Below the pieces are notes generated by a model. That model saw nothing but the letters and a program-made list of their open reading frames with translations. It was not told the DNA's origin and ran no database searches. A stretch of 64,000 nucleotides of DNA from Arthrobacter sp. B1805 (GTDB lineage Bacteria > Actinomycetota > Actinomycetes > Actinomycetales > Micrococcaceae), in NCBI RefSeq assembly GCF_002929745.1, contig NZ_PJIQ01000003.1:62001-126000 (forward strand), in the 5' to 3' direction. This document shows, one piece after another, positions 1 to 64,000 of the stretch (positions within the stretch are counted from its first letter, which is position 1; every line of letters begins with the position of its first letter). Both the position numbers and the translations under genes were made by a program.

Positions 1-1265
1 GGCATCCATGGCTGGTAGATGCTGGCATTGGTGGTGCCCGTTGCGGCGGTGGTGTCCGTTGCCACCGCCTGCCCAGGGCGAACCGGTTCGAAGTCCTTCA
101 CGCGATCGCTCGCCTGTTCAATCTCCGAAACGGGCAGATGGACATTGGACAGTGGAGCAGTGGGTCCTTCTTGTTGGGGTACGCCCAACTGGGCGTCGGT
201 TCCCTGAGCAGCCGGATCACCGTCAGGCTCCTCGGACGCAATTTCGGACCCGTCAGCGATGCCCTGCTGTGCAGACGCCATCGCGGCACGAAGGCGCTCA
301 ATCACCGCAGCGGAACCGACCAGCCATTCCGGGAGCCAGACCCGTTCCACGGCCGGCCAGCGGAGCATCCGTGACAGGACATCGGAAGGCAGTCCGTCCC
401 GGTCCCCCACAGTTGCACGGGCAGCCCATGCTGGCGAATCCAGCAACACTGCCATCAGCGGCCGCTCCGGCTCGTCCGCGGTCGCGACGCTGATGTCCAC
501 CTTGAAGTCCGACAGACCGACGTCCGTGGTGACAGCAAATCCCTGCTCACGGAGCGCCGTGGCGATCTGCTCTCGGTGGCGGTCGATTGCAGGCTTTCGG
601 CGTCCATCGAACGGCAGTGCACTTGGCCCGTGAGCCGCGATCTCCAGGTAGCTTCGGAGGTGCTTGACCCCGACAGACGACGTCTCCTCCGCTCGGAGGT
701 CGGCCGGATCGAAACTGGAGAACACGATCACCTGGCGCCGGGCACGGGTGACGGCGACATTGAGTCGACGCTCCCCGCCGCTACGGTTCAGCGGACCGAA
801 GTTCAGCGGGAGGTACCCACGGTCATTCTTGCTGAACCCCGTGGAGAACAGGATGGTGTCCCGCTCGTCGCCCTGCACGTTCTCGAGGTTCTTCACGAAC
901 AGACCATCGGCGACGTCGAGCGCGTCAGCGATGCGCGAATCCTCCGAATCACGAAGGAGCGCCTCGATGTAGGCCCGCTGCTGCAGCTTGAACGTGACGA
1001 CCCCGATAGACGGCGCTACGGCGGGCGAGGCGTCGAAGCGGCGCTTGATCTCCTCGACCACCGCGACGGCCTCAACGGGGTTGGTCCGCAGGAGTTTCCC
1101 CACCCCTGATCGGTGAAAACGGCCATCCACCCGGACAAGGTTGATGCCGTACCCTCCAGGGCCTGCACTGGCCGGTCCGTGGACCGGCGCCGGGAAGGAG
1201 GACAGCTTGTTGTCGTAGTACTGCTGATTACTGAACGCGATGAGCGATTCGTCCTGACGTCGCTC
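1..1265 (-). pseudogene. 5'-truncated DUF4011/DUF3320-type SF1 helicase with DUF559-like nuclease domain (runs off left edge)
   Basis: The minus strand reads open from 1265 to the window edge. It encodes the last part of an SF1 helicase, with NVAVTRAR (motif VI) at about 750, followed by a very-short-patch-repair/DUF559-like nuclease fold around DVGLSDFKVDIS at about 500. The tail around YQPWMP near position 5 resembles the start of DUF3320. Proteins of this architecture are normally 1500-2000 aa and occur in defence islands. Here the reading frame has an in-frame TGA at 1268-1266, just before the residues ERRQDESLIAF, where family members continue with the WHYRS-type helicase motif. All of the N-terminal domain and the Walker A motif are therefore missing. 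I read it as a dead fragment left at a recombination boundary. The 3' end lies outside the window. Confidence 0.72.
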
Positions 1266-1999
1266 TCAGCTGCCCCCAGGTAACAGTGGGTAAAATCATT
1301 GCGCTCCTCAATCAGCCTTTGTATAAATTTTTAGCCTTCTCGCTATTTCCTACACCCAAAATAAGCGAGCCCGCATCGGCATACAGCCTCTTCATCTCGC
1401 CAAGAGGAGTTACGCGATGCCCAGAAGCGGCTCATCAGGATGTGTATCGTTCCAGCGACAATTCGATGTTGCCCAACTTGTTCCTCACCCTCATACAAAT
1501 GAACAATTCTCACGACGACGCAGTCTGCGATGCGGTCCGTCACTGCGCATCTTCAAAGGAAGCCTTACCGTGTTCCCTCAGTCGTTCCAGTTTAGGACTC
1601 TCAGCTCGGACGAGTCCTGCCGATTGTCCTCTCCCTCAATGTATAAACATCGAGACGCGCGGCTTCGATGACGCTCAATATGGTCGTCACACTAAGGCTT
1701 GTACTTAGGCGTCTGCGTCATCACTGGGGCCTTCTCCTCGCCGGTGTGAACACAAGACAGCGGACTTACGCCACATCCCGCCGTTTCCTCGAACTTCCCG
1801 AGGTTGTCCACGCGCGCCGCGCATCAACATTCGGCTGCCCCTACGGACTGACCGAGGCTGGGAAGCCGCTTTGACCACCTCTCCGAGGTGGCCCTCAATC
1901 CGCAGGCCATAGCGCCACCATGAGCTGGCAGCGCGGGGCGGGGACCCCACCCTGCTTCCACCTCAACATCCAGCCGACCGCCCAGCGGTACATCGACGC
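1266..1999. other. Gene-free junction region between helicase fragment and McrBC operon
   Basis: These 730 bases separate the broken helicase from the end of the defence operon. The first part is clearly poorer in GC than the neighbours, for example around 1310-1350 with runs of T and A. Open frames here are short and have neither family motifs nor convincing ribosome binding sites. I see no transposase remnant and no clear terminal inverted repeats. Confidence 0.4.
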
Positions 2000-2821
2000 T
2001 TAGAACGGACTCCATTCCTGCAGACGGAACTCAAGCAATTCCTCCCAGGAACCTACAAGCTGTTTGGTAAGGTAGAGGTCTTTCAGGATTCCCTCCGCAT
2101 CGTCGCCGCTCACATCGCCGAGCAGTGCCCGCGTGTTCGCACAAATTTGCTCACCGGCTTGCCTTACATCGAGTGGCGGTAGGTAATCCGGCCAGCGCAT
2201 GTGATCGAGGTCGAATCGCATTCCGCAGTCCTCCCCCTCCAGGGATAGTGAAAAGTCAGCACTCACCCATGGACTCTCGGCGATCCATTCGTAGGGACAG
2301 CGTTCATGCAGGTCTTCGTGGCCAAGGTATTCGTCGTAGCCTTCCTCCACGACGCGCGCGTACTGGGGGCACTTACCGTACGCCTGCACGTACTCAACGA
2401 GCCATGAGAGCCGCTGGCCAAGGTCATCTTCCGGTCTTGAGGCGCGATATCCTGTTCCTTCGACGCCGGCAATAAGCTCATCCGGCATCAGTATTGGATC
2501 GCCCGGCACTGCGCCTGTAAGGTCCTGGAGAAGCTTGAGCTGAGTTCCGGCAACGCCGCTAAGAGGTAACAATGCCAATGCCAGCAACTCCACCGCGAGA
2601 AGCGACACTTCGCGGCTGCACCCTGCCAAGCTTTCAGCAAAATGGAACTCAAAGTCGTCACTATGCTGCCCATCCCATATCGCTTTACCGAGCTCATAAG
2701 CGGCGCTGTCTGACCAGGTTCTCGTATCCCCGTCCAAACCAGAAGATATGGCGTATGCGTCGCTCGGCAATATGAAAGATGCTAGTTCAGCAATCCGGCG
2801 AGAACAATCTTCGTCAACCAC
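2000..2821 (-). CDS. Stand-alone McrB N-terminal-like protein (273 aa), paralogue of the adjacent McrB residues 290-495
   Basis: This is the last gene of the defence operon, starting 9 bp after the mcrC-like stop. It has no catalytic motif that I recognise. Read by eye against the McrB-like protein encoded at 4072-7122, it matches residues 290-495 in order. The shared landmarks are an LAG.SR segment followed by LLA.ELL, a VPG.P segment followed by a glycine-ended E.TG, a WL...Q helix, an acidic stretch leading to WP.YL.P, an IxKDL motif and a final LxEW. It is therefore a detached sensor or interaction domain of McrB, possibly a modulator of the complex. Function is unknown. There is no signal peptide and no membrane segment. 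Confidence 0.75.
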   Translation of the reverse strand: MVDEDCSRRIAELASFILPSDAYAISSGLDGDTRTWSDSAAYELGKAIWDGQHSDDFEFHFAESLAGCSREVSLLAVELLALALLPLSGVAGTQLKLLQDLTGAVPGDPILMPDELIAGVEGTGYRASRPEDDLGQRLSWLVEYVQAYGKCPQYARVVEEGYDEYLGHEDLHERCPYEWIAESPWVSADFSLSLEGEDCGMRFDLDHMRWPDYLPPLDVRQAGEQICANTRALLGDVSGDDAEGILKDLYLTKQLVGSWEELLEFRLQEWSPF

Positions 2822-2830
2822 TGTTTCTCC

Positions 2831-4072
2831 TCACGCTGAAAGTTCTTGCCTAATCTCCAGGGCTCGCTCGGTGTGCCAAGCATCGTGGGCCGCACGAGCG
2901 AGCTCATCGACACGCTTCAGTAGCGTCTCCGGCGACTGAGAAATATCTATGGGAAACTCAACAACCGAAACGCCGGTGTTTCGCATCCTCCGTTCAAGGG
3001 GTTCACCAGGACCGGCATAAACGAGCCAGGCCCGCGATACTTCGAGAGCGGTACAGTACGCGAGCATCTGGTAGTGGTCCGCGTTGGGGTACGCGCCCGA
3101 CGGCGAAGCCGCCTTGTACTTGGCATCGAACACGAGCGCCGGCCGGCCAGCTACCGAGTGCACAATATCGACGTATATCTGCACCCGGTCGCGAGGACGT
3201 TGCGGCTCGAGCTCGTCCATAAACGCCTCGTACTGCCCCGCTGTCTCCCCCGGGAATCGATCCAAGGCCTCTCGCAACGCCGTGGTCAGGAAATCCTCGA
3301 AGACAGTAGCCATATTGACGACGAATGAAGCGACCGAATAGCGCCCCGCTCCAGCTTCTGCAGACATATTCCGCAAAATGACCTCAGAAAGACGCAGTGC
3401 TGGCACATACCGCTCGTTGATCCGAGACTCGGTCCACGACGGTAGCGGCGCTCCAAAACGCAACAGTGACACGCCATCGAGTTTCGAGTCGAGATGCGCC
3501 AGCCGCCATCGAATGGATTCCGAAAGCCTCGGGACCTGCATCATCAACCGAATAGCTGCCCTCAAGATGCGGTTCTCCGGGATGTCCGCCGTGAAGTCGT
3601 CGAATGAAACCTCAAGCGGCAACAGCATCCCCGGCCGACGTGTCATCTGATCACCAACACGTATCCGTCCACGAACGGTCCTCAACGCCTCTTCCACATG
3701 GACATACCCGCACAGAGCCCCCCGTTCCAGTGCACGTTCGCCTTGCCGAGCCACCGACTCTCCGAGCGCGGCAAACAAGTCCGTATCTTCGACTCCCTGA
3801 ACGTCATCCGGTCGGAAACCCGGACTCTTCGCGTATCCGAGCAGAAACAGCAGTCGGCTTAGCCCGACCTTCTGCTTGGGTTTCACTTCCACCAGAAGGT
3901 CTCCGACTTGCACCGCGCCCACTCTGCCGGCTGGTGTAACAAGCATGCGGTCGTTGTGAGCGGGCGCGACGGCGACAAGACCCGTCTCGCGTAACGTCGC
4001 GGCTTCCTCGGAACTAATATCGACCAAATTACCTGCGAATTGCAGCTCGTCGAGGACGATCGTGCGGATCAT
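2831..4072 (-). CDS. McrC-like nuclease subunit of a type IV restriction system
   Basis: McrC subunits bind McrB GTPase rings, stimulate GTP hydrolysis and supply the DNA nuclease. This 413-aa protein has the family's ENRIL segment at residues 166-170, and a C-terminal PD-(D/E)xK core with D302 in YVDIVH and D316-x-K318 in VFDAKYK. The start codon overlaps the stop of the McrB-like gene as TAATG, which implies coupled translation in a fixed ratio. Length fits the long McrC (LlaJI-like) family. Target specificity should come from McrB. The catalytic residues appear intact. Confidence 0.9.
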   Translation of the reverse strand: MIRTIVLDELQFAGNLVDISSEEAATLRETGLVAVAPAHNDRMLVTPAGRVGAVQVGDLLVEVKPKQKVGLSRLLFLLGYAKSPGFRPDDVQGVEDTDLFAALGESVARQGERALERGALCGYVHVEEALRTVRGRIRVGDQMTRRPGMLLPLEVSFDDFTADIPENRILRAAIRLMMQVPRLSESIRWRLAHLDSKLDGVSLLRFGAPLPSWTESRINERYVPALRLSEVILRNMSAEAGAGRYSVASFVVNMATVFEDFLTTALREALDRFPGETAGQYEAFMDELEPQRPRDRVQIYVDIVHSVAGRPALVFDAKYKAASPSGAYPNADHYQMLAYCTALEVSRAWLVYAGPGEPLERRMRNTGVSVVEFPIDISQSPETLLKRVDELARAAHDAWHTERALEIRQELSA

Positions 4073-7000
4073 TAGAATTGTGCGCCCGGTTGCCTGAAAG
4101 CTGGGTCGCCGGCCTTCTCCTGGAGGTCCTCTCCCGGCCTGCGGTCAAGCTCCGGATTCCCGCCTTCCGCTGACGGTTCGGCGGCAAACGCCAAATCTAC
4201 CGGTCCGGTTTCCGGCGCGGACTTGCGGAGCATCGCTTGCAGGCCGAATTTCTCACGAACCTTGTCCCGGTTGAGCCGCCCGTAGTACTGCTCCTCCAAC
4301 AATGGGAGAAGTTCGTACTTCCAAATCTCTTCCAGCCCTTGGTCAGTCTCGGCATGGGATTTCATGAAGTAGGACGGGCCGATCATCAGGTCCCGGTTGC
4401 CAGCTTCCAGCGATATTTCCCTGTTCAAGGCGTTGAGAAGGTCCGCTCTCAGCCGGGGCTTGCCATCGGCGTCGAGGAACCGTTCAAGCATCCCGGAAAT
4501 CATGCCCTCCTGCGGATGAAGTTCCACAAAAGCGAACCGACGGCGAATAGCTGCGTCCACCATGGCAATCGAGCGGTCCGACGTGTTCATCGTGCCAATG
4601 ATGAACAAATTCGGCGGCAGCACGAACGTCTTCTCAGGGTTGTATTGCAGGTTAATTCCCTGGTCTCGGTACTCAAGGAGAAAGTAGAGTTCACCGAAGA
4701 TCTTGGCCAGGTTGCCCCGGTTCATCTCATCGATGATTAGGAAATACGGCTTATCCCGATTCCCGTCCAGCGATGCCTCGGCGGCGATCCGGCGCAACGG
4801 ACCGGGCTCCAGACTGAATCCCACCGAATCACCGTTCGTCTGCGCCGGCCGATAACCCTCGAAGAAGTCCTCATAAGCGTACGACGGATGAAATTGCACG
4901 GTCTTGACGTGGTCACCGTGCTCTTCACCAGCGAGGTAGCGCGCGATCTTTCCGGCAAGGTAGGTCTTACCCGTTCCAGGCGGTCCATAGAACACGATCT
5001 GCTGCCGCGTCTGCAGGAGCCGAACGACCTCCTGCAGGCTCTCCAGATCGACGTGGAGTTTTGCCGCCAACTCGGTCGAGGCCGGGCGAAGTTGAGGTAC
5101 GACGGCGGGTTGCGGCTTGGCGGCAGGCTCCTCCTCAGTGCCTGGTTCAGTCGGATCTTCCTCGGAGTACCAGTCGCTGATGGCAGATAGCCCGTCGGTG
5201 AGATCGACTACGGAGCCCTGTTCCTCTAACAGACGCGGTAACGGCGCGGTCAAATCAGCGTTGCTGATCGGCGCCTTGCGCCAGGCCACGCTCCGCCGCA
5301 GCCGCGACGTCTCGTCATCGACATATTCCGCTGCGCCGGTCACTACACCCAAATGAAGCCTGTTCTCAAACTGGGTGAGGACGAAATCGTCCACCTTCAT
5401 CTGGCTGAGGAAGCGGTAGTACTCGTGCGCGCGAGCTTTGCGTTCGGAGTAGTCGATGTGTTGGTATCCCGTGTTTACGGCGGCTTGGATCTCATCGAAG
5501 CTGGCGCCGGGCGCTGGCGATCCTAGGTGCTGAGCGCGGGTCGACACGAAGCCGTTCGTCAGCCAAGTGTCGAGCATCGCTACCCCTGCCTGACTCTGCC
5601 GCACCAGCCATGCCCGCTGTCCTACATCCTCGCCGGGCGTCTGCCATTCGCTGAGATAGGGCTCAAGGTACCACTCCACGTAGTCACTAGAATCGCCTCG
5701 CTGCGCTTGTTGTATGGCGTGAAGGTCCTTCGCGATATCCGTCTCTGACCCGCCACTTGGTCCGCCAATGATTGGAGCGAAGGCGTTGCGAATACGGATA
5801 CGGTGATCCTTCTTCACGACGGGTTGGAGGTATCCGGGCCATGCGAGGTACTCGATGCTGTAGCGGATTGTGGGCCAATCGCTCTCCACGGACTGGGTCA
5901 TCCTGATGAAAGTCCATGGATCGGCGAGGGCGGCCTCAATGAGGCTCATGGGCTGAGCAACGACGTGTTGAATGAAACGCGTGAGCCAAGCGATGTGGTC
6001 AGCGACCTGAATGTTGAAGCCGACGCCACCGTTGAACGAGCCTGTCGCTTCAAGCCCATCTTCGAGCTCAGGGGTGAGCTTCACCGGCTCACCAGGCACC
6101 CACGAGAGAACCTTCTCGATGCGGGCGATCTTGGTCGCAGGGGTGACGTTGGCCAGTGGCACCACCTGCAGATAGAGGAGCTCAGCGGCCAGGAGCACGG
6201 TGGCACGGCTAGCACCCGCCAGCTGGCGCTCAAGCTTCGCCATGAAGCTTCCCGGACCGACGTCTGTCCGGGCACTGCGGCTGCCTAGATCCGCGGCGGC
6301 CTCTGCGGTCCACGTGGTGGTGCTGTTGTCCAGCGCGGAAGGTTCACCCCGTAGTCCCGCGCCTAGGATCAGCCAAGCCGCTGTCTCAACCTCAGGAGCC
6401 TTGCTACTACCTCGCAGTAGATCCCTTTCCGTGCCCTGCGCTTTCACTTTATCTCCCCGCCATTCCCGAAAAGCCTTCGCTTCGTCGGCGTCCCAAGTGG
6501 AGTCAGGATCGACGTTGAGAACCGTCCACATAAGACCTTGGGCGTCCAGACGGCTCCGAAGTTGGATCCCGTAGTCTGGCGCTAGATGCAGCAATTGATC
6601 CATGCTTTGAAGGAAGACGGCGTAACGCTCCGAGGGTGGCCCATTGATACCGCGGTCCGCCCAGCCGACGAGTTTGAGGAAGTCCTTCGCAGTTTGGGGT
6701 TTGTAGGGCGGACACATGAGCGGATCCCGAGCGAGAAGTAGAACGGAAGCAAACATGGTTATCGCGCCGTAATGGATACGTTCTTCGTCCGCGGATCGCA
6801 ATCGATCTCCGAAGGTGCTCATCGCTCCAGGATCGGGTTCGCCAATCCATAGCACCTCAATGGCTGACCGCAGGAGGTCCGGTTTAGTCCGTGCCATAGC
6901 GGTCAGACGCATCTTGAACCACTGATCGATCAGATTAGAAGATCCGACGTCTTTCACCAGGGCTTGTGGCCACCCAGCCTCATCTGCGAGGAACAGCTGT

Positions 7001-7122
7001 CTCGTCCTGCTGAGACGTTCGGCCAGCGCGAGCTTGTAGAAGTACTCTTCGTTGTCCAAGTCGACGGATCGAGCGAAGCGGCTTGCATACGACATGAACT
7101 GTGTCCACGCTTCGCTACTCAT
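4072..7122 (-). CDS. McrB-like AAA+ GTPase with N-terminal sensor region and EVE-like reader domain
   Basis: This is the motor and recognition subunit of a type IV (McrBC) system, 1016 aa. The AAA+ domain is C-terminal: Walker A GPPGTGKT at residues 713-720, Walker B IIDEMNRGN around 796-804, and the McrB signature MNTSDRS at 845-851 followed by RRRFAF. Residues about 503-620 start AWLVRQ and end near LGVVTGAAEY, a pattern typical of EVE/PUA-like domains that read modified bases. Residues 290-495 are duplicated as the separate gene at 2000-2821. The start codon overlaps the methyltransferase stop (ATGA). It probably restricts modified or foreign DNA with the McrC-like partner. The ligand of the reader domain cannot be deduced from sequence. 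Confidence 0.9.
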   Translation of the reverse strand: MSSEAWTQFMSYASRFARSVDLDNEEYFYKLALAERLSRTRQLFLADEAGWPQALVKDVGSSNLIDQWFKMRLTAMARTKPDLLRSAIEVLWIGEPDPGAMSTFGDRLRSADEERIHYGAITMFASVLLLARDPLMCPPYKPQTAKDFLKLVGWADRGINGPPSERYAVFLQSMDQLLHLAPDYGIQLRSRLDAQGLMWTVLNVDPDSTWDADEAKAFREWRGDKVKAQGTERDLLRGSSKAPEVETAAWLILGAGLRGEPSALDNSTTTWTAEAAADLGSRSARTDVGPGSFMAKLERQLAGASRATVLLAAELLYLQVVPLANVTPATKIARIEKVLSWVPGEPVKLTPELEDGLEATGSFNGGVGFNIQVADHIAWLTRFIQHVVAQPMSLIEAALADPWTFIRMTQSVESDWPTIRYSIEYLAWPGYLQPVVKKDHRIRIRNAFAPIIGGPSGGSETDIAKDLHAIQQAQRGDSSDYVEWYLEPYLSEWQTPGEDVGQRAWLVRQSQAGVAMLDTWLTNGFVSTRAQHLGSPAPGASFDEIQAAVNTGYQHIDYSERKARAHEYYRFLSQMKVDDFVLTQFENRLHLGVVTGAAEYVDDETSRLRRSVAWRKAPISNADLTAPLPRLLEEQGSVVDLTDGLSAISDWYSEEDPTEPGTEEEPAAKPQPAVVPQLRPASTELAAKLHVDLESLQEVVRLLQTRQQIVFYGPPGTGKTYLAGKIARYLAGEEHGDHVKTVQFHPSYAYEDFFEGYRPAQTNGDSVGFSLEPGPLRRIAAEASLDGNRDKPYFLIIDEMNRGNLAKIFGELYFLLEYRDQGINLQYNPEKTFVLPPNLFIIGTMNTSDRSIAMVDAAIRRRFAFVELHPQEGMISGMLERFLDADGKPRLRADLLNALNREISLEAGNRDLMIGPSYFMKSHAETDQGLEEIWKYELLPLLEEQYYGRLNRDKVREKFGLQAMLRKSAPETGPVDLAFAAEPSAEGGNPELDRRPGEDLQEKAGDPAFRQPGAQF

Positions 7123-9674
7123 ACGATCACCTCCCGAGCAGGATGTCGCGGACCTTGTCCCGGTGGGGGGTTCAGTGTGGAAGTGTAGGGAACATCGGTG
7201 TCGAGGGCTAGCTGCATGGCGTCGTATGCCTCGAGGATCAGCCGCTTGGTTCGATATTCGCCGTATGCAGCTTCGTCCTTGCGCTTCACGATCGGGAATG
7301 TATCCATGATGTAGTCGACGTCGGAACGAGAAAGCTTGTAGAGGTGGAACATGTGTGCGTCCAACTCGACTCTCAACGCCGCCCGTCTATCACTATCCCA
7401 CCGGAACGGCTCCCCTTCGTCGCCGCAATCGGTTGCGAAATCGCTCATATCATCGGCTGTCCAAATGAGTTCCAGCACATAGTCGCGCGGATCGAGGAAG
7501 CTGTCCGCAAAGGCCTCCGGTCGGGGCACGGCGAGCTGGTTCAGGATGTATGCGCTTACGTTTGTTCCTCCTAACTTCTGGCGCATCACGTAATCAGCTA
7601 CAAACGAATTTAGAATGGCCACTAGGGACAACAGGTCAGACATGTCAGATCGCGTGAACATACACGTCATACTGTTGGCTGCGCCGCTTATGGGTAACAC
7701 AAGAGGGATCAAGGTACGTTCATCACTAGCTCTCGCGATTTTACGAAGAGCTAGAACCCAATCCCGAGTCCAGCCCCTCCTCGTCAATGCTTCACGAGCG
7801 AAGTCAGCCGCAACCCAGTACCGCGGCGTTGCAAATGATCCTCTATCCAGTGGGTCCGGTTTGTTTCCTTTTACTGATTGCCACCGATGGTTATAGGCAT
7901 GCGCCATCTTCGATTCGTAAAGTGGCACGGTCATGTCACCAGGTTGGTCCAGGAATTTCGCGCTGTCGTTAGCCATATGTATCACTTCGCCAAATGAGAC
8001 ACCCCATGGATTCCCCCCAAACCGATCAGTCTCGTCCACCAGGACCGGGACCCGACGGTAGATGCTCAGAGTGATCTCCGCGTCCCGGCGCGTTCGGAAG
8101 ATTGGGAGCGTACCCGTGTTCGGGTTGATCAGTTTGATCTCGTCAGGACTGAGTGCGAACTTCGTGCCATCAATGTGTGCCGGGTCGTGAAGGAAGAAGG
8201 CAAAAGAGGCCACTTCAGACTTCGAGAACCGGCCGGCCATCGTGAGCAGAGAGAATTTGAAGCTGCGGTGAACGCCTTCGAAGATTGGAGCGGCGTTCTC
8301 GAAGTCGTAGAGCGCCGCGATAGTGCTGCTTTCCACCAGGTCCTTGAAGAAGTACTGCGTCGTGGCGTCCGTAGCGATGCCGGTTGGCACGATGATGCCC
8401 GATCTACCGTGAGGACCTGTCAGGTTTCGAAATAGCTCCGCAAACACCGCATAGGTGTTCACATCGCCACGACCGTTGAACGGGTACCGGCCGGATAAGC
8501 GCATGCTGACACTTTGCCCTTCAGCATTGCGCTTGGCTGCGAGAAATTCTCGATGCAGAATCGGATCGTTTTCGGCAAGCTGTTTGATCAGGCGGGTACG
8601 CGCCGCCGCGTTCGGAGCTTTCGCGACTGCTTCGTTCCGGGCTGCGAAGAATTCCTGTTCCTGAAGCTTCACCCGTTCCCAGGGCGGGTTGCCCAGCACG
8701 CAGGAAAATCCGCCCGGCCAGCCCTCGGCCCCGTTTTCTCCAGCGTCGGGATCGCCAAACACTTCGGGAAATTCGAGGTGCCAGTGGAAGAAGCGGTACT
8801 CCCGGGTCAGGTTTCGGATTTTCGTTACCGTCTCCGCGAAGCCCGCTGATTCGCCCGAGTCACCGAGCTGCCTCACTACCGATGAGGTTGGCGGTTCCGG
8901 TTCACCTGCCCTCAGCGGCCAGACGAATGCAGCGCACCAGGCGTCGGCATGGAGGCGTTTCTGTTCCATCTCGTTGGAGTGGTCAAACGCCTCGTACGCC
9001 TTGGCGCGTGAGCGTGCATCCTCAACGCTTGCCACGGGCTGAACGAGTTTTTGGCGACGGTCAATCAGCTGCGCGACGCTGGCCGTGGGCGCACCAAAGC
9101 TGAACGCTTCCTGTCCCCGTCGCTCCACTTTGTTCCGCTTCTTGACCTCTGCGGAAACCTTTTTGTCATCGCCCTCAATGACGCCGAAGGCTTCGTCGGG
9201 TACGCCATTCGACAACAGTGCCGGCGTGGTTCCGAGCAGGCTATTGCCGATCTTGATTCGGGCATCAAGGAACCCGAGCGGTTTGCCTGGTTCCATAGCT
9301 TCAAGCCATAGCGAGACCTTCGCCAGTTCTGCTGCCAGGTCATTCATATCGACACCGTAGATGCAACGCTCGACCACGTCGTGAAGAGCATGCTGAATCT
9401 GCGCTGGAGTAGGCTCGTCCTCTCCGGCCCTCACTTCAGCGAGACGTCGGGCGATGCGGCGGGCTGCCGCCACCAGGAAACCTCCGGATCCAGAGGCAGG
9501 GTCGCATACCGTAAGTGCCAACAAACGTGCTTCACGATCCGCGGCGTCGACTCCACCGTCGACAGCCTCATTCAGCAGCGGGTCTAGGGTTGTATCGAGC
9601 AGGGCAGACACAAGCCGCGGTGGGGTGTAGTAGGAGCCTGTGGTTTTGCGCTCATTTCCGGACAGTCGGACCAA
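7119..9674 (-). CDS. Eco57I-type N6-adenine DNA methyltransferase, C-terminal catalytic part (downstream of an in-frame amber stop)
   Basis: This part carries the catalytic core of an N6-adenine methyltransferase: SAM motif I DPASGSGGF at residues 58-66 and catalytic motif NPPW at 329-332, with the family's HWHLEFPEVF lead-in at about 297-306. The frame is identical to that of the upstream 433-aa ORF. Only a single TAG at 9743-9741 separates them, and the codons between the TAG and this start still encode GSVYESLLELIP, the expected family sequence. The first usable start inside the frame is a TTG at 9674 with no obvious ribosome binding site. Whole-length homologues are about 1300 aa and resemble the DISARM methylase DrmMI. 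It may be expressed poorly or only by readthrough. Confidence 0.8.
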   Translation of the reverse strand: MVRLSGNERKTTGSYYTPPRLVSALLDTTLDPLLNEAVDGGVDAADREARLLALTVCDPASGSGGFLVAAARRIARRLAEVRAGEDEPTPAQIQHALHDVVERCIYGVDMNDLAAELAKVSLWLEAMEPGKPLGFLDARIKIGNSLLGTTPALLSNGVPDEAFGVIEGDDKKVSAEVKKRNKVERRGQEAFSFGAPTASVAQLIDRRQKLVQPVASVEDARSRAKAYEAFDHSNEMEQKRLHADAWCAAFVWPLRAGEPEPPTSSVVRQLGDSGESAGFAETVTKIRNLTREYRFFHWHLEFPEVFGDPDAGENGAEGWPGGFSCVLGNPPWERVKLQEQEFFAARNEAVAKAPNAAARTRLIKQLAENDPILHREFLAAKRNAEGQSVSMRLSGRYPFNGRGDVNTYAVFAELFRNLTGPHGRSGIIVPTGIATDATTQYFFKDLVESSTIAALYDFENAAPIFEGVHRSFKFSLLTMAGRFSKSEVASFAFFLHDPAHIDGTKFALSPDEIKLINPNTGTLPIFRTRRDAEITLSIYRRVPVLVDETDRFGGNPWGVSFGEVIHMANDSAKFLDQPGDMTVPLYESKMAHAYNHRWQSVKGNKPDPLDRGSFATPRYWVAADFAREALTRRGWTRDWVLALRKIARASDERTLIPLVLPISGAANSMTCMFTRSDMSDLLSLVAILNSFVADYVMRQKLGGTNVSAYILNQLAVPRPEAFADSFLDPRDYVLELIWTADDMSDFATDCGDEGEPFRWDSDRRAALRVELDAHMFHLYKLSRSDVDYIMDTFPIVKRKDEAAYGEYRTKRLILEAYDAMQLALDTDVPYTSTLNPPPGQGPRHPAREVIV

Positions 9675-9740
9675 CTCGAATGTCCGGCTTTCAGTGTCAA
9701 TGCGCGGAATAAGTTCAAGCAGCGATTCGTAGACCGAGCC

Positions 9741-11042
9741 CTATTCCTCGGCACCCAAATGGTGGTAGTCGACAGGTTGGAGCCTCTCGGTTCTCCCGAC
9801 CACCCAGCTCAGTTTGCGTATGGCCGCAAGGTAGTCCCGGTTTGCCAGTTCCGCGCCGAGCAGCAGATCCGGATTCGGCTGTTGTTCAAGCTGGACCGCA
9901 CGGCTGTCCGGGTCAAATAGCCCGCCCAATGCGGGCAGTCCGACAGCATCCAGTCCGTTCCCGCCAAGTGCATTGAAGACGATCTTCTGCGTCCGCCATA
10001 GGTCAGGGTGCGGGCCGCCGTCTCGGTTGCGCACCATCTTGCGAAGTCGTTGGGTGGAAAAGTAGGTCGCGTATCGCTCCTGGGCAGCCGTGGATGCGTC
10101 CGGCGAAAGCAGCGCTCCCCGGTCTTCCACGACGAAACAGAACAAGAGTCGATACGCGGTGCGCAGTAGCGCTTTGTGGAACTCTCGCGGGCTCAGCTCT
10201 CCACTGTGCAGCGCGTCCATCAACCAGCCGTTATCTGGATGACGGAGGAAACCAGTACCCAGGTGCATGAGGGCCTTCTCGACCCCGAGTCCGAGTTTGT
10301 CGAGTGCCCGGGCGCCTGCGTCAATGGACTCGCTGCGCCAGGATTCGAGCCAGCAGTCAGCCGGCGGAGCATCCGGCCCTCCGCGCTTAGCCAGACGGGA
10401 CTGGTGCGCGAGTTGCCAAAGAATCTGGAATTCGGGGTAGAGGTCTGAGTCGAAGATGGTTTCAAGGTCGAATTCGATGTACGCAGATCCGGCGAGCGCT
10501 GTGGAGTCGCGCAGCAGGCGCAGTTTGAGGCCGTTGCTCAATATCGCCCAGAGGTGCTCCTCTTCCCTATTGAGGAACTCCTGCACCATCGCTTGGGGCG
10601 CGCGGGAGGCTCCCTCGACCCCGGGGTTGCGGCGGTCCAGGTCCACACCCGGGCCTAACAGGTGAATGGGTACGGCTTCCCATCGATGAGAGATGGGGTA
10701 TGCCGCGTCATCGACGTGGAAGCCGCCGCTGGTCGTCGGGACCTGCCCATAGCCGAACTCCCGAAGCATGACCAGCAGCCACTTCTGCCGGGCATCACCG
10801 GTACCAGGACCTTTGGCATCGGGGCGCTTTCTAGCATCGAGTTCACGCCATGCCTGCCACGCGGATTTCAGGTACATCCAGGAGCGGGAGGCAGCGTCGC
10901 GTACCGTCTCCGTTCCGATGAGGTGATACGTAGTGGGCTGGAGGCTCTTGGGATCGCTCACTTGGCCGGATTGGATCCGCCCCAGAAGGGACGGCGGTAC
11001 AACTCCGCCAACGACGGTGATCGCCTGAAATGCTGTACTCAC
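9741..11042 (-). CDS. N-terminal part of the split Eco57I-type methyltransferase (433 aa, ends at premature TAG)
   Basis: This 433-aa product has no methylase motif of its own, but it ends HHLGAEE immediately before a TAG and is followed in the same frame by GSVYESLLEL. In the large methylase family of DISARM-like loci these two segments are continuous, usually with leucine at the stop position. The N-terminal region includes an EEEHLWAILSNG segment typical of the helical, partly nuclease-like leader of these enzymes. Its GTG start overlaps the stop of the SNF2 gene by one base (TAGTG). The ORF is best seen as the first third of a 1307-codon gene with one nonsense change, or as a sequencing error at 9741-9743. 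Confidence 0.75.
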   Translation of the reverse strand: MSTAFQAITVVGGVVPPSLLGRIQSGQVSDPKSLQPTTYHLIGTETVRDAASRSWMYLKSAWQAWRELDARKRPDAKGPGTGDARQKWLLVMLREFGYGQVPTTSGGFHVDDAAYPISHRWEAVPIHLLGPGVDLDRRNPGVEGASRAPQAMVQEFLNREEEHLWAILSNGLKLRLLRDSTALAGSAYIEFDLETIFDSDLYPEFQILWQLAHQSRLAKRGGPDAPPADCWLESWRSESIDAGARALDKLGLGVEKALMHLGTGFLRHPDNGWLMDALHSGELSPREFHKALLRTAYRLLFCFVVEDRGALLSPDASTAAQERYATYFSTQRLRKMVRNRDGGPHPDLWRTQKIVFNALGGNGLDAVGLPALGGLFDPDSRAVQLEQQPNPDLLLGAELANRDYLAAIRKLSWVVGRTERLQPVDYHHLGAEE

Positions 11043-13900
11043 TACGCCGCTCCCATCGGATTGTAAATATAGACGCCGAGAATGTCGGCAGGCAGGTTCG
11101 GCTCTACCGCAAGTCCCCGAATGCCTAGCTGTCCCGCACGGTCCCCGCGGGCCGAAATTCGGACTTCACGGTGCGCATCGCGTATCTCTTCTGCCACCGT
11201 TATTGCCTTCTCGTTCAGGGCATCTTGGAGCAGGGGAATCGCCTTCAGGATGCTGTCCATCTTCTCAGTGACATCGCCGACGTTGCCGGCGGGCTTCGCC
11301 GCGAGTAGAGCCTCTACCCCTGCTTCGTCCAACCACATGGGATTCATCGGGCTCCCTTGAAACGCGAGGACCCGTGCTTCCTCTGCCATATCGGTCCGAT
11401 CTCCCAGCCGGGCAGGGAGAACCAGCTTGGTGCGGAAGCGGACTAGGAGTGCCACAGTGAGAGCGTCGACGTCGTTGGTTTGAATGAAACCACAGCGGCG
11501 AGCAGGGCGTTCTTTACCGTCGAGCTGATCGTCAAGGGCGGAGTTGAGCACATATTGGGCTGCTGCCGTGACCATCGGGTCGGTTCGGACGAAGACAGAT
11601 GTGTTGTGCGGCGCCGGAAAGTCCCGGACGAACTGCACGGATGTGCGGCCGCCCAGAGCGTTACGCATGCCAGGTGCCGCAGTGGCAAGCTCTGCAACGA
11701 GTCCGGCCGGCGTGGGCTGTGTGTGGGCTCCGGTTTCTTCCAGAGCTGCACGAATGAACTTCTCGACATCCGCCGGATCGCCAAGACTGCGCCGAGCGGC
11801 GTCGACGACCTTCTGCACTTCATCAGGCCGCACGGCATTCTGGGCAAAGCGTGACCGGCTGGCCCGTTCCTGTTCTGCGCTGCTACGCCACTCGGTTTCC
11901 AGCTGCTCGGCCTCCGTCGTGAGAGTAAACAGTTCCATCTGGTCGCCTTGCTTACCCCGCATCAGGATGCCCTCAAGCAAAGCAGCGAGAACCTGATCAC
12001 TCTTCGGCGGTACAGGCACGCTGATACCCAGGTCCCTCCGGATACTCTCGTGCTTTCGCAGCAGAACGTCGAGAACAATTCCATCAATGCCGTTGTCATC
12101 GCCGTAGATGGTCACGGCACGGACAGTGTCTGAGGTCTGACCGAAGCGGTCTACCCGGCCTTCTCGTTGTTCGTGGCGAGTTGGGTTCCACGCCAGGTCA
12201 TAGTGGACGACTGCCTGGAATCCGTCCTGGAGATTGACACCCTCCGAAAGACAGTCGGTCGCCACGAGCACCTTGGGCATGTTCCCGGCCTGCTCGGCCT
12301 GGTTCGCCACCCGTGCAGCGCGCTCCTCTGCGGGCAGTTCGCCGGTCACGACCTCGACCAAGAACTTGTTTCGGCTGGCCGAACGTAGGAAGTCAGCCAC
12401 ATAGTGTGCCGTGGGAATGAACCGGCAGAAGATGATCGGTTGAAATCCTTCTGCGATCAGTTTCTGCACCCGTTTCTGCAGCAACTGCAGTTTTGCGTCG
12501 GTCGCCGGTACAGCTACGAGCTCAGAAGCGGTTTTCCAGAACGAGTTTAGACGGCGCTTGACTGTCTCTGACTCCTCAATCGCTTCCAGGCGGGAGCCGG
12601 GGACGACGTCGATAGCTTCGCCGCCGTCGTCTTCCACCTGATCCATCACAACGGCCATGCCGCGTTTCTCGGCTGCAGCATCCGTTTCCGCTTCCTCGGT
12701 AGCGGCACGGGTTTTGAGTGTTGCTGCTGCAGCAGCAGGGGAGGAGGCCATGGCACGCAACAAAGAGAGAGCTGACCACCAGCGTATGCGTTGATCCAGC
12801 TTTGTTCCCGTGGTGTCTTGAACACGACCGCGCACGTATTCGAGAACTGCATCGAAGAACGCCCGGTGCTCCGGGGACAGCTTGTAGGGCAGCTCTATCG
12901 TCTCGCGGTCATTCGGAAACTTGGTGTCCGACTGGAGATAGCTGCGGATATCGACGCGCCGACGCTGCACCATGTGGTCGGCCAGCTTGCGACGTCCAGA
13001 CTCGTGGGAAAGGTCAGCGGTCTTGAGGCTTGGATCGAGCAACCCGATGAGGTTGCGGAAGGCGGCATCATTACCGCTATGAGGGGTCGCTGTGACGAGA
13101 ATGAGGTGTCGGCTTTTGTCGTCGGCCAGTCCTCTCACCAGCTCGTACCGCTGGGTTCTGCCGGAGCTGCCCTTGCCGGTGTCATCAGCGGTTACTCCAT
13201 GGGCCTCATCAACGATGACGAGATCGGGAGCAGTACGCAGGAAGTCGTGCCGCTTCGACTCGGACTTGATGAAGTCGGTCGAGACTATGGTGTGCTTGAA
13301 GTGCTCGAAGATTGAGCTGTCGTAGCCCGCCGCTCTCTGAAGCTTTCTCGCCGTGCCCGGCAGTACCAGCTGCGCTTCGATGCCGAACTTTGCGGACAGC
13401 TCCTGCCGCCATTGCTCCGCCAAGCTGGGCGGGCAAAGAACCGTCAGCCCTTTGGCATCGCCTTGGGCAAGAAGCTCAGCGGCAACCAACCCAGCTTCTA
13501 CCGTCTTGCCGATGCCGACGTCGTCAGCAATCAGAAGCCGTACCGTCTCCTGGCGGAGCGCCAGGAGTAGGGGCACCAGCTGGTAGGGGCGAGGGGAGAC
13601 ATTCAGCCCGGCAAGGGAGCGGAATGGGCCGCCGCTTGAGCGGAACCCTATCCTGAGGGCGTCCCGCAGGAGACGGGCGCTACGGTCATCGCCCAGGTCT
13701 GTGGGAGAAGGTAGTCCGAATGACGCGGACCGCACTTCCTCGATTGCGGGGATGACACCTGCGATGTCTTCATCGGTGCCACCGATGGGTCTAAGGACGA
13801 GGAACTCTTGATCGCTTCCGGGCAGAACCACCCATTCCCGTCCACGGGCAGAAACCAAAGAACCGACGGCGAAAGTAGTTTCCGCTGCAGTAATACTCAC
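11042..13900 (-). CDS. DrmD-like SNF2-family helicase/translocase
   Basis: This 952-aa SF2 ATPase shows an SNF2-type P-loop DDVGIGKT at residues 126-133, a DEAH box at 231-234, and a C-terminal helicase half with SEGVNLQ followed by a QREGRVDRFGQ motif VI. The N-terminal REWVVLP...LRPIGG segment and the RPYQLVPLL lead-in to motif I are characteristic of DrmD, the SNF2 subunit of class 1 DISARM. The GTG start overlaps the stop of the upstream DUF1998 helicase as GTGA. Probable role: translocation on incoming DNA as part of the composite system. It has no nuclease motif of its own. Confidence 0.85.
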   Translation of the reverse strand: MSITAAETTFAVGSLVSARGREWVVLPGSDQEFLVLRPIGGTDEDIAGVIPAIEEVRSASFGLPSPTDLGDDRSARLLRDALRIGFRSSGGPFRSLAGLNVSPRPYQLVPLLLALRQETVRLLIADDVGIGKTVEAGLVAAELLAQGDAKGLTVLCPPSLAEQWRQELSAKFGIEAQLVLPGTARKLQRAAGYDSSIFEHFKHTIVSTDFIKSESKRHDFLRTAPDLVIVDEAHGVTADDTGKGSSGRTQRYELVRGLADDKSRHLILVTATPHSGNDAAFRNLIGLLDPSLKTADLSHESGRRKLADHMVQRRRVDIRSYLQSDTKFPNDRETIELPYKLSPEHRAFFDAVLEYVRGRVQDTTGTKLDQRIRWWSALSLLRAMASSPAAAAATLKTRAATEEAETDAAAEKRGMAVVMDQVEDDGGEAIDVVPGSRLEAIEESETVKRRLNSFWKTASELVAVPATDAKLQLLQKRVQKLIAEGFQPIIFCRFIPTAHYVADFLRSASRNKFLVEVVTGELPAEERAARVANQAEQAGNMPKVLVATDCLSEGVNLQDGFQAVVHYDLAWNPTRHEQREGRVDRFGQTSDTVRAVTIYGDDNGIDGIVLDVLLRKHESIRRDLGISVPVPPKSDQVLAALLEGILMRGKQGDQMELFTLTTEAEQLETEWRSSAEQERASRSRFAQNAVRPDEVQKVVDAARRSLGDPADVEKFIRAALEETGAHTQPTPAGLVAELATAAPGMRNALGGRTSVQFVRDFPAPHNTSVFVRTDPMVTAAAQYVLNSALDDQLDGKERPARRCGFIQTNDVDALTVALLVRFRTKLVLPARLGDRTDMAEEARVLAFQGSPMNPMWLDEAGVEALLAAKPAGNVGDVTEKMDSILKAIPLLQDALNEKAITVAEEIRDAHREVRISARGDRAGQLGIRGLAVEPNLPADILGVYIYNPMGAA

Positions 13901-16900
13901 GTGGATACTCCAAATACGTTCGGGTGGCGGGAGATGAAACCGTCGAGGTCATCAGTGGAGGTTGCGGTGATCACGTTCCAACTGCTGAACGTGAGCGCCA
14001 GAGCATCGATAGAGGGCCTCGACTCGTCCTCCACAATTACAGCGGTTGGCAGTGACACTTTGCTCGTGAAGGTGAAGTCCACGACGTTCCCGGCTATGGT
14101 CGGGCCGACGTCGTCGGGAAGGTTATAGCCGCCGTCCGTCAGCCGCCTCAGAAAGTCCTCTGCCCGCGGGCTGACGGGTTGCTTGCCGCTCATGGGGTCT
14201 GGTTGCGCTGCTTTGGGTTCAGACATCGGTTTCGTCGTTGCTTGCGCTATCTGCTGGAGCAAGTCGATCACCAGCCGCCGGTCGATGGCTTCATGGGAAC
14301 GCTGATTACCGTACGACAGTAGGCAGCGGTAACAGCCGCGAACACACGAGGTGTCATCGTCTTCTCCGTTGGCAGGGTTTACGTGAATGATTTCGAGCGC
14401 TTTGGCGGCCACCTTGGCTATGGCGTCAGGCTCGCTTTGCAGGCGCCGCAGAACGCCGGCTCCACCTTCGGCGGCCTCTACGAACAGAAGACGGCCACGG
14501 TCATCTGCGTCATTCAGGCGTTCGCTTGCCAGCTCTGAGTCCTCGAGCTGGAAGACCGCCTCGATCCCCCGCTCAATGGCGTACTGCATAGTGGTCGCCG
14601 CTTCATCAGTGACTTCCTTTGCCCACCTAAAGATCGCGATGTTGCGCCTGTCCTCCACGAACGGAGTAATCATCTGCTTCTTTTTTGACTGCTCCACCGT
14701 GGTGTCATCAACGTCGCCACCGTCTCCGGACTCTTCGGTTGCGCGTTTCTCGGAGAGCCATTCACCGGTGATCAGATCCAGCCAGAAACCGTGCTTGTCC
14801 TGATCCGCGCGGTTGCGCCGGCCCAGGTTAGTTACCCGGACGGTGGCTCCGTCACCGTAACGGACTTCGCCGAGGAGGTCCCCGTCGTTGTAGATGCCTG
14901 CGTCCACACGCCCCGGCTTCTTGCCGTGAGGGGCGAAACGGTAGGTGGTGACAAGCTCAAAGCCCTGCCGGTTTCGCTCTTCCTCGTCAGCGCTGATCCG
15001 TTCCCGTCGGCGGGTTATCACCGATTGGAGCTGCATCAGGTTCGACCAACTGCCGCCCAGCGGCTTGTCGCAGGACTCGCAGACGTCGATACCCGGCTTT
15101 CGCTCGTGCAGATAGCCGCAAGCTTCACACACACGGGCCTCGGTTAACACGACATCCCCCGCTCCGCCTCCATCCGAGTCGCGGGGAAGGCTGACGCGTT
15201 TCACTTGATATCGGGCGCCCTCGTGGTAGATGAGGGCATCCGGGCCGAACTCGCTGATCGCGAGAAAGCGCGAGCGCTGCAGCCAGGTGCTGTTGTTATC
15301 TCGTCCCTTGCGGATTCCCGGGATAAAGGCCGCCAGCGGCAAGCGGGGGAAGGAGTAGCCAGGCAGAAAGCCTTCTGACGCCAGATAACGCAACGTATAG
15401 AAGTCAGATTGACCGCGGGAATCACTGTCATTCAGCAATATTTCAAGCCGCTGGCTAGCCTCACGGTGGCGGTTGTTGGCTTCCTCCCGCTGCTTGGAGG
15501 TGACCGAGTGATCCTGGCTCGCTCTGTGTGCCGCATCCTGCTCGGCCAGCGCGTTGCGGTAGAGCAGCCGCCATCGATCGCACGCTTCGTTGAGCGCGCT
15601 GAAAGCATCGTCGATGACATGGTCCGCCCAGTCCGCGCTCCACCAGACCGTGTCGGCGAGCTCGTGCTGGATTGCGGAGAGCAGGGATTTTGCCGATCCC
15701 TTTGCGCGCGCTGCCGCGCTCGGGTCTTCGAGGAAAGACCGGATCTGCGGCTGGATGGGGTAGGTCTTGTCCTCCAGTTTGAGAAGCCCGGCCAGCGACT
15801 TCCCGAGGCCGTGGCTTGTGGCCGATAGTGCTTCGGCCAACCAGACAGCATGAACGTGGGACCGGATCAGGTCCTCGTTCGCGAAGTCGAGGCGGGGTGG
15901 CTGAACCTGGCCCGCCACCATGAGATCAGAACGCTCGAAGTAGTAGCTGTCGTGCGCGCTTCCCGTGGCGCAGTACGTAATGACTAGCGCGGGCTGCCCC
16001 GAGCGACCTGCACGGCCGCTTCGCTGTGCATAATTTGCCGGCGTCGGCGGCACATTGCGCATTGCGACGGCATTAAGGCTCGCAATGTCGACGCCCAGTT
16101 CCATGGTGGGCGAACAGAAAAGCAACGGCAGTTCTGCTCGTCGGAACGCTTGCTCCCGCTTCTCACGATCTTCTGACCGGACCTGTGCGGTATGTTCGGC
16201 AGCCTTCAGACCGGCAAGCTGGCTCCCTGTCTCCAAGTAAAGGTCCTTGAAGAACTTGATGACACGTGGCTTCTGGTCAGCGTGGTAGCTGCGGCGCAGA
16301 AGATCGGGCGCACCGTACTCCCCTGCGCCTTTCTCCAGGACCATCGTGGACAACTTGAGCCGGTAACCCGAAAGTTTGCCTTCGACAACTTCGGCTATGA
16401 GGCCTGTCTTGTGCAAGATCTCGAACAGGGACGCGATGACCTCATTGGTCTCGGCCATCGAAAGCTTTCCAGCCGACGACGCTGTTCGAGCAAGCCACCG
16501 CCCAAAGGTGCCATGGGCTGTGACGGGAAGGATGTTGCGGAAGGACGCGCTCTTCTTAGGTTCTGTCGATACGAGCCCCACATTTGGATCCGGTTCCCGC
16601 TCTGGAAGGGCCCAGATGCCGGAAAGATACTCTCGGCTACGGTTCTTTACCTTGTTCAACCAATCGACGGTGAGTTCTTCGGCGTCGATGGCCAGCACCC
16701 GGCGGAACTCGTCCAGCAGCACCGTGATGATCTCTTCGCGTTTGCCTGCGTCCATCACGCGGAGAACGTAGTGGGCAGACTCCCAGCGCGCATCCTGCTC
16801 GGCCAGTCGTCGCGCGTTCGGATATTGAACTTTCAATAGGCCGGTCTGTTCCAAGTTCGGAAGGGTGATTCGCCATCCACGCTGAAGATCCCGAAGAGCA

Positions 16901-19071
16901 CGGTAAGTAACGACGTCGTGGAGCGCACGTCTCGTCGGTCGAGCGTCGAGTGGGTCTTCGATCTGGGCGTAGTCTCCCCACTCCAAGTTGAGCGTATTGA
17001 CGATCGCTGTTCCGAGATCCGCTGCTTCGAGGCCCTCTTCTCCTGCCGCAGCGACGGCCTGATAGACGGCGGCACGCAGTTGCGCAACCTGAACGAAGTC
17101 GTTGAGGTGGCCGGCCTGCAGAGACGCGTCCTGGCGGTTGTCTACGAAAGTCAGGAGTTTCTTGGCTTCTGGGGCGAGATCCTGACCTATGTCGGATTTC
17201 AGTAACTGCACGAGCCTCGTGGCAATAACGGTCATGGCACTGCTACGGCCCTCCTGATCCAGAGTGACCAATTTGGAGAACTCTCCGCTGCGTGCGGATT
17301 CGTAGGTCACCTGACAGTTCAAGCAAAATCCGAGGCTGCGCGGTATCCATGCAGCGAGCTGCCCGTCTGAACTTGTGGCTGCGTTGTCCATGGCCGCTTC
17401 ACCGCTCAATCCCACACTGTAACGCTGTGGCAGACGCTTGCGCTTCGACTCGATGACTGGATGACCTGTCTCGGCGTTTGTAAGCCAAGACGCTGGTAGG
17501 CGACCAGACTCAACCGCCTGGTCGGGCCATTCCTGTCTTGTGGAGATGAAGAGGTAACCATCGATCCCACGGTCCTCCCCGCCGTCGTCCTGCAGTTTCA
17601 ACTCATGGCGGGCAATGAAACGGGACCCTTCAGCCGTCTCCACCAGGCGGGCCATGAGGTATTCCTGGCCACACTCCCGGCAAAAGGCTAGAGGGTATAA
17701 CCGCTTCTCCTGCTCGCCCGTCGTGAGCTGAAAGTCCGTTTCGATCAGACGGGTAGCTTCCGGTTCGAGCGTTGTGTAGACGGAACCGCCCTTTGAGATG
17801 AACTGATGAAGGCGGAAGGCGAAAAGTGGGCGCCCTGCTTGCGACTTAGCCTTCGAGCCTGCCAGAAGAGTGGCACGGATTGCCGTTGCACAAGCTTTTG
17901 GGTCTTGGCCGGTTTTCGCCGCCAATACTTCGGCGGCTCCAGTGATTGTTTTGGGGGCGCTGCGAATAAGCCGACTGGACTCAGCTTCTGTGGTCAGACC
18001 GAAGGTATCCTCGATCCACGACGCGAGGGAATCGGAGCGGAGGGAGACATAACCGCCGCTGATGGTCGCGCTGCTGAACTCTGCATCACCACGCTCCAAC
18101 ACCGCAGCTTTGAGATCCTCGGTTGTCTGATCTCTTACCGTGGTGGCTCGGACAAGCGATTCCGTCACGACGTGGTCGGGCTTCACCTCGGTGCCGAAGA
18201 TTCGTGTGGCTACCTCGGCGATGTCTCGCTGCTGCTCTGCCATAGTTCCGCCGGAAGACATGGTGGCGGATGTTCCAACGCATTGGAGTGTCTCCTGAGC
18301 GTGACATGCGTCCCGAAGACGGCGGACGAGTAGAGCAACGTCCGCGCCCTGTCGGCCCCGGTAGGTGTGCAGTTCATCCAGAACAAGGAAGTTCAGTCCG
18401 GACGCTGCCCTGATGAGCGACTGCCGTTCCTCAGGACGCGTGAGGACGTATTCGAGCATTACGTAGTTGGTCAGGATGACATCCGGGGGATTCTTGAGGA
18501 TCGACTCGCGCTCCTCGCCTTTTTCCTGGCCCGTGTACCGCTTAAAGGTTACCGGCGATTCCCCGCCGAATCCGTACTCCAAAAACTTAGTGAGTTCTTC
18601 CATTTGGCTATTGGCGAGCGCGTTCATGGGGTAGACGATGATGGCCTTGATGCCTTTGCCGCTGCCCTCGCGGAGCACGCGGTCGACGATGGGGACTATG
18701 TAGGAAAGCGACTTCCCCGATCCTGTACCGGTCGTCAGGACGTAGGAGTGCCGACCGGCCGCTATGGAGACGGCATCCGCCTGATGTTTATGGAGAGTGA
18801 ATGAGCCGCTCCCCCGGTCCTTCATGTCCTTCTTCGACCGGAAGATTTCCCGGCACTGCTCGTGCAGTATGCCGCGATCAACTAGCTCATCGACGCTCCC
18901 ACCACTCTGGAACGAAGGGTTGAGAGAAAGCCAAGGGTCGGGCCATTGGCGTCCTTGGTCCGCAAGTTCGCTGACAGTCTTCCGAATCCGATCGTCCTGT
19001 ATGTCGACGAACCCCTCGGTGAATGACCTGTAGCCGTCGATCAGTTCATTCCGAATTCCAAACGCATCCAT
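13897..19071 (-). CDS. Large DEAD/DEAH-box helicase with C-terminal DUF1998 (DrmA/DrmB- or MrfA-like)
   Basis: This is a 1724-aa helicase. Motif I TTGTGSGKS lies at residues 113-121, DELH at 232-235, SAT at 268-270, and motif VI QRSGRAGRSGQ in the second RecA half. The C-terminal half holds several paired-cysteine knuckles (CRECG, CLNC, CEACG, CESCD) and the DUF1998 signature EGGAGVL followed by CVRGCYRCLLSYGNQ. A further short domain of about 90 residues follows. In DISARM the helicase DrmA and the DUF1998 protein DrmB are separate genes, whereas here both activities are on one chain. It is the first gene of the operon. The ATG start is preceded by GTAGGGGG at suitable spacing. Confidence 0.87.
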   Translation of the reverse strand: MDAFGIRNELIDGYRSFTEGFVDIQDDRIRKTVSELADQGRQWPDPWLSLNPSFQSGGSVDELVDRGILHEQCREIFRSKKDMKDRGSGSFTLHKHQADAVSIAAGRHSYVLTTGTGSGKSLSYIVPIVDRVLREGSGKGIKAIIVYPMNALANSQMEELTKFLEYGFGGESPVTFKRYTGQEKGEERESILKNPPDVILTNYVMLEYVLTRPEERQSLIRAASGLNFLVLDELHTYRGRQGADVALLVRRLRDACHAQETLQCVGTSATMSSGGTMAEQQRDIAEVATRIFGTEVKPDHVVTESLVRATTVRDQTTEDLKAAVLERGDAEFSSATISGGYVSLRSDSLASWIEDTFGLTTEAESSRLIRSAPKTITGAAEVLAAKTGQDPKACATAIRATLLAGSKAKSQAGRPLFAFRLHQFISKGGSVYTTLEPEATRLIETDFQLTTGEQEKRLYPLAFCRECGQEYLMARLVETAEGSRFIARHELKLQDDGGEDRGIDGYLFISTRQEWPDQAVESGRLPASWLTNAETGHPVIESKRKRLPQRYSVGLSGEAAMDNAATSSDGQLAAWIPRSLGFCLNCQVTYESARSGEFSKLVTLDQEGRSSAMTVIATRLVQLLKSDIGQDLAPEAKKLLTFVDNRQDASLQAGHLNDFVQVAQLRAAVYQAVAAAGEEGLEAADLGTAIVNTLNLEWGDYAQIEDPLDARPTRRALHDVVTYRALRDLQRGWRITLPNLEQTGLLKVQYPNARRLAEQDARWESAHYVLRVMDAGKREEIITVLLDEFRRVLAIDAEELTVDWLNKVKNRSREYLSGIWALPEREPDPNVGLVSTEPKKSASFRNILPVTAHGTFGRWLARTASSAGKLSMAETNEVIASLFEILHKTGLIAEVVEGKLSGYRLKLSTMVLEKGAGEYGAPDLLRRSYHADQKPRVIKFFKDLYLETGSQLAGLKAAEHTAQVRSEDREKREQAFRRAELPLLFCSPTMELGVDIASLNAVAMRNVPPTPANYAQRSGRAGRSGQPALVITYCATGSAHDSYYFERSDLMVAGQVQPPRLDFANEDLIRSHVHAVWLAEALSATSHGLGKSLAGLLKLEDKTYPIQPQIRSFLEDPSAAARAKGSAKSLLSAIQHELADTVWWSADWADHVIDDAFSALNEACDRWRLLYRNALAEQDAAHRASQDHSVTSKQREEANNRHREASQRLEILLNDSDSRGQSDFYTLRYLASEGFLPGYSFPRLPLAAFIPGIRKGRDNNSTWLQRSRFLAISEFGPDALIYHEGARYQVKRVSLPRDSDGGGAGDVVLTEARVCEACGYLHERKPGIDVCESCDKPLGGSWSNLMQLQSVITRRRERISADEEERNRQGFELVTTYRFAPHGKKPGRVDAGIYNDGDLLGEVRYGDGATVRVTNLGRRNRADQDKHGFWLDLITGEWLSEKRATEESGDGGDVDDTTVEQSKKKQMITPFVEDRRNIAIFRWAKEVTDEAATTMQYAIERGIEAVFQLEDSELASERLNDADDRGRLLFVEAAEGGAGVLRRLQSEPDAIAKVAAKALEIIHVNPANGEDDDTSCVRGCYRCLLSYGNQRSHEAIDRRLVIDLLQQIAQATTKPMSEPKAAQPDPMSGKQPVSPRAEDFLRRLTDGGYNLPDDVGPTIAGNVVDFTFTSKVSLPTAVIVEDESRPSIDALALTFSSWNVITATSTDDLDGFISRHPNVFGVST

Positions 19072-19154
19072 GCGTCATCCCCCTACTTCTGGCAGCACTC
19101 GCTCTACTCTATGCTCGTTGAGCTTTCAACTGGGCTCATGACGTCCTTGTAGGT

Positions 19155-19745
19155 TCAGCTGCGCTTTCCTGTACCCGGCGGGCTTGTTGGGACAGCGCGT
19201 ACGCTGGTTGACAAGGGCCAACCGTCGCTCCCCCTGCCGGTGTACTTGCCGCGCTTTTGGGCGGATGCTTGTGCTCTCTTCGATGCGAAGCTGATCTGCT
19301 CGGCAGAAATTGTCCTCCGAGGTAGTACAGAGGGACGCGCTGCTTCGGCCTCCTTCGCCTTCTGAGCCTTCTTTTGTTGACTCGTCGCTTGTCCGGCCCA
19401 GGTCTGCCCTGGAACCATTCCTCGCCCGACGCATTCACTTTCCGCTCCCTTCGTACGATGCTTTGGAATGATCTGCCTCCTTGGCGAGATGGAAAGTTTC
19501 AGCCCGCAGACCGGGCAGTGCGCGAAGATTGGGACGTTCCGATGATCGCTACCGCCTCCGGGGTGGAGTGGTGGCGCTGCGATTCTCCAATTGGGCTTGG
19601 TATGGCCGGCCACTACGCACAGGCCGCCGTTGGCACCTCGATGTTCCGCTGGCACGGTCTGACCGCTACCTACTCTGGGCACTCTTCGACCGCACCGCGG
19701 GCAAGTAAGCGCACTCCGCCTCGCGTCATCATCTGTGCTAAGCAC
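19155..19745 (-). CDS. Hypothetical protein with two tandem CPxCG zinc-knuckle motifs
   Basis: This hypothetical protein of about 196 aa lies 84 bp upstream of the defence operon on the same strand. The sequence contains two copies of one pattern: CPRCGRRV, then a proline-histidine pair and a late cysteine near CVVAGH, and CPVCGLKL, then IPKH and ECVGRG. Each copy could bind one zinc ion through Cys/His. The C-terminal 90 residues are basic and rich in lysine, serine and arginine, which suggests nucleic-acid contact. I prefer GTG at 19745 over TTG at 19751 because AAGGA lies 6 bases before it. I do not recognise the family. Operon position hints at a link with the defence genes. Confidence 0.5.
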   Translation of the reverse strand: MLSTDDDARRSALTCPRCGRRVPRVGSGQTVPAEHRGANGGLCVVAGHTKPNWRIAAPPLHPGGGSDHRNVPIFAHCPVCGLKLSISPRRQIIPKHRTKGAESECVGRGMVPGQTWAGQATSQQKKAQKAKEAEAARPSVLPRRTISAEQISFASKRAQASAQKRGKYTGRGSDGWPLSTSVRAVPTSPPGTGKRS

Positions 19746-19787
19746 CTTCAATCCTTCCCTCGGCTGTCAGCTAATCGCCAACGCTGA

Positions 19788-20650
19788 ATGACACTTACGG
19801 CGCTGCCACTAAAGCAGATCCGAAAAGATCGGCCGACATCGCTCGCTGCAGCTTCCAGTGATGGCGATGGGGCCTCTCCCCCGAGTGCTGAATGTAGTCG
19901 ACCTCACCTAAGCGTGCGGATTTCAGTCCGGCCACTCCTCGGTTGGACGAGTGAAGAGCAGCACTTGGGACCCACGCGACTTGTGATTCAGATAGCCCTG
20001 CCCCGTAGGGCTGGTGATCGACGTCGGATTCTGCGATCCTCAGCGAAAGAGGTCAGGGTCAACCGCATAATCTCTGTGCATCGTTGCCGCAGAGTAATTC
20101 TGCTGGTCCTTATTGAGGGTGACGAAGAGGCGTCGGTCGACGTCGCCGTGCGCCAAGCAAGCCTTCTCGGTGCTGCACGTCTTTGCCTGCTTCGAGGGAT
20201 TCATACCGCAACACAGTAAGAACTTCCCCCACCTTCATCGCGTGTGACAGCAACGGGATACGTTGCATTCCCACACCGAAATCCTTCCCTGCATGCGCGG
20301 ATGACTCTGACGGGGCAGGCGTCGTTGCCTGCGTAGAGGAGGTCAAGTTGGGAGAGGTCGTAGTTGCCTCGCTCCCATTCGACTTGGCTGAGGTCGACGT
20401 CGTCGGACACATCAAAGAGATGGAAAGGCACCAAGAGGTTGGTGTCGAGGGCATCCCCAAGTCACAGTTCGCTCGCCCTACGACCTCGAAGACCTGGTTG
20501 GCGACGTTCACGCAGTCGTCCCGCTCAGGTGTTCCCGACAGACCGAGTAGCTGCTGCGGTGTGAGGTGGTCGATCAGGCTTCGGTAGGTAGGCGCAATGG
20601 CGTGTGGAACTCGTCGATATCGACGAAGTTGAAAACGATAACTGCGGAAC
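19788..20650 (-). pseudogene. Decayed DEAD/DEAH helicase with DUF3427 C-terminus
   Basis: Pieces of one protein are spread over different minus-strand frames in the right order. A DEFHHAIAP-like DEAH region and YRSLIDHLTPQQLLGLSGTPERDD (helicase motif III context) lie at about 20500-20640. VPFHLFDVSDDVDLSQVEW and NYDLSQLDLLYAGNDA lie at about 20330-20430. VLLFTRP lies near 19945, and GPIAITWKLQRAMSADLFG, followed by a stop, at about 19795-19860. These match DUF3427-type helicases, which start with a PLD-like nuclease domain. Several frameshifts and stops break it, and the N-terminal half is gone, cut off by the divergent AddAB-like genes. Confidence 0.7.
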
Positions 20651-20713
20651 AAGGTCTCTATAGAACTGTTAGAGGGTCCTGCTATGTTGAGAATACAGAG
20701 ATCAAGGGGCAGC

Positions 20714-23584
20714 ATGACCGTGCAAACCACCACATCAGTGAGCGAAGCGCTGCTCGAACTCGCCGCTCGCATCACGGCGGCACAAGCCACGGATCCACTT
20801 GTTCCGATTACCATCATTGTGCCCTCACATGCGTCCGGACTGGACGTCACGCGATACCTGGGACGAACGCTAAACAACGGTGCCGGCAGTGTCGGCGTGC
20901 GCGCGTTCACGCTCAAGGACCTCGCCATGGAACTCGTCGCCGCAGACACATCCTTGGGCGACCGCGCGCCACTTCCTCCAGCCGTACGCCAAGCAGCGAT
21001 CAGCAAGGTCCTGGCTGAGAACCCAGGCGATTTCATTCAGGTCGCCGACCAGCCCGCAACTGCCCGGGCCATCACCCGAACAGCCCCGCTGCTGGACTCC
21101 ATCGGCCCACGGCAGGACGCCGCCCTGCCGGACCTGGTGCGCGAAGTCATTCGAATCCACCAAACTGCCATGGAAGCACTCGGCGATCGCTGGTACACCG
21201 ATCACCACCTGTTCGAGCGCGCAGGACGAATCGTCCAAACCCCTGCCACGCTGCGACGGTTGGGAACTCTTATCGGTTTCATGCTCGGCGTCCAGGCCCA
21301 GCCCGCGGTTGCTGCTTTCCGGCGTCAGCTCGAAAGTGCGGGTCTAAACAATCTCCAGGCGACCGGAACCTTCGAGCAGAACACCACCGTCCTCACTGCC
21401 TCCGACGCGGACGACGAGGTCCGCAGTACTGTCCGCCTCGTCATCGATCAGCTGCGCGCCGGTGTTCCCGGGTACCGGATTGGTATCTTCCACTCCACCG
21501 CGCACCCTTACCGTGCCCTCCTCGCCCAACGCCTCACCCAGGCAGGCATCACCTTCGTAGGCCCCGCGTCGCAACGACTCAGCGACGCACCCCTCGCACG
21601 TGGGCTCCTCCACCTCCTCACACTCGACCCGAACAATCCGGACAGACGCACCATCCTCAACGTCCTCGCCGAAGGCACTCTCGTCTGGCGCGAGCACGAC
21701 CTGCCGAGCAGCGCCGTCTGCGAGCGCCTGCACGTCAGTCCTCCATCCAGGGAGCCCGCCCAGGGCGACGGCGACGCCCGGGCGTGCGAGCGGTATGCCA
21801 AACGCTTTGAACAGCTCGCCCTGTTCGAGGAGTTCATCAGCGCTCTTTCCGCCAGTGTCAGCCGCGTTCTTACGGCAGTGTCATGGCATGCCGTCGCAGG
21901 AGCGCTCACCGAACTTCTCACCCAGTTCATGGGGCGCCGCGGCGAGACCGAGGCGCCGACCAACGCCATCACACGAGCCGCGATCCAAGAGATCGTCAGC
22001 GGGTTGGGCTCGCTCGACGGAATCGGCCCCACGCCTAACCCGCTCCTGATCCGCAGCGCCCTCGACGACAGCATTCAGGCAAAGGCCGGATGGAGCGGAA
22101 AGAGCGGCACCGGCGTCGTCGTCGGTAACTACGCAGACGCCGTCGGGCGCGATCTCGATCAGGTGTTTCTCCTTGGCGCAGCGGAAGGTCTGGCACCCGC
22201 CCGCATCCGCGAGAACCCGCTGCTCCCCGATGCCGTCGCTGAGGTGATCGGCGGCGACCTGCTCACCGTCGAGCAACGCGCCGAAGCTGCCCATCAACAG
22301 TTTCTATCTGCTCTCGCTGTCGGAACGGCAAGAACGATCATCAGCCCCCGCGGTGACCTTCGTGGGTCGGGGGACCAGCTGCCATCCCGCTGGATCACCA
22401 CCGACATCACAAACAATCTGAGGTCCTTCGCCCACGGTATCGAGCACGGCTCTCCCACCGGTGCGAGCACTGACGTTCCCGTGGCGGCCACCGAACAGGA
22501 ATGGCGCCTGCGCTACCTTCTGACCGCCGGAAACGGAACCGCGGCGCTCGGGGATGACGCCGTCTTGCAACGCGCCGTCGCCGCGACCAGCGACCGACGC
22601 ACCGGTTCCTTCACCCGATTTAACGGGAACCTAGGCGCCCATGCCGGGAACATCATCGAGGGATCGAAGGCCCTCTCCCCCACTCGTTTGGAGGACTGGG
22701 TGCTGAGCCCCTTCAGCTTCTTCCTTCGCCATGTGCTGAAGGTCGACATCTTCGAAGACGTCGAACTCGAAGTCCAAATCAACCCTATGCAGCGCGGCAA
22801 CCTCATGCACAAGGTCCTTGAGGATTACGTCCGTGAGATCACCGACGACAAGAGACCGCGCAACGTGCACCGGCTGATCGAATTGGCCGACGCCACGTTC
22901 GAGGAATCCGCCAACCCGCTGTGGCTGAAGCATGTCTGGGAGCAGGATCAAACCCGCATGCGTCAGGACTTCCACCGCCTTTTCCGCGACGACGAGGAAT
23001 CCGCTTCCCAGGGCTGGGAATATGCCGCAGCCGAGGCGGCATTCGGCATGGACGAGGAAACCGCAGCGGTCGAGCTTCAGCTCGAGGACGGCTCCGTCGT
23101 GCGTTTTCGCGGCAAGGTGGACCGCATCGACCGGCATTCGGACGGACGCCTTCGCGTAGTGGACTACAAGACCGGTAAGACCGACAAGTTTAGGGACCTG
23201 CACAAGCACCCGACCGCGTTTGGGACAAAATTCCAGCTGCCCGTCTACGGCCTATTCGCCCGGTCCCTCGCTCAGAATCCCAGCGACGGCGTCATCGCAG
23301 ATTACTGGTTCACCTCCCGCGCGGGCGGTTTCCAGAGAATCGGCTACGCAGTTGACGACGAGGTGATCGAACAATTGCGGCAGGACGCAGGTCTCATCAT
23401 TTCCGCGATTCGAAACGGCGTCTTCCCGCCCAAACCTGAGCCGACGAAGCACATTACCCGTGACCGCACAGCCGCAACCTTCACCTCTCTGACAGGTCAG
23501 CTCGGCATGGACCAGCACTGGGTGGAACTCCAGGATGCACCGGAACTTAGGCCCTACGCCCAACTGCTGAAGGTTGAAAAATGA
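20714..23584 (+). CDS. AddB-like PD-(D/E)xK nuclease with degenerate helicase body
   Basis: This 956-aa protein resembles the AddB/RecB-like partner of a helicase-nuclease. The body has UvrD-fold features such as VFLLGAAEG, but its N-terminus lacks any Walker A motif, so it is unlikely to hydrolyse ATP. The nuclease core is C-terminal, with GKVDRID followed by VVDYKTGK at about residues 805-830. The four-cysteine iron-sulphur signature of Bacillus AddB is absent. I chose ATG 20714 because AAGGGG precedes it; an upstream in-frame start at 20684 is less likely. The stop overlaps the next start as ATGA. Likely role: end-processing of double-strand DNA, possibly degradation of invading DNA given the location inside a defence island. 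Confidence 0.85.
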   Translation: MTVQTTTSVSEALLELAARITAAQATDPLVPITIIVPSHASGLDVTRYLGRTLNNGAGSVGVRAFTLKDLAMELVAADTSLGDRAPLPPAVRQAAISKVLAENPGDFIQVADQPATARAITRTAPLLDSIGPRQDAALPDLVREVIRIHQTAMEALGDRWYTDHHLFERAGRIVQTPATLRRLGTLIGFMLGVQAQPAVAAFRRQLESAGLNNLQATGTFEQNTTVLTASDADDEVRSTVRLVIDQLRAGVPGYRIGIFHSTAHPYRALLAQRLTQAGITFVGPASQRLSDAPLARGLLHLLTLDPNNPDRRTILNVLAEGTLVWREHDLPSSAVCERLHVSPPSREPAQGDGDARACERYAKRFEQLALFEEFISALSASVSRVLTAVSWHAVAGALTELLTQFMGRRGETEAPTNAITRAAIQEIVSGLGSLDGIGPTPNPLLIRSALDDSIQAKAGWSGKSGTGVVVGNYADAVGRDLDQVFLLGAAEGLAPARIRENPLLPDAVAEVIGGDLLTVEQRAEAAHQQFLSALAVGTARTIISPRGDLRGSGDQLPSRWITTDITNNLRSFAHGIEHGSPTGASTDVPVAATEQEWRLRYLLTAGNGTAALGDDAVLQRAVAATSDRRTGSFTRFNGNLGAHAGNIIEGSKALSPTRLEDWVLSPFSFFLRHVLKVDIFEDVELEVQINPMQRGNLMHKVLEDYVREITDDKRPRNVHRLIELADATFEESANPLWLKHVWEQDQTRMRQDFHRLFRDDEESASQGWEYAAAEAAFGMDEETAAVELQLEDGSVVRFRGKVDRIDRHSDGRLRVVDYKTGKTDKFRDLHKHPTAFGTKFQLPVYGLFARSLAQNPSDGVIADYWFTSRAGGFQRIGYAVDDEVIEQLRQDAGLIISAIRNGVFPPKPEPTKHITRDRTAATFTSLTGQLGMDQHWVELQDAPELRPYAQLLKVEK

Positions 23585-26500
23585 CGCAGGAAACCCTGGA
23601 ACTTGCGGACCAGTTCGACCGCGGGCTGATCGAAACGGACCTTGGCACTAATGTCTTCGTTGAGGCCGGGGCCGGCAGCGGAAAGACCCACGAATTGGTC
23701 GAACGCATATGCACGCTGGTGATGACCGGCGGCGTCGAGCTGAAGAACATCGCCGCCATCACCTTCACCGAGAAGGCCGCCGGTGAGCTGCGTGACCGCG
23801 TGCGCCGGAAGCTCAAGGACAGCGACCCGTCCGAGGCGCGCGACCGAGCCCTGGGGCAACTCGACACAGCCCCCATCGGCACCATCCACTCTTTCGCCGC
23901 TCGCGTTATCAGCGAGCACCCCATCCAAGCTGGTGTTCCACCGCTCATCACCATCGTCGACGAATTGCGTTCCCAAATCGCCTTCACCCGCCGATGGGAA
24001 GCCATTCGCCACCAGCTCTTCAACGACGAAACCCTCGATGAGGCGCTCCGCATCCTCCTCGCCGTCGGTGGTTCCCTGAACCACCTCGAGACCGTTGCTT
24101 CTGCACTCGACGCCAACTGGGACCGATTGGAGAGCCATCCACCACAACGCCGTCCGATCCCCACGGTCAATCTCGGCCCGCTCCTCCAGCAGACCGCCGA
24201 GGTGCTTGAGCACACCAAGCACTGCTCCGACGCTGATGATTTCCTCCTGGTCGCCATCGAGAAGATCCGCTCTTGGCACGGGAGGCTCGAAAACGCCAGC
24301 ATCGGCGAACTTGCCCTGGTGCTGGAGATCCTCGACGACATACCTTCCACACCCAAGCAGGGTAAGAAGGGCAACTGGGCAATCGACATTGCAGAAGTCC
24401 GGAACGCTTGCGCGGAACTCGGCCAAGCCGCAGCTGCCCTCCGCGAGAGTTTGGTATCCCCCGCCGTAGATACGGTGGCTGCCGCTATGGCCGAACTCCT
24501 CGTTAACGCAGCCAGGGAACGCCAGCGCACCGGAGAACTGGAGTACAACGACCTCCTCATCCACGCCCGTGACCTGCTCGTTGGCACTGACGCGCGGACC
24601 ATCGCGGTTCACCGAACACTCCATGTGCGCTACAAGTGCATCATGCTGGACGAGTTCCAGGACACCGACCCGGTCCAGGCGGAGATCGCCACTCGGATCA
24701 CGGCGGAGCACGTCTGTGGGATGGACCGCTGGGAAGAGCTCACCATTCCCGCGGGCCGCCTATTCACTGTTGGGGATCCCAAGCAGTCGATCTACCGGTT
24801 CCGCCGCGCCGACATCGCCACCTACCTCAGCACGGAACGCCGGTTCCGAAACAACGACCATTCCCGCATCGCGTCGCTGCGCACCAACTTCCGCTCGACC
24901 GCCCCACTACTCGACTGGATCAACACGGTGTTCGGTCAGCTCATCCAGCAGAACGGCAATCTTCAGCCGTCCTATCAGCCGCTAACGCCCGATCCCGAGC
25001 GTCCATTTTGGAACGAATCGTATGGGCCGGCCGTCTCAACCATCGGACGCGACGAAGCTACCCCCGATGAATCGGGGAAGATGTCGGCCGAGTCAATGCG
25101 CAAGCAGGAAGCCAAGGACGTCGCCGCCGCAATCCTGTTGGCTTCGGGCCAGACGGGACAGCCGGGTTGGAAGAAGCAGTCTAAGCGTTCGGACGATCCG
25201 GACAAGAGCTTCAAGACCGAAAACCTGAGGCTCAAGGACATCACCATCCTGCTACCCACCCGCACTGCGTTGGCGGCGCTTGAGGACGCACTCGACGGCG
25301 CCGGCATTGAGTACCGCGCAGAAGCCTCCTCGCTGGTTTACTCGACGCAGGAAGTGAACGACCTGTTACTGGCGCTGAAGGCGATTGCCAACACCGCTGA
25401 CGAGGCAGCCCTGGTGCTCTGCCTGCGCTCGGCTCCGTTTGCGTGCGGTGACGACGAACTCTTCGAATGGAAGTCGGCCGGCGGATCGTGGAACATCTTC
25501 GCGCCGCCACCGGAAGGGCTTGATGATTCTCCGGTTGCCCGCGGCATGGTCTACCTGTCCGAGCTTTGCCGCCGGATCAGCGTTCATACCCCTGCCGAGC
25601 TGATGGACCGCTTGGTCACCGAACGACGCATGATGGAAACCGCCGTCGCCTCACCGCGGTACCGCGACGTGTGGCGGCGGCTCCGCTTCGTCATCGATCA
25701 GGCCCGCGCCTGGAGCGAAGCGACACATGGCAGCCTGCGCGATTACCTCGTCTGGGCCGGAACGCAGCAGGAAGAAAACACGCGGGTACGCGAAGCGGTC
25801 GTCCCCGAAACCGACGTCGATGCCGTCCGAATCATGACCATCCATGCCTCGAAGGGCCTTGAGTTTCCGATGGTCATCGTTGCCGGTACCGGGTCCAGCC
25901 CCCGAACCTCCAGCGATGCGGCCCTCTGGGATCAAGACAGCCGCCTGCATATCTCGCTGAAGGAAGGCATCACTTCGGCCCGTTATGCAGATGCCAAGGC
26001 AGTCGAGAAGCTGTTTGATGAAGCGGAGAAATGTCGCCTCCTCTACGTTGCCTGCACGAGGGCCGAGAGCCACCTCGTCGTTTCCCACTACGTCAGTCGA
26101 CGGAACAGTCTCGGACAGCTGCTCAGAGACACCGACGATCCGACAATCCCCTCGCTCGTACTCGCGACGGACCTCGAGCCCGGTGAAAAGCACCGCACGA
26201 CCGTTCAGCCCGTTGAGTCCTGGGAAGACTGGGAACGGCAACGGACTCATTGGCAGGCGAAATCCGCGATTCCCTCGACAGCGTCCGTGACGTCGATCGC
26301 GAAGGGTACAGACTCGCTACATGGAGAGCCTGGCGAGGAGCGGCTCCAGTTCATACCACTCGACGATGAAACCCTCCCGTCTCCTGCCCCCGCCAACGCT
26401 GAGCGTGGCGCCGAATTCGGCACTGCCCTGCACCGGGTGATGGAGCTTAGCGGCCTGCAGGAGTCGGCGGACGTGGAAGCCATCGCGGACAGCGTCGCCC

Positions 26501-26865
26501 GACTCGCCAAGGGCGTTACCCCGCAAGCACTGGCCGCGCGGGCAAGGGCGGCCCTCGCCAGTGAACCTGTCCGTCGCGCGGCGGAGCGCGAGCACTGGCT
26601 GGAACTTCCCGTCGTCGCTCCATCCCGCGGAGTGACCGTCGAAGGCGTCATCGACCTGATGTACAGGGAAGACGACGGCTCCCTGGTGATCGCCGACTTC
26701 AAGACTGACAGCGCCCCGCAGGAGACAACCGTCACCGCCTACTGGCGCCAGCTGTCTACTTACGCCGACATGATCGAACGCATCACCAGGCAGCGCGTCA
26801 GCAAACTGGCACTGATCTTCTGCCGAGATGCAGGAGCCGAAGTCATGTACCGGGTGGCCCGCTAG
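23581..26865 (+). CDS. AddA-like UvrD-family helicase with C-terminal PD-(D/E)xK nuclease
   Basis: This is a 1094-aa SF1A helicase. Walker A AGAGSGKT lies at residues 29-36, followed by FTEKAAGEL (motif Ia). Motif II LDEFQDTDP is at about 355-365, motif III GDPKQSIY follows, motif V is MTIHASKGLEFP, and motif VI is LLYVACTRA. The C-terminal nuclease shows GVIDLMY and IADFKTDS. With the upstream gene it forms a two-nuclease, one-motor complex of AddAB type. The two genes overlap by four bases. It may be a repair enzyme or a defence-associated nuclease. Actinobacteria usually rely on AdnAB or RecBCD, so a second AddAB-like pair inside an island points to an accessory role. Confidence 0.9.
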   Translation: MTQETLELADQFDRGLIETDLGTNVFVEAGAGSGKTHELVERICTLVMTGGVELKNIAAITFTEKAAGELRDRVRRKLKDSDPSEARDRALGQLDTAPIGTIHSFAARVISEHPIQAGVPPLITIVDELRSQIAFTRRWEAIRHQLFNDETLDEALRILLAVGGSLNHLETVASALDANWDRLESHPPQRRPIPTVNLGPLLQQTAEVLEHTKHCSDADDFLLVAIEKIRSWHGRLENASIGELALVLEILDDIPSTPKQGKKGNWAIDIAEVRNACAELGQAAAALRESLVSPAVDTVAAAMAELLVNAARERQRTGELEYNDLLIHARDLLVGTDARTIAVHRTLHVRYKCIMLDEFQDTDPVQAEIATRITAEHVCGMDRWEELTIPAGRLFTVGDPKQSIYRFRRADIATYLSTERRFRNNDHSRIASLRTNFRSTAPLLDWINTVFGQLIQQNGNLQPSYQPLTPDPERPFWNESYGPAVSTIGRDEATPDESGKMSAESMRKQEAKDVAAAILLASGQTGQPGWKKQSKRSDDPDKSFKTENLRLKDITILLPTRTALAALEDALDGAGIEYRAEASSLVYSTQEVNDLLLALKAIANTADEAALVLCLRSAPFACGDDELFEWKSAGGSWNIFAPPPEGLDDSPVARGMVYLSELCRRISVHTPAELMDRLVTERRMMETAVASPRYRDVWRRLRFVIDQARAWSEATHGSLRDYLVWAGTQQEENTRVREAVVPETDVDAVRIMTIHASKGLEFPMVIVAGTGSSPRTSSDAALWDQDSRLHISLKEGITSARYADAKAVEKLFDEAEKCRLLYVACTRAESHLVVSHYVSRRNSLGQLLRDTDDPTIPSLVLATDLEPGEKHRTTVQPVESWEDWERQRTHWQAKSAIPSTASVTSIAKGTDSLHGEPGEERLQFIPLDDETLPSPAPANAERGAEFGTALHRVMELSGLQESADVEAIADSVARLAKGVTPQALAARARAALASEPVRRAAEREHWLELPVVAPSRGVTVEGVIDLMYREDDGSLVIADFKTDSAPQETTVTAYWRQLSTYADMIERITRQRVSKLALIFCRDAGAEVMYRVAR

Positions 26866-26928
26866 GATTGACCGCGCTCAGGAGCACCTCTACGTCGGGT
26901 TGCCGGGGCGCGGAGCCTCCTGATTGTT

Positions 26929-27411
26929 GTGGGTGATTCCGCCATCCAAGTGCTCTCGCTCCGGCGACTGCGCACGGCCGACGGTGTGCCGATCGCCGTC
27001 ATCCACTCCTTGCTGCCGGCCTCGACCTTCGCCGAACAAACCGCGGGCTCATTGCACGAGCCATCCCTGCGTGCGGCCCTTGGACGGCACTTCGGAGTGC
27101 AGATCAACACCGGCAAGCGACGGATTCGAGTGGTGCCCGGTGACGGGTACCTCCTACGTTTCCTGAAGTTGCAGGTGCCCTCGCCCGTTCTCCTGCTCGA
27201 GGGTACGAGCTTCGATCAGGACGGACTACCGGTGGAGGTCGTCTCGACCTGGCACCACCCCGACGACGTGGTCGTCGATATGGGCGTCCGCTGGGAGCCG
27301 GTACACCAGTCGTCGAGCAAAGATGTTCCCCGCCCCCTAAAATACCAACCGCGGTGCGCTCGCCGCGCAGACGCGTCAATTCAGCAGCGACTCACTCCAT
27401 TGTGCAACTAA
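26929..27411 (+). pseudogene. Fragment of a GntR-family regulator: UTRA ligand domain without HTH
   Basis: The reading frame encodes the C-terminal part of a UTRA effector domain: VLSLRRLRTADGVPIAV, then LLLEGTSFDQDG and PVEVVSTWHHPDD. No DNA-binding domain lies upstream, where the AddA-like gene ends 63 bp earlier. After WEP at about 27300 the sequence no longer follows the family. The last residues are closely matched by the tail of a second broken GntR gene at 29669-30273, so the two are related copies. It is almost certainly non-functional. Confidence 0.65.
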
Positions 27412-27650
27412 CATGCTGGATAAGCCTGAGTAAGCATCGTCGTATAGCCGATAAGGACATAGCGGGCGTTGTAAGAATCTGTCGCCGTGATGCCTTTCAT
27501 TCAATGGCATGACTAGAAGCTTTACATGACTTCGGGAGACTCCTTGCTTGCCGCCGTGCAGTAGGGTGCTTCCTTGGCGGTACCCGCATCCGAAAGTGTG
27601 AAACCGACAAGCGTGGTTCACGACACGCGATCTCAAGACCCGGAGGAACA

Positions 27651-28472
27651 GTGCGCCGATCAATGAAACTCCTGATGACCATCTCAACGATCCTGGTAAT
27701 CACCAGCTGTTCGAACGAAAGTCCAGTGACAATGCCGGACGTCGTCGGGAAAACACTCGACGTAGCGATCAGCGACGTCGAGCGAGCGGGCATCTCTGAC
27801 GAAGTCGATGTGCTCGGTGGCGGCATGTTTGGAATCGTTGACGAATCCAACTGGATCGTCTGCAGCCAGGAGCCCGCGACCGGCGACGAGTTATCAGATC
27901 CTCCTCGCGTCACGGTTGAACGAGAGTGTGTATCGGGCGAGGCATCTGCGTCCGCTGTACCAACGGCAACGGCAAAGCCGACTTCAGATGCAGAAGTCGC
28001 CGCACCGACACCAGACGAAACCGACACAAGCTCGTACCTGTATCAAGGGCCGACGTATGAAGTGGTCTCGGTCGACAGCGATCAGACGCCGGCACAGCTC
28101 GATCAGTATTGGGTTTTCACGGATGCCTTGGACTACTCGACCGATGCTTATAAGGACCAGATCAAGCTCCTTATTGCTGACGTCGCGAGGACCAGCGGTA
28201 CGAATGAGATCTTGGTAGAGATCGTCACCGACCGCGAGATCGCCGAGGCTGAGTCCCCGTCGAAGACCTTGGACTTCATCGAGGAAAACGGCGAGGACTA
28301 CTTCCTGAATGTCATCCCTCAGAAAGAGACGACAGGCTGGGTAGCGTCCTACACCGGAGGGTTTGACCGTGACTCAGGCGAAGCGAGCAGCTCTCCTGAA
28401 GCATTCGAAGTCATTTGGTTCATCGCCGCAGATGCAGAGTTCGAAACCTGGATGCCAGTGCAGGAAGGCTGA
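27651..28472 (+). CDS. Secreted lipoprotein with PASTA domain
   Basis: This 273-aa protein begins with a short positively charged, hydrophobic signal peptide ending in a VITSC lipobox (Cys20). A PASTA-like domain follows at about 27-95: MPDVVGKTLDVA at its start, then a VCSQEP.G turn and VTVERE. Next are a threonine/alanine/proline-rich linker and a C-terminal domain of about 140 residues that I do not recognise. PASTA domains bind cell-wall muropeptides or act as spacers. The GTG start is preceded by CGGAGG at 27641-27646. It lies between two broken regulator genes, so it probably arrived as part of a rearrangement. No functional link with its neighbours is visible. Confidence 0.75.
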   Translation: MRRSMKLLMTISTILVITSCSNESPVTMPDVVGKTLDVAISDVERAGISDEVDVLGGGMFGIVDESNWIVCSQEPATGDELSDPPRVTVERECVSGEASASAVPTATAKPTSDAEVAAPTPDETDTSSYLYQGPTYEVVSVDSDQTPAQLDQYWVFTDALDYSTDAYKDQIKLLIADVARTSGTNEILVEIVTDREIAEAESPSKTLDFIEENGEDYFLNVIPQKETTGWVASYTGGFDRDSGEASSSPEAFEVIWFIAADAEFETWMPVQEG

Positions 28473-28558
28473 CTCTCCGGGCTCACCGAATAAGATCGTC
28501 CGCCTCTGCGACCTCCGCGTACTTCGCCTGCAGGTCGTAGACCGCCGCTTGCTGCACG

Positions 28559-29380
28559 GTGTCGAATGAGCCCGGCATCATCGAACTCCTGCAGACCGGC
28601 CCGTCGCTTGCAGACGTCAAGCTCGGCGACCTCAGCCCCGCCGCGGGTGACGGCTCCTACCGCTTCGTCGTCGAGGCCTGCCGCCTGGCCCGCGAGGGCA
28701 AAGTGCAGGGCATCGTCACCGCGCCGCTCAACAAGGCCGCGATGCACGCCGGCGGGCACAAGTGGCCCGGCCACACGGAGCTGCTCGCGCACGAGTTCGG
28801 CGTGGAGAACTTCAGCCTCGTCCTCTCCGCGGGCGACCTCTACTTCTTCCACCTCACCACTCACGTCTCCCTGCGGCAGGCCATTGAGGACGTCACGCCC
28901 GAGCGCACCACCAATGTCATCGAGCTCGTCAGCGCGTTCACGAAGGCGCTCGGCAACCCGGACGAGCCGATCGGCCTCGCCGGGTTGAACCCGCACGCGG
29001 GCGAGAACCGCCTGTTCGGCGACGAGGACGCCGACATCCTCGCCCCCGCCGTCGCCGCCGCCCGCGAGAAGGGCATTAACGTGCACGGGCCCATCCCCGC
29101 GGACGCGCTCATCCCCGCCGCGGTCAAGGGCAAGTGGAACATGGTCATCGCCTGCTACCACGACCAGGGCCACGCACCCTTCAGCGCGGTCTACGGCGAC
29201 GACGGCGTGAACATCACCGTCGGCCTGCCCGTTGTCCGCGTCTCGGTGGACCACGGAACGGCGTTCGACATCGCGGGCCAGGGCATCGCGCGGGAGGCGA
29301 GCCTCGTGCTGTCGATGCGCCGCGCCGCCGCGCTGGCACCGGGGTGGGACCACGTGTGGCGGACCGCGCAGAAGAAGTAG
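28559..29380 (+). pseudogene. PdxA-family dehydrogenase lacking its N-terminus (PdxA/PdxA2-like)
   Basis: The 273 codons match the C-terminal four fifths of the 4-hydroxythreonine-4-phosphate / 4-phosphothreonate dehydrogenase family. The metal ligands are present: GHTELLAH, the histidine of CYHDQGH and the histidine of VDHGTAFD. NPHAGEN and the TAPLNKAAM substrate loop are also kept. The family is about 330 aa and begins with a MGDPAGIGPE motif, which is missing here; about 65 residues are lost. An in-frame TAG lies 21 bases before the first usable GTG. The break at about 28558 coincides with an unrelated minus-strand remnant, so this is a rearrangement rather than a late start. Activity is unlikely because the N-terminal nucleotide and substrate residues are gone. 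Confidence 0.75.
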
Positions 29381-29415
29381 GGGCTCGGGACTGCGCGGCA
29401 CCTAGGATCGGAACC

Positions 29416-29544
29416 ATGACAAGCGACGAAGACCTCGACCCACCCGTCCCCAGCTACCTCGAGGGCATCACGCTCAAGCGGGTGCACGACGGGCAGGTCA
29501 CCGAGGAGCACGACGACGACGCATCACCAGCGGACGACGCGTAG
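29416..29544 (+). CDS. Small acidic hypothetical protein (42 aa)
   Basis: A short ATG-initiated ORF starts 36 bp after the PdxA-like stop. It encodes an acidic peptide with SYLEGITLKRVHDG in the middle and a DDDASPADDA tail. Codon use has the strong GC3 bias of real genes here. The spacing after the PdxA-like gene suggests that it belonged to the same transcript. I do not know the family. Confidence 0.5.
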   Translation: MTSDEDLDPPVPSYLEGITLKRVHDGQVTEEHDDDASPADDA

Positions 29545-29668
29545 CCCGCGAGTCGCGGCTAACCCGACGGCATCTTCCGGTGGTGGAGCGACCTGGTGCT
29601 GCGCTCAAGCGACGACACCGACGCGAACTCCGACGCCCCGACCATCATCCTGAGAAGGAGCAGCCCCG

Positions 29669-30273
29669 TTGGCTGACGTAGACAGCCCTGAAGCCTCGAA
29701 AACCCGGCTCGACGCCGGCAGTGGCGAGCCGCTGCATCTGCAGCTGCGCGGGCACCTGCGGGCGCAGATCCTGAACCACTCCCTTCCGCCGGGCACCTCG
29801 CTGCCCAGCGAGGCGCAGTTGCAGGTGCGGTACGGGGTGTCCCGGTCCGTGGTGCGCCAGGCCCTCGGTGCGCTGGCTGATGAGGGCTTGATCGAGCGGG
29901 GCCGCGGACGCGGCAGCACGGTGGCCCCGCGGAGGGAACATCACCGCCTCGTGCACCGGACGTCCGGGCTGTCCGCGCAGATCGGGAGTACCGGGGCGGC
30001 TGTCGGCACCGAGGTGCTGTCGCTGACCGTGCAGGACGCCGATGCGTCGACGGTCGGCCCGTCGAGGTGTTCTCGACCTGGCACCAACCCGACCACGTGG
30101 TGTTCGACATCGACATCCAGCGGGAGCCGGCAGCGCCGGCTTCGATGAGCGGTCCGGCGTCGTCCCCTGCTGGTAACGCACCTGACGCGGTAGCGGAACA
30201 GGCCCGCCGGCTCGGTGCCGAGCTGCTTCGCTTTGCCGACCACCTCTCGAAACACGGCGCTAACAGGATTTAG
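29669..30273 (+). pseudogene. GntR/UTRA regulator with internal deletion and frameshift
   Basis: The N-terminal part is a normal GntR winged helix-turn-helix (LHLQLRGHLRAQIL, then SRSVVRQALGALADEGLIERGRGRG), with a TTG start preceded by AGAAGGAG. After about 115 codons, at VQDADAS, the sequence jumps to DGRPVEVFSTWHQPDHVVF in a different frame; this is the last strand of the UTRA domain, followed by a C-terminal tail to 30273. Most of the ligand domain, around 90 residues, is missing and the join shifts the frame at about 30050. The missing segment is what survives in the fragment at 26929-27411. The HTH part alone could still be made as a 159-aa out-of-frame product. Confidence 0.7.
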
Positions 30274-30283
30274 GGGTGCTGCA

Positions 30284-31192
30284 ATGACCAGCTACTGGTG
30301 GGCGAATCAGTCCGACAATTTCGAGCGGGTGCAGGGGACTCTGTGGACCAACTTCGTCGACGCAAGGGGCGCTCGTCGGCCTGGCTCCGCTGCCCTCAGG
30401 AACACGAGCCGTGGCGACGTGGTGTTCCACTGTGACAAGCAGCTCATCAGAACCGTCAGCAGGATCGTCAGCGAACCCGTCGCTACATATCGTCCACCTG
30501 CCTACCAGAGCCGCCAAAGCGGAAACAAAAAAGACGAAGGGTGGTTCGTGCTGGTCGAGTCGCTCGCCACCGACCTGAGAATAGATAGGCGCACGGACCT
30601 GCCGTTCCTTGAGTTAGGTGGCACCGGCCCGCTCAACAGGCTCGGAGGGATGAAGCGGGGCCTATACCTGTCTCCACTATCCGAGAGCGACGCTGAGCAA
30701 CTCCTCACTCTATCCGGCGTCAAACTCGCCGAGATTCCGGAGACGAACTTCGACGAATATGCGGAGCCCCTCTCAGGAGTGGACCCAACCGAGACGGACA
30801 AACTCGTGCTGGCGAAGCGGAGGGTGGAACAGCAGTACCTGCGTCGCGTTCTGCTCGAGGGATCAGAGTTGCGATGTTGCATGTGCCACCGCGAGGTGCC
30901 GGAGAGTTTGCTCGTCGCCGGGCATATCAAACCGCGGTGGGCATGCAGCGAGGAGGAACGCAAAGACTTCGCTGCCGTAGCCATGCTGATCTGCCTGCTT
31001 GGCTGCGACAGTCTGTACGAACGAGGACTGATTGCCGTCAGCGCCACGGGCGATATCGTGCGCTCATCCCGCCCCGTGTCGCCCGACGTCGAGCACTTTC
31101 TGGACGCACTCGCCGGCAACCAGTGCCGCCAGCATAACGACACGACAGCCCCCTCTTTCCGGTGGCATTTCGAGCACACCTTCGTTGGGTGA
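30284..31192 (+). CDS. HNH endonuclease with N-terminal EVE/PUA-like domain
   Basis: The 302-aa protein starts at ATG 30284 with AGGGG eight bases upstream. The first 100 residues (YWWANQSDNF, then GDVVFHC and an IV..PVATYRPP turn) look like an EVE/PUA-type modified-base reader. The C-terminal 120 residues form an HNH nuclease: CCMCHREV (zinc-binding CxxC), AGHIKPRW with the catalytic histidine, and the DSLYERGLI exit helix. The usual N and second H of the motif are replaced in MLICLLGCDSL, so zinc binding or catalysis may differ. Such fusions are typical type IV restriction enzymes. The gene sits at the right end of the defence island. Confidence 0.75.
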   Translation: MTSYWWANQSDNFERVQGTLWTNFVDARGARRPGSAALRNTSRGDVVFHCDKQLIRTVSRIVSEPVATYRPPAYQSRQSGNKKDEGWFVLVESLATDLRIDRRTDLPFLELGGTGPLNRLGGMKRGLYLSPLSESDAEQLLTLSGVKLAEIPETNFDEYAEPLSGVDPTETDKLVLAKRRVEQQYLRRVLLEGSELRCCMCHREVPESLLVAGHIKPRWACSEEERKDFAAVAMLICLLGCDSLYERGLIAVSATGDIVRSSRPVSPDVEHFLDALAGNQCRQHNDTTAPSFRWHFEHTFVG

Positions 31193-31272
31193 AACCACGA
31201 AGGAACCCGCCCTCCCCTGTACCCATACCTATACGGGAGCAGCTATCGCGCTTAGCTCCTTGGCCTGCTGCC

Positions 31273-32193
31273 CTATTGAGGCGCCTCGGGCTGCACGACG
31301 CCAGGTAACGGCTCCGACGGTGGCGGAGCGTCTGATTCTGCAAAATCCTGCAGCGCTCCTCCCCCAAGCCACAGCACCAGAACCAGCAGCACAAGGCGCC
31401 AGAATGCATAAAGGCGGCTCGACCGATTCTTGTGACGTCCTCGATTGGAAGGCCTACCGGAATGACCTCGGGGCATCGGTTGAGACCTGCCGCCGGAAAC
31501 AGGGCGAGCTGCAGCCGCTCGCCGAGCTGCCAGCAGCGGTGACCCAGCTGTCGAACGATCGAGAAGAGCAGTCGTCGCCACCGCTGGGCTCGTCGGCCCT
31601 GTAAGCAGCCCCTGCAGGTAGTGATAGATAGCGGTGACGAAAGGCTGCTCGAGGACTGGTGGCAGCGCCAGCACCGCGGTAGTGAGCTGACCGATTCCGA
31701 CGACCCGCACGCCGGTGCTGGTCGAGCCGACGAGGTCGGGTTGTCCCACCAGACAGATCCACGCCTGTGCCATGCGTCGATGCTGCGGTTCCAATAACGC
31801 AGCTACTGCACCACACTGCTCGAGCGCGGAGGCTGTTTCACGCTTCCGTGTGTAGCCATTCTGAAACAGCTCGTCGTTGCGAAGGCGCACTTCGCCCGAC
31901 CAGTTCTTCGCGTCGATGACGATCACACCCCCAGGGCCGACAGCGATGTGATCGATGTTCGCCTTAGGCCGGCCGGGCCAGTGCACGTCGTGCAGCACGC
32001 ACCACCCCTGAAGCTCGAGCTGACGCAGTTGCTCGCCGACGCGGGCCTCACCGTCCGCACCCGCGAGCCAGGCCTGTTGCGCCTTACGGGCCCGCGCTAG
32101 TTCAGCTTCCAGCTGCTCGAGTTCGGTCTCCAACCGGGAGACCCGCTCACCGATCCGCTGCGCTTGTTCAGCAGCGCCCTGTCCTGCTTCCAC
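31273..32193 (-). CDS. NERD-domain protein with coiled coil and C-terminal membrane anchor
   Basis: This 306-aa protein has an N-terminal coiled coil (about 1-45, heptad-rich in Glu/Leu/Ala), then a NERD nuclease-related domain at about 48-135. The active-site-like residues are GEARVGEQL, NIDHIAVG and VIDAKNW, the last giving the D/E-x-K element. A basic, proline/arginine-rich linker leads to one transmembrane helix (FWRLVLLVLVLWL) near the C-terminus. The GTG start is preceded by GGGGGAGAG. NERD proteins are thought to process DNA. The membrane anchor would place it at the inner face of the envelope. It is convergent with the HNH gene and may be part of the same island. Confidence 0.8.
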   Translation of the reverse strand: MEAGQGAAEQAQRIGERVSRLETELEQLEAELARARKAQQAWLAGADGEARVGEQLRQLELQGWCVLHDVHWPGRPKANIDHIAVGPGGVIVIDAKNWSGEVRLRNDELFQNGYTRKRETASALEQCGAVAALLEPQHRRMAQAWICLVGQPDLVGSTSTGVRVVGIGQLTTAVLALPPVLEQPFVTAIYHYLQGLLTGPTSPAVATTALLDRSTAGSPLLAARRAAAARPVSGGRSQPMPRGHSGRPSNRGRHKNRSSRLYAFWRLVLLVLVLWLGGGALQDFAESDAPPPSEPLPGVVQPEAPQ

Positions 32194-32439
32194 GTTCTCT
32201 CCCCCATAGGTCTGCGGACTAAGCCTAGGAGTGAGGAGGGCTCTGGAGTTGAAGGAAAAGCACAGGAGAACAGCAGGATCTCAACAATCCCCTCCGCAAG
32301 CTGGTTGACGTGCCGCCGTCCTGAGTTTTTTGCCTGACGCTTGCCTGCGTCGGACTGAACGCCGGGCCCACGGGGTTGCCTATGCTTGGCTGGGGCCGCC
32401 GTCGTGCCCGTCATCCTCACCGCCACCCAGGAGCACCGC

Positions 32440-32769
32440 ATGACCTACGAACTGCGCACCTACACCGCCAACCCCGGCAGGATGGACGCCCTGATGGCCC
32501 GCTTCCGCGACAACACCATCGACCTGTTCACCGAACACAACATGAGGAGCCTCGGCTACTGGACACCGGTCGGAACCGACGACGTCCTGGTCTACCTCCT
32601 CGAGCACGACGGCGATCCGAAGGCAAACTGGGCGGCCTTCGCAGCGGACCAGCGGTGGATCGACGCGAAGGCGGCATCCGAGGCGGACGGGCCGCTGACG
32701 GCGACGATCGAGTCCGTACTGCTCGACCCGACCGACCTCTACCCGATCGCGGACGCGAAGCGACGCTGA
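32440..32769 (+). CDS. NIPSNAP family protein
   Basis: A 109-aa protein with the NIPSNAP alpha/beta ferredoxin-like fold: YELRTYTANPGRMDAL at the N-terminus, then MRSLGYWTPV and VYLLEHDG. I chose ATG 32440, which matches the conserved family start, over the longer in-frame start at 32386. The function of NIPSNAP proteins in bacteria is not established. It is single-copy here and followed by a strong GC hairpin at 32808-32838. Confidence 0.85.
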   Translation: MTYELRTYTANPGRMDALMARFRDNTIDLFTEHNMRSLGYWTPVGTDDVLVYLLEHDGDPKANWAAFAADQRWIDAKAASEADGPLTATIESVLLDPTDLYPIADAKRR

Positions 32770-32807
32770 CGCCGCGGGGCCCCAGCAGGCAGCGATCGCC
32801 ACGAAAG

Positions 32808-32856
32808 GGGAGCCCGACCGGTACCGGCCGGGCTTCCCGACGGCCGGGCTTCCCGA
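32808..32856. terminator. Hairpin terminator with 16-bp direct repeat between convergent genes
   Basis: An inverted repeat pairs 32808-32821 with 32824-32838 through GGGAGCCCG and CGGGCTTCCC arms. The 16-bp unit CGGCCGGGCTTCCCGA occurs twice in tandem at 32825-32840 and 32841-32856. It lies between the NIPSNAP gene and the convergent amidohydrolase gene and probably ends both transcripts. Confidence 0.6.
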
Positions 32857-32865
32857 CGGCGGGGC

Positions 32866-34104
32866 CTAGGCGCCGATGTCCCGTCCACCCTGGATGACGG
32901 CACTGATCGACGACTCGGGGTCAGCGAGCACCGTGACGTCGTCGAGCGGGTTCTCGTTCACGATCAGCAGATCGGCGAACGCGCCGGCCGCGATGACACC
33001 GAGCTTGCCCTCGAGGCCGATGAGTTCCGCCGCCGTCAGCGTCGCCGAGCGCAGCACCTCCTGCGCCGTCTGCACCTGGGCTCGGATGCGGAACTCCTCG
33101 CTCTGGTGGATCTGCATGGCGCCCAGCAGATCCGTTCCGAAGACGATCTTCACGCCGCCCTTGTTCGCCCGGTCGAGCGCTTCGAGCCCGGCGTGCAGCA
33201 CGATGTCCACCTTCTCGCGGCTGGCGGCAGGCAGGCCCGCTGCCTCACCGTCGGCCTTCAGGCGTTCGTAGGTGATGAGGGTGGGCACGAGGTACGCGTC
33301 CTTCTCGACGAACAACCGCACGCTCTCGTCGTCGATCAGGTTGCCGTGCTCGATGCAGCGGACGCCCAGGCGCAGACCGCGATTGACCGCGCGTGCCGTG
33401 TAGGCGTGCCCGCAGACGTACCGGTTGGCGCCCTCGGCCTCCTCGACGACGGCGAGGATCTCGCTCTCGGAGAACTGGGTGGAGTCGACACGGTCGGTGG
33501 GCGAAGCGACGCCACCGGAGAGCATCACCTTGATGTGGTGAGCTCCGGTGCGCAGCTGGTCCCGAGCCGCCTTGCGGACGGCGTCCACGCCGTCACAGAC
33601 GATGCCGATGGAAGGGCAGCACTGGTGCGGGTCGATGACGCTCGCACCCATTGACCGCATATCCCCGTGTCCACCGGACTGGGAGAGCGCCTTGCCGCCG
33701 AAGATGACGCGCGGACCCTCGAACAGACCCTCCTCGACGGCCATGGCCACACCGAAGTCCGCTCCGGCGACGTCGCGCACGGTCGTAAAGCCGCGGTGCA
33801 GCATCGCCTTGAGGTTGCGGGACGTGTGCGCCGCGACATAGGTGGGCGACCATTCCGCCATCGACGCGAGGTCGGCGGTCGCCGCCGTGACGTGCACATG
33901 ACCGTCGATCAGCCCCGGCATGACGTACTTGCCGCCGGCGTCGAGAGTCTCCCCCGCGGCACGATCGGCCGGCAGGTCGGCGGTCAGGCCGACCCAGGTG
34001 ATGATGCCGTCCTCCACGAGGATGCTCGAATCCGGGGACGCGCTGCCCTCGGCGATATCGAGGATCGTGGCGTTGGTGATGTGCAACTGTTGTGGGGCGG
34101 GCAT
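32866..34104 (-). CDS. Metal-dependent amidohydrolase (imidazolonepropionase/prolidase-like)
   Basis: This 412-aa amidohydrolase-superfamily enzyme (COG1228 type) shows the metal-binding motif GLIDGHVHV, a conserved IKVMLSGGV lysine region, VCGHAYTARAVNRGL with the second-site histidine, ECIEHGN-type RCIEHGN, and FGTDLLG with the catalytic aspartate. It hydrolyses an amide bond in an unidentified substrate, probably a peptide, an N-acyl amino acid or a related compound. An open frame extends upstream, but the ATG at 34104 begins the conserved N-terminal beta strand and lies next to the RpiR gene's operator. It is divergent from the RpiR regulator and a symporter, which suggests one uptake-and-hydrolysis unit. 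Confidence 0.88.
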   Translation of the reverse strand: MPAPQQLHITNATILDIAEGSASPDSSILVEDGIITWVGLTADLPADRAAGETLDAGGKYVMPGLIDGHVHVTAATADLASMAEWSPTYVAAHTSRNLKAMLHRGFTTVRDVAGADFGVAMAVEEGLFEGPRVIFGGKALSQSGGHGDMRSMGASVIDPHQCCPSIGIVCDGVDAVRKAARDQLRTGAHHIKVMLSGGVASPTDRVDSTQFSESEILAVVEEAEGANRYVCGHAYTARAVNRGLRLGVRCIEHGNLIDDESVRLFVEKDAYLVPTLITYERLKADGEAAGLPAASREKVDIVLHAGLEALDRANKGGVKIVFGTDLLGAMQIHQSEEFRIRAQVQTAQEVLRSATLTAAELIGLEGKLGVIAAGAFADLLIVNENPLDDVTVLADPESSISAVIQGGRDIGA

Positions 34105-34166
34105 GGTGCTCCTCGAGGTGTGATGTGGAATACGCCTGAGCTGATACTCACAACAATCAACCGAAG

Positions 34167-34184
34167 GTGCAACACTTGTTGCAC
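34167..34184. promoter_or_regulatory. Probable RpiR operator between amidohydrolase and regulator genes
   Basis: A perfect inverted repeat of GTGCAAC and GTTGCAC arms with a four-base spacer lies in the 96-bp divergent intergenic region. The same TTGCA core recurs three times upstream of the symporter gene. The most economical reading is a binding site for the neighbouring RpiR-family regulator. Confidence 0.65.
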
Positions 34185-34200
34185 AACCGGAGGGGGCGGC

Positions 34201-35049
34201 ATGGCGCAGATCGCGGAATGGTTCGACGGGCTGGCGCTCGGGCGGAAGGCGAGTCCGGGGATCGAGGCCGTCCTCCTGATCGTGCGCACCGACGCCGGGC
34301 GCGCCTCCTTCATGTCGACGCAGGATCTCGCCTCCCGGGCCAATGTGAACGTCGCTACCGTCGTGCGCGCCGCCCAGTTCCTCGGCTTCTCCGGGTGGTC
34401 CGCGCTCAAGTCGGAACTGCGCCACCGGTATCTTGCATCCCTGACGGCGGAGAAGCTGCTCAGCGAGCGCGTCGTCCCACCCATCGGTCTGGCGGGTTCC
34501 TCCCTCGCCAACGACGCCCGCAACCTGACGCGGCTGGCCGACAGCATCAGCCCCGAGCAGCTGGCCCGGGCCGCGGCCATCATCGCCGCCGCCGACCGGA
34601 CGATCGTCCTGGCGACGGGCAGTTATGCGGCCGCCGGATTCCAGCTGGCGCACGTCGGCCAGTGGATGGGCCGTGACATCGAGCTCCACACCTCCTCGGG
34701 CACCGCGCTCGTGAACCGCCTCCGCATGCTCTCGCCCGGCGACTGCCTCGTGAGCTGCAACCTCTGGCGGGCCAGCAAGTTCGTCCTCGAGGTGGTGCGG
34801 GTCGCGGCTCAGCGCGGCATCCGCATCGTGGCGATCGCGGACCGCCAGACGGCGATCACGGACCTGGCGGAGGAATCCCTGCTGGTGCCGAGCGAGGGCG
34901 TGACGTTCATGCCCTCCACCGTCGCCGCCGTCGCGACTGTCCAGGCGCTTCTGGCCGAGCTCTCCTCCAGCGACCCGGACCGGACGATGACAGCCCTGCG
35001 GGACACCGAGGAACTGTGGAGCGAACTGGACCTCGTCGACCCCATCTGA
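34201..35049 (+). CDS. MurR/RpiR family transcriptional regulator
   Basis: This 282-aa protein has an N-terminal HTH_6 domain (STQDLASRANVNVATVVRAAQFLGFSGW) and a C-terminal SIS sugar-isomerase domain (TIVLATGSYAAAGF, later CLVSCNLWRAS). SIS domains sense phosphosugars or other phosphorylated metabolites. AGGGGGCGGC precedes the ATG. It is divergent from the amidohydrolase and upstream of the sodium:solute symporter, and both promoters hold the same TTGCA-type motif, so it probably controls both. Confidence 0.9.
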   Translation: MAQIAEWFDGLALGRKASPGIEAVLLIVRTDAGRASFMSTQDLASRANVNVATVVRAAQFLGFSGWSALKSELRHRYLASLTAEKLLSERVVPPIGLAGSSLANDARNLTRLADSISPEQLARAAAIIAAADRTIVLATGSYAAAGFQLAHVGQWMGRDIELHTSSGTALVNRLRMLSPGDCLVSCNLWRASKFVLEVVRVAAQRGIRIVAIADRQTAITDLAEESLLVPSEGVTFMPSTVAAVATVQALLAELSSSDPDRTMTALRDTEELWSELDLVDPI

Positions 35050-35090
35050 GCCGCGGGCGCCGTCCGGCCGTGTTTCGTCCTCGTGAAGAA

Positions 35091-35120
35091 TTGCAACAAC
35101 TATTGCATAATCTATTGCAA
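35091..35120. promoter_or_regulatory. Three TTGCA(A/T) boxes at 12-bp spacing upstream of symporter
   Basis: TTGCAA, TTGCAT and TTGCAA begin at 35091, 35103 and 35115, exactly 12 bases apart. They share the core of the palindrome at 34167-34184, so the RpiR regulator probably binds here as a multimer. Confidence 0.55.
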
Positions 35121-35191
35121 TGGGAGCTGGATCACACCAGACTGCTCTGAAGCACCGGCGTCCGCCGGGCATCAGTGAGAGGTTCTCCCCC

Positions 35192-36637
35192 ATGCAACCC
35201 GTGCACGTTCTCATCCTCGTGGGCTACATCCTGCTCATGGTCCTGGTGGGCGCATGGTTCAGCCGCAGGAAGAAGGTCGCCGACGGCGAAGACTTCATGC
35301 TGGCCGGACGCTCCCTTCCGGCGCCCGTCCTCGCCGGCACCCTGCTGGCGACGTTCGTCGGCTCCGGCTCGATCATCGGCGGCGCAAGCTTCGTCTACAC
35401 CTACGGTCCCGTAGCCGGCATCTTCTTCTTCGCCGGCACCGTGGTCGGCATCATCTGCCTGTACTTCATGGCCACGAAGGTCCGGCGGCTGTCGCACCAC
35501 ACCATCCCCGAGATGCTCGAGGTGCGCTTCGGCAGGCCCGTGCGCATCATCGCGACCGTCATCATCCTCGTCGCGTTCGTGGGCATCACCGCCTACCAGT
35601 TCACGGGCGCCGGCTCGATCCTGAGCATCATCACGCCCCTCAGCACCGCCCAGGGAACGATCGTCGCGGCCATCCTCATCACGTTCCTCGCCCTCGGCGG
35701 CGGGCTGAAGTCCGTGGCCTGGACCGACTTCATCTCCGTGATCATCATCGTCCTCGCGCTCGTGGGCACGCTGGCCGTCGTGTTCATCGCCGACGTCGGC
35801 GGCATCGGCGGCTACGTCGACCGCCTCGACCCCGCCCTGACGTCGCTGACCGGAACCCTCACCCCAGTGCAGCTGCTGGGCTACTTCCTGCCCCTGTTCC
35901 TGCTCATCCTCGGTGACCAGAACATGCACCAGCGACTGGCCGCCGGCCGGAGTGAGGGCACGGCCCGCAAGGCGACGATCGGCTTCTTCGTCGGCGCCGT
36001 CGTTCTCCTGGGCACGATCATCCTGCTGGCGTCGTCGTCGTCCTTCCTGCTGCCCGACATCGAACCCGGACAGGCAATCCTCGGCCTCGCGGGCACGGAT
36101 TTGGTGCCGCTGGGTATCGGCGGACTCCTGCTCGCCGGCGCCTTCGCGCTGATCGTCACGACGGGTTCGTCCTACCTGCTCACCTGCTCGGGCAACATCG
36201 TCTACGACCTCGTGCTCCAGCGCCGCAACAGCTCCCGCGATCCGCAGCGTGCCCTGAAGCTCGGCCGCTGGGCCGTCCTCGCGGTGACCGTCCTCGCCTA
36301 CGTCATGGGACAGTTCTTCCCGAGCGTGCTCGCCCTGCAGATGTACGCGTACACGATGTACGGCGTGGCCATCACCCCCGTGGTCCTGGCCGCCCTGTTC
36401 TGGAAGCGCGCCACGTCGTGGGGCGCGATCGCCGGGATGGTCGTCGGCGGCATCGCGACCGTGGTCTGGCAGTCCTCGGGCCGGGCCGCCGAGATCAACG
36501 CCGTCGTGGTCGCCCTGCCCCTCGCGGTCGCGGCCCTGGTGATCGTGAGCCTCGTGACGCGCCGGTCGGTACCGCACGACAGCGACGACGCAGGAACGCC
36601 GTCGACCGCACCCCCGCTGGAGACCAGGGCCTCCTAG
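35192..36637 (+). CDS. Sodium:solute symporter (SSS family)
   Basis: This 481-aa integral membrane protein has about 13 predicted transmembrane helices. The N-terminus (ILVGYILLMVLVGAWFSRRK, then DFMLAGRSLP) and the GSGSIIGGASFVYTYG segment are typical of solute:sodium symporters, and the sodium-site region ALIVTTGSSYLLTCSGNIV is present. Substrates of the family include sugars, amino acids, pantothenate and carboxylates; this one cannot be told. I use ATG 35192 with GAGAGG upstream; a longer ORF from 35120 would overlap the operator boxes. It likely imports the substrate for the nearby amidohydrolase. Confidence 0.9.
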   Translation: MQPVHVLILVGYILLMVLVGAWFSRRKKVADGEDFMLAGRSLPAPVLAGTLLATFVGSGSIIGGASFVYTYGPVAGIFFFAGTVVGIICLYFMATKVRRLSHHTIPEMLEVRFGRPVRIIATVIILVAFVGITAYQFTGAGSILSIITPLSTAQGTIVAAILITFLALGGGLKSVAWTDFISVIIIVLALVGTLAVVFIADVGGIGGYVDRLDPALTSLTGTLTPVQLLGYFLPLFLLILGDQNMHQRLAAGRSEGTARKATIGFFVGAVVLLGTIILLASSSSFLLPDIEPGQAILGLAGTDLVPLGIGGLLLAGAFALIVTTGSSYLLTCSGNIVYDLVLQRRNSSRDPQRALKLGRWAVLAVTVLAYVMGQFFPSVLALQMYAYTMYGVAITPVVLAALFWKRATSWGAIAGMVVGGIATVVWQSSGRAAEINAVVVALPLAVAALVIVSLVTRRSVPHDSDDAGTPSTAPPLETRAS

Positions 36638-36674
36638 AACTCCGGGGCCGATGACGGGCCGACCGGCAGAGACG

Positions 36675-36715
36675 CAGAAGATCCCCCGGCGCAGCGCGCG
36701 CCGGGGGATCTTCTG
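36675..36715. terminator. Bidirectional terminator
   Basis: A perfect 18-bp inverted repeat (arms 36675-36692 and 36698-36715, beginning CAGAAGATCCCCCGG) with a five-base loop sits between the convergent symporter and 5'-nucleotidase genes. The A/T ends of the arms supply a U-tract in both directions. Confidence 0.85.
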
Positions 36716-36729
36716 TGTCGGGTGGAGGA

Positions 36730-39700
36730 TCAGCCCTGCGGGCTGCCACCCTCGGCCGTTCCGGGACGCCGACGCCGGAGCAGGAGGAGCACGCCGCCCA
36801 GCAGTGCGAGGACGAGTCCGATCCCTGCGATCAGCAGGACGTTGGCGCCGGTCTGGGCCAGGTTCCCGCCCCATCCGTAGGATTCGTCGTCATCCCCGGA
36901 ACCACTGCCGGAATCATTCCCGGCACCGCCGTCAGCGAGGGGGTCGCCCGCCGGATCGGTTGCCGGATCCGTCGGCTGATCCGTCGGAGGATCCGTCGGG
37001 TCACCGGTAGGAGGCGTGGGTTCACCGGCAACCGCCGCGCGTCCCAGCGGCGCCGACTCCACGGGATTGAACGCCTCGAAGTACGCGACCGTCGCTGCGA
37101 GGTCTGCCTGGCCCGTGTCTGCCCGGTTGGTCCCCTCGGCGAGCGTGACGAAGTTGTCGCCTCCTGCCGCGAGGAACGAGTTGGTCGTCACCCGGAACAC
37201 TTGGTTGTCGGTGATCGGCGCGCCCTCGAAGCTCATGGAGACGATGTGCTCGCCGCGCGGAGCGTCCGGGTTGTAGGTGTAGGTGAAGCCCTCGGAGATA
37301 CCGAGGTGCAGCTTCGAACGCGACGCGCCCTCCGGCTGCCACTGTTCCTCCAGCACCTGCTTCAGCTGCGCACCCGTGAGGTCCATCGTGAGCAGCGTGT
37401 TCGCGAACGGCTGCACCGTGGCCACCTCCTTGTAGGTGACGACGCCGTCCTCGCCGTACAGCAGGTCCGCCCGCAGGCCACCCGGGTTCATGAGCGCGAT
37501 CTGCGCGGGCTCGCCGCCGAACTCCTCGTTCGACGTCGCCCACAACTGGATGTCCGCCACGAGGTTGCCCAGCGACGACTCGACGCCGCGGTCGGAGCCG
37601 TTGACGCCGCCGCGAAGGATGTCCGCGGTGATCGACCCGACCGGCTGTGCACCCTGCTCCTCGGCAGCGGCTGCGGCCTCGGCGACGATCTGCTCGACCT
37701 CGGGATCCGCGGCGTACAGCGGCTTCCCGTCGGCCGTGAGCGGCAGGAGCGCCGAGGTGACCGACACGATCGAGTTGTCCGCCCGGTTCACCTCGATCTG
37801 CAGCTGGTCCAGCGTGGTGCCGTACTGGCCCGACTGCAGGACGGGACGCTCGCGGCCGTCCTCCCGGCTTGCCACGGGGAACGAGCAGTTGTACTGCTGG
37901 TGCGTGTGGCCGGAGAGGATCGCGTCGATCCCGGCGTCCGCACCACGGACCAACTCGCCGTACACCGTCGCCTCGGTGGCGATGGTCGCGCAGTCCGAGG
38001 TCTCGGACCCGTCGTGGGCCAGCAGCACCAGGACGTCGGCCTCGCCGTTGGCCTCGTCGCCGTCCTTGAGCTGTGCTGCGACCCGATTGGCTGCCTCGAG
38101 CTGGCTGCCGAACTCCAGGCCCTCGATGCCGGCGGGTGATACGGCCGACGGCGTGGACTCGGTGACGGTACCGATGAAGCCGACGCTCACGCCGTCGACC
38201 TCCTCGATGTAGTACTCGTCGAGCGCAGGTTCGCCCGTTGCGGCATCGTAGACGTTCGCGCCGAGGCCGAACTGTGTGCCGCCGAAGCGCGGGAGGACCC
38301 GCTCGGTGAGGTCTGCGAAGCCCTTGTCGAACTCGTGGTTGCCGACCGCGGAAGCGTCGAGCCCTCCGGCCTTGAGCGCATCGATGGTGGGGTTGTCCTC
38401 GGAGATGAACGAGGTGAAGGTCGAGGCTCCGATGTTGTCACCCGCGGAGACGAACAGCGTGTTCGGGTTCTCCACCGTCAGCGCGTCCACCGCTCCTGCC
38501 AGTACGGCAGCTCCGGCCTCGGCGCCATCGGCCTCGATGTGCCCGTGGAAGTCGTTGATGCCGAGCACCTGGAGGGTGGTCGTCTCCGGAGCCGTGAGGT
38601 CGTTGATACCGAAGAGTGTCGTGGTTCCGGAGACCTCGTTGCCGACGGCGAGCACCGGCTGACCCGTGGGAGAGCCCTCCGCCGGGATGAACGCCAGCCC
38701 TTCGGGCCCGAGGTCGCCGGCGAGCGCCAGGTTGCCGCCGTCCTCGACGGACTCGGCGAAGTTCCGGTTGTTGACATAGGTGACGAAGGTACTGGCTGCA
38801 GGGGTCGTGATGTCGTAGACCGCTATGCCGCCGACGCGCTCGAAGCCGATGAACGCGTACGTACGCCCGCCGACCTCGCCGATGGCCAGGTTCTCGGGCT
38901 CGGGGCCCTTGTCGTCGCTGCGCCCCTCGAGGTTGGACTCGGAGTGGTTCGAGTTGAAGAACTCCGGGCTGGCGGCGGCGGTGATCTCCTCGAAGTCCTG
39001 GCCGGAGTCGAAGACCTGCTGTCCGCTGGTGGTCCAGATGGAGAAGCTGCGGCTGCCGAACGCGTGAAGCTCGTCGTAGCAACCGGCTTCGGTGAGGCCG
39101 CTCGCGGTGCTGATGTTCAGGCGACCGAGCAGGGCGTCACCCGTGAGTCCGACGAGGGGGCTCGTCGCGCACAGCGGCGGCAGATCGCCGGTGCCAAGGT
39201 CCTTCACACGGGCTGGTTCCGCGTAGCTGCCCCACTCGCGGGCATCCCCTTCGTTCGCGGTGACCAGGTAGGTCTGGCCGCCCGCTGCATAGGCATTGAT
39301 GCCGTCCGGCATGTACAGGCCGTGAAGTCCCTCGTAGGTGCGGATGTTCTGCGTCGGCGCGTCCCGGGGGTCCCGGTCGGAGGCGTCGAGCCCGTTGCCG
39401 GGGAGCCCATGGTCCTTGGCGCCTAGCGGCCAGATGTCCGTGACGGTGGCGGAGACCAGGTCGACGACGGCGACGGCGTTCGCCTCCTGCAGCGCTGCGT
39501 AGGCGGTATCACCGTCGATCGCGATGTACTCGGGCTCGAGCCCCTCCGAGACCGGACGCGCGGAGCCGGGAATCCCGGCGAAGATGCGGACGCCGTCGGG
39601 CAGTGCCTTGCCTCCGCCGGCCTCGAACGCTCCGAAGCCTGCGGTGCGGACGGCCTCCTGCTGTGGAGCCGACACGGTGTCAGGCAGTGACACGACGCTG

Positions 39701-40278
39701 ACGGAGCCTTCCGGGTCGACGGTGTACTCGTCGTTCGGCTCGCCCTCATTGGCGACGACGGCCCTCGTCCCGTCCTTGGAGATGCTCACCATGTCCGGCA
39801 GCGCCCCGACCTGCACCGACCCGAGAATCGCGCCTTCACCGGCCGCGTCGAAGAAGACGAGCGACCCGGCGTCGGTCTTGACCGTCGATTCGAGCGCGAT
39901 TATGCCGAGGCCGTCGGGGCGGATGGCGACGGAGTTGGCGACGCCGGGTGCCGACAGGGTGAAGAGCTTCTCCGGCGCGGACGCGTTGGTGGCGTCGAGC
40001 ACGTCCACCGCACCCAGCAGTGCGTTCACGACGAAAAGGCGCTTGGTGCCCGCGTGGTACGCGACGATCTCGGCAGCCGACTCGTCGAACAAGCCACTCT
40101 CGTACGAGCCGAGCGGGGTGAGCCCGAGCGCCGCGCCGGGAGCGGAGTAGGTGATGGGTTCGGGCACGACGGCGGCTTCCGCCGGGAGTGCCAACAGGCA
40201 GGCTCCGGCGACGGCGGCAGCAACGCCGGCGGCAGCGCACTTCGTGAGCGCGCGATGAAACGGACTGGACGGAGGCAT
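36730..40278 (-). CDS. Cell-wall-anchored choice-of-anchor I / 5'-nucleotidase fusion
   Basis: This 1182-aa secreted protein starts with a signal peptide (to about residue 35). A beta-propeller-like choice-of-anchor I domain of about 500 residues follows. The calcineurin-like phosphoesterase comes next, with metal motifs INDFHGH, GDNIG and GNHEFDKG, and then a 5'-nucleotidase C-terminal domain (GGVNGSDRGVESSLGNLVAD; TNSFLAAGGD). After a proline/threonine and Gly/Ser/Asp-rich spacer the C-terminus has LAQTG, one hydrophobic helix and a run of arginines. This is the LAxTG anchor expected for sortase class E. It probably releases phosphate and nucleosides from extracellular nucleotides. The ATG 40278 is preceded by GGGAGAA. 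Confidence 0.9.
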   Translation of the reverse strand: MPPSSPFHRALTKCAAAGVAAAVAGACLLALPAEAAVVPEPITYSAPGAALGLTPLGSYESGLFDESAAEIVAYHAGTKRLFVVNALLGAVDVLDATNASAPEKLFTLSAPGVANSVAIRPDGLGIIALESTVKTDAGSLVFFDAAGEGAILGSVQVGALPDMVSISKDGTRAVVANEGEPNDEYTVDPEGSVSVVSLPDTVSAPQQEAVRTAGFGAFEAGGGKALPDGVRIFAGIPGSARPVSEGLEPEYIAIDGDTAYAALQEANAVAVVDLVSATVTDIWPLGAKDHGLPGNGLDASDRDPRDAPTQNIRTYEGLHGLYMPDGINAYAAGGQTYLVTANEGDAREWGSYAEPARVKDLGTGDLPPLCATSPLVGLTGDALLGRLNISTASGLTEAGCYDELHAFGSRSFSIWTTSGQQVFDSGQDFEEITAAASPEFFNSNHSESNLEGRSDDKGPEPENLAIGEVGGRTYAFIGFERVGGIAVYDITTPAASTFVTYVNNRNFAESVEDGGNLALAGDLGPEGLAFIPAEGSPTGQPVLAVGNEVSGTTTLFGINDLTAPETTTLQVLGINDFHGHIEADGAEAGAAVLAGAVDALTVENPNTLFVSAGDNIGASTFTSFISEDNPTIDALKAGGLDASAVGNHEFDKGFADLTERVLPRFGGTQFGLGANVYDAATGEPALDEYYIEEVDGVSVGFIGTVTESTPSAVSPAGIEGLEFGSQLEAANRVAAQLKDGDEANGEADVLVLLAHDGSETSDCATIATEATVYGELVRGADAGIDAILSGHTHQQYNCSFPVASREDGRERPVLQSGQYGTTLDQLQIEVNRADNSIVSVTSALLPLTADGKPLYAADPEVEQIVAEAAAAAEEQGAQPVGSITADILRGGVNGSDRGVESSLGNLVADIQLWATSNEEFGGEPAQIALMNPGGLRADLLYGEDGVVTYKEVATVQPFANTLLTMDLTGAQLKQVLEEQWQPEGASRSKLHLGISEGFTYTYNPDAPRGEHIVSMSFEGAPITDNQVFRVTTNSFLAAGGDNFVTLAEGTNRADTGQADLAATVAYFEAFNPVESAPLGRAAVAGEPTPPTGDPTDPPTDQPTDPATDPAGDPLADGGAGNDSGSGSGDDDESYGWGGNLAQTGANVLLIAGIGLVLALLGGVLLLLRRRRPGTAEGGSPQG

Positions 40279-40403
40279 GCTTCTCCCGGGTGATGGATCG
40301 GTGGTGTTCCTTCCTGTGTACGAATCCAAGATGGCGGGGAGGTGAATGCGCGGCGGACCCGGAGTGACGACGGCAGGGACAGTGGGGGGGTGGAAGCGCG
40401 AAC

Positions 40404-40439
40404 GGCGACGGCTGGGCTGCAACCAGCCCGGCCATCGCC
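40404..40439 (-). terminator. Terminator of the sugar ABC/ThuA operon
   Basis: A GC-rich hairpin (arms 40404-40418 and 40425-40439, 13 of 15 pairs, six-base loop) lies just downstream of the oxidoreductase stop on the minus strand. Confidence 0.55.
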
Positions 40440-40459
40440 GTCCCGACACCAGCCCGGTC

Positions 40460-41596
40460 TTACGCGGACCGGGCGCCCTGAACCTCCCCGACGCGCGCCC
40501 TCGCGGAGCCCCACGACTCCAGCGCAGCGCGCACGTCCGCACGCCGTTCCGATGCCACAGCGGCCCGGTAGGCCTCCTCGACGACGTCGTCGATCAGCAC
40601 CCGCTGCCCCGACGACGCCGACTGCACCGCGGCCTCCACCATCGCGAGGCTCAGCACGTTCGAGTGCACCTCCCCCGACGGCACCTCGCCGGACCGCAAG
40701 GACGCGACGAACTCCGCGAGCGCACCGGCGATCTCCTCGTCGTGCGAAGCCGGTGCGGTCGAGGCTGGAGCGCCGTCGGGCACCAGCGCGGAGACCGGCG
40801 AGCCGTCCCCGTCCCACGCAGCCGATCCGCCGGCTCCGTTGACGCGCCACGCACCGTTCCACGACGTCTCCAGCCCGTCGGCACACCAGCTGCCCGTGTA
40901 CACGTAGCGCGTGCCGCCGCTCATGGTGAACACGGCCGTGGCCGCGGCGTCACCGCTGTACCAGCTCCACGACGGGTTGAATTCCTCGCAGTACACCGAC
41001 ACCGGATCCTGGTCTAGCAGGAACCGCACGGCGTCGAACGGGTGGATGGCCATGTCCACCAGGAGCACATGCGCCATCTCCTCGCGGAATCCACCGAAGT
41101 GCGGCGCCTTGAAGAACTCGGTGGTCACCACGCCGACGTCGCCCAGCCCGCCGGTGATCGCCTTCAGCTCGGTGAGACCGCGGAAGTACCGGCGCGACTG
41201 GCTGATCATGAGCAGCTGCCCGGAGACCTCCGCCGCGGCGGCCAGCGACAGCCCCTCGGCGACGGTCGGCGCCACCGGCTTCTCGCACAGCACCGGCAGC
41301 CCGGCGAACATCGCCTCGACGTTGACGGGATGGTGCGCCGCCGGCACGGTCACGTTCACGACGGCGTGCGCACCCGTCGCGAGCGCAACCTCGGACACGC
41401 TCGTGCCCAGCACCACGTCCAGCCCGAACTCCTCCACCGCGGACTGCGCGGTGTCGAGGTTGAGGTCCACGAGCCCGACCAGTTCGACGTCGTCGTTGGC
41501 CTGCAGCGTGCGGATCCACGCCCTGCCCATGCCGCCCGCGCCCACCTGCACGATGCGCAGCGGCCCGGTGATATCGAGGGTCGCGAAGGTGATCAC
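40460..41596 (-). CDS. Gfo/Idh/MocA family oxidoreductase
   Basis: This 378-aa NAD(P)-dependent dehydrogenase has a Rossmann fold, with [12 protein letters not shown] near the N-terminus. The CEKPVAPT motif is typical of the family and holds the catalytic lysine, and [13 protein letters not shown] lies in the C-terminal sheet domain. It oxidises a sugar or inositol-like substrate. The GTG start overlaps the ThuA gene's stop as GTGA. It is the last gene of the transporter operon, so its substrate is probably what the ABC system imports. Open frame continues upstream over the ThuA gene, but that part is out of frame with any real gene. Confidence 0.9.
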
Positions 41597-42369
41597 GTGC
41601 TCATCGCCCCCTGGTAGCCGTGGCCCGTGTAGAAGTCCTCGGTCTCGTAGCGCAGCAGCACGGGATCCGTGCGCTCCGGGCGCAGTGTCTTCGCCCATTC
41701 GACGCCGTTCGCGATGACCCTGCGTACGTCCTTGTGGTGGTAGACCGGGTAGTCCTGATCGCCGGGGCTGAAGAAGAAGATTTTCCCGAAGCCGCGCTTG
41801 AAGGTGCAGCCGCTGCGGAACACCTCGCCGCCGCTGAAGGTGCTGAGGAAGATCAGCTCGTCCGGCGCGGGGATGTCGAAGTACTCGCCGTACATCTCCT
41901 GCTCCGGAATGATGAACGGGTGCGGCACGCCCTGGGCGATCGGGTGCGCGGGGTTGACCGTCCACACGATTTCGCGGTCCCGCTCGGACCGCCAGCGCAG
42001 CGTGCAGGACGTCCCCATCAGCTTGCCGAAGATCTTGGACCAGTGGCCCGAGTGCAGCACGAGCAGACCCATGCCCGCCAGGACGTGGCGGTGGACGCGC
42101 TCGACGACGTCGTCCAACACCTCGGCATGGGCTGCGTGGCCCCACCACACGAGCACGTCGGTGGACTGCAGCACCTCCTCGGTGAGGCCGTGCTCGGGGT
42201 CGTCGAGGGTGGCCGTGCGGACCTGGGCCCGCTCCCCCAGGTTCTCCTCGATGCCTTCGCGGATGGTGGTGTGCATGCCCTCGGGATAGATCGCGCGGAC
42301 CTCGGGCTGGACCTGCTCGTGGCGGTTCTCGCCCCAGACGAGGACCCGCACTGGTTGTGTGGTGTTCAT
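41593..42369 (-). CDS. ThuA-domain protein (trehalose-utilisation-like)
   Basis: This 258-aa protein has the glutamine-amidotransferase-like ThuA fold: [12 protein letters not shown] at the N-terminus, [22 protein letters not shown] in place of the nucleophile elbow, and [11 protein letters not shown]-like [11 protein letters not shown]. ThuA proteins help convert imported disaccharides such as trehalose, working with Gfo/Idh/MocA dehydrogenases that make 3-keto sugars. It is directly upstream of such a dehydrogenase and downstream of an ABC sugar permease, which supports that role. The exact reaction is not known. Confidence 0.9.
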
Positions 42370-42395
42370 GGTGTTCCTAACTCTCGGATGGAGAA

Positions 42396-43259
42396 CTACT
42401 TGACGGCACCGCCGGTTGCACCGGCAGCGATGAACTTCTGGGCCAGGATCAGCAGTGCGATCGCGGGCAGGGAGGACAGGACGGCGGTGGCCATGACTGC
42501 GCTCCAGTTGGACACCTGCGTGCCCAGGTACTGGTAGATGCCGAGGGTGACCGGCCGCACCTCGTCCGTGGTGGTGAGGGTCAGGGCGAACAGGAAGTCG
42601 CTCCAGGAGAACAGAAAGGCGAACAGCCCTGCGGTGATCAGCGAGTTGCGGCTGATCGGCAGCACGATCGACACGAAGGCACGCACCAGGCCCGCGCCGT
42701 CGACCCTCGCCGCCTCCACGATCGAGGTGGGGATCGCGATCATGAAAGCCCGCATGATGAGGATGACGAACGGGATGGCGTGCGTCGCATCCGCGAGGAT
42801 CAGCCCGGGGATGCTGTTGAGCAGCCCGAGGTCGTTGTACGCCGCGTAGAGCGCGTTCGCGATGACGATCCCGGGGATCATCTGCGAGATCAGGATGGCC
42901 AGCAGGGCGATGTTGACCCAGCGGAACCGGAACTGGGCGAGCGCGTACGCCGCCGGCGCCGCGACCAGCAGGCTGAACACCACGGTGCCCAGCGAGATGA
43001 TCAGGCTCGTCACCAGGTTGGCCCCCTGCTCCGAGATGGCCCGGGCGTACCCGTCGAAGCTCGGGTTCCAGGGGAAGAAACTGGCGTTGAGCGTATTGCC
43101 GGAAGGCTGCAGCGACGCGTTCACCATCCAGTAGACGGGGAACAGCATGACGGCGAGGAACACGATGCCCAGCGCGGTGTAGCCGGCGGAGCGCGTACGC
43201 TGCCTGCCCGCCCGGCGCTGCGCCGGAACGGAGAGGGCCGGAGCTTCAAGAGTGGTCAT
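42396..43259 (-). CDS. Sugar ABC transporter permease (MalG type)
   Basis: This 287-aa protein has six predicted membrane helices. The cytoplasmic EAA loop reads [20 protein letters not shown]. It is the second permease of a carbohydrate ABC importer and belongs to the same operon as the binding protein, the MalF-type permease, ThuA and the oxidoreductase. An ATPase gene is not in this window, as is common for actinobacterial sugar importers that share MsiK. Confidence 0.92.
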
Positions 43260-43268
43260 GTCTCTCCC

Positions 43269-44261
43269 CTACTCGTCGACCGCGCGCCGGTTGGCGCGGA
43301 GGTAGATGACGGCGAACACCAGCGAGATCAGGATCAGGATGTTACTGAAGGCAGCACCCGCGCCGAACTCGAAGTTGATGAACGATTCCTGGTACGAGCG
43401 GATGGACAGCGTCTGCGTCGCGTTCGCCGGTCCGCCGTTGGTCAGGCCCAGGATGATGTCCAGCACCTTGATGGTGTAGACGACGCCGAGCACGAGCACC
43501 ACGCTGATGACGGGTTTCAGGTTGGGCAGCGTGATGTTCCAGAACGCCTTCCAGCCCGTCGCACCGTCGAGCGCACCCGCCTCGTACAACTCGTCCGGGA
43601 TGTCCTGCAGACCCCCGTAGATGATGGTCACGTTGAACGGGATGCCCACCCAGATGTTCACCAGCACGACGGCGATGAGCGCCACCGACGGGCTGGTCAG
43701 CCACGGCACGGCGTCGAGCCCGAAGGTTCCGAGGAACCGGTTGAGGATGCCGGAGTCCTGGTCGAGGATCGACCGCCACGTGGCGCTGGACACGATCAGC
43801 GGCAGCAGCCACGGCAGCAGGAGCATCGAGCGCAGGAAGTTGCTCAGCGGGAAGCGCCGCTTGAAGAAGCAGGCCAGCGCCAGCCCGATGAGGAACTGCC
43901 CCGCGATCGACCCGACCGTGAACAGTGCCGTGTTGACCATCGAGGGCCAGAAGAGGCTGCTGTTCAGCACCGCCTCGTAGTTTGCCAGCCCCACCCAGGG
44001 CGCCTCACCGGTGAAGAAGGTCTTCGTGGTGTAGGCCTGCAGGCTCATGGTGACGTTCTTGACCACGGGGTAGCCGAAGAACAGCAGGAGGTAGAGGGCC
44101 GCCGGCGCGACGAACAGGAGGCGGACCACGCCTTCGCGGGTGAGCCGCTTCCGCGTGCGGACCGGGGGCAGCGCACCAGGAGTGGGCGCCGCCGTCGTCG
44201 GCGCTGGACGTGTTCCGGGAAACGCCTCCGGCGCCGTTTCTGATACTCGCTGGGGAGTCAT
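43269..44261 (-). CDS. Sugar ABC transporter permease (MalF type)
   Basis: This 330-aa membrane protein has a cytoplasmic proline-rich N-terminus of about 40 residues, then six helices and the EAA loop ALDGATGWKAFWNITLPNL. It pairs with the MalG-type permease 9 bp downstream. The gene begins 7 bp after the binding-protein stop, so translation is probably coupled. Confidence 0.92.
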   Translation of the reverse strand: MTPQRVSETAPEAFPGTRPAPTTAAPTPGALPPVRTRKRLTREGVVRLLFVAPAALYLLLFFGYPVVKNVTMSLQAYTTKTFFTGEAPWVGLANYEAVLNSSLFWPSMVNTALFTVGSIAGQFLIGLALACFFKRRFPLSNFLRSMLLLPWLLPLIVSSATWRSILDQDSGILNRFLGTFGLDAVPWLTSPSVALIAVVLVNIWVGIPFNVTIIYGGLQDIPDELYEAGALDGATGWKAFWNITLPNLKPVISVVLVLGVVYTIKVLDIILGLTNGGPANATQTLSIRSYQESFINFEFGAGAAFSNILILISLVFAVIYLRANRRAVDE

Positions 44262-44268
44262 GCCCGCG

Positions 44269-45489
44269 CTATCCCGCCGAGGCCTGTTCGAACGCTTCCT
44301 CAGCGGAGGCCTTGCCCGTCAGGGCGAGCTGGACGGCGTTGTAGATGACCGTCGCGGCTTCGGGCCACTGCTCGCCGAGCTGGCCCGTACGCGAGCGGGC
44401 GTTCGCCACCTGCTCGGTGAAGGACTCCATCTCGGGAACGCGGGTGACGTACTCCTCGGCGAGGGTGGTCTTCGTCGGAACGGTGTAGCGCGCCTCGGCG
44501 AGGGCGAGCTGGTTCTCGTCGTTGCTGATGCACTGCACGAACTCGGCGGCTTTGGCCTGCTTCGCGTCATCCCCGGTGACCGGGACCGTCCACACCTCGC
44601 CGCCGAGCGGCGCGATCGACGTCTGGCCGGGCTCGTTCACCGGGATCTGCACGGAGTCCCACGCGAGGTCCGGGCTCTCCTGAAGGGCTGGGATCTGCCA
44701 GGGCCCGTTGACCATCATGGCCGCCTTGCCCGCCGCGAACTGATCCTTGACGTCGGACTGCGACCAGTTGATGACCGAGCTCGACGCCGACCCGCTGTCC
44801 ACGAGGTCCTTCCAGAGCGCCAGGCCCTCGGCGACCTCCGGGCTCGTCAGGTCGGTCTCGTCGCCGCCGTTCGACCACATAAACGGGAGGAACTGCCAGC
44901 TGCCCTCGTACGTGGCGATACCCGAGAACGCGACGCCGTACGTCTCGCCCTGGGTGAGTTTCGCGGCCGCGGCCTTCAGCTCGTCCCATGTCGTGGGGGG
45001 TTCGACGCCGGCGGCCGCGAGCAGCTCGGTGTTGTAGAAGATGCCTAGGGTGTTGGCCGTGGGCGCCAGCCCGTAGACCTCGCCCTCGTACGTCGCTGCC
45101 TCGAGCATGCCCTCGGCGAAGCCCGACGTGTCGACGTCGTACTCGCTCAGCGGTGACAGTCCGCCGGTCGCGGCGATCTCCTGGACGTCGGGATTGTCGA
45201 TCATGAGGACGTCGGGAAGGGTCTTCGACGACGCCCGCTGCAGCACCTTCTGGATGAGGTCCTTGCCGGGGACGGTCTCCCGCTCGATGGTGACGCCGAG
45301 CTCGGTGGCGCAGCGGTCGATGGCTTCCTGCACCAGCGTCTTGTCGGGTTCGTTGTTGTAGTAGTCGACGACGGTGAGGGACTCGACGTCGCCCCCTGCC
45401 GTGCTTCCGCCGCCGCCCCCGCCGCACGCGGTGAGGGTGAGGGGTGCGAGGACTGCCATCGCGGTGAGGCCGGTCATTCTGCGCTTCAT
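44269..45489 (-). CDS. Extracellular sugar-binding lipoprotein of ABC transporter
   Basis: This 406-aa family-1 solute-binding protein has a lipoprotein signal peptide ending LTAC and a glycine-rich linker after the cysteine. Family features include the DVLMIDNPDVQ segment, LGIFYNTELL and AAMMVNGPWQIPAL. It delivers a sugar to the two permeases that follow. The long 5' region up to the divergent LacI gene holds at least two LacI-type operators, so expression is probably induced by the same sugar. Confidence 0.92.
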   Translation of the reverse strand: MKRRMTGLTAMAVLAPLTLTACGGGGGGSTAGGDVESLTVVDYYNNEPDKTLVQEAIDRCATELGVTIERETVPGKDLIQKVLQRASSKTLPDVLMIDNPDVQEIAATGGLSPLSEYDVDTSGFAEGMLEAATYEGEVYGLAPTANTLGIFYNTELLAAAGVEPPTTWDELKAAAAKLTQGETYGVAFSGIATYEGSWQFLPFMWSNGGDETDLTSPEVAEGLALWKDLVDSGSASSSVINWSQSDVKDQFAAGKAAMMVNGPWQIPALQESPDLAWDSVQIPVNEPGQTSIAPLGGEVWTVPVTGDDAKQAKAAEFVQCISNDENQLALAEARYTVPTKTTLAEEYVTRVPEMESFTEQVANARSRTGQLGEQWPEAATVIYNAVQLALTGKASAEEAFEQASAG

Positions 45490-45803
45490 GGGGGGCTCCT
45501 TTGCCTGGTGAACTGATGAACGGATGAACTGATGACGGTGGACGAGCTGTCAGGACGTGCCGTGGTGCTGGAGGCTATGCGCCGGGGCTCCGGCCCGGGC
45601 AGGCGTTCGGACCCGGACGTGGTCGCGGACGAACCGTTTCGAATCAGGGCCTTCAGCGCGGGTGCAGGGGTCGAAGGGGCGGGGCGCCGCCGTTCGAGCT
45701 CCGGACTCTGCTGCCTGGACGGACGGCCTCCCGAGGAGGGACGCCGTGGGCGATTGCGGCACGACCCAACTCCTTCCTCATCGAATGGATGTCCTCTGCG
45801 GCT

Positions 45804-45819
45804 GGTAAAACGCTTAACC
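45804..45819. promoter_or_regulatory. LacI-family operator 1
   Basis: GGTAAAACGCTTAACC is an imperfect palindrome with the central CG of LacI/CcpA-type sites. It is 134 bp before the start of the divergent LacI regulator gene. Confidence 0.6.
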
Positions 45820-45870
45820 GGACCGTGGGAAGGAGTCTGCCCGGTATCGCTCGGACTTGTCAAGGGTGCA

Positions 45871-45883
45871 TCTAAACGCTTTA
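45871..45883. promoter_or_regulatory. LacI-family operator 2
   Basis: CTAAACGCTTTAC repeats the AAACGCTT core of operator 1 and lies 68 bp further along, about six or seven helical turns, a spacing that would allow looping or cooperative binding. It is 70 bp before the regulator's ATG, which suggests autoregulation. Confidence 0.6.
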
Positions 45884-45953
45884 CTTCATCGATAGGGCTG
45901 ACGATGTACGAGGCGCCGGAACACGCGCCGCTTCCACGCCGAGAAGGGTTTCC

Positions 45954-46982
45954 ATGGCCACCATGCAGGACGTCGCGCGACTGGCCAACGTATCGATCGC
46001 TACCGTCTCGTTCACCATCAACAACACGAAACCGGTCGCCCCCGCCACCCGCGCCAAGGTGGAGGCCGCCATGAACGAGCTCGGTTTCCGCCGGAACATC
46101 GTCGGTCGCGCCCTCGCGGGCAAACGCACGCGGATCATCGCACTGCTGTTTCCCGCGCTGCAGCATTCCTTCAGCGGAACCGTCGTGCAGTTCTTCACCA
46201 GTGCGGCCGCCGCGGCGCAGGAGCTCGGCTACAACCTGGTGATGTGGCCGATCAGCAACGACGCCGGCCAGACCACGGAGCTGACCTCGAGCGGCCTGGT
46301 CGATGGCGTCGTCCTCATGGAGGTCCAGTTCGACGATCCGCGCGTCGAGGAGCTCGAGAAGTCCGGCACGCCGTTCGTGCTTATCGGACGCACCCGCGAC
46401 CCGCGGTCGCTGACATATGTGGACATCGACTTCGAGGGGACGCTCGTTCTGGCCGTCCGCCACCTCGTGGGGCTCGGGCACTCCCGGATCGCCCTGCTCG
46501 ACGACTCGGTGGGCAGCCGCGACCTCCGGACCTTCGGCCCCGTCAGCCGGTCGCGGCACAGTTTCGAGGCCGAGATGCACCGTCTCGGCCACGAACCGGC
46601 CGCCCTCACGTGCGAGGCGAGCCCGAAGTCCGGCACGGCAGCCGCCCACGAGCTCCTGCGCTCCTTCCCCGACACCACCGCCGTGATCGTCCAGAACGAG
46701 CTGGCCGCCACGGGCTTCGTCAGCGGACTACGGCACCAGGGCATCGACGTTCCCGGCGACATGTCCGTCCTCTCCGTCGGGTCCTCCGCGGAAATGGCAG
46801 CTATGGCCGATCCGGAACTGACGGTCATGTCCTCTCCCAGCACCGAGCTGGGCCGCATGGGTGTCGAGGCCCTGATCGATCAACTGGAAGGCCGCGCCTC
46901 CGGCTTGCGGCAGGAACTGGTCATGTGCAGGCTCGAGGAAGGACGGTCGACGGGCCCGCGTCGCGACCGGGTACGCGAATAA
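45954..46982 (+). CDS. LacI family transcriptional regulator
   Basis: This 342-aa regulator has the LacI helix-turn-helix at residues 3-50 (MQDVARLANVSIATVSFTIN) and the hinge helix GRALAGKRT. A periplasmic-binding-protein-like effector domain follows, with VDIDFEGTLVLAVRHL and IALLDDS typical of the family. It is divergent from the sugar ABC operon, and two AAACGCTT boxes lie between them. It probably represses that operon until the transported sugar or a derivative is present. Confidence 0.93.
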   Translation: MATMQDVARLANVSIATVSFTINNTKPVAPATRAKVEAAMNELGFRRNIVGRALAGKRTRIIALLFPALQHSFSGTVVQFFTSAAAAAQELGYNLVMWPISNDAGQTTELTSSGLVDGVVLMEVQFDDPRVEELEKSGTPFVLIGRTRDPRSLTYVDIDFEGTLVLAVRHLVGLGHSRIALLDDSVGSRDLRTFGPVSRSRHSFEAEMHRLGHEPAALTCEASPKSGTAAAHELLRSFPDTTAVIVQNELAATGFVSGLRHQGIDVPGDMSVLSVGSSAEMAAMADPELTVMSSPSTELGRMGVEALIDQLEGRASGLRQELVMCRLEEGRSTGPRRDRVRE

Positions 46983-47175
46983 AAGGCGTCATCCGGCGAA
47001 GCCTCGTGCCTGGAGGGCGGACGCTCCGATAAAATCAGGGTGCTGTCGTCATCAGCCCTGGCACCTCCGGGATCGCCAGGGTGGGGATTCGCTCCTGGTT
47101 ACCGCTCCACGGGCGGTGCACCCGCGGTCGTGATGGACGGCAGGCAGCTGCCTGAACCCCACGAAGGAGACCGTC

Positions 47176-48048
47176 ATTACCCCCCGGAATCGCACCAATG
47201 CCCGACTGCGCACCACCCTCGCCCTACTGGCCGACCACCAGGCATCCGGCACGTCCGTCTCCCCCAGCGAACTGATGTCGCAGGCCGTTGCAGCAGCCCC
47301 CTTCGACGCGAAGGAATCCGAGCTGCTCGCGGGCGGCGTACCGCGCGGCTTCAAGGCGCTGACGACGGCGACGTCGAAGCTCGTGAAGGCCGGCTGGCTC
47401 GTCAAGGGCCGCGGCGGCTGGACCGCCACCGAGGAGGGTGTCCGCGCGGTGAACGCCTTCCCCGATCCGGACTCCTTCGTCAACGCCATGATCAGCGGCG
47501 CGCCGATCCCCGAGCAGCCATTGGAGGCTCCCGCGCACGCGCCGCAGTCGCCCGAGCAGCTGGGCGAGGAGGCGCAGGCCGTGCAGGCGGAAGCTCCCCT
47601 CGCCGAGGACCCGACACCTCCGGACGTCACACCGACCCTCGAGGTATCCGCCGAGGAAGCGCCCGCGGGCTCCGGGGCGCCCGCCGATACGTCGACTGAC
47701 ACCGGGGCACCCGCTCCTGCTGCGACCGCCGGTGACGCCTGGCACGACCAGCCGCAGTCCGTCACGCTCTCCGGCGACTTCGATCCGCTGTTCGGCGAAG
47801 CCGGCCACTGGTCCACCGACGTCCGCGAGCTCCAGCTCTCCTTTGACCCGGCGGGGAACGCCTGGAAGCAGACGCTTCGCCTTCCGGCCGGCACGTACCA
47901 GTACAAAATCGTCGTCAACGGCTCCTGGGATGAGAACTACGGCCGCTTCGGTGTGCGGGACGGCGAGAACCACGAGCTGCACCTGCTCTCGGACACCGCC
48001 GTGACCTTCCGGTTCGACTACGGCACGAAGGACATCGAGACCTCCTAG
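47176..48048 (+). CDS. Winged-helix protein fused to a starch/glycogen-binding (X25/CBM48-like) domain, probable ATT start
   Basis: The frame opens well before its first ATG (47275) and the extra codons encode a sensible helix (TNARLRTTLALLAD). A strong ribosome binding site, GAAGGAG at 47163-47169, lies six bases before an ATT at 47176, while nothing similar precedes ATG 47275. ATT is therefore the likely start, giving 290 aa. The N-terminal 90 residues form a winged-helix-like unit ending GWLVKGRGGWTATEEGV. A long Ala/Pro/Glu linker follows. The C-terminus (QSVTLSGDFDPLFG, later LPAGTYQYKIVVNGSWDENYG) is an AMPK/pullulanase-X25-type carbohydrate-binding module. Role unknown; perhaps it senses glycogen or maltodextrin. 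Confidence 0.75.
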   Translation: MTPRNRTNARLRTTLALLADHQASGTSVSPSELMSQAVAAAPFDAKESELLAGGVPRGFKALTTATSKLVKAGWLVKGRGGWTATEEGVRAVNAFPDPDSFVNAMISGAPIPEQPLEAPAHAPQSPEQLGEEAQAVQAEAPLAEDPTPPDVTPTLEVSAEEAPAGSGAPADTSTDTGAPAPAATAGDAWHDQPQSVTLSGDFDPLFGEAGHWSTDVRELQLSFDPAGNAWKQTLRLPAGTYQYKIVVNGSWDENYGRFGVRDGENHELHLLSDTAVTFRFDYGTKDIETS

Positions 48049-48308
48049 GCCTTCTGGTCCGGACGGCTCCGTCCGCTGCCCGCCCGGCAGCAGGCGGGGC
48101 CGTCGTCGTTCCCGGCCCTTCCGCCGTCGTCCCGAGCAGCGGCACCTGGGTGCGCCTGCCACACGCATCAGGCCTCGCCGCCACGCATTCGGAGGCACCA
48201 CAGCAGCCTTTGCGCAGCTTTTTCCAAAGAGCCGTCCGGAACACGACAACCACCACGAGATGCACGCAGGATAGAGCAGAGCAGCCGGAACGAGGGAGTA
48301 GCAGGACA

Positions 48309-49289
48309 ATGGGGTCGATGGATCGCGAGTGGTATCACGAGGACCGCGGCACGCGGGCCGACGGCGTGCGCCGGTCGCCGTCGGGCAGGGTCCCCCAGTG
48401 GTCCATCGACGACGCCCTCGGTCGACCGGCCGCTCCCCCGGCCTGGCGTCCCGCCCCCACGATGACGACCACGACGACACGCCGGCGCCGACTGACCGCT
48501 CGTGCCCGGCTGCGGCTCGGTACGGCGGCGGTTCTCGCGCTCGTCGCCGTCCTGTACCTCACGCCGTCGCTGTTCGACCGGTTCGTCCTGCCCGTCGCCC
48601 TTCCGCACGTTCCCGGCGCCGACGTGCCGCCCCGCGGGGTCGGCGCTCACGACGCCCCTCTCGGCACCCCTCCACGCGCACCGGCGTCGACGGCCTACTC
48701 CCTCCTGGAATCGCCGGTCGAGTCGCAGGAGTGGGTCGCCTACGACCCCTGCCGTCCGGTGCACTACGTGGTCCGGCCCGACGGCGCACCCGCCGGAACG
48801 GAGGGCCTGATCCAGGAGGCGGTCGCCGAGGTCTCCGCCGCCACCGGACTGCAGTTCGTCGACGACGGTACGACGACGGAGGCGCCCACCGAGAAGCGCG
48901 ACCTGTACCAGCCGGAGCTGTACGGGGAAGCGTGGGTGCCGCTGCTCATCACCTGGACGAGCCCGGCCGAGATCCCGGGCCTCGCGGGGGACGTGGCCGG
49001 ACTGGGTGGCAGCGACTACGCCCAGACACCGGGCAAGCCTCTCGTCTACGTGGGCGGACAGGTGCAGCTCGACGCGCCGGACGCCGTCGGGACCCTCCGG
49101 GTCCCGGGCGGACGCGCCTACCTGAAGGCGACCATCATGCATGAGCTGGCGCACGTCGTCGGCCTCGACCACGTCGAGGACCCCAACGAACTGATGTACC
49201 ACGAGAACGTCGGCCGGGTCTCGTTCGGCGAGGGCGACCGGGCCGGTCTGGCGCGGCTGGGAGCAGGCCCCTGCGTGCCGGAGCTCTGA
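48309..49289 (+). CDS. Membrane-anchored matrixin-family zinc metalloprotease
   Basis: This 326-aa protein has a hydrophilic N-terminus of about 65 residues, one membrane helix (LGTAAVLALVAVLYL), then an extracellular peptidase. The zinc site is HELAHVVGLDH with a Met-turn in ELMYHEN, the matrixin/astacin pattern HExxHxxGxxH. It begins at ATG 48309 with AGGA upstream. It is probably a surface protease or involved in processing secreted proteins. The next gene is convergent, across a perfect hairpin. Confidence 0.85.
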   Translation: MGSMDREWYHEDRGTRADGVRRSPSGRVPQWSIDDALGRPAAPPAWRPAPTMTTTTTRRRRLTARARLRLGTAAVLALVAVLYLTPSLFDRFVLPVALPHVPGADVPPRGVGAHDAPLGTPPRAPASTAYSLLESPVESQEWVAYDPCRPVHYVVRPDGAPAGTEGLIQEAVAEVSAATGLQFVDDGTTTEAPTEKRDLYQPELYGEAWVPLLITWTSPAEIPGLAGDVAGLGGSDYAQTPGKPLVYVGGQVQLDAPDAVGTLRVPGGRAYLKATIMHELAHVVGLDHVEDPNELMYHENVGRVSFGEGDRAGLARLGAGPCVPEL

Positions 49290-49339
49290 GAGGGCGCCAC
49301 TGGACTCGCGTGAGGCCGGGCCCAGCGCCCGGGAACGCC

Positions 49340-49373
49340 GAAGGGCTGCCGATAGTTCTGCCGGCAGCCCTTC
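49340..49373. terminator. Bidirectional terminator hairpin
   Basis: A perfect 12-bp stem (GAAGGGCTGCCG and its complement at 49362-49373) with a ten-base loop lies between the convergent metalloprotease and GntP permease genes. Confidence 0.8.
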
Positions 49374-49385
49374 TGCGTTCTCCGA

Positions 49386-50939
49386 TCAGCCGAGCACGGC
49401 GTTCGCGATGAACAGGAGCGGGATGGAACCGGCCCACACCGCCGTCGTGATACCCGACCACCCGCGGAGTGCCGCAGTGCCCTCGAGGCCGGCGAAACGC
49501 GTCACGACCCAGAAGTAGGAATCGTTGAAGTAGCTGAACACCATGGATCCGGCTGTGCAAGCCATCGCGGCCACGATCGGGTCGATGCCGAGTGACCCGA
49601 CGAGCGGGGCCGTCACCGAGGCGGCCGTGATCATGGCGACCGTTCCGGAGCCCTGGGCGATGCGGACGAGGGTCGCGATCAGGAAGGGAACGAGGAAGGC
49701 CGGCAGCGGCGTTGCGGCGATGGCTTCGGCCAGCGCATCGCCGACGCCGGAACTTCGCAGCACCTGCCCCAGGGCACCGCCTGCACCTGTGATCAGCAGG
49801 ATCAGGCCTGCGGACGCTGCTGCGTCCGCGAACCAGCCCTGCACCTTCGTGCGCGGAGTCCAGCGCGGCAGCAGCGTGTACACCGCGAGGATGACGCCGA
49901 TGACGAGGGCGACCACCGGATTCCCGACGAACGCGAGCGGAACGGCCCATGCGGACGGCTCGTACTCCCCGGTTCCGACGACCCCCTGGTTGCTCTGATC
50001 GATCGCTCCACTCACCGTGTTGAGGATGATGAGCAACAGCGGAACGAGCAGGGGCAGGGACGCGACGAATGCCCCGACACGATGGGGCTTCGCACCCGGA
50101 GGCGGAGTGCCGAGGTCCACCGACGGGTCGGCCGGCATCTCACTGCCGTCGGACGTGGTACCGGAGGTGATGCCGTCTGGCACGTGCGCTCCGCCGTCGT
50201 CATGCCCGGCGACCGAAGTCGAATCGCCGGCCGCCGTGCGGTCCGCGAGCGCCGTGCCGGTCGACCCGCGCACTCCCGCACCAGCCGTTCCGTACACGGT
50301 CTCGCGCACCGTCTCGGACATCGTCGGTTCGATCTTCGGTCCGATCCACTTCGCGTAGAACACCACGACGGGCAGCAGGATGACCGTGAAGATCAGACCG
50401 GTGAGGATCAGGGCGCCCAGGTCGGCGCCGAGGATGCCCGCGACGGCGAGGGGACCGGGTGTGGGTGGCACGAGGTGGTGGGTCAGGGTCATGCCGCAGC
50501 CAAGTGCGAGCGCGAGCGTGATGTACCCGGCGCGCTTGACCCGGGCGATGGAGCGCGCCAGGGGATTCATGATGACGTAGCCGGAGTCACAGAACACGGG
50601 AATGGAGACCAGGGCGCCGACACTGCTCAGGGCCCAGGGCTCCCGCCCCTTGCCGAAGAGCCGGAGGAACGCGAGGGCGAGGGCATTGGCGGCACCGGAG
50701 ACCTCCAGGATCTTGCCGATGCCGACCCCGAGTCCGATGACGATACCGATGCTTGCGAGCGTGTTGCCGAATCCCGTGGTGATGGACGAGACGATGTCCA
50801 GTGGAGCCTGCCCTGCGACGATGCCTGTGACGAGCGCGGCGATCAGGAGGGCGACGAACGCGTCGAGGCGCGTTTTCAGCACCAGGACGATGATGGTGGC
50901 GATCCCCAGTACCAACGCCAGAAGAAGTTGTATATCCAC
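49386..50939 (-). CDS. GntP-family gluconate/sugar-acid permease with enlarged cytoplasmic loop
   Basis: This 517-aa membrane protein of the GntP family has repeated motifs such as ISIPVFCDSGYVIMNPLA-like SIPVFCDSGYVIMNPLA, TLTHHLVPPTPGPLAVAG and GSGTVAMITAASVTAPL. The GTG at 50939 is preceded by AAGGAG nine bases upstream. Between helices about residues 225-315 there is a hydrophilic Gly/Ser/Thr/Asp-rich insertion that makes the protein longer than the usual 440-460 aa. It imports gluconate or a related sugar acid. It is divergent from an FCD regulator and an SDR, which suggests a three-gene sugar-acid system. Confidence 0.9.
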   Translation of the reverse strand: MDIQLLLALVLGIATIIVLVLKTRLDAFVALLIAALVTGIVAGQAPLDIVSSITTGFGNTLASIGIVIGLGVGIGKILEVSGAANALALAFLRLFGKGREPWALSSVGALVSIPVFCDSGYVIMNPLARSIARVKRAGYITLALALGCGMTLTHHLVPPTPGPLAVAGILGADLGALILTGLIFTVILLPVVVFYAKWIGPKIEPTMSETVRETVYGTAGAGVRGSTGTALADRTAAGDSTSVAGHDDGGAHVPDGITSGTTSDGSEMPADPSVDLGTPPPGAKPHRVGAFVASLPLLVPLLLIILNTVSGAIDQSNQGVVGTGEYEPSAWAVPLAFVGNPVVALVIGVILAVYTLLPRWTPRTKVQGWFADAAASAGLILLITGAGGALGQVLRSSGVGDALAEAIAATPLPAFLVPFLIATLVRIAQGSGTVAMITAASVTAPLVGSLGIDPIVAAMACTAGSMVFSYFNDSYFWVVTRFAGLEGTAALRGWSGITTAVWAGSIPLLFIANAVLG

Positions 50940-51037
50940 GATGACGTACTCCTTGATGGGACGCTGGGCGGGCCTCGTTGCCCGTCCAGGTGGGTCGCAC
51001 GGCCCCATCGGACGCGTTGACGGGCACTGTGCTGGAT

Positions 51038-51062
51038 GTCACACTAGCACCGGCAGTATGAC
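51038..51062. promoter_or_regulatory. Candidate operator for the FCD regulator
   Basis: GTCACACT and AGTATGAC form an inverted repeat (7 of 8 pairs, nine-base spacer) in the intergenic region between gntP-like and FCD regulator genes. It fits a GntR/FadR-type dimer site but is unproven. Confidence 0.4.
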
Positions 51063-51173
51063 GTCTGACAGGGCTATTTCGACGAAGGTGTTGATGCGGA
51101 TGGTCGGAGCGCTGGTGCCTCCCGCGCCGATGGCTCACGCCGACGTCGACGGCCCGTTCCGGGTGTCGCTGCG

Positions 51174-51893
51174 ATGAGCAGGAAGCCGCTTGCGCAGACC
51201 GTGTTCGAGGACCTCCTCGAGCGGATCGTCCAGGGTGACTACGCTCCGAACGAAGCACTGCCCGCTGAGGGAGACCTTGCCGCAGCCGCGGACGTGAGCC
51301 GCCTGACGGTCCGCGAAGCACTGAAGAAGCTGCAGGCCCAGAACGTCGTGAAGGTGAAGCGGGGGCTCGGGACGTACGTCAATCCGACGGCCCAGTGGAC
51401 CGATCTGGAGGCGATCCTCCGGGTTGCGGCCGCCAACGCCGACACCCCCGACGTCTCGCTCCGCCTGCTCGAGATCCGGCGCATGGTGGAGACCGGGGCA
51501 GCCGAACTGGCAGCGCTCCATGCCACGGACGAGGACCTCGACCACATGCAGGATGCCATTCGGGACCTGGAGTTGGCCCACGCCGCCGAGGACCTCGACG
51601 CCGTCACGGCGGCGGACCTCGCGTTCCACGACGCCGTGTTCCGCGCCTCCGCCAACCCCTTCCTCCCGGTGGTCCTCGGACCCCTCGGCCAGCTCCTGTA
51701 CTCGATGCGCCGTGAGACGTCGGCGTTCAGGGAAGTGCAGGTCCACGCCATCGAGCACCACCGGCTCGTCCTCGAGGCCATCCGCACCCGGGATCCCCTC
51801 CGGTCACGGCAGGCGATGGAAGCCCATATCGACCAGACCTACGGCGACTACGAACATTTCATCCACCGCACCACCCCGAGGAGACCGGAATGA
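51174..51893 (+). CDS. GntR-family regulator with FCD ligand domain
   Basis: This 239-aa regulator has an N-terminal GntR helix-turn-helix (SRLTVREALKKLQAQNVVKVKRGLG) and an all-helical FCD domain. Metal/ligand-binding histidines and aspartates lie in ADLAFHDAVF, HAIEHHRLVL and MEAHIDQTY. FCD regulators respond to carboxylates and sugar acids. It is divergent from the GntP permease and its last codons overlap the following SDR gene (ATGA), so it likely regulates the uptake and oxidation of one sugar acid. Confidence 0.9.
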   Translation: MSRKPLAQTVFEDLLERIVQGDYAPNEALPAEGDLAAAADVSRLTVREALKKLQAQNVVKVKRGLGTYVNPTAQWTDLEAILRVAAANADTPDVSLRLLEIRRMVETGAAELAALHATDEDLDHMQDAIRDLELAHAAEDLDAVTAADLAFHDAVFRASANPFLPVVLGPLGQLLYSMRRETSAFREVQVHAIEHHRLVLEAIRTRDPLRSRQAMEAHIDQTYGDYEHFIHRTTPRRPE

Positions 51894-52666
51894 CCGACGC
51901 AGCAGAATTTCCCACCGACCGCACCGCAGTCCTGACCGGCGCCGCCTCCGCGCGCGGCATCGGGCGCGCGACGGCGGACCGCCTCGCCCGTGAGGGGTGG
52001 GCCGTCGCCATCCTCGACATCGACGGACCCGCGGCAGAGGAAGCCGCTGCCGACATCGCCAGCCGGCACGGGGTGCAGGCGATCGGCGTCGGGACGGATG
52101 TGTCCGACGAGGCATCCGTCGACGCCGCGATCAGTCGCGTCGAAGCCGAGCTGCCGCCGATCGTCGCCCTCGGGAACCTCGCCGGCATCAGCTCGCCGAC
52201 GGAGTTCATGCAGGAGACCAAGGAGGCGTGGGAGCGTGTCTTCGCCGTCAACATGACGGGCACCTTCCTCGTCACCCAGCGCGTGCTGCGCGGCATGATC
52301 GAGCGGAAGCTCGGACGGGTGGTCAGCGTCTCCTCGATCTCGGCCCAGCGAGGCGGCGGCACCTATTCCAAGGTCGCCTACAGCGCCTCGAAGGCCGGCA
52401 TCATCGGCTTCACCCGGGCGGTAGCCCGCGAGATGGGCGAGCACAACATCACCGTCAACTGCGTGGCTCCCGGTCCGGTCGACACCGACATCATGGGCGG
52501 CACGCTGACGGAGGAACGCAAGCGCGAGATGTCGCGGGACATCCTCGTGGGACGCGTGGGCACGGTAAGCGAGATCGCGGCACTCATCGCCTTCCTCGTC
52601 GGTCCGGACGCCGGCTACATCACAGCCGCGACGTACGACATCAACGGTGGGTTGCAGGTCTCCTGA
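51890..52666 (+). CDS. Short-chain dehydrogenase/reductase
   Basis: This 258-aa classical SDR has a cofactor motif TGAASARGIG near residue 15, NLAG, the catalytic serine in SVSSISA, YSASK (catalytic Tyr-xxx-Lys), and NCVAPGPVDTDI. It is translationally coupled to the FCD regulator and probably oxidises or reduces a sugar acid (gluconate 5-dehydrogenase-like) or a related polyol. Substrate is inferred from context only. Confidence 0.88.
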   Translation: MTDAAEFPTDRTAVLTGAASARGIGRATADRLAREGWAVAILDIDGPAAEEAAADIASRHGVQAIGVGTDVSDEASVDAAISRVEAELPPIVALGNLAGISSPTEFMQETKEAWERVFAVNMTGTFLVTQRVLRGMIERKLGRVVSVSSISAQRGGGTYSKVAYSASKAGIIGFTRAVAREMGEHNITVNCVAPGPVDTDIMGGTLTEERKREMSRDILVGRVGTVSEIAALIAFLVGPDAGYITAATYDINGGLQVS

Positions 52667-52740
52667 GTCCGTGTCAATGCTTCGTCTCCCGTGGGTGTCC
52701 GGACGTCCGCCGAGCCGCCGGAAGCACGTAGATTTACCCA

Positions 52741-53286
52741 ATGAGCAATGACGCCGCTTCCACGATCCTCCTGCCCTTCGACCCGGACGGAGGCGACGAC
52801 CAGCCCACCGAGTCACTCGAGGCGCTGATCGCACAGGTCGAGGGCGAGGTAGCGGAGCTGCAGTTCACGCGCTTCACCAACGACGACGCCGTGGCCCTCG
52901 GGCAGCTGCTCGTCCAGCTGGGCGTGAGCCGCAATCTGCCGATCGCTATCAGCATCTGCAAGCCGAACCACATCCTCTTCCGCGCCGCGCTCGACGGTGC
53001 CACGCCGGACAACGACTACTGGCTGGACGCGAAGAGCCGGACGGCCGCGCGCTACTTCGTGCCGTCGCTGCTCGTCGGCCTGCGGGCACGCCGCAACGGC
53101 GGCCGCGTGGAGGACAACCCGATGTTCGACACGGCGACCCACGCCGCCCACGGCGGTTCGTTCCCGCTCTACATCCGGGGCGTGGGGCCGGTGGCCACGG
53201 TGACGGTGTCGGGGCTGCCACAGCTCGAGGACCACCGGCTCGTCGTCGAGGCCCTGCGGACCTTCCACGCCGCCGACGGGCTGTAG
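52741..53286 (+). CDS. UPF0303-family heme-degrading-domain-like protein
   Basis: A 181-aa member of the GlcG/HbpS-like UPF0303 family, with FTNDDAVALGQLLV, then NHILFRAALDGA, DYWLDAKSRTAARY and GGSFPLYIRGVG. These proteins are small cytosolic sensor or storage proteins sometimes linked to heme; the molecular function is not settled. It stands alone between an SDR and a carbon-nitrogen hydrolase. Confidence 0.85.
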   Translation: MSNDAASTILLPFDPDGGDDQPTESLEALIAQVEGEVAELQFTRFTNDDAVALGQLLVQLGVSRNLPIAISICKPNHILFRAALDGATPDNDYWLDAKSRTAARYFVPSLLVGLRARRNGGRVEDNPMFDTATHAAHGGSFPLYIRGVGPVATVTVSGLPQLEDHRLVVEALRTFHAADGL

Positions 53287-53295
53287 CCGGAGGTC

Positions 53296-53385
53296 GCCGC
53301 CGGACAACGTCGCGCCGACGACGTCGCGTCGTACTCCGTCGCCGCCGGACAACGTCGCGCCGACGACGTCGCGTCGTACTCCGTC
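53296..53385. repeat. Two tandem copies of a 45-bp repeat
   Basis: A 45-bp unit beginning GCCGCCGGACAACGTCGCGC occurs twice, at 53296-53340 and 53341-53385, without visible mismatch. It lies between the UPF0303 gene and the convergent carbon-nitrogen hydrolase. The unit is itself built from CGTCG-rich words. Confidence 0.85.
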
Positions 53386-53458
53386 GCACGGCCAACGCGT
53401 CGTACGCCGTCGCACGAGGCATCGCGCGACCTTCGCGCGCTCCAGCGGCTGCCCTCTG

Positions 53459-54238
53459 CTAGACGCGTCGCTGCGCTTGCAGCGGGAACTGGGACCGCGC
53501 GTCCCGCACCGCATCGAGCGGCAGGTCCACCGTCAGGAGGTCCTCCCCCGCACCGCACCTGCCGATGACCTCTCCGAGCGGTCCTGCCACCACGCTCCGG
53601 CCGATGGAGACCGGCTCGGCCTGCGACACCGCGACGACGATCACGCCGTTGTCGAGGGCTCTCGCCCTGGTGAGGAGGTCCCACTGGTCCCCCTTGCCCG
53701 CGCCCGGCACCCACGACGACGGGGCGAGGACCACCTGCGCCCCCGCGTCGCGCAGCGACTGCGCAACCCCGGGGAAGCGGAGGTCGTAGCACGTGAGCAA
53801 GCCGAAGACGGTGCCGTCTTGGGTGAAGGTGACCGGCGCGACGTCGGGCGCGGGTTTGATGTGGCCCGACTCGTGGAAGCCCCGGCTGTCGAAGAGGTGG
53901 ATCTTGCGGTAGGCGGCGACGAGTTCGCCGCCGTCGTCGAGCGCGACGATCGTGTTGTAGGCGCGGTTCCGCTCGTCGGAGGTCTCCACCATTCCGGCGA
54001 CGACCGTGACGCCGTGCCGCCTGGCGATACCCGCCAGGGCCTGCACGACGCTGCCGTCGAGCGGCTGCGCCACAGCGACGAAGGAACTGTCCACGCGGCT
54101 CTTCTCGTAGGTCGCGTACTCCGGAAACACGACGAGCCGCGAACCCGCAACCGACGCCGCTGCGGCGACGGTGTCCATCCGGGCGAGGTTCGCCGACGTG
54201 TCCGTGCCGGACGCCAGCTGGCCGAGGGTTACGCGCAT
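53459..54238 (-). CDS. Carbon-nitrogen hydrolase (nitrilase superfamily) 1
   Basis: This 259-aa enzyme keeps the Glu-Lys-Cys triad of the superfamily: E40 in VVFPEYATY, K112 in YRKIHLFDS and C150 in LTCYDLRFP. Substrates of related proteins are deaminated glutathione, N-carbamoyl compounds and omega-amides. The stop of the gene is only 8 bp from the APC permease operon upstream, in the same direction, so they are probably co-transcribed. The ATG at 54238 begins the conserved first strand. Confidence 0.9.
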   Translation of the reverse strand: MRVTLGQLASGTDTSANLARMDTVAAAASVAGSRLVVFPEYATYEKSRVDSSFVAVAQPLDGSVVQALAGIARRHGVTVVAGMVETSDERNRAYNTIVALDDGGELVAAYRKIHLFDSRGFHESGHIKPAPDVAPVTFTQDGTVFGLLTCYDLRFPGVAQSLRDAGAQVVLAPSSWVPGAGKGDQWDLLTRARALDNGVIVVAVSQAEPVSIGRSVVAGPLGEVIGRCGAGEDLLTVDLPLDAVRDARSQFPLQAQRRV

Positions 54239-54246
54239 GCCTCCTA

Positions 54247-55590
54247 TCAGACAGCTTCCTTCTCCACGGACGCCAGCTCGGGTGGGGCCTTGCGGAACCC
54301 ACGCGTGATCACGGCCAGGACCACGATGCCGATCGCGAGCCAGCCGAGGCCGAGCATGATGGCGGTGGAGTCGAGCTGCGTCAGCAGGAAGGCATCCACC
54401 AGCGCGCCGACCGCCGGGATCACGACGTAGGACACCGGGTTGAGCCGCCGGCCGGTCCGCTTCTCGCGCAGGTAGTACGCGATGACCGCGACGTTGACCA
54501 GGGTGAACGCGGTGAAGGCGCCGAAGTTGATGAAGGACGTGGAGGTGGCGACGTCCAGGAAGACCGCCACGAGGCCCACGATGCCGGTGATGACGATATT
54601 CGTCACCGGGGTGCGGAAACGGGCATGCAGGAACCCGAACACCTTCGGCGGCAGCACGGCGTCGCGCCCCATCGCGTACAGCAGGCGCGAGGCGCTCGCC
54701 TGCGCGGCAAGACCCGAGGCGAACTGCGCGACGACGAGGCCCGCGAGGAAGATGGCACCGAAGAGCTGGCCGCCGATCTGCAGGGCGATGTCCGACGCGA
54801 GGGAGGCCGAGTTCTCGAAGGTGCCCCCGGGCCGGATCAGCTGGGTCACGTAGGACACGGAGACGAAGATGGCGCCGCCGATCAGCGCGATCAGCATGAT
54901 GGCCCGCGGCATGGTCTTCCGGGGCTCGACCGTCTCCTCGGTGAGGGTGGTGACGGCGTCGAACCCGAGGAAGGAATAGGCGGCGATGGCCGCGCCGGCC
55001 GCGATCGTGCCGAGGTTCGCCGTCGGGTTGATGAAGGGCTCGGAACTCACGAGCGCACCTGCACCGCCCGTGCTCACGAGGGTGCCGATCGTCAGCGCCA
55101 CGAAGATCGCGATCACCAGCAGCTGGAACGCCATGAGGAGGTAGTTGGCCTTCTCGGCGACCTTGATACCGACGATATTGAGCACGGTGGTCACCACCAC
55201 GAACGCGAGGATCCACACTCCGATCGGCGTACCGGGGAACTGCGCCGAGAGGTAGGACCCGCCGATCAGCCAGATGACCATGGGCAGGAAGAGGTAGTCC
55301 AGGAGGACTGCCCACCCGACGAGGAACCCGACGCGGGCTTCGATGGTCCGCCGCACGTACGTGTAGGCCGATCCGGCCACCGGGAATGCGACGGCCATGC
55401 GTCCGTAGCTGTGCGCGGTGAAGAGCATCGCGACGAGCGCGAGGAGGTAGGCGGACGGCGACGCGCCGCCGGTCGCCTCGGCGATGACACCGAAGATCGC
55501 GAGGACGATCAGGGGCGTGAGGTACGCGAGCCCGAACAGGACGAGCGAGGGCAGCCGGAGCGTGCGGGTGAGCTGGGACGGGTGCTGCAT
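54247..55590 (-). CDS. APC-family amino acid/amine permease
   Basis: This 447-aa protein has about 12 membrane helices and the amino acid-polyamine-organocation signature region GGASPSAYLLALVAMLFTAHSYG, with YTYVRRTIEARVGFLVGW, and GFDAVTTLTEETVEPRKTMP in the middle. It imports an amino acid or amine. It sits between two carbon-nitrogen hydrolases in the same direction, with gaps of 2 and 8 bp, which implies that the imported compound is hydrolysed by them. Confidence 0.9.
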   Translation of the reverse strand: MQHPSQLTRTLRLPSLVLFGLAYLTPLIVLAIFGVIAEATGGASPSAYLLALVAMLFTAHSYGRMAVAFPVAGSAYTYVRRTIEARVGFLVGWAVLLDYLFLPMVIWLIGGSYLSAQFPGTPIGVWILAFVVVTTVLNIVGIKVAEKANYLLMAFQLLVIAIFVALTIGTLVSTGGAGALVSSEPFINPTANLGTIAAGAAIAAYSFLGFDAVTTLTEETVEPRKTMPRAIMLIALIGGAIFVSVSYVTQLIRPGGTFENSASLASDIALQIGGQLFGAIFLAGLVVAQFASGLAAQASASRLLYAMGRDAVLPPKVFGFLHARFRTPVTNIVITGIVGLVAVFLDVATSTSFINFGAFTAFTLVNVAVIAYYLREKRTGRRLNPVSYVVIPAVGALVDAFLLTQLDSTAIMLGLGWLAIGIVVLAVITRGFRKAPPELASVEKEAV

Positions 55591-55592
55591 GG

Positions 55593-56477
55593 CTAGTCCT
55601 GACGTGCGGTGGACGCGGGCGTCCACGTGGCGGGGTCGATGCGGCCCGAGTACATGGGCAGTTCAATCGGGGTTTCATGGGCGCGGAACTGGGACCACAT
55701 GCGGTTCAGGCCGGCGGTGCCGTGCGTGCGCACGTGGTCGACGCGCGGCAGATCGAGCGTGGCCGCCATGACGGCTGGACCGTCGTCCTCGATCGCCTCG
55801 AGGACGGCGCCCTCGGGGTCCACGATGATGCTCTGGCCACGCCCGGTGGGGCCGGCGCAGTTGACGCTGACGATGAACACCTGGTTCACGATGGCGTTGG
55901 CCCGGGCGAGGACGAGCTCGTGCTCGCGGTCCTCCGTGGTGGTCTTGACGACGTTGAGGATGACGTCGGCTCCGAGCCAGGCCAGCTGGCGGGTCACCTC
56001 GGGGAACCACGCGTCGTAGCAGATCGATAGGCCAGCGCGGCCGTATCCCTCGAGATCGACGGTGACGAAGGCATCCCCCGGGTCGTAGGGCTCGAACGGC
56101 CGCCACGGGAAGATCTTGCGATAGCTCGCCGCGAGCTCGCCCTGCGGCGACAGCACGAGCGAGGTGTTGAACAGCTGCCCCTCGGGGCCGCGCTCGCAGA
56201 TGCTGCCGGGCACGAGCCAGACCCCGAGATCGCCGGCGAGCTGGGCGAGCTCGCGGACGAGGGGGCCGTCGAGGGGCTGCGCGGCGTCCTGCAGTGCCTC
56301 GGTGCGCTGCTGGTCCGGGTAGCCGTCGCCGAACAGGTGCAGCTCCGGGTAGACCACGAGGCGGCTCTCGGGATGTGCGGCGACGGCGTCGGAAACCTGT
56401 CCGGCGAAGACCGACGACGGCTCACCGATGGCGATCGGTTCGGACTGGACCGCAAGGAGCGGAAGGGGCTGGGTCAT
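55593..56477 (-). CDS. Carbon-nitrogen hydrolase (nitrilase/amidase) 2
   Basis: The 294-aa protein (from ATG 56477) carries E45 in VVYPELHLFG, K121 in YRKIFPWRP and C153 in SICYDAWFP. It has the longer body expected for amidase or N-carbamoyl-amino-acid hydrolase types. A GTG at 56507 would add ten residues and lies near the operator, so the true start is uncertain. First gene of an operon with the APC permease and a second hydrolase. It is divergent from the GntR regulator at 56566, with a palindrome between them. Confidence 0.88.
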   Translation of the reverse strand: MTQPLPLLAVQSEPIAIGEPSSVFAGQVSDAVAAHPESRLVVYPELHLFGDGYPDQQRTEALQDAAQPLDGPLVRELAQLAGDLGVWLVPGSICERGPEGQLFNTSLVLSPQGELAASYRKIFPWRPFEPYDPGDAFVTVDLEGYGRAGLSICYDAWFPEVTRQLAWLGADVILNVVKTTTEDREHELVLARANAIVNQVFIVSVNCAGPTGRGQSIIVDPEGAVLEAIEDDGPAVMAATLDLPRVDHVRTHGTAGLNRMWSQFRAHETPIELPMYSGRIDPATWTPASTARQD

Positions 56478-56510
56478 GGGTGCCTTGGCTAGGGTGACGG
56501 GGCTCACGCT

Positions 56511-56534
56511 ATATTAGCTCAGGTTGAACTAATA
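56511..56534. promoter_or_regulatory. Palindromic operator between amidase operon and GntR regulator
   Basis: ATATTAG at 56511-56517 and CTAATAT at 56528-56534 are exact complements with ten bases between. Inner bases TCA and TGA extend the symmetry. It sits 31 bp before the regulator's ATG and 34-57 bp before ATG 56477 of the operon, so binding would block both promoters. Confidence 0.7.
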
Positions 56535-56565
56535 TCAAGGCCAAGGTGCTACGACGGGGGAAGCA

Positions 56566-57303
56566 ATGGATGATGTTTTGGCCCAGGGGCCGCTTACGGC
56601 AGCACGGGACCTGCCTCCGCACGGGCGGCGCAGCGCTATCGACGCCGTCCGCGCCCGCATCGCGACGTCCATCTCCCTCGGACTCCTGCAGCCCGGCGAG
56701 CGACTGCCCGACCAGGCAGATCTGGCACTCGGGCTCTCGGTGAGCCCCATGACCGCGAGACGGGCGATGGCGAGCCTCGCTGAGGAAGGCATCGTGGTGC
56801 GGCGCAGGGGGCGCGACGGCGGCACCTTCGTGGCGGCGGAACCTCCGGCCGCGGCCCTCGAGCGGTTGTCACTCGGCTCGACGGACGCAGCCCTGGTACA
56901 CGAGCTCGTCGACCGGCGCCTGCTGGCCGAGTGCGCCGTCACCCACTTCGCCGCCGTTCGCGCCACGAGCGACGAGCTCGGGGCGCTCGAGGCCCTGACC
57001 CGCCGCATGGCTTCGGCAACGGACTGGTCGGAATATCACCAGGCCGACGACGAGTTCCATCGCTCGGTGGCGGCGGCATCACATCTCGGCGCCGCGGTCG
57101 ACGTGCATGCGGCGATCCTGGCGGAACTGTACGGGCACTTCGTCCCCTACCCCATCGAGGCGCTGCATCGGGCGAACGAGGACCACATCGCCCTGGTCCA
57201 CGCCCTGCGGAAGCGCGACGTCACAGGAGCGGTGGCCATCGCGCACGCCCATGTCGACAGCCTGCATTCGACGATGTTCATGGAGCTCGCACGGCGGGCG
57301 TGA
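56566..57303 (+). CDS. GntR-family regulator (FCD type) of the amidase/permease operon
   Basis: This 245-aa regulator has a GntR winged helix (SPMTARRAMASLAEEGIVVRRRG) and a C-terminal FCD helical bundle with DDEFHRSVAAASH and NEDHIALVHAL carrying ligand/metal histidines. GGGGGAA precedes its ATG. It is divergent from the hydrolase/APC operon and a near-perfect palindrome lies between them. It is a good candidate for the repressor of that operon. Confidence 0.88.
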   Translation: MDDVLAQGPLTAARDLPPHGRRSAIDAVRARIATSISLGLLQPGERLPDQADLALGLSVSPMTARRAMASLAEEGIVVRRRGRDGGTFVAAEPPAAALERLSLGSTDAALVHELVDRRLLAECAVTHFAAVRATSDELGALEALTRRMASATDWSEYHQADDEFHRSVAAASHLGAAVDVHAAILAELYGHFVPYPIEALHRANEDHIALVHALRKRDVTGAVAIAHAHVDSLHSTMFMELARRA

Positions 57304-57334
57304 CCGATGTCGGCGTGTGAGCCGGCCTGCAGCC

Positions 57335-58129
57335 CTAGAAGGAGCGCGCGTTCGCCAGGACGGGGAGCTTGCCGCGGGCGTCGTCGATCTCCGCGGTGTC
57401 GATGTCGACGAAGGCCAGCTCCGGCGCGGGCCCCAGTTCGGCGATGACCCGGCCGAGCGGCGACACCACGGCGCTGTGCCCCACGCCGGTGGGCGCCGAT
57501 CCGGTCAGCTGCATGCCGCTGCTGGCCGGGTCCGCCTGACCGCAGGCGACGACGAACGTGGTGCTGTCCAGGGCCCGCGCCCGCGCCAGCAACGACCACT
57601 GCTCCACCTTGCCCTCGCCCGCGCCCCAGGAAGCGCAGACGATGTTCACCTGGGCGCCCTTTCCGGCATTGGCCGCGAACAGGGCGGGGAAGCGGATGTC
57701 GTAGCAGGTCGCGAGGCCGACCGTGGCGCCCTCGAGCGCGAAGGTGACCGCCTGCGTGCCCGGCTCCACGCTGTCCGACTCGCGGTATCCGAAGGCGTCG
57801 AACAGGTGCACCTTGTCATAGCTGGTGTCGACACCCGGACCGACGGCGAGCAGTGTGTTCCGCACGCGCCCCTCGCTGCCGGGCGTGAACATCCCGGCTA
57901 CGATCACGATCTCCGAGCCGACGGCGATCTCTCGGACCCGTGACGCCCATGGCCCGTCGAGCGGCTCGACGACGGCGGAGAGGTCGTTGCCGAAGGCGCA
58001 CATCGTCGCCTCGGGGAACACGACGAGGTCGGCTCCACCGGCGGAGGCCTCCCGGGTGAGGCGCTCGACCTGCTCCAGGTTCTCACTGGGATCGGAACCG
58101 CTGGTCATCTGGGCGATGGCAACACGCAT
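57335..58129 (-). CDS. Carbon-nitrogen hydrolase (nitrilase superfamily) 3
   Basis: This 264-aa enzyme has E40 in VVFPEATMC, K106 in YDKVHLFDA and C142 in ATCYDIRFP. It is most like the first hydrolase (53459) in length and motif context, but is only moderately similar, so it is not a recent duplicate. It is divergent from the FCD regulator at 58161. The TGTATAC-type operator overlaps the regulator's start codon and is 18 bp from this gene's ATG. Confidence 0.9.
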   Translation of the reverse strand: MRVAIAQMTSGSDPSENLEQVERLTREASAGGADLVVFPEATMCAFGNDLSAVVEPLDGPWASRVREIAVGSEIVIVAGMFTPGSEGRVRNTLLAVGPGVDTSYDKVHLFDAFGYRESDSVEPGTQAVTFALEGATVGLATCYDIRFPALFAANAGKGAQVNIVCASWGAGEGKVEQWSLLARARALDSTTFVVACGQADPASSGMQLTGSAPTGVGHSAVVSPLGRVIAELGPAPELAFVDIDTAEIDDARGKLPVLANARSF

Positions 58130-58145
58130 CGGTCTCTCCTTTTCG

Positions 58146-58164
58146 TTGTATACCTAATGTATGG
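58146..58164. promoter_or_regulatory. Operator overlapping the start of the FCD regulator gene (copy A)
   Basis: TTGTATACCTAATGTATGG spans the regulator's ATG at 58161 and lies 17 bases from the hydrolase start. The same pattern, on the opposite strand, occurs upstream of the MFS transporter gene (60245-60265). The shared core is TGTATrCsTAATGTAT. Confidence 0.65.
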
Positions 58165-58808
58165 CAAGAACTAGTGGCGGCGCCGTCTCCGGCCGCGAGA
58201 AGGCATACGCCTACCTGCGTGAGAACGTCCTGACGGACGGGTCCATGCAGGGCCAGTTCCTGAACGAACAGGAACTCGCGGAGCGCATCGGGGTATCCCG
58301 GACGCCGGTGCGCGAGGCATTCCTCCTCCTGGCGGCCGACGGCCTCGTCGAGCTGATCCCCCAGCGCGGGGCCTACATACCGATCGTGACCGCTCGGCAG
58401 GTCTCCGATCTCATGGACCTCCGGGGAGTTCTCGAAAGCCATGCCGCACGTGTGTCCATCGCGGCCGGAACTCCGCCGGTCGACAGCATGCAGGACATCC
58501 TGCGCCAGCAGGCCGCCCTGCCGGACCCACTGGTCGCGGACTCGGTGAAGGAGTTCATCCGGCTGGACGCCCTCTTCCACCAGGCGCTGGTCGACGCCGC
58601 CGGCAATGAACTGATGTCGCAGACCTACCGCAAGCTGCAGGTCCGGCAGGTCCTCGTGGGCGTGGAAGCCCTGATCAGGGTCGAGGGACGGCGGCAGCAG
58701 GTGTGCGCCGAGCACCAGGACATCATCGACGCCCTCGCGAGCGGCGATGCCGAGACCGCGATCAGCCGCCACCTCGCCGTGACGCGCAGCATCCTGCTCC
58801 GGGCCTAG
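58161..58808 (+). CDS. GntR-family regulator with FCD domain
   Basis: This 215-aa regulator has a GntR helix-turn-helix (SRTPVREAFLLLAADGLVELIPQRG) and an FCD domain with metal-binding candidates in FHQALVDAAGN, HQDIIDAL and ISRHLAVTRS. It is divergent from carbon-nitrogen hydrolase 3 and convergent with the MFS gene. Its own start is covered by a TGTATAC operator that is repeated before the MFS gene, so it probably represses itself, the hydrolase and the transporter. Confidence 0.9.
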   Translation: MARTSGGAVSGREKAYAYLRENVLTDGSMQGQFLNEQELAERIGVSRTPVREAFLLLAADGLVELIPQRGAYIPIVTARQVSDLMDLRGVLESHAARVSIAAGTPPVDSMQDILRQQAALPDPLVADSVKEFIRLDALFHQALVDAAGNELMSQTYRKLQVRQVLVGVEALIRVEGRRQQVCAEHQDIIDALASGDAETAISRHLAVTRSILLRA

Positions 58809-58828
58809 CAGCGGCCCGGAGCAGGATG
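58790..58828. terminator. Bidirectional terminator overlapping the regulator stop codon
   Basis: CATCCTGCTCCGGGCC at 58790-58805 and its exact complement at 58813-58828 form a 16-bp stem around the stop codon region of the FCD regulator. The convergent MFS gene ends 13 bases further on. Confidence 0.8.
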
Positions 58829-58840
58829 CGGATCCCAGGG

Positions 58841-60199
58841 TCAGGTCTTCGACCCTTCTAGCATCAGCCGGTATTCGTCGTCCTCCGTGGCATGCGGGTT
58901 GCGCCCGAGCGAGAGCCCGATCAGGGTGACCACCCCGGCGACGGCGACATACACGGCCACCGGGACCCAGCTGTCGAAGTTGCTCAGCAGCACGGTGAAC
59001 ATCAGGGGCGCGATGGCACCACCGATGACACCGGCGAAGGTGTAGGCGAGTGAGCTGCCCGTCGCGCGGAGGCGCGGTGAGAACTGCTCCACGATGAAGG
59101 CGGCTTGCGGCCCGTACATGAAGGAGTGGGAAGCCAGCCCGAGCACGATGCCGATGATCAGCAGGAACTGGTTGTCGCCGTCGAGCAGTGCGAAGAAGAT
59201 GAACGTCCACAGCGCTCCGAGGACGGCGGCGATACCGTACACCAGCCTGCGGTTGATGCGGTCCGAGACCGCCCCCGCCAGCGGGATCAGGAAGAGCTGG
59301 CAGCCCGAGCCGATCAGCACCGCGGTGAGCACCTGGTTCCGCTCGAACCCGAGTACCTGGATGCCGTAGGTCAGCGTGAAGACCGTGAACAGCGCGTACA
59401 GCACATCCGGGCCCACGCGGGACAGGATGGCGGCGATCAGCGGACGCAGTTCGTTGCGGAACACCTCCTTGATCGGCGCAGCCGGACGCTCACCATGCGC
59501 TTCGATCGCCTTGAAGATCGGGGTGTCCTCGAGCCGCAGCCGGATCCACAGGCCGAAGCCCACGAGGAGCGCCGACGCCAAAAAGGCGATGCGCCAGCCG
59601 AAGTCGAGGAACTGCTCCTCCGAGAGCAGGACGGTGAGGAGGGCGAGCGCGCCGTTGGCCATCAGGTTGCCGGCAGGAGGACCGACCTGCGCGGCCGACG
59701 CCCAGAATCCGCGCTTCTGGGGATCGCCGTACTCACTGGAGAGCAGGACCGCCCCGCCCCATTCCCCGCCGACGCCGACACCCTGGGCGAAGCGCAGCAT
59801 CACCAGGATGATCGGGGCGGCGATGCCGATGGACGAATATCCCGGCAGGACGCCGATCAGCACCGTGGCGATGCCGATGATCATCAGCGTGATGACGAGG
59901 ATCTTCTTCCGCCCGATCTTGTCCCCGAGGCGCCCGAAGATGATCCCGCCCACGGGCCGGGAGATGTAACCGACGGCGTACGTGGAGAAGGCGAGGATGG
60001 TTCCGGTGAGTGGATCGGACGCAGGGAAGAAGATGATCGGGAAGACGACTGCCGCTGCCGCGGAGTAGACGGCGAAGTCGTACCACTCGAGGGCGGTGCC
60101 GGTGAGGCTCGCAGCGAAGGCCTTGTAGAGGCCGGGTGGACGAGGGGGCGTTTCGGCGCCGGGCGCGCGAACGCCGGACGAACCAGGGTTGTGTGCCAT
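58841..60199 (-). CDS. MFS transporter of the metabolite:H+ symporter (MHS) family
   Basis: This 452-aa protein has 12 predicted helices and the MFS family marks: TALEWYDFAVYS and GRLGDKIGRKK between helices 2 and 3, then RFAQGVGVGGEWGGA with PQKRGFWASAAQVG. Relatives import proline/betaine, dicarboxylates or aromatic acids. The start MAHNPG at 60199 is preceded by TGGAG. The promoter region contains the same operator as the FCD regulator and hydrolase 3, so the transporter likely takes up the substrate of that hydrolase or of the DUF2848 protein encoded divergently. Confidence 0.9.
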   Translation of the reverse strand: MAHNPGSSGVRAPGAETPPRPPGLYKAFAASLTGTALEWYDFAVYSAAAAVVFPIIFFPASDPLTGTILAFSTYAVGYISRPVGGIIFGRLGDKIGRKKILVITLMIIGIATVLIGVLPGYSSIGIAAPIILVMLRFAQGVGVGGEWGGAVLLSSEYGDPQKRGFWASAAQVGPPAGNLMANGALALLTVLLSEEQFLDFGWRIAFLASALLVGFGLWIRLRLEDTPIFKAIEAHGERPAAPIKEVFRNELRPLIAAILSRVGPDVLYALFTVFTLTYGIQVLGFERNQVLTAVLIGSGCQLFLIPLAGAVSDRINRRLVYGIAAVLGALWTFIFFALLDGDNQFLLIIGIVLGLASHSFMYGPQAAFIVEQFSPRLRATGSSLAYTFAGVIGGAIAPLMFTVLLSNFDSWVPVAVYVAVAGVVTLIGLSLGRNPHATEDDEYRLMLEGSKT

Positions 60200-60244
60200 C
60201 GAAATTCTCCAGACTGAAGGTGATTCCCGCCACACCGGCGTTAG

Positions 60245-60265
60245 ATGTATACATTACGCATACAT
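60245..60265. promoter_or_regulatory. Operator between MFS and DUF2848 genes (copy B)
   Basis: ATGTAT and ATACAT arms with a nine-base spacer form a palindrome in the 134-bp divergent region. On the minus strand it reads TGTATGCGTAATGTAT, matching operator copy A at 14 of 16 positions. Confidence 0.65.
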
Positions 60266-60333
60266 GTTGTAGATTGGCGACCACTTCGGTTTCCGGAATG
60301 TAAGAGCTTCACGCCACCACAGGAGGACGACCC

Positions 60334-61017
60334 ATGACGACCCTTACCTTCGAACTGCCGGACGGCACGCAGCAGGACGTCGAGGTGACCCGACTGCTCA
60401 ATGCTGGCTACGCCGGCCGCGAGCAGGACGAGGTCCAGGCGCACATCGCGGAGCTGGCCGAGCTCGGCGTGCCCGTTCCGTCGACGACGCCCGCCCTGTA
60501 CCCCGTCTCTCCCTATCTGGCGCAGCAGATCGGTGCGGTCAGCGTGCAGCACGAGAAGACTTCCGGCGAGGCCGAATGGGCCCTCGTGATCACCACGGAG
60601 GGCGTCCTCCTGACCGTCGCGTGCGATCACACCGACAGGGCACTGGAGGTCCACGGCGTGGCCTGGAGCAAGAACGCGAGCCCGGACGTCCTCGGGCGCC
60701 AGGCCTGGCGGCTCGACGACGTCCGGGAGCACCTCGACGCCATCACGCTCCGCGCCTGGGTGCGCTCGGACACCGGCGAGGAGCTCATCCAGGACAGCAC
60801 GCTCGGTGCCCTGCTGTCCCCTGACTACTGGCTCGACGTCCTCGCCGGAATGGGTCTCGCCGAGGCTGGCACGGTGCTGATCTCGGGAACCGTCCCCATG
60901 ATCCACGGTGTCGACCAGTTCGCCTCCGGGTGGCGCGTCGAGATGGCCGATCCGGTGACCGGACACGCCATCGGCGTGGAGTACGAGGTCATGCCGATGC
61001 CGGCACCCATCGGCTAG
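60334..61017 (+). CDS. DUF2848 family protein
   Basis: This 227-aa protein matches DUF2848, a family distantly related to fumarylacetoacetate-hydrolase-like folds. Typical marks are LLNAGYAGREQDEVQAHI, VPVPSTTPALYPVSPYL and an ISGTVPMIHGV turn. AGGAGGA lies upstream of the ATG. The biochemical role is not established to my knowledge, but the gene often sits with transporters and hydrolases for nitrogen compounds. Here it is divergent from an MHS transporter and shares its operator. Confidence 0.85.
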   Translation: MTTLTFELPDGTQQDVEVTRLLNAGYAGREQDEVQAHIAELAELGVPVPSTTPALYPVSPYLAQQIGAVSVQHEKTSGEAEWALVITTEGVLLTVACDHTDRALEVHGVAWSKNASPDVLGRQAWRLDDVREHLDAITLRAWVRSDTGEELIQDSTLGALLSPDYWLDVLAGMGLAEAGTVLISGTVPMIHGVDQFASGWRVEMADPVTGHAIGVEYEVMPMPAPIG

Positions 61018-61061
61018 CAGCCGCGCGCCGGACGGTCCGCCGCCCCGGCTGATGCAGGTCT

Positions 61062-61101
61062 GCGGGAGGGGCGCCGCAGCAGGACGCGCCGCCCCTCCCG
61101 C
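61062..61101. terminator. Terminator between DUF2848 gene and convergent reductase gene
   Basis: GCGGGAGGGGC at 61062-61072 pairs exactly with GCCCCTCCCGC at 61091-61101. The loop is 18 bases. Confidence 0.55.
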
Positions 61102-61113
61102 TCGGCGGCGACC

Positions 61114-61767
61114 CTACAGTGCCGCGTCGATCGCCTCCGCGATCGGCGTCTCGCCACTGTTGAACTGGATCGTCCTGTCCACGGTGCCGAGGTTCCCGAG
61201 CACGACGGCCGCCACGTGCGCGACGTCCTCGCGTGGGACGGAGTCCCGCTGGGGCGTGTCCGACACCTCGATCATCCCCGTGCCCGGGTCGGTGGTCAGC
61301 GCGCCCGGACCGAGGATCGTCCACGCGAGCTCCGAGTTCCGCAGGTGCTCGTCCGCCGCGGCCTTGGCCTCGGCGTAGTGATAGAAACCGTTGTCCTCGG
61401 GCACCCCGTGGTCCTTCCGGGCACCGAGGTAGGACACCATGACATAGCGCCCGACCGATGCCTCCTGAGCGGCGTCCATCGAACGGATCGCAGCGTCGCG
61501 ATCGACGGCGTAGGTGGCCTCGGGACTGCTGCCACCCGCGCCGGCGGACCACACGACGGCGTCGTGCCCGCGGAAGACGTTCGCCATCTGCGCGACGGAC
61601 AGCTCCGAGACGTCGGCCACCACCGCGGTGGCGCCGGCCTGCTCGACGTCGGCGGCATGATCCTGGTTGCGGAAGATCGAACTCACCTGGTGGCCCTGAC
61701 TGGTGAGGATCTTCGTGAGGTGCAGGGCTACTTTTCCGTGCCCACCGATGATGGCTACGCGTGACAT
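61114..61767 (-). CDS. NAD(P)-binding SDR-like reductase (atypical/extended type)
   Basis: This 217-aa protein has an N-terminal dinucleotide site VAIIGGHGKVALHL, then VVADVSEL and VWSAGAGGS, and YHYAEAKAAADEHL with the catalytic-like tyrosine and lysine. It belongs to the NAD(P)H-binding NmrA/BVR-B-like group (COG0702). Substrate unknown. It is divergent from the Zur-controlled genes. Confidence 0.87.
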   Translation of the reverse strand: MSRVAIIGGHGKVALHLTKILTSQGHQVSSIFRNQDHAADVEQAGATAVVADVSELSVAQMANVFRGHDAVVWSAGAGGSSPEATYAVDRDAAIRSMDAAQEASVGRYVMVSYLGARKDHGVPEDNGFYHYAEAKAAADEHLRNSELAWTILGPGALTTDPGTGMIEVSDTPQRDSVPREDVAHVAAVVLGNLGTVDRTIQFNSGETPIAEAIDAAL

Positions 61768-61910
61768 GGGAACTCTCCTGGCTGGTGATGGTGGCGTGGA
61801 TGCCTTGGATTCGACGCTAGTACCCGCACCTGCCCCTGGCCACCCGCTCCTCGGTCTTCAGCCCGCAGCGGATGCCTATTCCCGCAGGTGCCCGACGGGT
61901 GATCCTTGGT

Positions 61911-61932
61911 TATTGAGAACCATTCTTATATA
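61911..61932 (+). promoter_or_regulatory. Probable Zur box
   Basis: TGAGAACCATTCTTA, an A/T-rich near-palindrome like actinobacterial Zur sites (TGAAAATGATTTTCA type), lies 12 bases before the COG0523-like gene. It stands out against the GC-rich surroundings. The gene pair that follows is a classical zinc-limitation set. Confidence 0.65.
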
Positions 61933-61940
61933 GTAGGGCA

Positions 61941-62984
61941 ATGCATCTCGTCATCCTCACCTCCCTCGATGCGCTGAGTCGCAACACTGCAGCCGCGCTG
62001 GTGGCAGGCCCCGCCATCGGCGCACCGGTCGTCCTGCACGACCTCCTCGACGGCGGAGTGGTCACGCGCCGCATCCATCGGAACGACCGCATCGTGGAGC
62101 GCGAGTCCAGGGTGCTGGAGCACGGCTGCCTCAGTTGCACCGTGCGGTTCGACCTCGCCCCTGCCCTCCTGCGTCTCGCGTCCGAGGGCGTCGAGCGTGC
62201 CGTGGTGGGCCTGCCACCCGGAACCACGGCCGAGAACGCCATCGACGGACTCCACTCGATCGCGCCCGGCGCCTTCGTGGTGGACGCCGTCGCGCTCGCA
62301 CTGCGTCCCGAGGACGTGGAGGACCAGCTGTGGGACCACCACACCCTGTTCGCCTCCGGCTACACCGCGGTTCCCGAGGACGCGCGGACGCCGGGCGAGT
62401 TCCTGATGGGTGAGCTCCTGTTCGCGGACACGGTCCTCACCACGGTGAGTGACCTCCTGCCGACCGACGCCGCCCTCGACGCGCGCGGGCTCCAGCTCAT
62501 CGGTCAGCTCGCTCCGCACGCCCGCGTCTCGGCGGCCGACGCCGCCACCCTCGCCCGCCACGACTACGGGGCGTCCCAGGCACGGAGCCTGCCCGGCGCA
62601 GTCCTCGCACCCACGATCGCGTCGGCACCGTTCCGCACCCTCGAGCACCGCATCACCCGCCCCTTGCACCCGGGCCGCTTCCGCACAGCCCTCGGCGCCG
62701 TCTCGGAGGGCTGCTGCTTCGTCCGCGGCAGTGTCTGGATCGCGGGTATGCCGGACGCGAGGGTCGCCGTGCACGGAGTAGGCCCGCGCATCTCGCTCGG
62801 CAACGGCGGCCCATGGACCGCGGCCGAGCGCCACGGCGAGTGGTGCCGTGGGACGCACCTCGCCCTCACCGGCGACGCCCTGGACGACGACGACATCACC
62901 GGCCTGCTCGACGCCTGCGCCCTCACGGATGACGAGCTTCGCTCGTCCCCTGCGTACTCCCACCCCACCAGCGAGAATCACTGA
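61941..62984 (+). CDS. COG0523/CobW-like protein without a P-loop (zinc-stress associated)
   Basis: This 347-aa protein looks like a CobW/YciC-type metallochaperone in its C-terminal half (RFRTALGAVSEGCCFVRGSVWIAG, then LGNGGPW with HGEW). The N-terminus, where relatives have a GxxGxGKT P-loop, reads LTSLDALSRNTAAAL and has no GKT. The metal motif CxCC is replaced by GCLSC at residues 62-66. It may have lost GTP hydrolysis. A Zur box precedes it and the zinc-free bL36 paralogue follows at 9 bp, so it is likely made under zinc starvation. Confidence 0.8.
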   Translation: MHLVILTSLDALSRNTAAALVAGPAIGAPVVLHDLLDGGVVTRRIHRNDRIVERESRVLEHGCLSCTVRFDLAPALLRLASEGVERAVVGLPPGTTAENAIDGLHSIAPGAFVVDAVALALRPEDVEDQLWDHHTLFASGYTAVPEDARTPGEFLMGELLFADTVLTTVSDLLPTDAALDARGLQLIGQLAPHARVSAADAATLARHDYGASQARSLPGAVLAPTIASAPFRTLEHRITRPLHPGRFRTALGAVSEGCCFVRGSVWIAGMPDARVAVHGVGPRISLGNGGPWTAAERHGEWCRGTHLALTGDALDDDDITGLLDACALTDDELRSSPAYSHPTSENH

Positions 62985-62993
62985 AGGAGCACC

Positions 62994-63116
62994 ATGAAAG
63001 TCCGCAATTCCCTCCGCGCCCTCAAGAAGGTCCCGGGCGCCCAGATCGTCCGGCGCCGCGGCAGGACCTTCGTCATCAACAAGAAGAATCCACGCATGAA
63101 GGCCCGCCAGGGGTAG
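62994..63116 (+). CDS. rpmJ: Ribosomal protein bL36, type B (cysteine-free paralogue)
   Basis: This 40-aa protein ([18 protein letters not shown] start, ending [12 protein letters not shown]) is the C-minus form of large-subunit protein bL36. It lacks the CxxC...CxxxxH zinc ligands. It replaces the zinc-binding form when zinc is scarce and so frees zinc. GAAGGAGC precedes the ATG. It lies in the same transcript as the COG0523-like gene, under the Zur box. It is too short for many gene finders but unmistakable. Confidence 0.92.
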
Positions 63117-63147
63117 CACCACGGGCAAGGCCACCCGCGGGCCGGGG

Positions 63148-63179
63148 GTCGTCGTCGCGCACTACGGCGCGACGACGAC
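63148..63179. terminator. Terminator after bL36 gene
   Basis: GTCGTCGTCGCGC and GCGCGACGACGAC form a perfect 13-bp stem with a six-base loop between the convergent bL36 and SDR genes. Confidence 0.7.
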
Positions 63180-63242
63180 GCCCCTCCGCCGTCCGCCCCT
63201 CGAACTGCACGCCCCGGCCCACGGCAGCGGCGGACCTGCGTC

Positions 63243-64000
63243 CTAGCGGAGGTAGGACGCGCCGTTCGCGTCGACCACGGTGCCGCTGACCCAGAGGGGG
63301 GCATCGGTGGCGAGCCACGCGACGGCCTGCGCGATGTCCTCCGGGGTCGCCACGCGGTTGAAAGGGCTCTGCGCCCGGACAGCGTCACCTCCCGGCCCGT
63401 CGAGGACCGACCTGCCCATGTCCGTCTCGACGAATCCCGGTGCGACCGCCGCCGCGAGGATGCCGTGCGGTGCGAGGGCGACCGCCAGGGACTGGGTCAT
63501 GGAATGGAGCCCCGCCTTGCTGGCCCCGTAGGCCGGGGTGAGGGGCTCGCCGCGATAGGCGCCGCGCGAGCCCACACTGACGAGCCTTCCGCCCTCCGGT
63601 CCGGACGGGCGATCGAGCAGGTGCCGCGCCACCAGCCAGGCAAGGTTCGCCGGTCCCAGCAGGTTGACGGCCAGCGTGTGCCCCCACGCCTGCTGCCATT
63701 GCTCGAACGGCGTCGAGTCGATGGGGTGCGCTTCGAAGATGCCCGCATTGTTGACGAGGACGTCGACCCCGCCCAGGTGCCCCACGGTGTCGGCCACGAT
63801 GCTTTCACACGCTTCCGGATCCGCGACGTCACCGACGACGACGGCGTGACCGGTGCCGGGCAGCGCAGCGTGGACCGCTGCTGCGGCAGTGCCGTCCCGC
63901 CCGGCATGCACGGCAATGCGGTGCCCCCGCGCGGCAAGCTCCTGCGCGATGGCGGCCCCGATGCCACGGCTCGCTCCGGTCACCAAGATGCTCAGCGTCA
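63243..64000 (-). CDS. Short-chain dehydrogenase/reductase (start lies just outside the window)
   Basis: A classical SDR: cofactor motif TGASRGIGAAIA, NNAG (as LVNNAGIFE), SVGSRGAYRG with the catalytic serine, YGASK (Tyr-xxx-Lys), and PGFVETDM. Its frame continues upstream of the first in-window start through LSILVTGAS to the window edge, where the last two bases are TG preceded by the missing A. The real ATG is most likely at 64001 and adds about six residues. Substrate unknown. FabG-like or glucose-dehydrogenase-like roles are equally possible. Confidence 0.88.
   Translation of the reverse strand, partial: TLSILVTGASRGIGAAIAQELAARGHRIAVHAGRDGTAAAAVHAALPGTGHAVVVGDVADPEACESIVADTVGHLGGVDVLVNNAGIFEAHPIDSTPFEQWQQAWGHTLAVNLLGPANLAWLVARHLLDRPSGPEGGRLVSVGSRGAYRGEPLTPAYGASKAGLHSMTQSLAVALAPHGILAAAVAPGFVETDMGRSVLDGPGGDAVRAQSPFNRVATPEDIAQAVAWLATDAPLWVSGTVVDANGASYLR

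Follow-up and report, generated by a model that had tools for sequence, protein, structure and literature searches.

The operon at positions 2000-19071 (minus strand) of the window, by which we mean the whole 64,000-nucleotide stretch of Arthrobacter sp. B1805 DNA that was analysed, is very probably an ordinary ARMADA type I-McrBC operon in which McrBC is the downstream partner and the methylation arm has recently been broken or is made as two polypeptides. ARMADA was named in the preprint of Bell et al. 2025 (PMC12458937), according to which the type I genes generally follow the order YprA, BrxHII-like, PglX-like, the DUF1998 being fused and a Vsr nuclease lying at the C-terminus. Further marks of the type are a BrxA-like insertion and a coiled-coil HTH domain within YprA. 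The original prediction had offered this name for a DISARM-related system, and rightly so: gene content, gene order and domain make-up agree with the type I description given there. The window encodes a YprA-like helicase with a fused OB-CON-DUF1998 region, a BrxHII/RapA-like helicase and a PglX-like methyltransferase (interrupted by a TAG codon), in the type I order.

The locus consists of seven ORFs (ORF list of the window), all on the minus strand; of its named relatives, those closest to it here are Arthrobacter. In order of transcription the ORFs encode a YprA/DruE-type SF2 helicase (ArmC-like, 1724 amino acid residues; 13897..19071), an SNF2/RapA-like (BrxHII/DrmD/DpdE-like) helicase (ArmA-like, 952 residues; 11042..13900), the N-terminal part (ArmB-like, 433 residues; 9741..11042) and the catalytic and target-recognition part (851 residues from a TTG; 7119..9674) of a PglX/DrmMI-like methyltransferase, McrB (1016 residues; 4072..7122), McrC (413 residues; 2831..4072) and a free-standing version of the helical module from the N-terminus of McrB (273 residues; 2000..2821). 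The four start/stop junctions that had been quoted for six coupled genes (GTGA, TAGTG, ATGA and TAATG) are all present in the sequence; the count has to be amended to seven ORFs, two of which are halves of one methyltransferase, with no start-stop overlap between them. The G+C content is 0.57-0.62 at the operon compared with 0.66-0.72 at 32-64 kb of the window (2-kb steps), which is compatible with an island. No promoter-like site was found before the first gene in a pattern scan, which gave fewer such sites than in shuffled sequences, and neither the promoter nor the terminator scan rose above the level of the shuffles.

The large helicase is a single chain with a fused DUF1998, as predicted: it comprises a helicase core, the DUF1998/MZB region (PF09369 at residues 1496-1584, on the same chain as DEAD/Helicase_C; Pfam) and a C-terminal domain whose fold may be that of a Vsr-like nuclease. 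The SNF2 protein, which had been called DrmD-like, proved to be DrmD/DpdE/RapA-like: its PADLOC matches include PDLC02853 (1.1e-280) and DrmD (3.1e-91), NCBIfam gave DISARM_DrmD at 3.1e-99, a score below the family's own cut-off, and the best PDB match was RapA. A DpdE-labelled profile scores best for this protein, but the PADLOC score of the large helicase is far weaker for DpdJ (8.1e-24) than for DruE (5.9e-109), and an assignment to Dpd was rejected. DruE is described as a helicase-nuclease that engages ssDNA-containing intermediates (PMC13192584), and is a reasonable model for the YprA arm. A UvrD-like protein encoded at 23581-26865, which matches GajB profiles, was considered as the type II gene armD and rejected; its divergence, its PD-(D/E)XK domain and the AddB-like gene ahead of it point to an AddAB-like pair.

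The family assigned to the methyltransferase, an Eco57I-type methylase, was upheld by Pfam (Eco57I, 1.6e-17) and PADLOC (DrmMI, 4.5e-56) for the 851-residue part, and the 433-residue part matches the N-terminal part of the DrmMI profile (5.5e-07), but the assignment had passed over an in-frame TAG stop (9741..9743) that cuts the gene. The frame of 9741-11042 continues past the TAG into that of 7119-9674 with no shift, and the SAM motif (DPASGSGGFL) and the NPPW motif of this enzyme, which we take to be of the adenine-N6 type, both lie downstream of the stop. In the relatives compared, this junction holds a sense codon. The stop is absent from every other locus examined, at least 99 of the 100 loci that have the three-gene core are open across the junction, and both parts lie in one open frame in 29 of the 30 core loci from class and genus genomes and in 69 of the 70 from named organisms. 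The two loci scored as broken are that of a same-genus relative, G410 (L058), which reads across the junction and is interrupted later by a run of N, and L093, which has two methyltransferase copies, each in a long ORF, with the best matches divided between them.

In pairwise comparison with G410, the part ahead of the stop has a dN/dS of 0.057 and the 89 codons that follow it one of 0.039. The other operon genes give 0.045-0.080, and residues 80-470 of the C part, among which a divergent patch lies, give 0.116. The low values on either side of the stop give no sign of long decay, which suggests a stop that arose recently or is tolerated, or else an error. The cut separates the N-terminal region from the catalytic domain. 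Most likely, therefore, the methylation arm has recently been lost, or it is made as two polypeptides by weak re-initiation, the other genes remaining open.

It is somewhat unlikely that the TAG arose by error in base calling or assembly, in which case the methyltransferase would be intact and the locus a wholly ordinary ARMADA I-McrBC operon. The host genome is a draft assembly in 79 contigs, and the low dN/dS before and after the stop, like the lack of the stop elsewhere, would be expected of an error; however, draft assemblies seldom contain isolated substitution errors, and all other operon genes are open. We consider it unlikely, too, that the gene yields two working polypeptides, the N-terminal part ending at the TAG and the catalytic and target-recognition part being re-initiated 22 codons on. 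The position of the stop, after the N-terminal region and ahead of the SAM motif, the open TTG-start frame that follows it, and two loci (L076 and L077) that carry the same protein naturally split, at another domain border, would all accord with such an arrangement. Yet no Shine-Dalgarno-like sequence was seen by eye before the TTG, the conserved stretch GSVYESLLEL would go missing, and the protein is split at this point in none of the 31 class and genus loci and none of the 70 named core loci (L093 being counted by its two long ORFs). With the methylation arm recently lost or in two pieces, as we favour, the copy in the window may be a weakened system, given that in type II the deletion of armB abolishes protection and a change in the SAM motif has only a partial effect (PMC12458937).

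Both members of the predicted McrB/McrC pair are recognisable, and a McrB GTPase bearing an NxxD motif together with McrC is the gene set of type IV restriction by McrBC. McrC is identified by PF10117 (2.3e-54) and has a PD-(D/E)xK-like D...DAK motif, while McrB has a long helical N-terminal region (residues 1-480), a central domain (about 503-650) and an AAA+ GTPase domain (690-965) with an NxxD motif (MNTSDR), the AAA+ domain being the only part covered by structural matches. The central domain had no match in Pfam or PDB sequence searches, and a reading of residues 503-650 as an EVE-like reader of modified bases had no support from either search. The 273-residue protein matches McrB residues 293-472 (25% identity, E 3e-16; BLASTP); its gene lies 9 nt beyond mcrC, with AGGAGAAACAGTG ahead of its start, and among 38 genomes of the genus this stand-alone form is found only in this genome and in G410. 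The classical target of McrBC is modified cytosine. A search of the host genome for a PF00145 C5-methyltransferase gave none, the same search being positive in 10 of 14 control genomes, so the McrBC arm would lack an obvious self-target of that kind. It had been argued that the two arms must discriminate between marks; with a methyltransferase that carries SAM and NPPW motifs, in a genome where no PF00145 enzyme was found, no conflict need arise, the two arms probably being directed at different chemistries.

The SNF2 protein was used as a query against 394 genomes of the class (E 1e-150) and 38 of the genus (E 1e-100), and matches were found in 30 (the window's own included) and 2 of these, respectively. 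McrC (PF10117) is present in 66 of the 394 class genomes: 25 of the 30 SNF2 carriers, again with the window's own, and 41 of the 364 others, which puts the co-occurrence well above what chance would give (Fisher p 3.7e-17, the genomes not being phylogenetically independent). Gene order was compared at 31 loci (L039-L069), 30 of them from class-sample genomes with the window's own left out and one from G410 of the genus search, and at 80 loci from named organisms; the two sets overlap (L040/L074, L045/L088 and L047/L147) and are therefore not independent. The three-gene core is in order at 30 of the 31 loci, L068 having no YprA match, and at 70 of the 80, where the exceptions are mostly due to a contig end inside or just after the operon. 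The genes thus do co-occur in other genomes, as the original prediction implied.

McrB and McrC are encoded downstream on the same strand at 15 of the 30 class and genus core loci and 18 of the 70 named ones. A further 2 and 5, respectively, have a McrB match and no McrC before the stretch ends, 10 and 34 have no McrBC in the stretch examined (L092, with a McrB match that is not downstream on the same strand, was scored among these), and 3 and 13 could not be scored, the stretch being cut off. On the tree of the SNF2 protein (71 rows, with the five McrB-only loci counted as McrBC-positive) the McrBC label is clustered, yet requires 10-12 changes. The window sequence groups with Homoserinimonas and two Arthrobacter loci. 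It also belongs to a supported clade made up of 7 rows, and all 6 of these that were scored, the window among them, carry McrBC.

The number of changes on the tree, together with the many Streptomyces loci that have no McrBC in the stretch examined, would fit McrBC being a passenger of a defence island and not part of one system. This appears improbable, given the constancy of the arrangement: wherever the nearest McrC is within 35 kb it is downstream and on the same strand (22 of 22 loci), at 6.3-10.8 kb in 17 of the 31 SNF2 loci of the class carriers, the window's own included, and at 19-27 kb in 5, the remaining 9 having no McrC on the contig or one megabases away (in G105 and G268 McrC is on another contig, near its end, and was not counted as linked). 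In addition, the methyltransferase and McrB matches are no more than 101 nt apart at 10 of 15 class and genus loci and 12 of 18 named loci, and the two genes overlap in the window.

The partnership of McrBC with the ARMADA genes has been noted before. The introduction of PMC12458937 states that a DISARM-like cassette with YprA is often found alongside canonical McrBC operons, and the association is described as a branch of the McrB tree by Bell et al. 2024 (PMC11090510). The ARMADA I-McrBC combination was thus already known and is recurrent in our survey, and the view of the operon as an unusual composite is not supported. A literature search for ARMADA, McrBC and DISARM together lists only PMC12458937, the experiments described there are on type II, and none of the titles listed reports a test of the type I-McrBC pair. 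The counts given above provide quantitative support for a pairing previously mentioned in print (PMC12458937 and PMC11090510).

The operon DNA of the window is 84-88% identical to that of G410 (80% at 8040-9469), and within it the segment at 7322..8040, which encodes the target-recognition domain of the methyltransferase, is unalignable. The identity of the methyltransferase proteins drops from 0.90-0.98 to 0.27-0.58 at residues 530-779 of the C part, and there is a second dip to 0.52-0.55 at residues 330-429. Two species of one genus differ wholesale in this domain within an otherwise conserved operon. Compared with Arthrobacter globiformis, the C part is 50% identical and the SNF2 protein 79%. 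Solo target-recognition ORFs, which begin at the same domain border, were found at 4 of the 111 loci by a search with a domain profile whose alignment included four of these ORFs. Two relatives (L072 and L079) have one such ORF beside a full-length methyltransferase, and in two others (L076 and L077) two of them lie beside a core of 1041 or 1051 residues that is without the domain. The matches of a 411-residue ORF in L097, which overlaps the full-length gene, and of short extra segments in L130 and L138 were left uncounted. The terms "TRD" and "recognition domain" do not occur in the main text of PMC12458937. Tentatively, and with considerable doubt, the ARMADA PglX-type enzyme may be viewed as a modular writer with a swappable target-recognition cassette, of which the solo ORFs would be a spare (L072 and L079) or the supply to a core in need of the domain (L076 and L077); with a McrBC arm blind to adenine marks, the operon could alter its self-mark time and again, and this strain would have tolerated a writer that is lost or split. 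The solo target-recognition genes would offer a handle on how such systems change specificity.

An intact operon of this type could work as follows. The PglX-like enzyme would normally write an adenine mark at sites chosen by the exchangeable target-recognition domain, and the SNF2 and YprA helicases would load on unmarked or replicating phage DNA, which the C-terminal nuclease of YprA, or a partner, would then destroy; McrBC would deal with phages that escape the first arm through the modified cytosine in their DNA. The window presents a natural case of a self-marking gene that is interrupted in an otherwise open restriction operon, and poses the question of whether the methyltransferase serves for self-protection or only as a sensor. 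The interrupted writer gene and the signs of specificity exchange make the locus worth follow-up.

That the genes are variants of DISARM or Druantia rather than ARMADA is very improbable: PADLOC does label the large helicase DruE and the SNF2 protein DpdE/DrmD, but its version 2.0.0 is dated 2023 and predates the ARMADA name, the DUF1998 is fused, the operon proteins have no PLD domain by the searches given below, no DruH is among the PADLOC matches listed, and the gene order is that of ARMADA type I.

Among known systems, BREX resembles the operon in that the target-recognition domain is the most variable part of its methyltransferase, BrxX/PglX (PMC11842806), and differs in that, beyond the BrxHII-like helicase homology, no further BREX core gene was recognised in the operon. 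Druantia is linked to it by DruE, the closest PADLOC profile of the large helicase; unlike Druantia, the window has methyltransferase and SNF2 genes, there is no DruH among the PADLOC matches listed for eight proteins, and Pfam assigned the other large proteins of the operon to non-DruH families. Druantia, including type III, was rejected for want of a DruH partner among those matches. DISARM class 1 has homologues of the SNF2 helicase and of the PglX/DrmMI-like methyltransferase. It was likewise rejected: in place of separate drmA and drmB the window has DEAD/Helicase_C and MZB on one chain, McrBC is present, and no DrmC-like PLD nuclease was found, either as a PLD domain in the seven operon proteins and one upstream ORF (Pfam, E 0.001) or among the PADLOC matches listed. 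The McrBC genes are like the canonical (NxxD) McrBC of the DISARM-associated branch described in PMC11090510 in the McrB AAA+ domain with NxxD, the PF10117 McrC and the adjacent YprA cassette, and differ from it in the extra long helical N-terminal region of McrB. From ARMADA type I the operon differs in its interrupted methyltransferase and in the stand-alone McrB-module gene at its end, and with it shares a YprA helicase in first place, the BrxHII/RapA-like helicase and PglX-like methyltransferase that follow, and the fused DUF1998; the C-terminal fold of the YprA helicase may be Vsr-like as well.

In four relatives' loci carrying homologues of the operon genes, open reading frames (ORFs) consisting of a solo target-recognition domain adjoin the ARMADA methyltransferase, with one such ORF in L072 (16842–17702) and in L079 (18285–19133), and two each in L076 (11084–11839 and 11815–12636) and L077 (10253–10954 and 11769–12545). 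The methyltransferase core of L076 and L077 does not possess its own target-recognition domain.

The N-terminal helical module of McrB is present in the window as a stand-alone copy (2000–2821, minus strand), which among 38 genomes of the genus was otherwise seen only in G410, a relative with the same operon. The G410 counterpart is 68% identical and has additional partial copies of the module nearby. The N-terminal module of McrB varies among relatives (L081–L083, L109, L124, L096 and L079), while the central domain and AAA+ domain remain alignable.

A divergent AddAB-like pair (20684–26865, plus strand) adjoins the ARMADA-McrBC operon, with the gene for a PD-(D/E)XK AddB-like protein followed by that for a UvrD-PD-(D/E)XK AddA-like protein. 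Between operon and pair, an ORF (20110–21036, minus strand) contains a stretch, GLSGTPERDD, judged by eye to resemble a helicase fragment, and is possibly the remnant of a decayed gene.

The ARMADA SNF2 protein (11042–13900, minus strand) matches the PADLOC profile PDLC02853, labelled DpdE, at 1.1e-280, with the next DpdE profile far below (1.2e-39); the source sequences of PDLC02853 may be ARMADA-type proteins.
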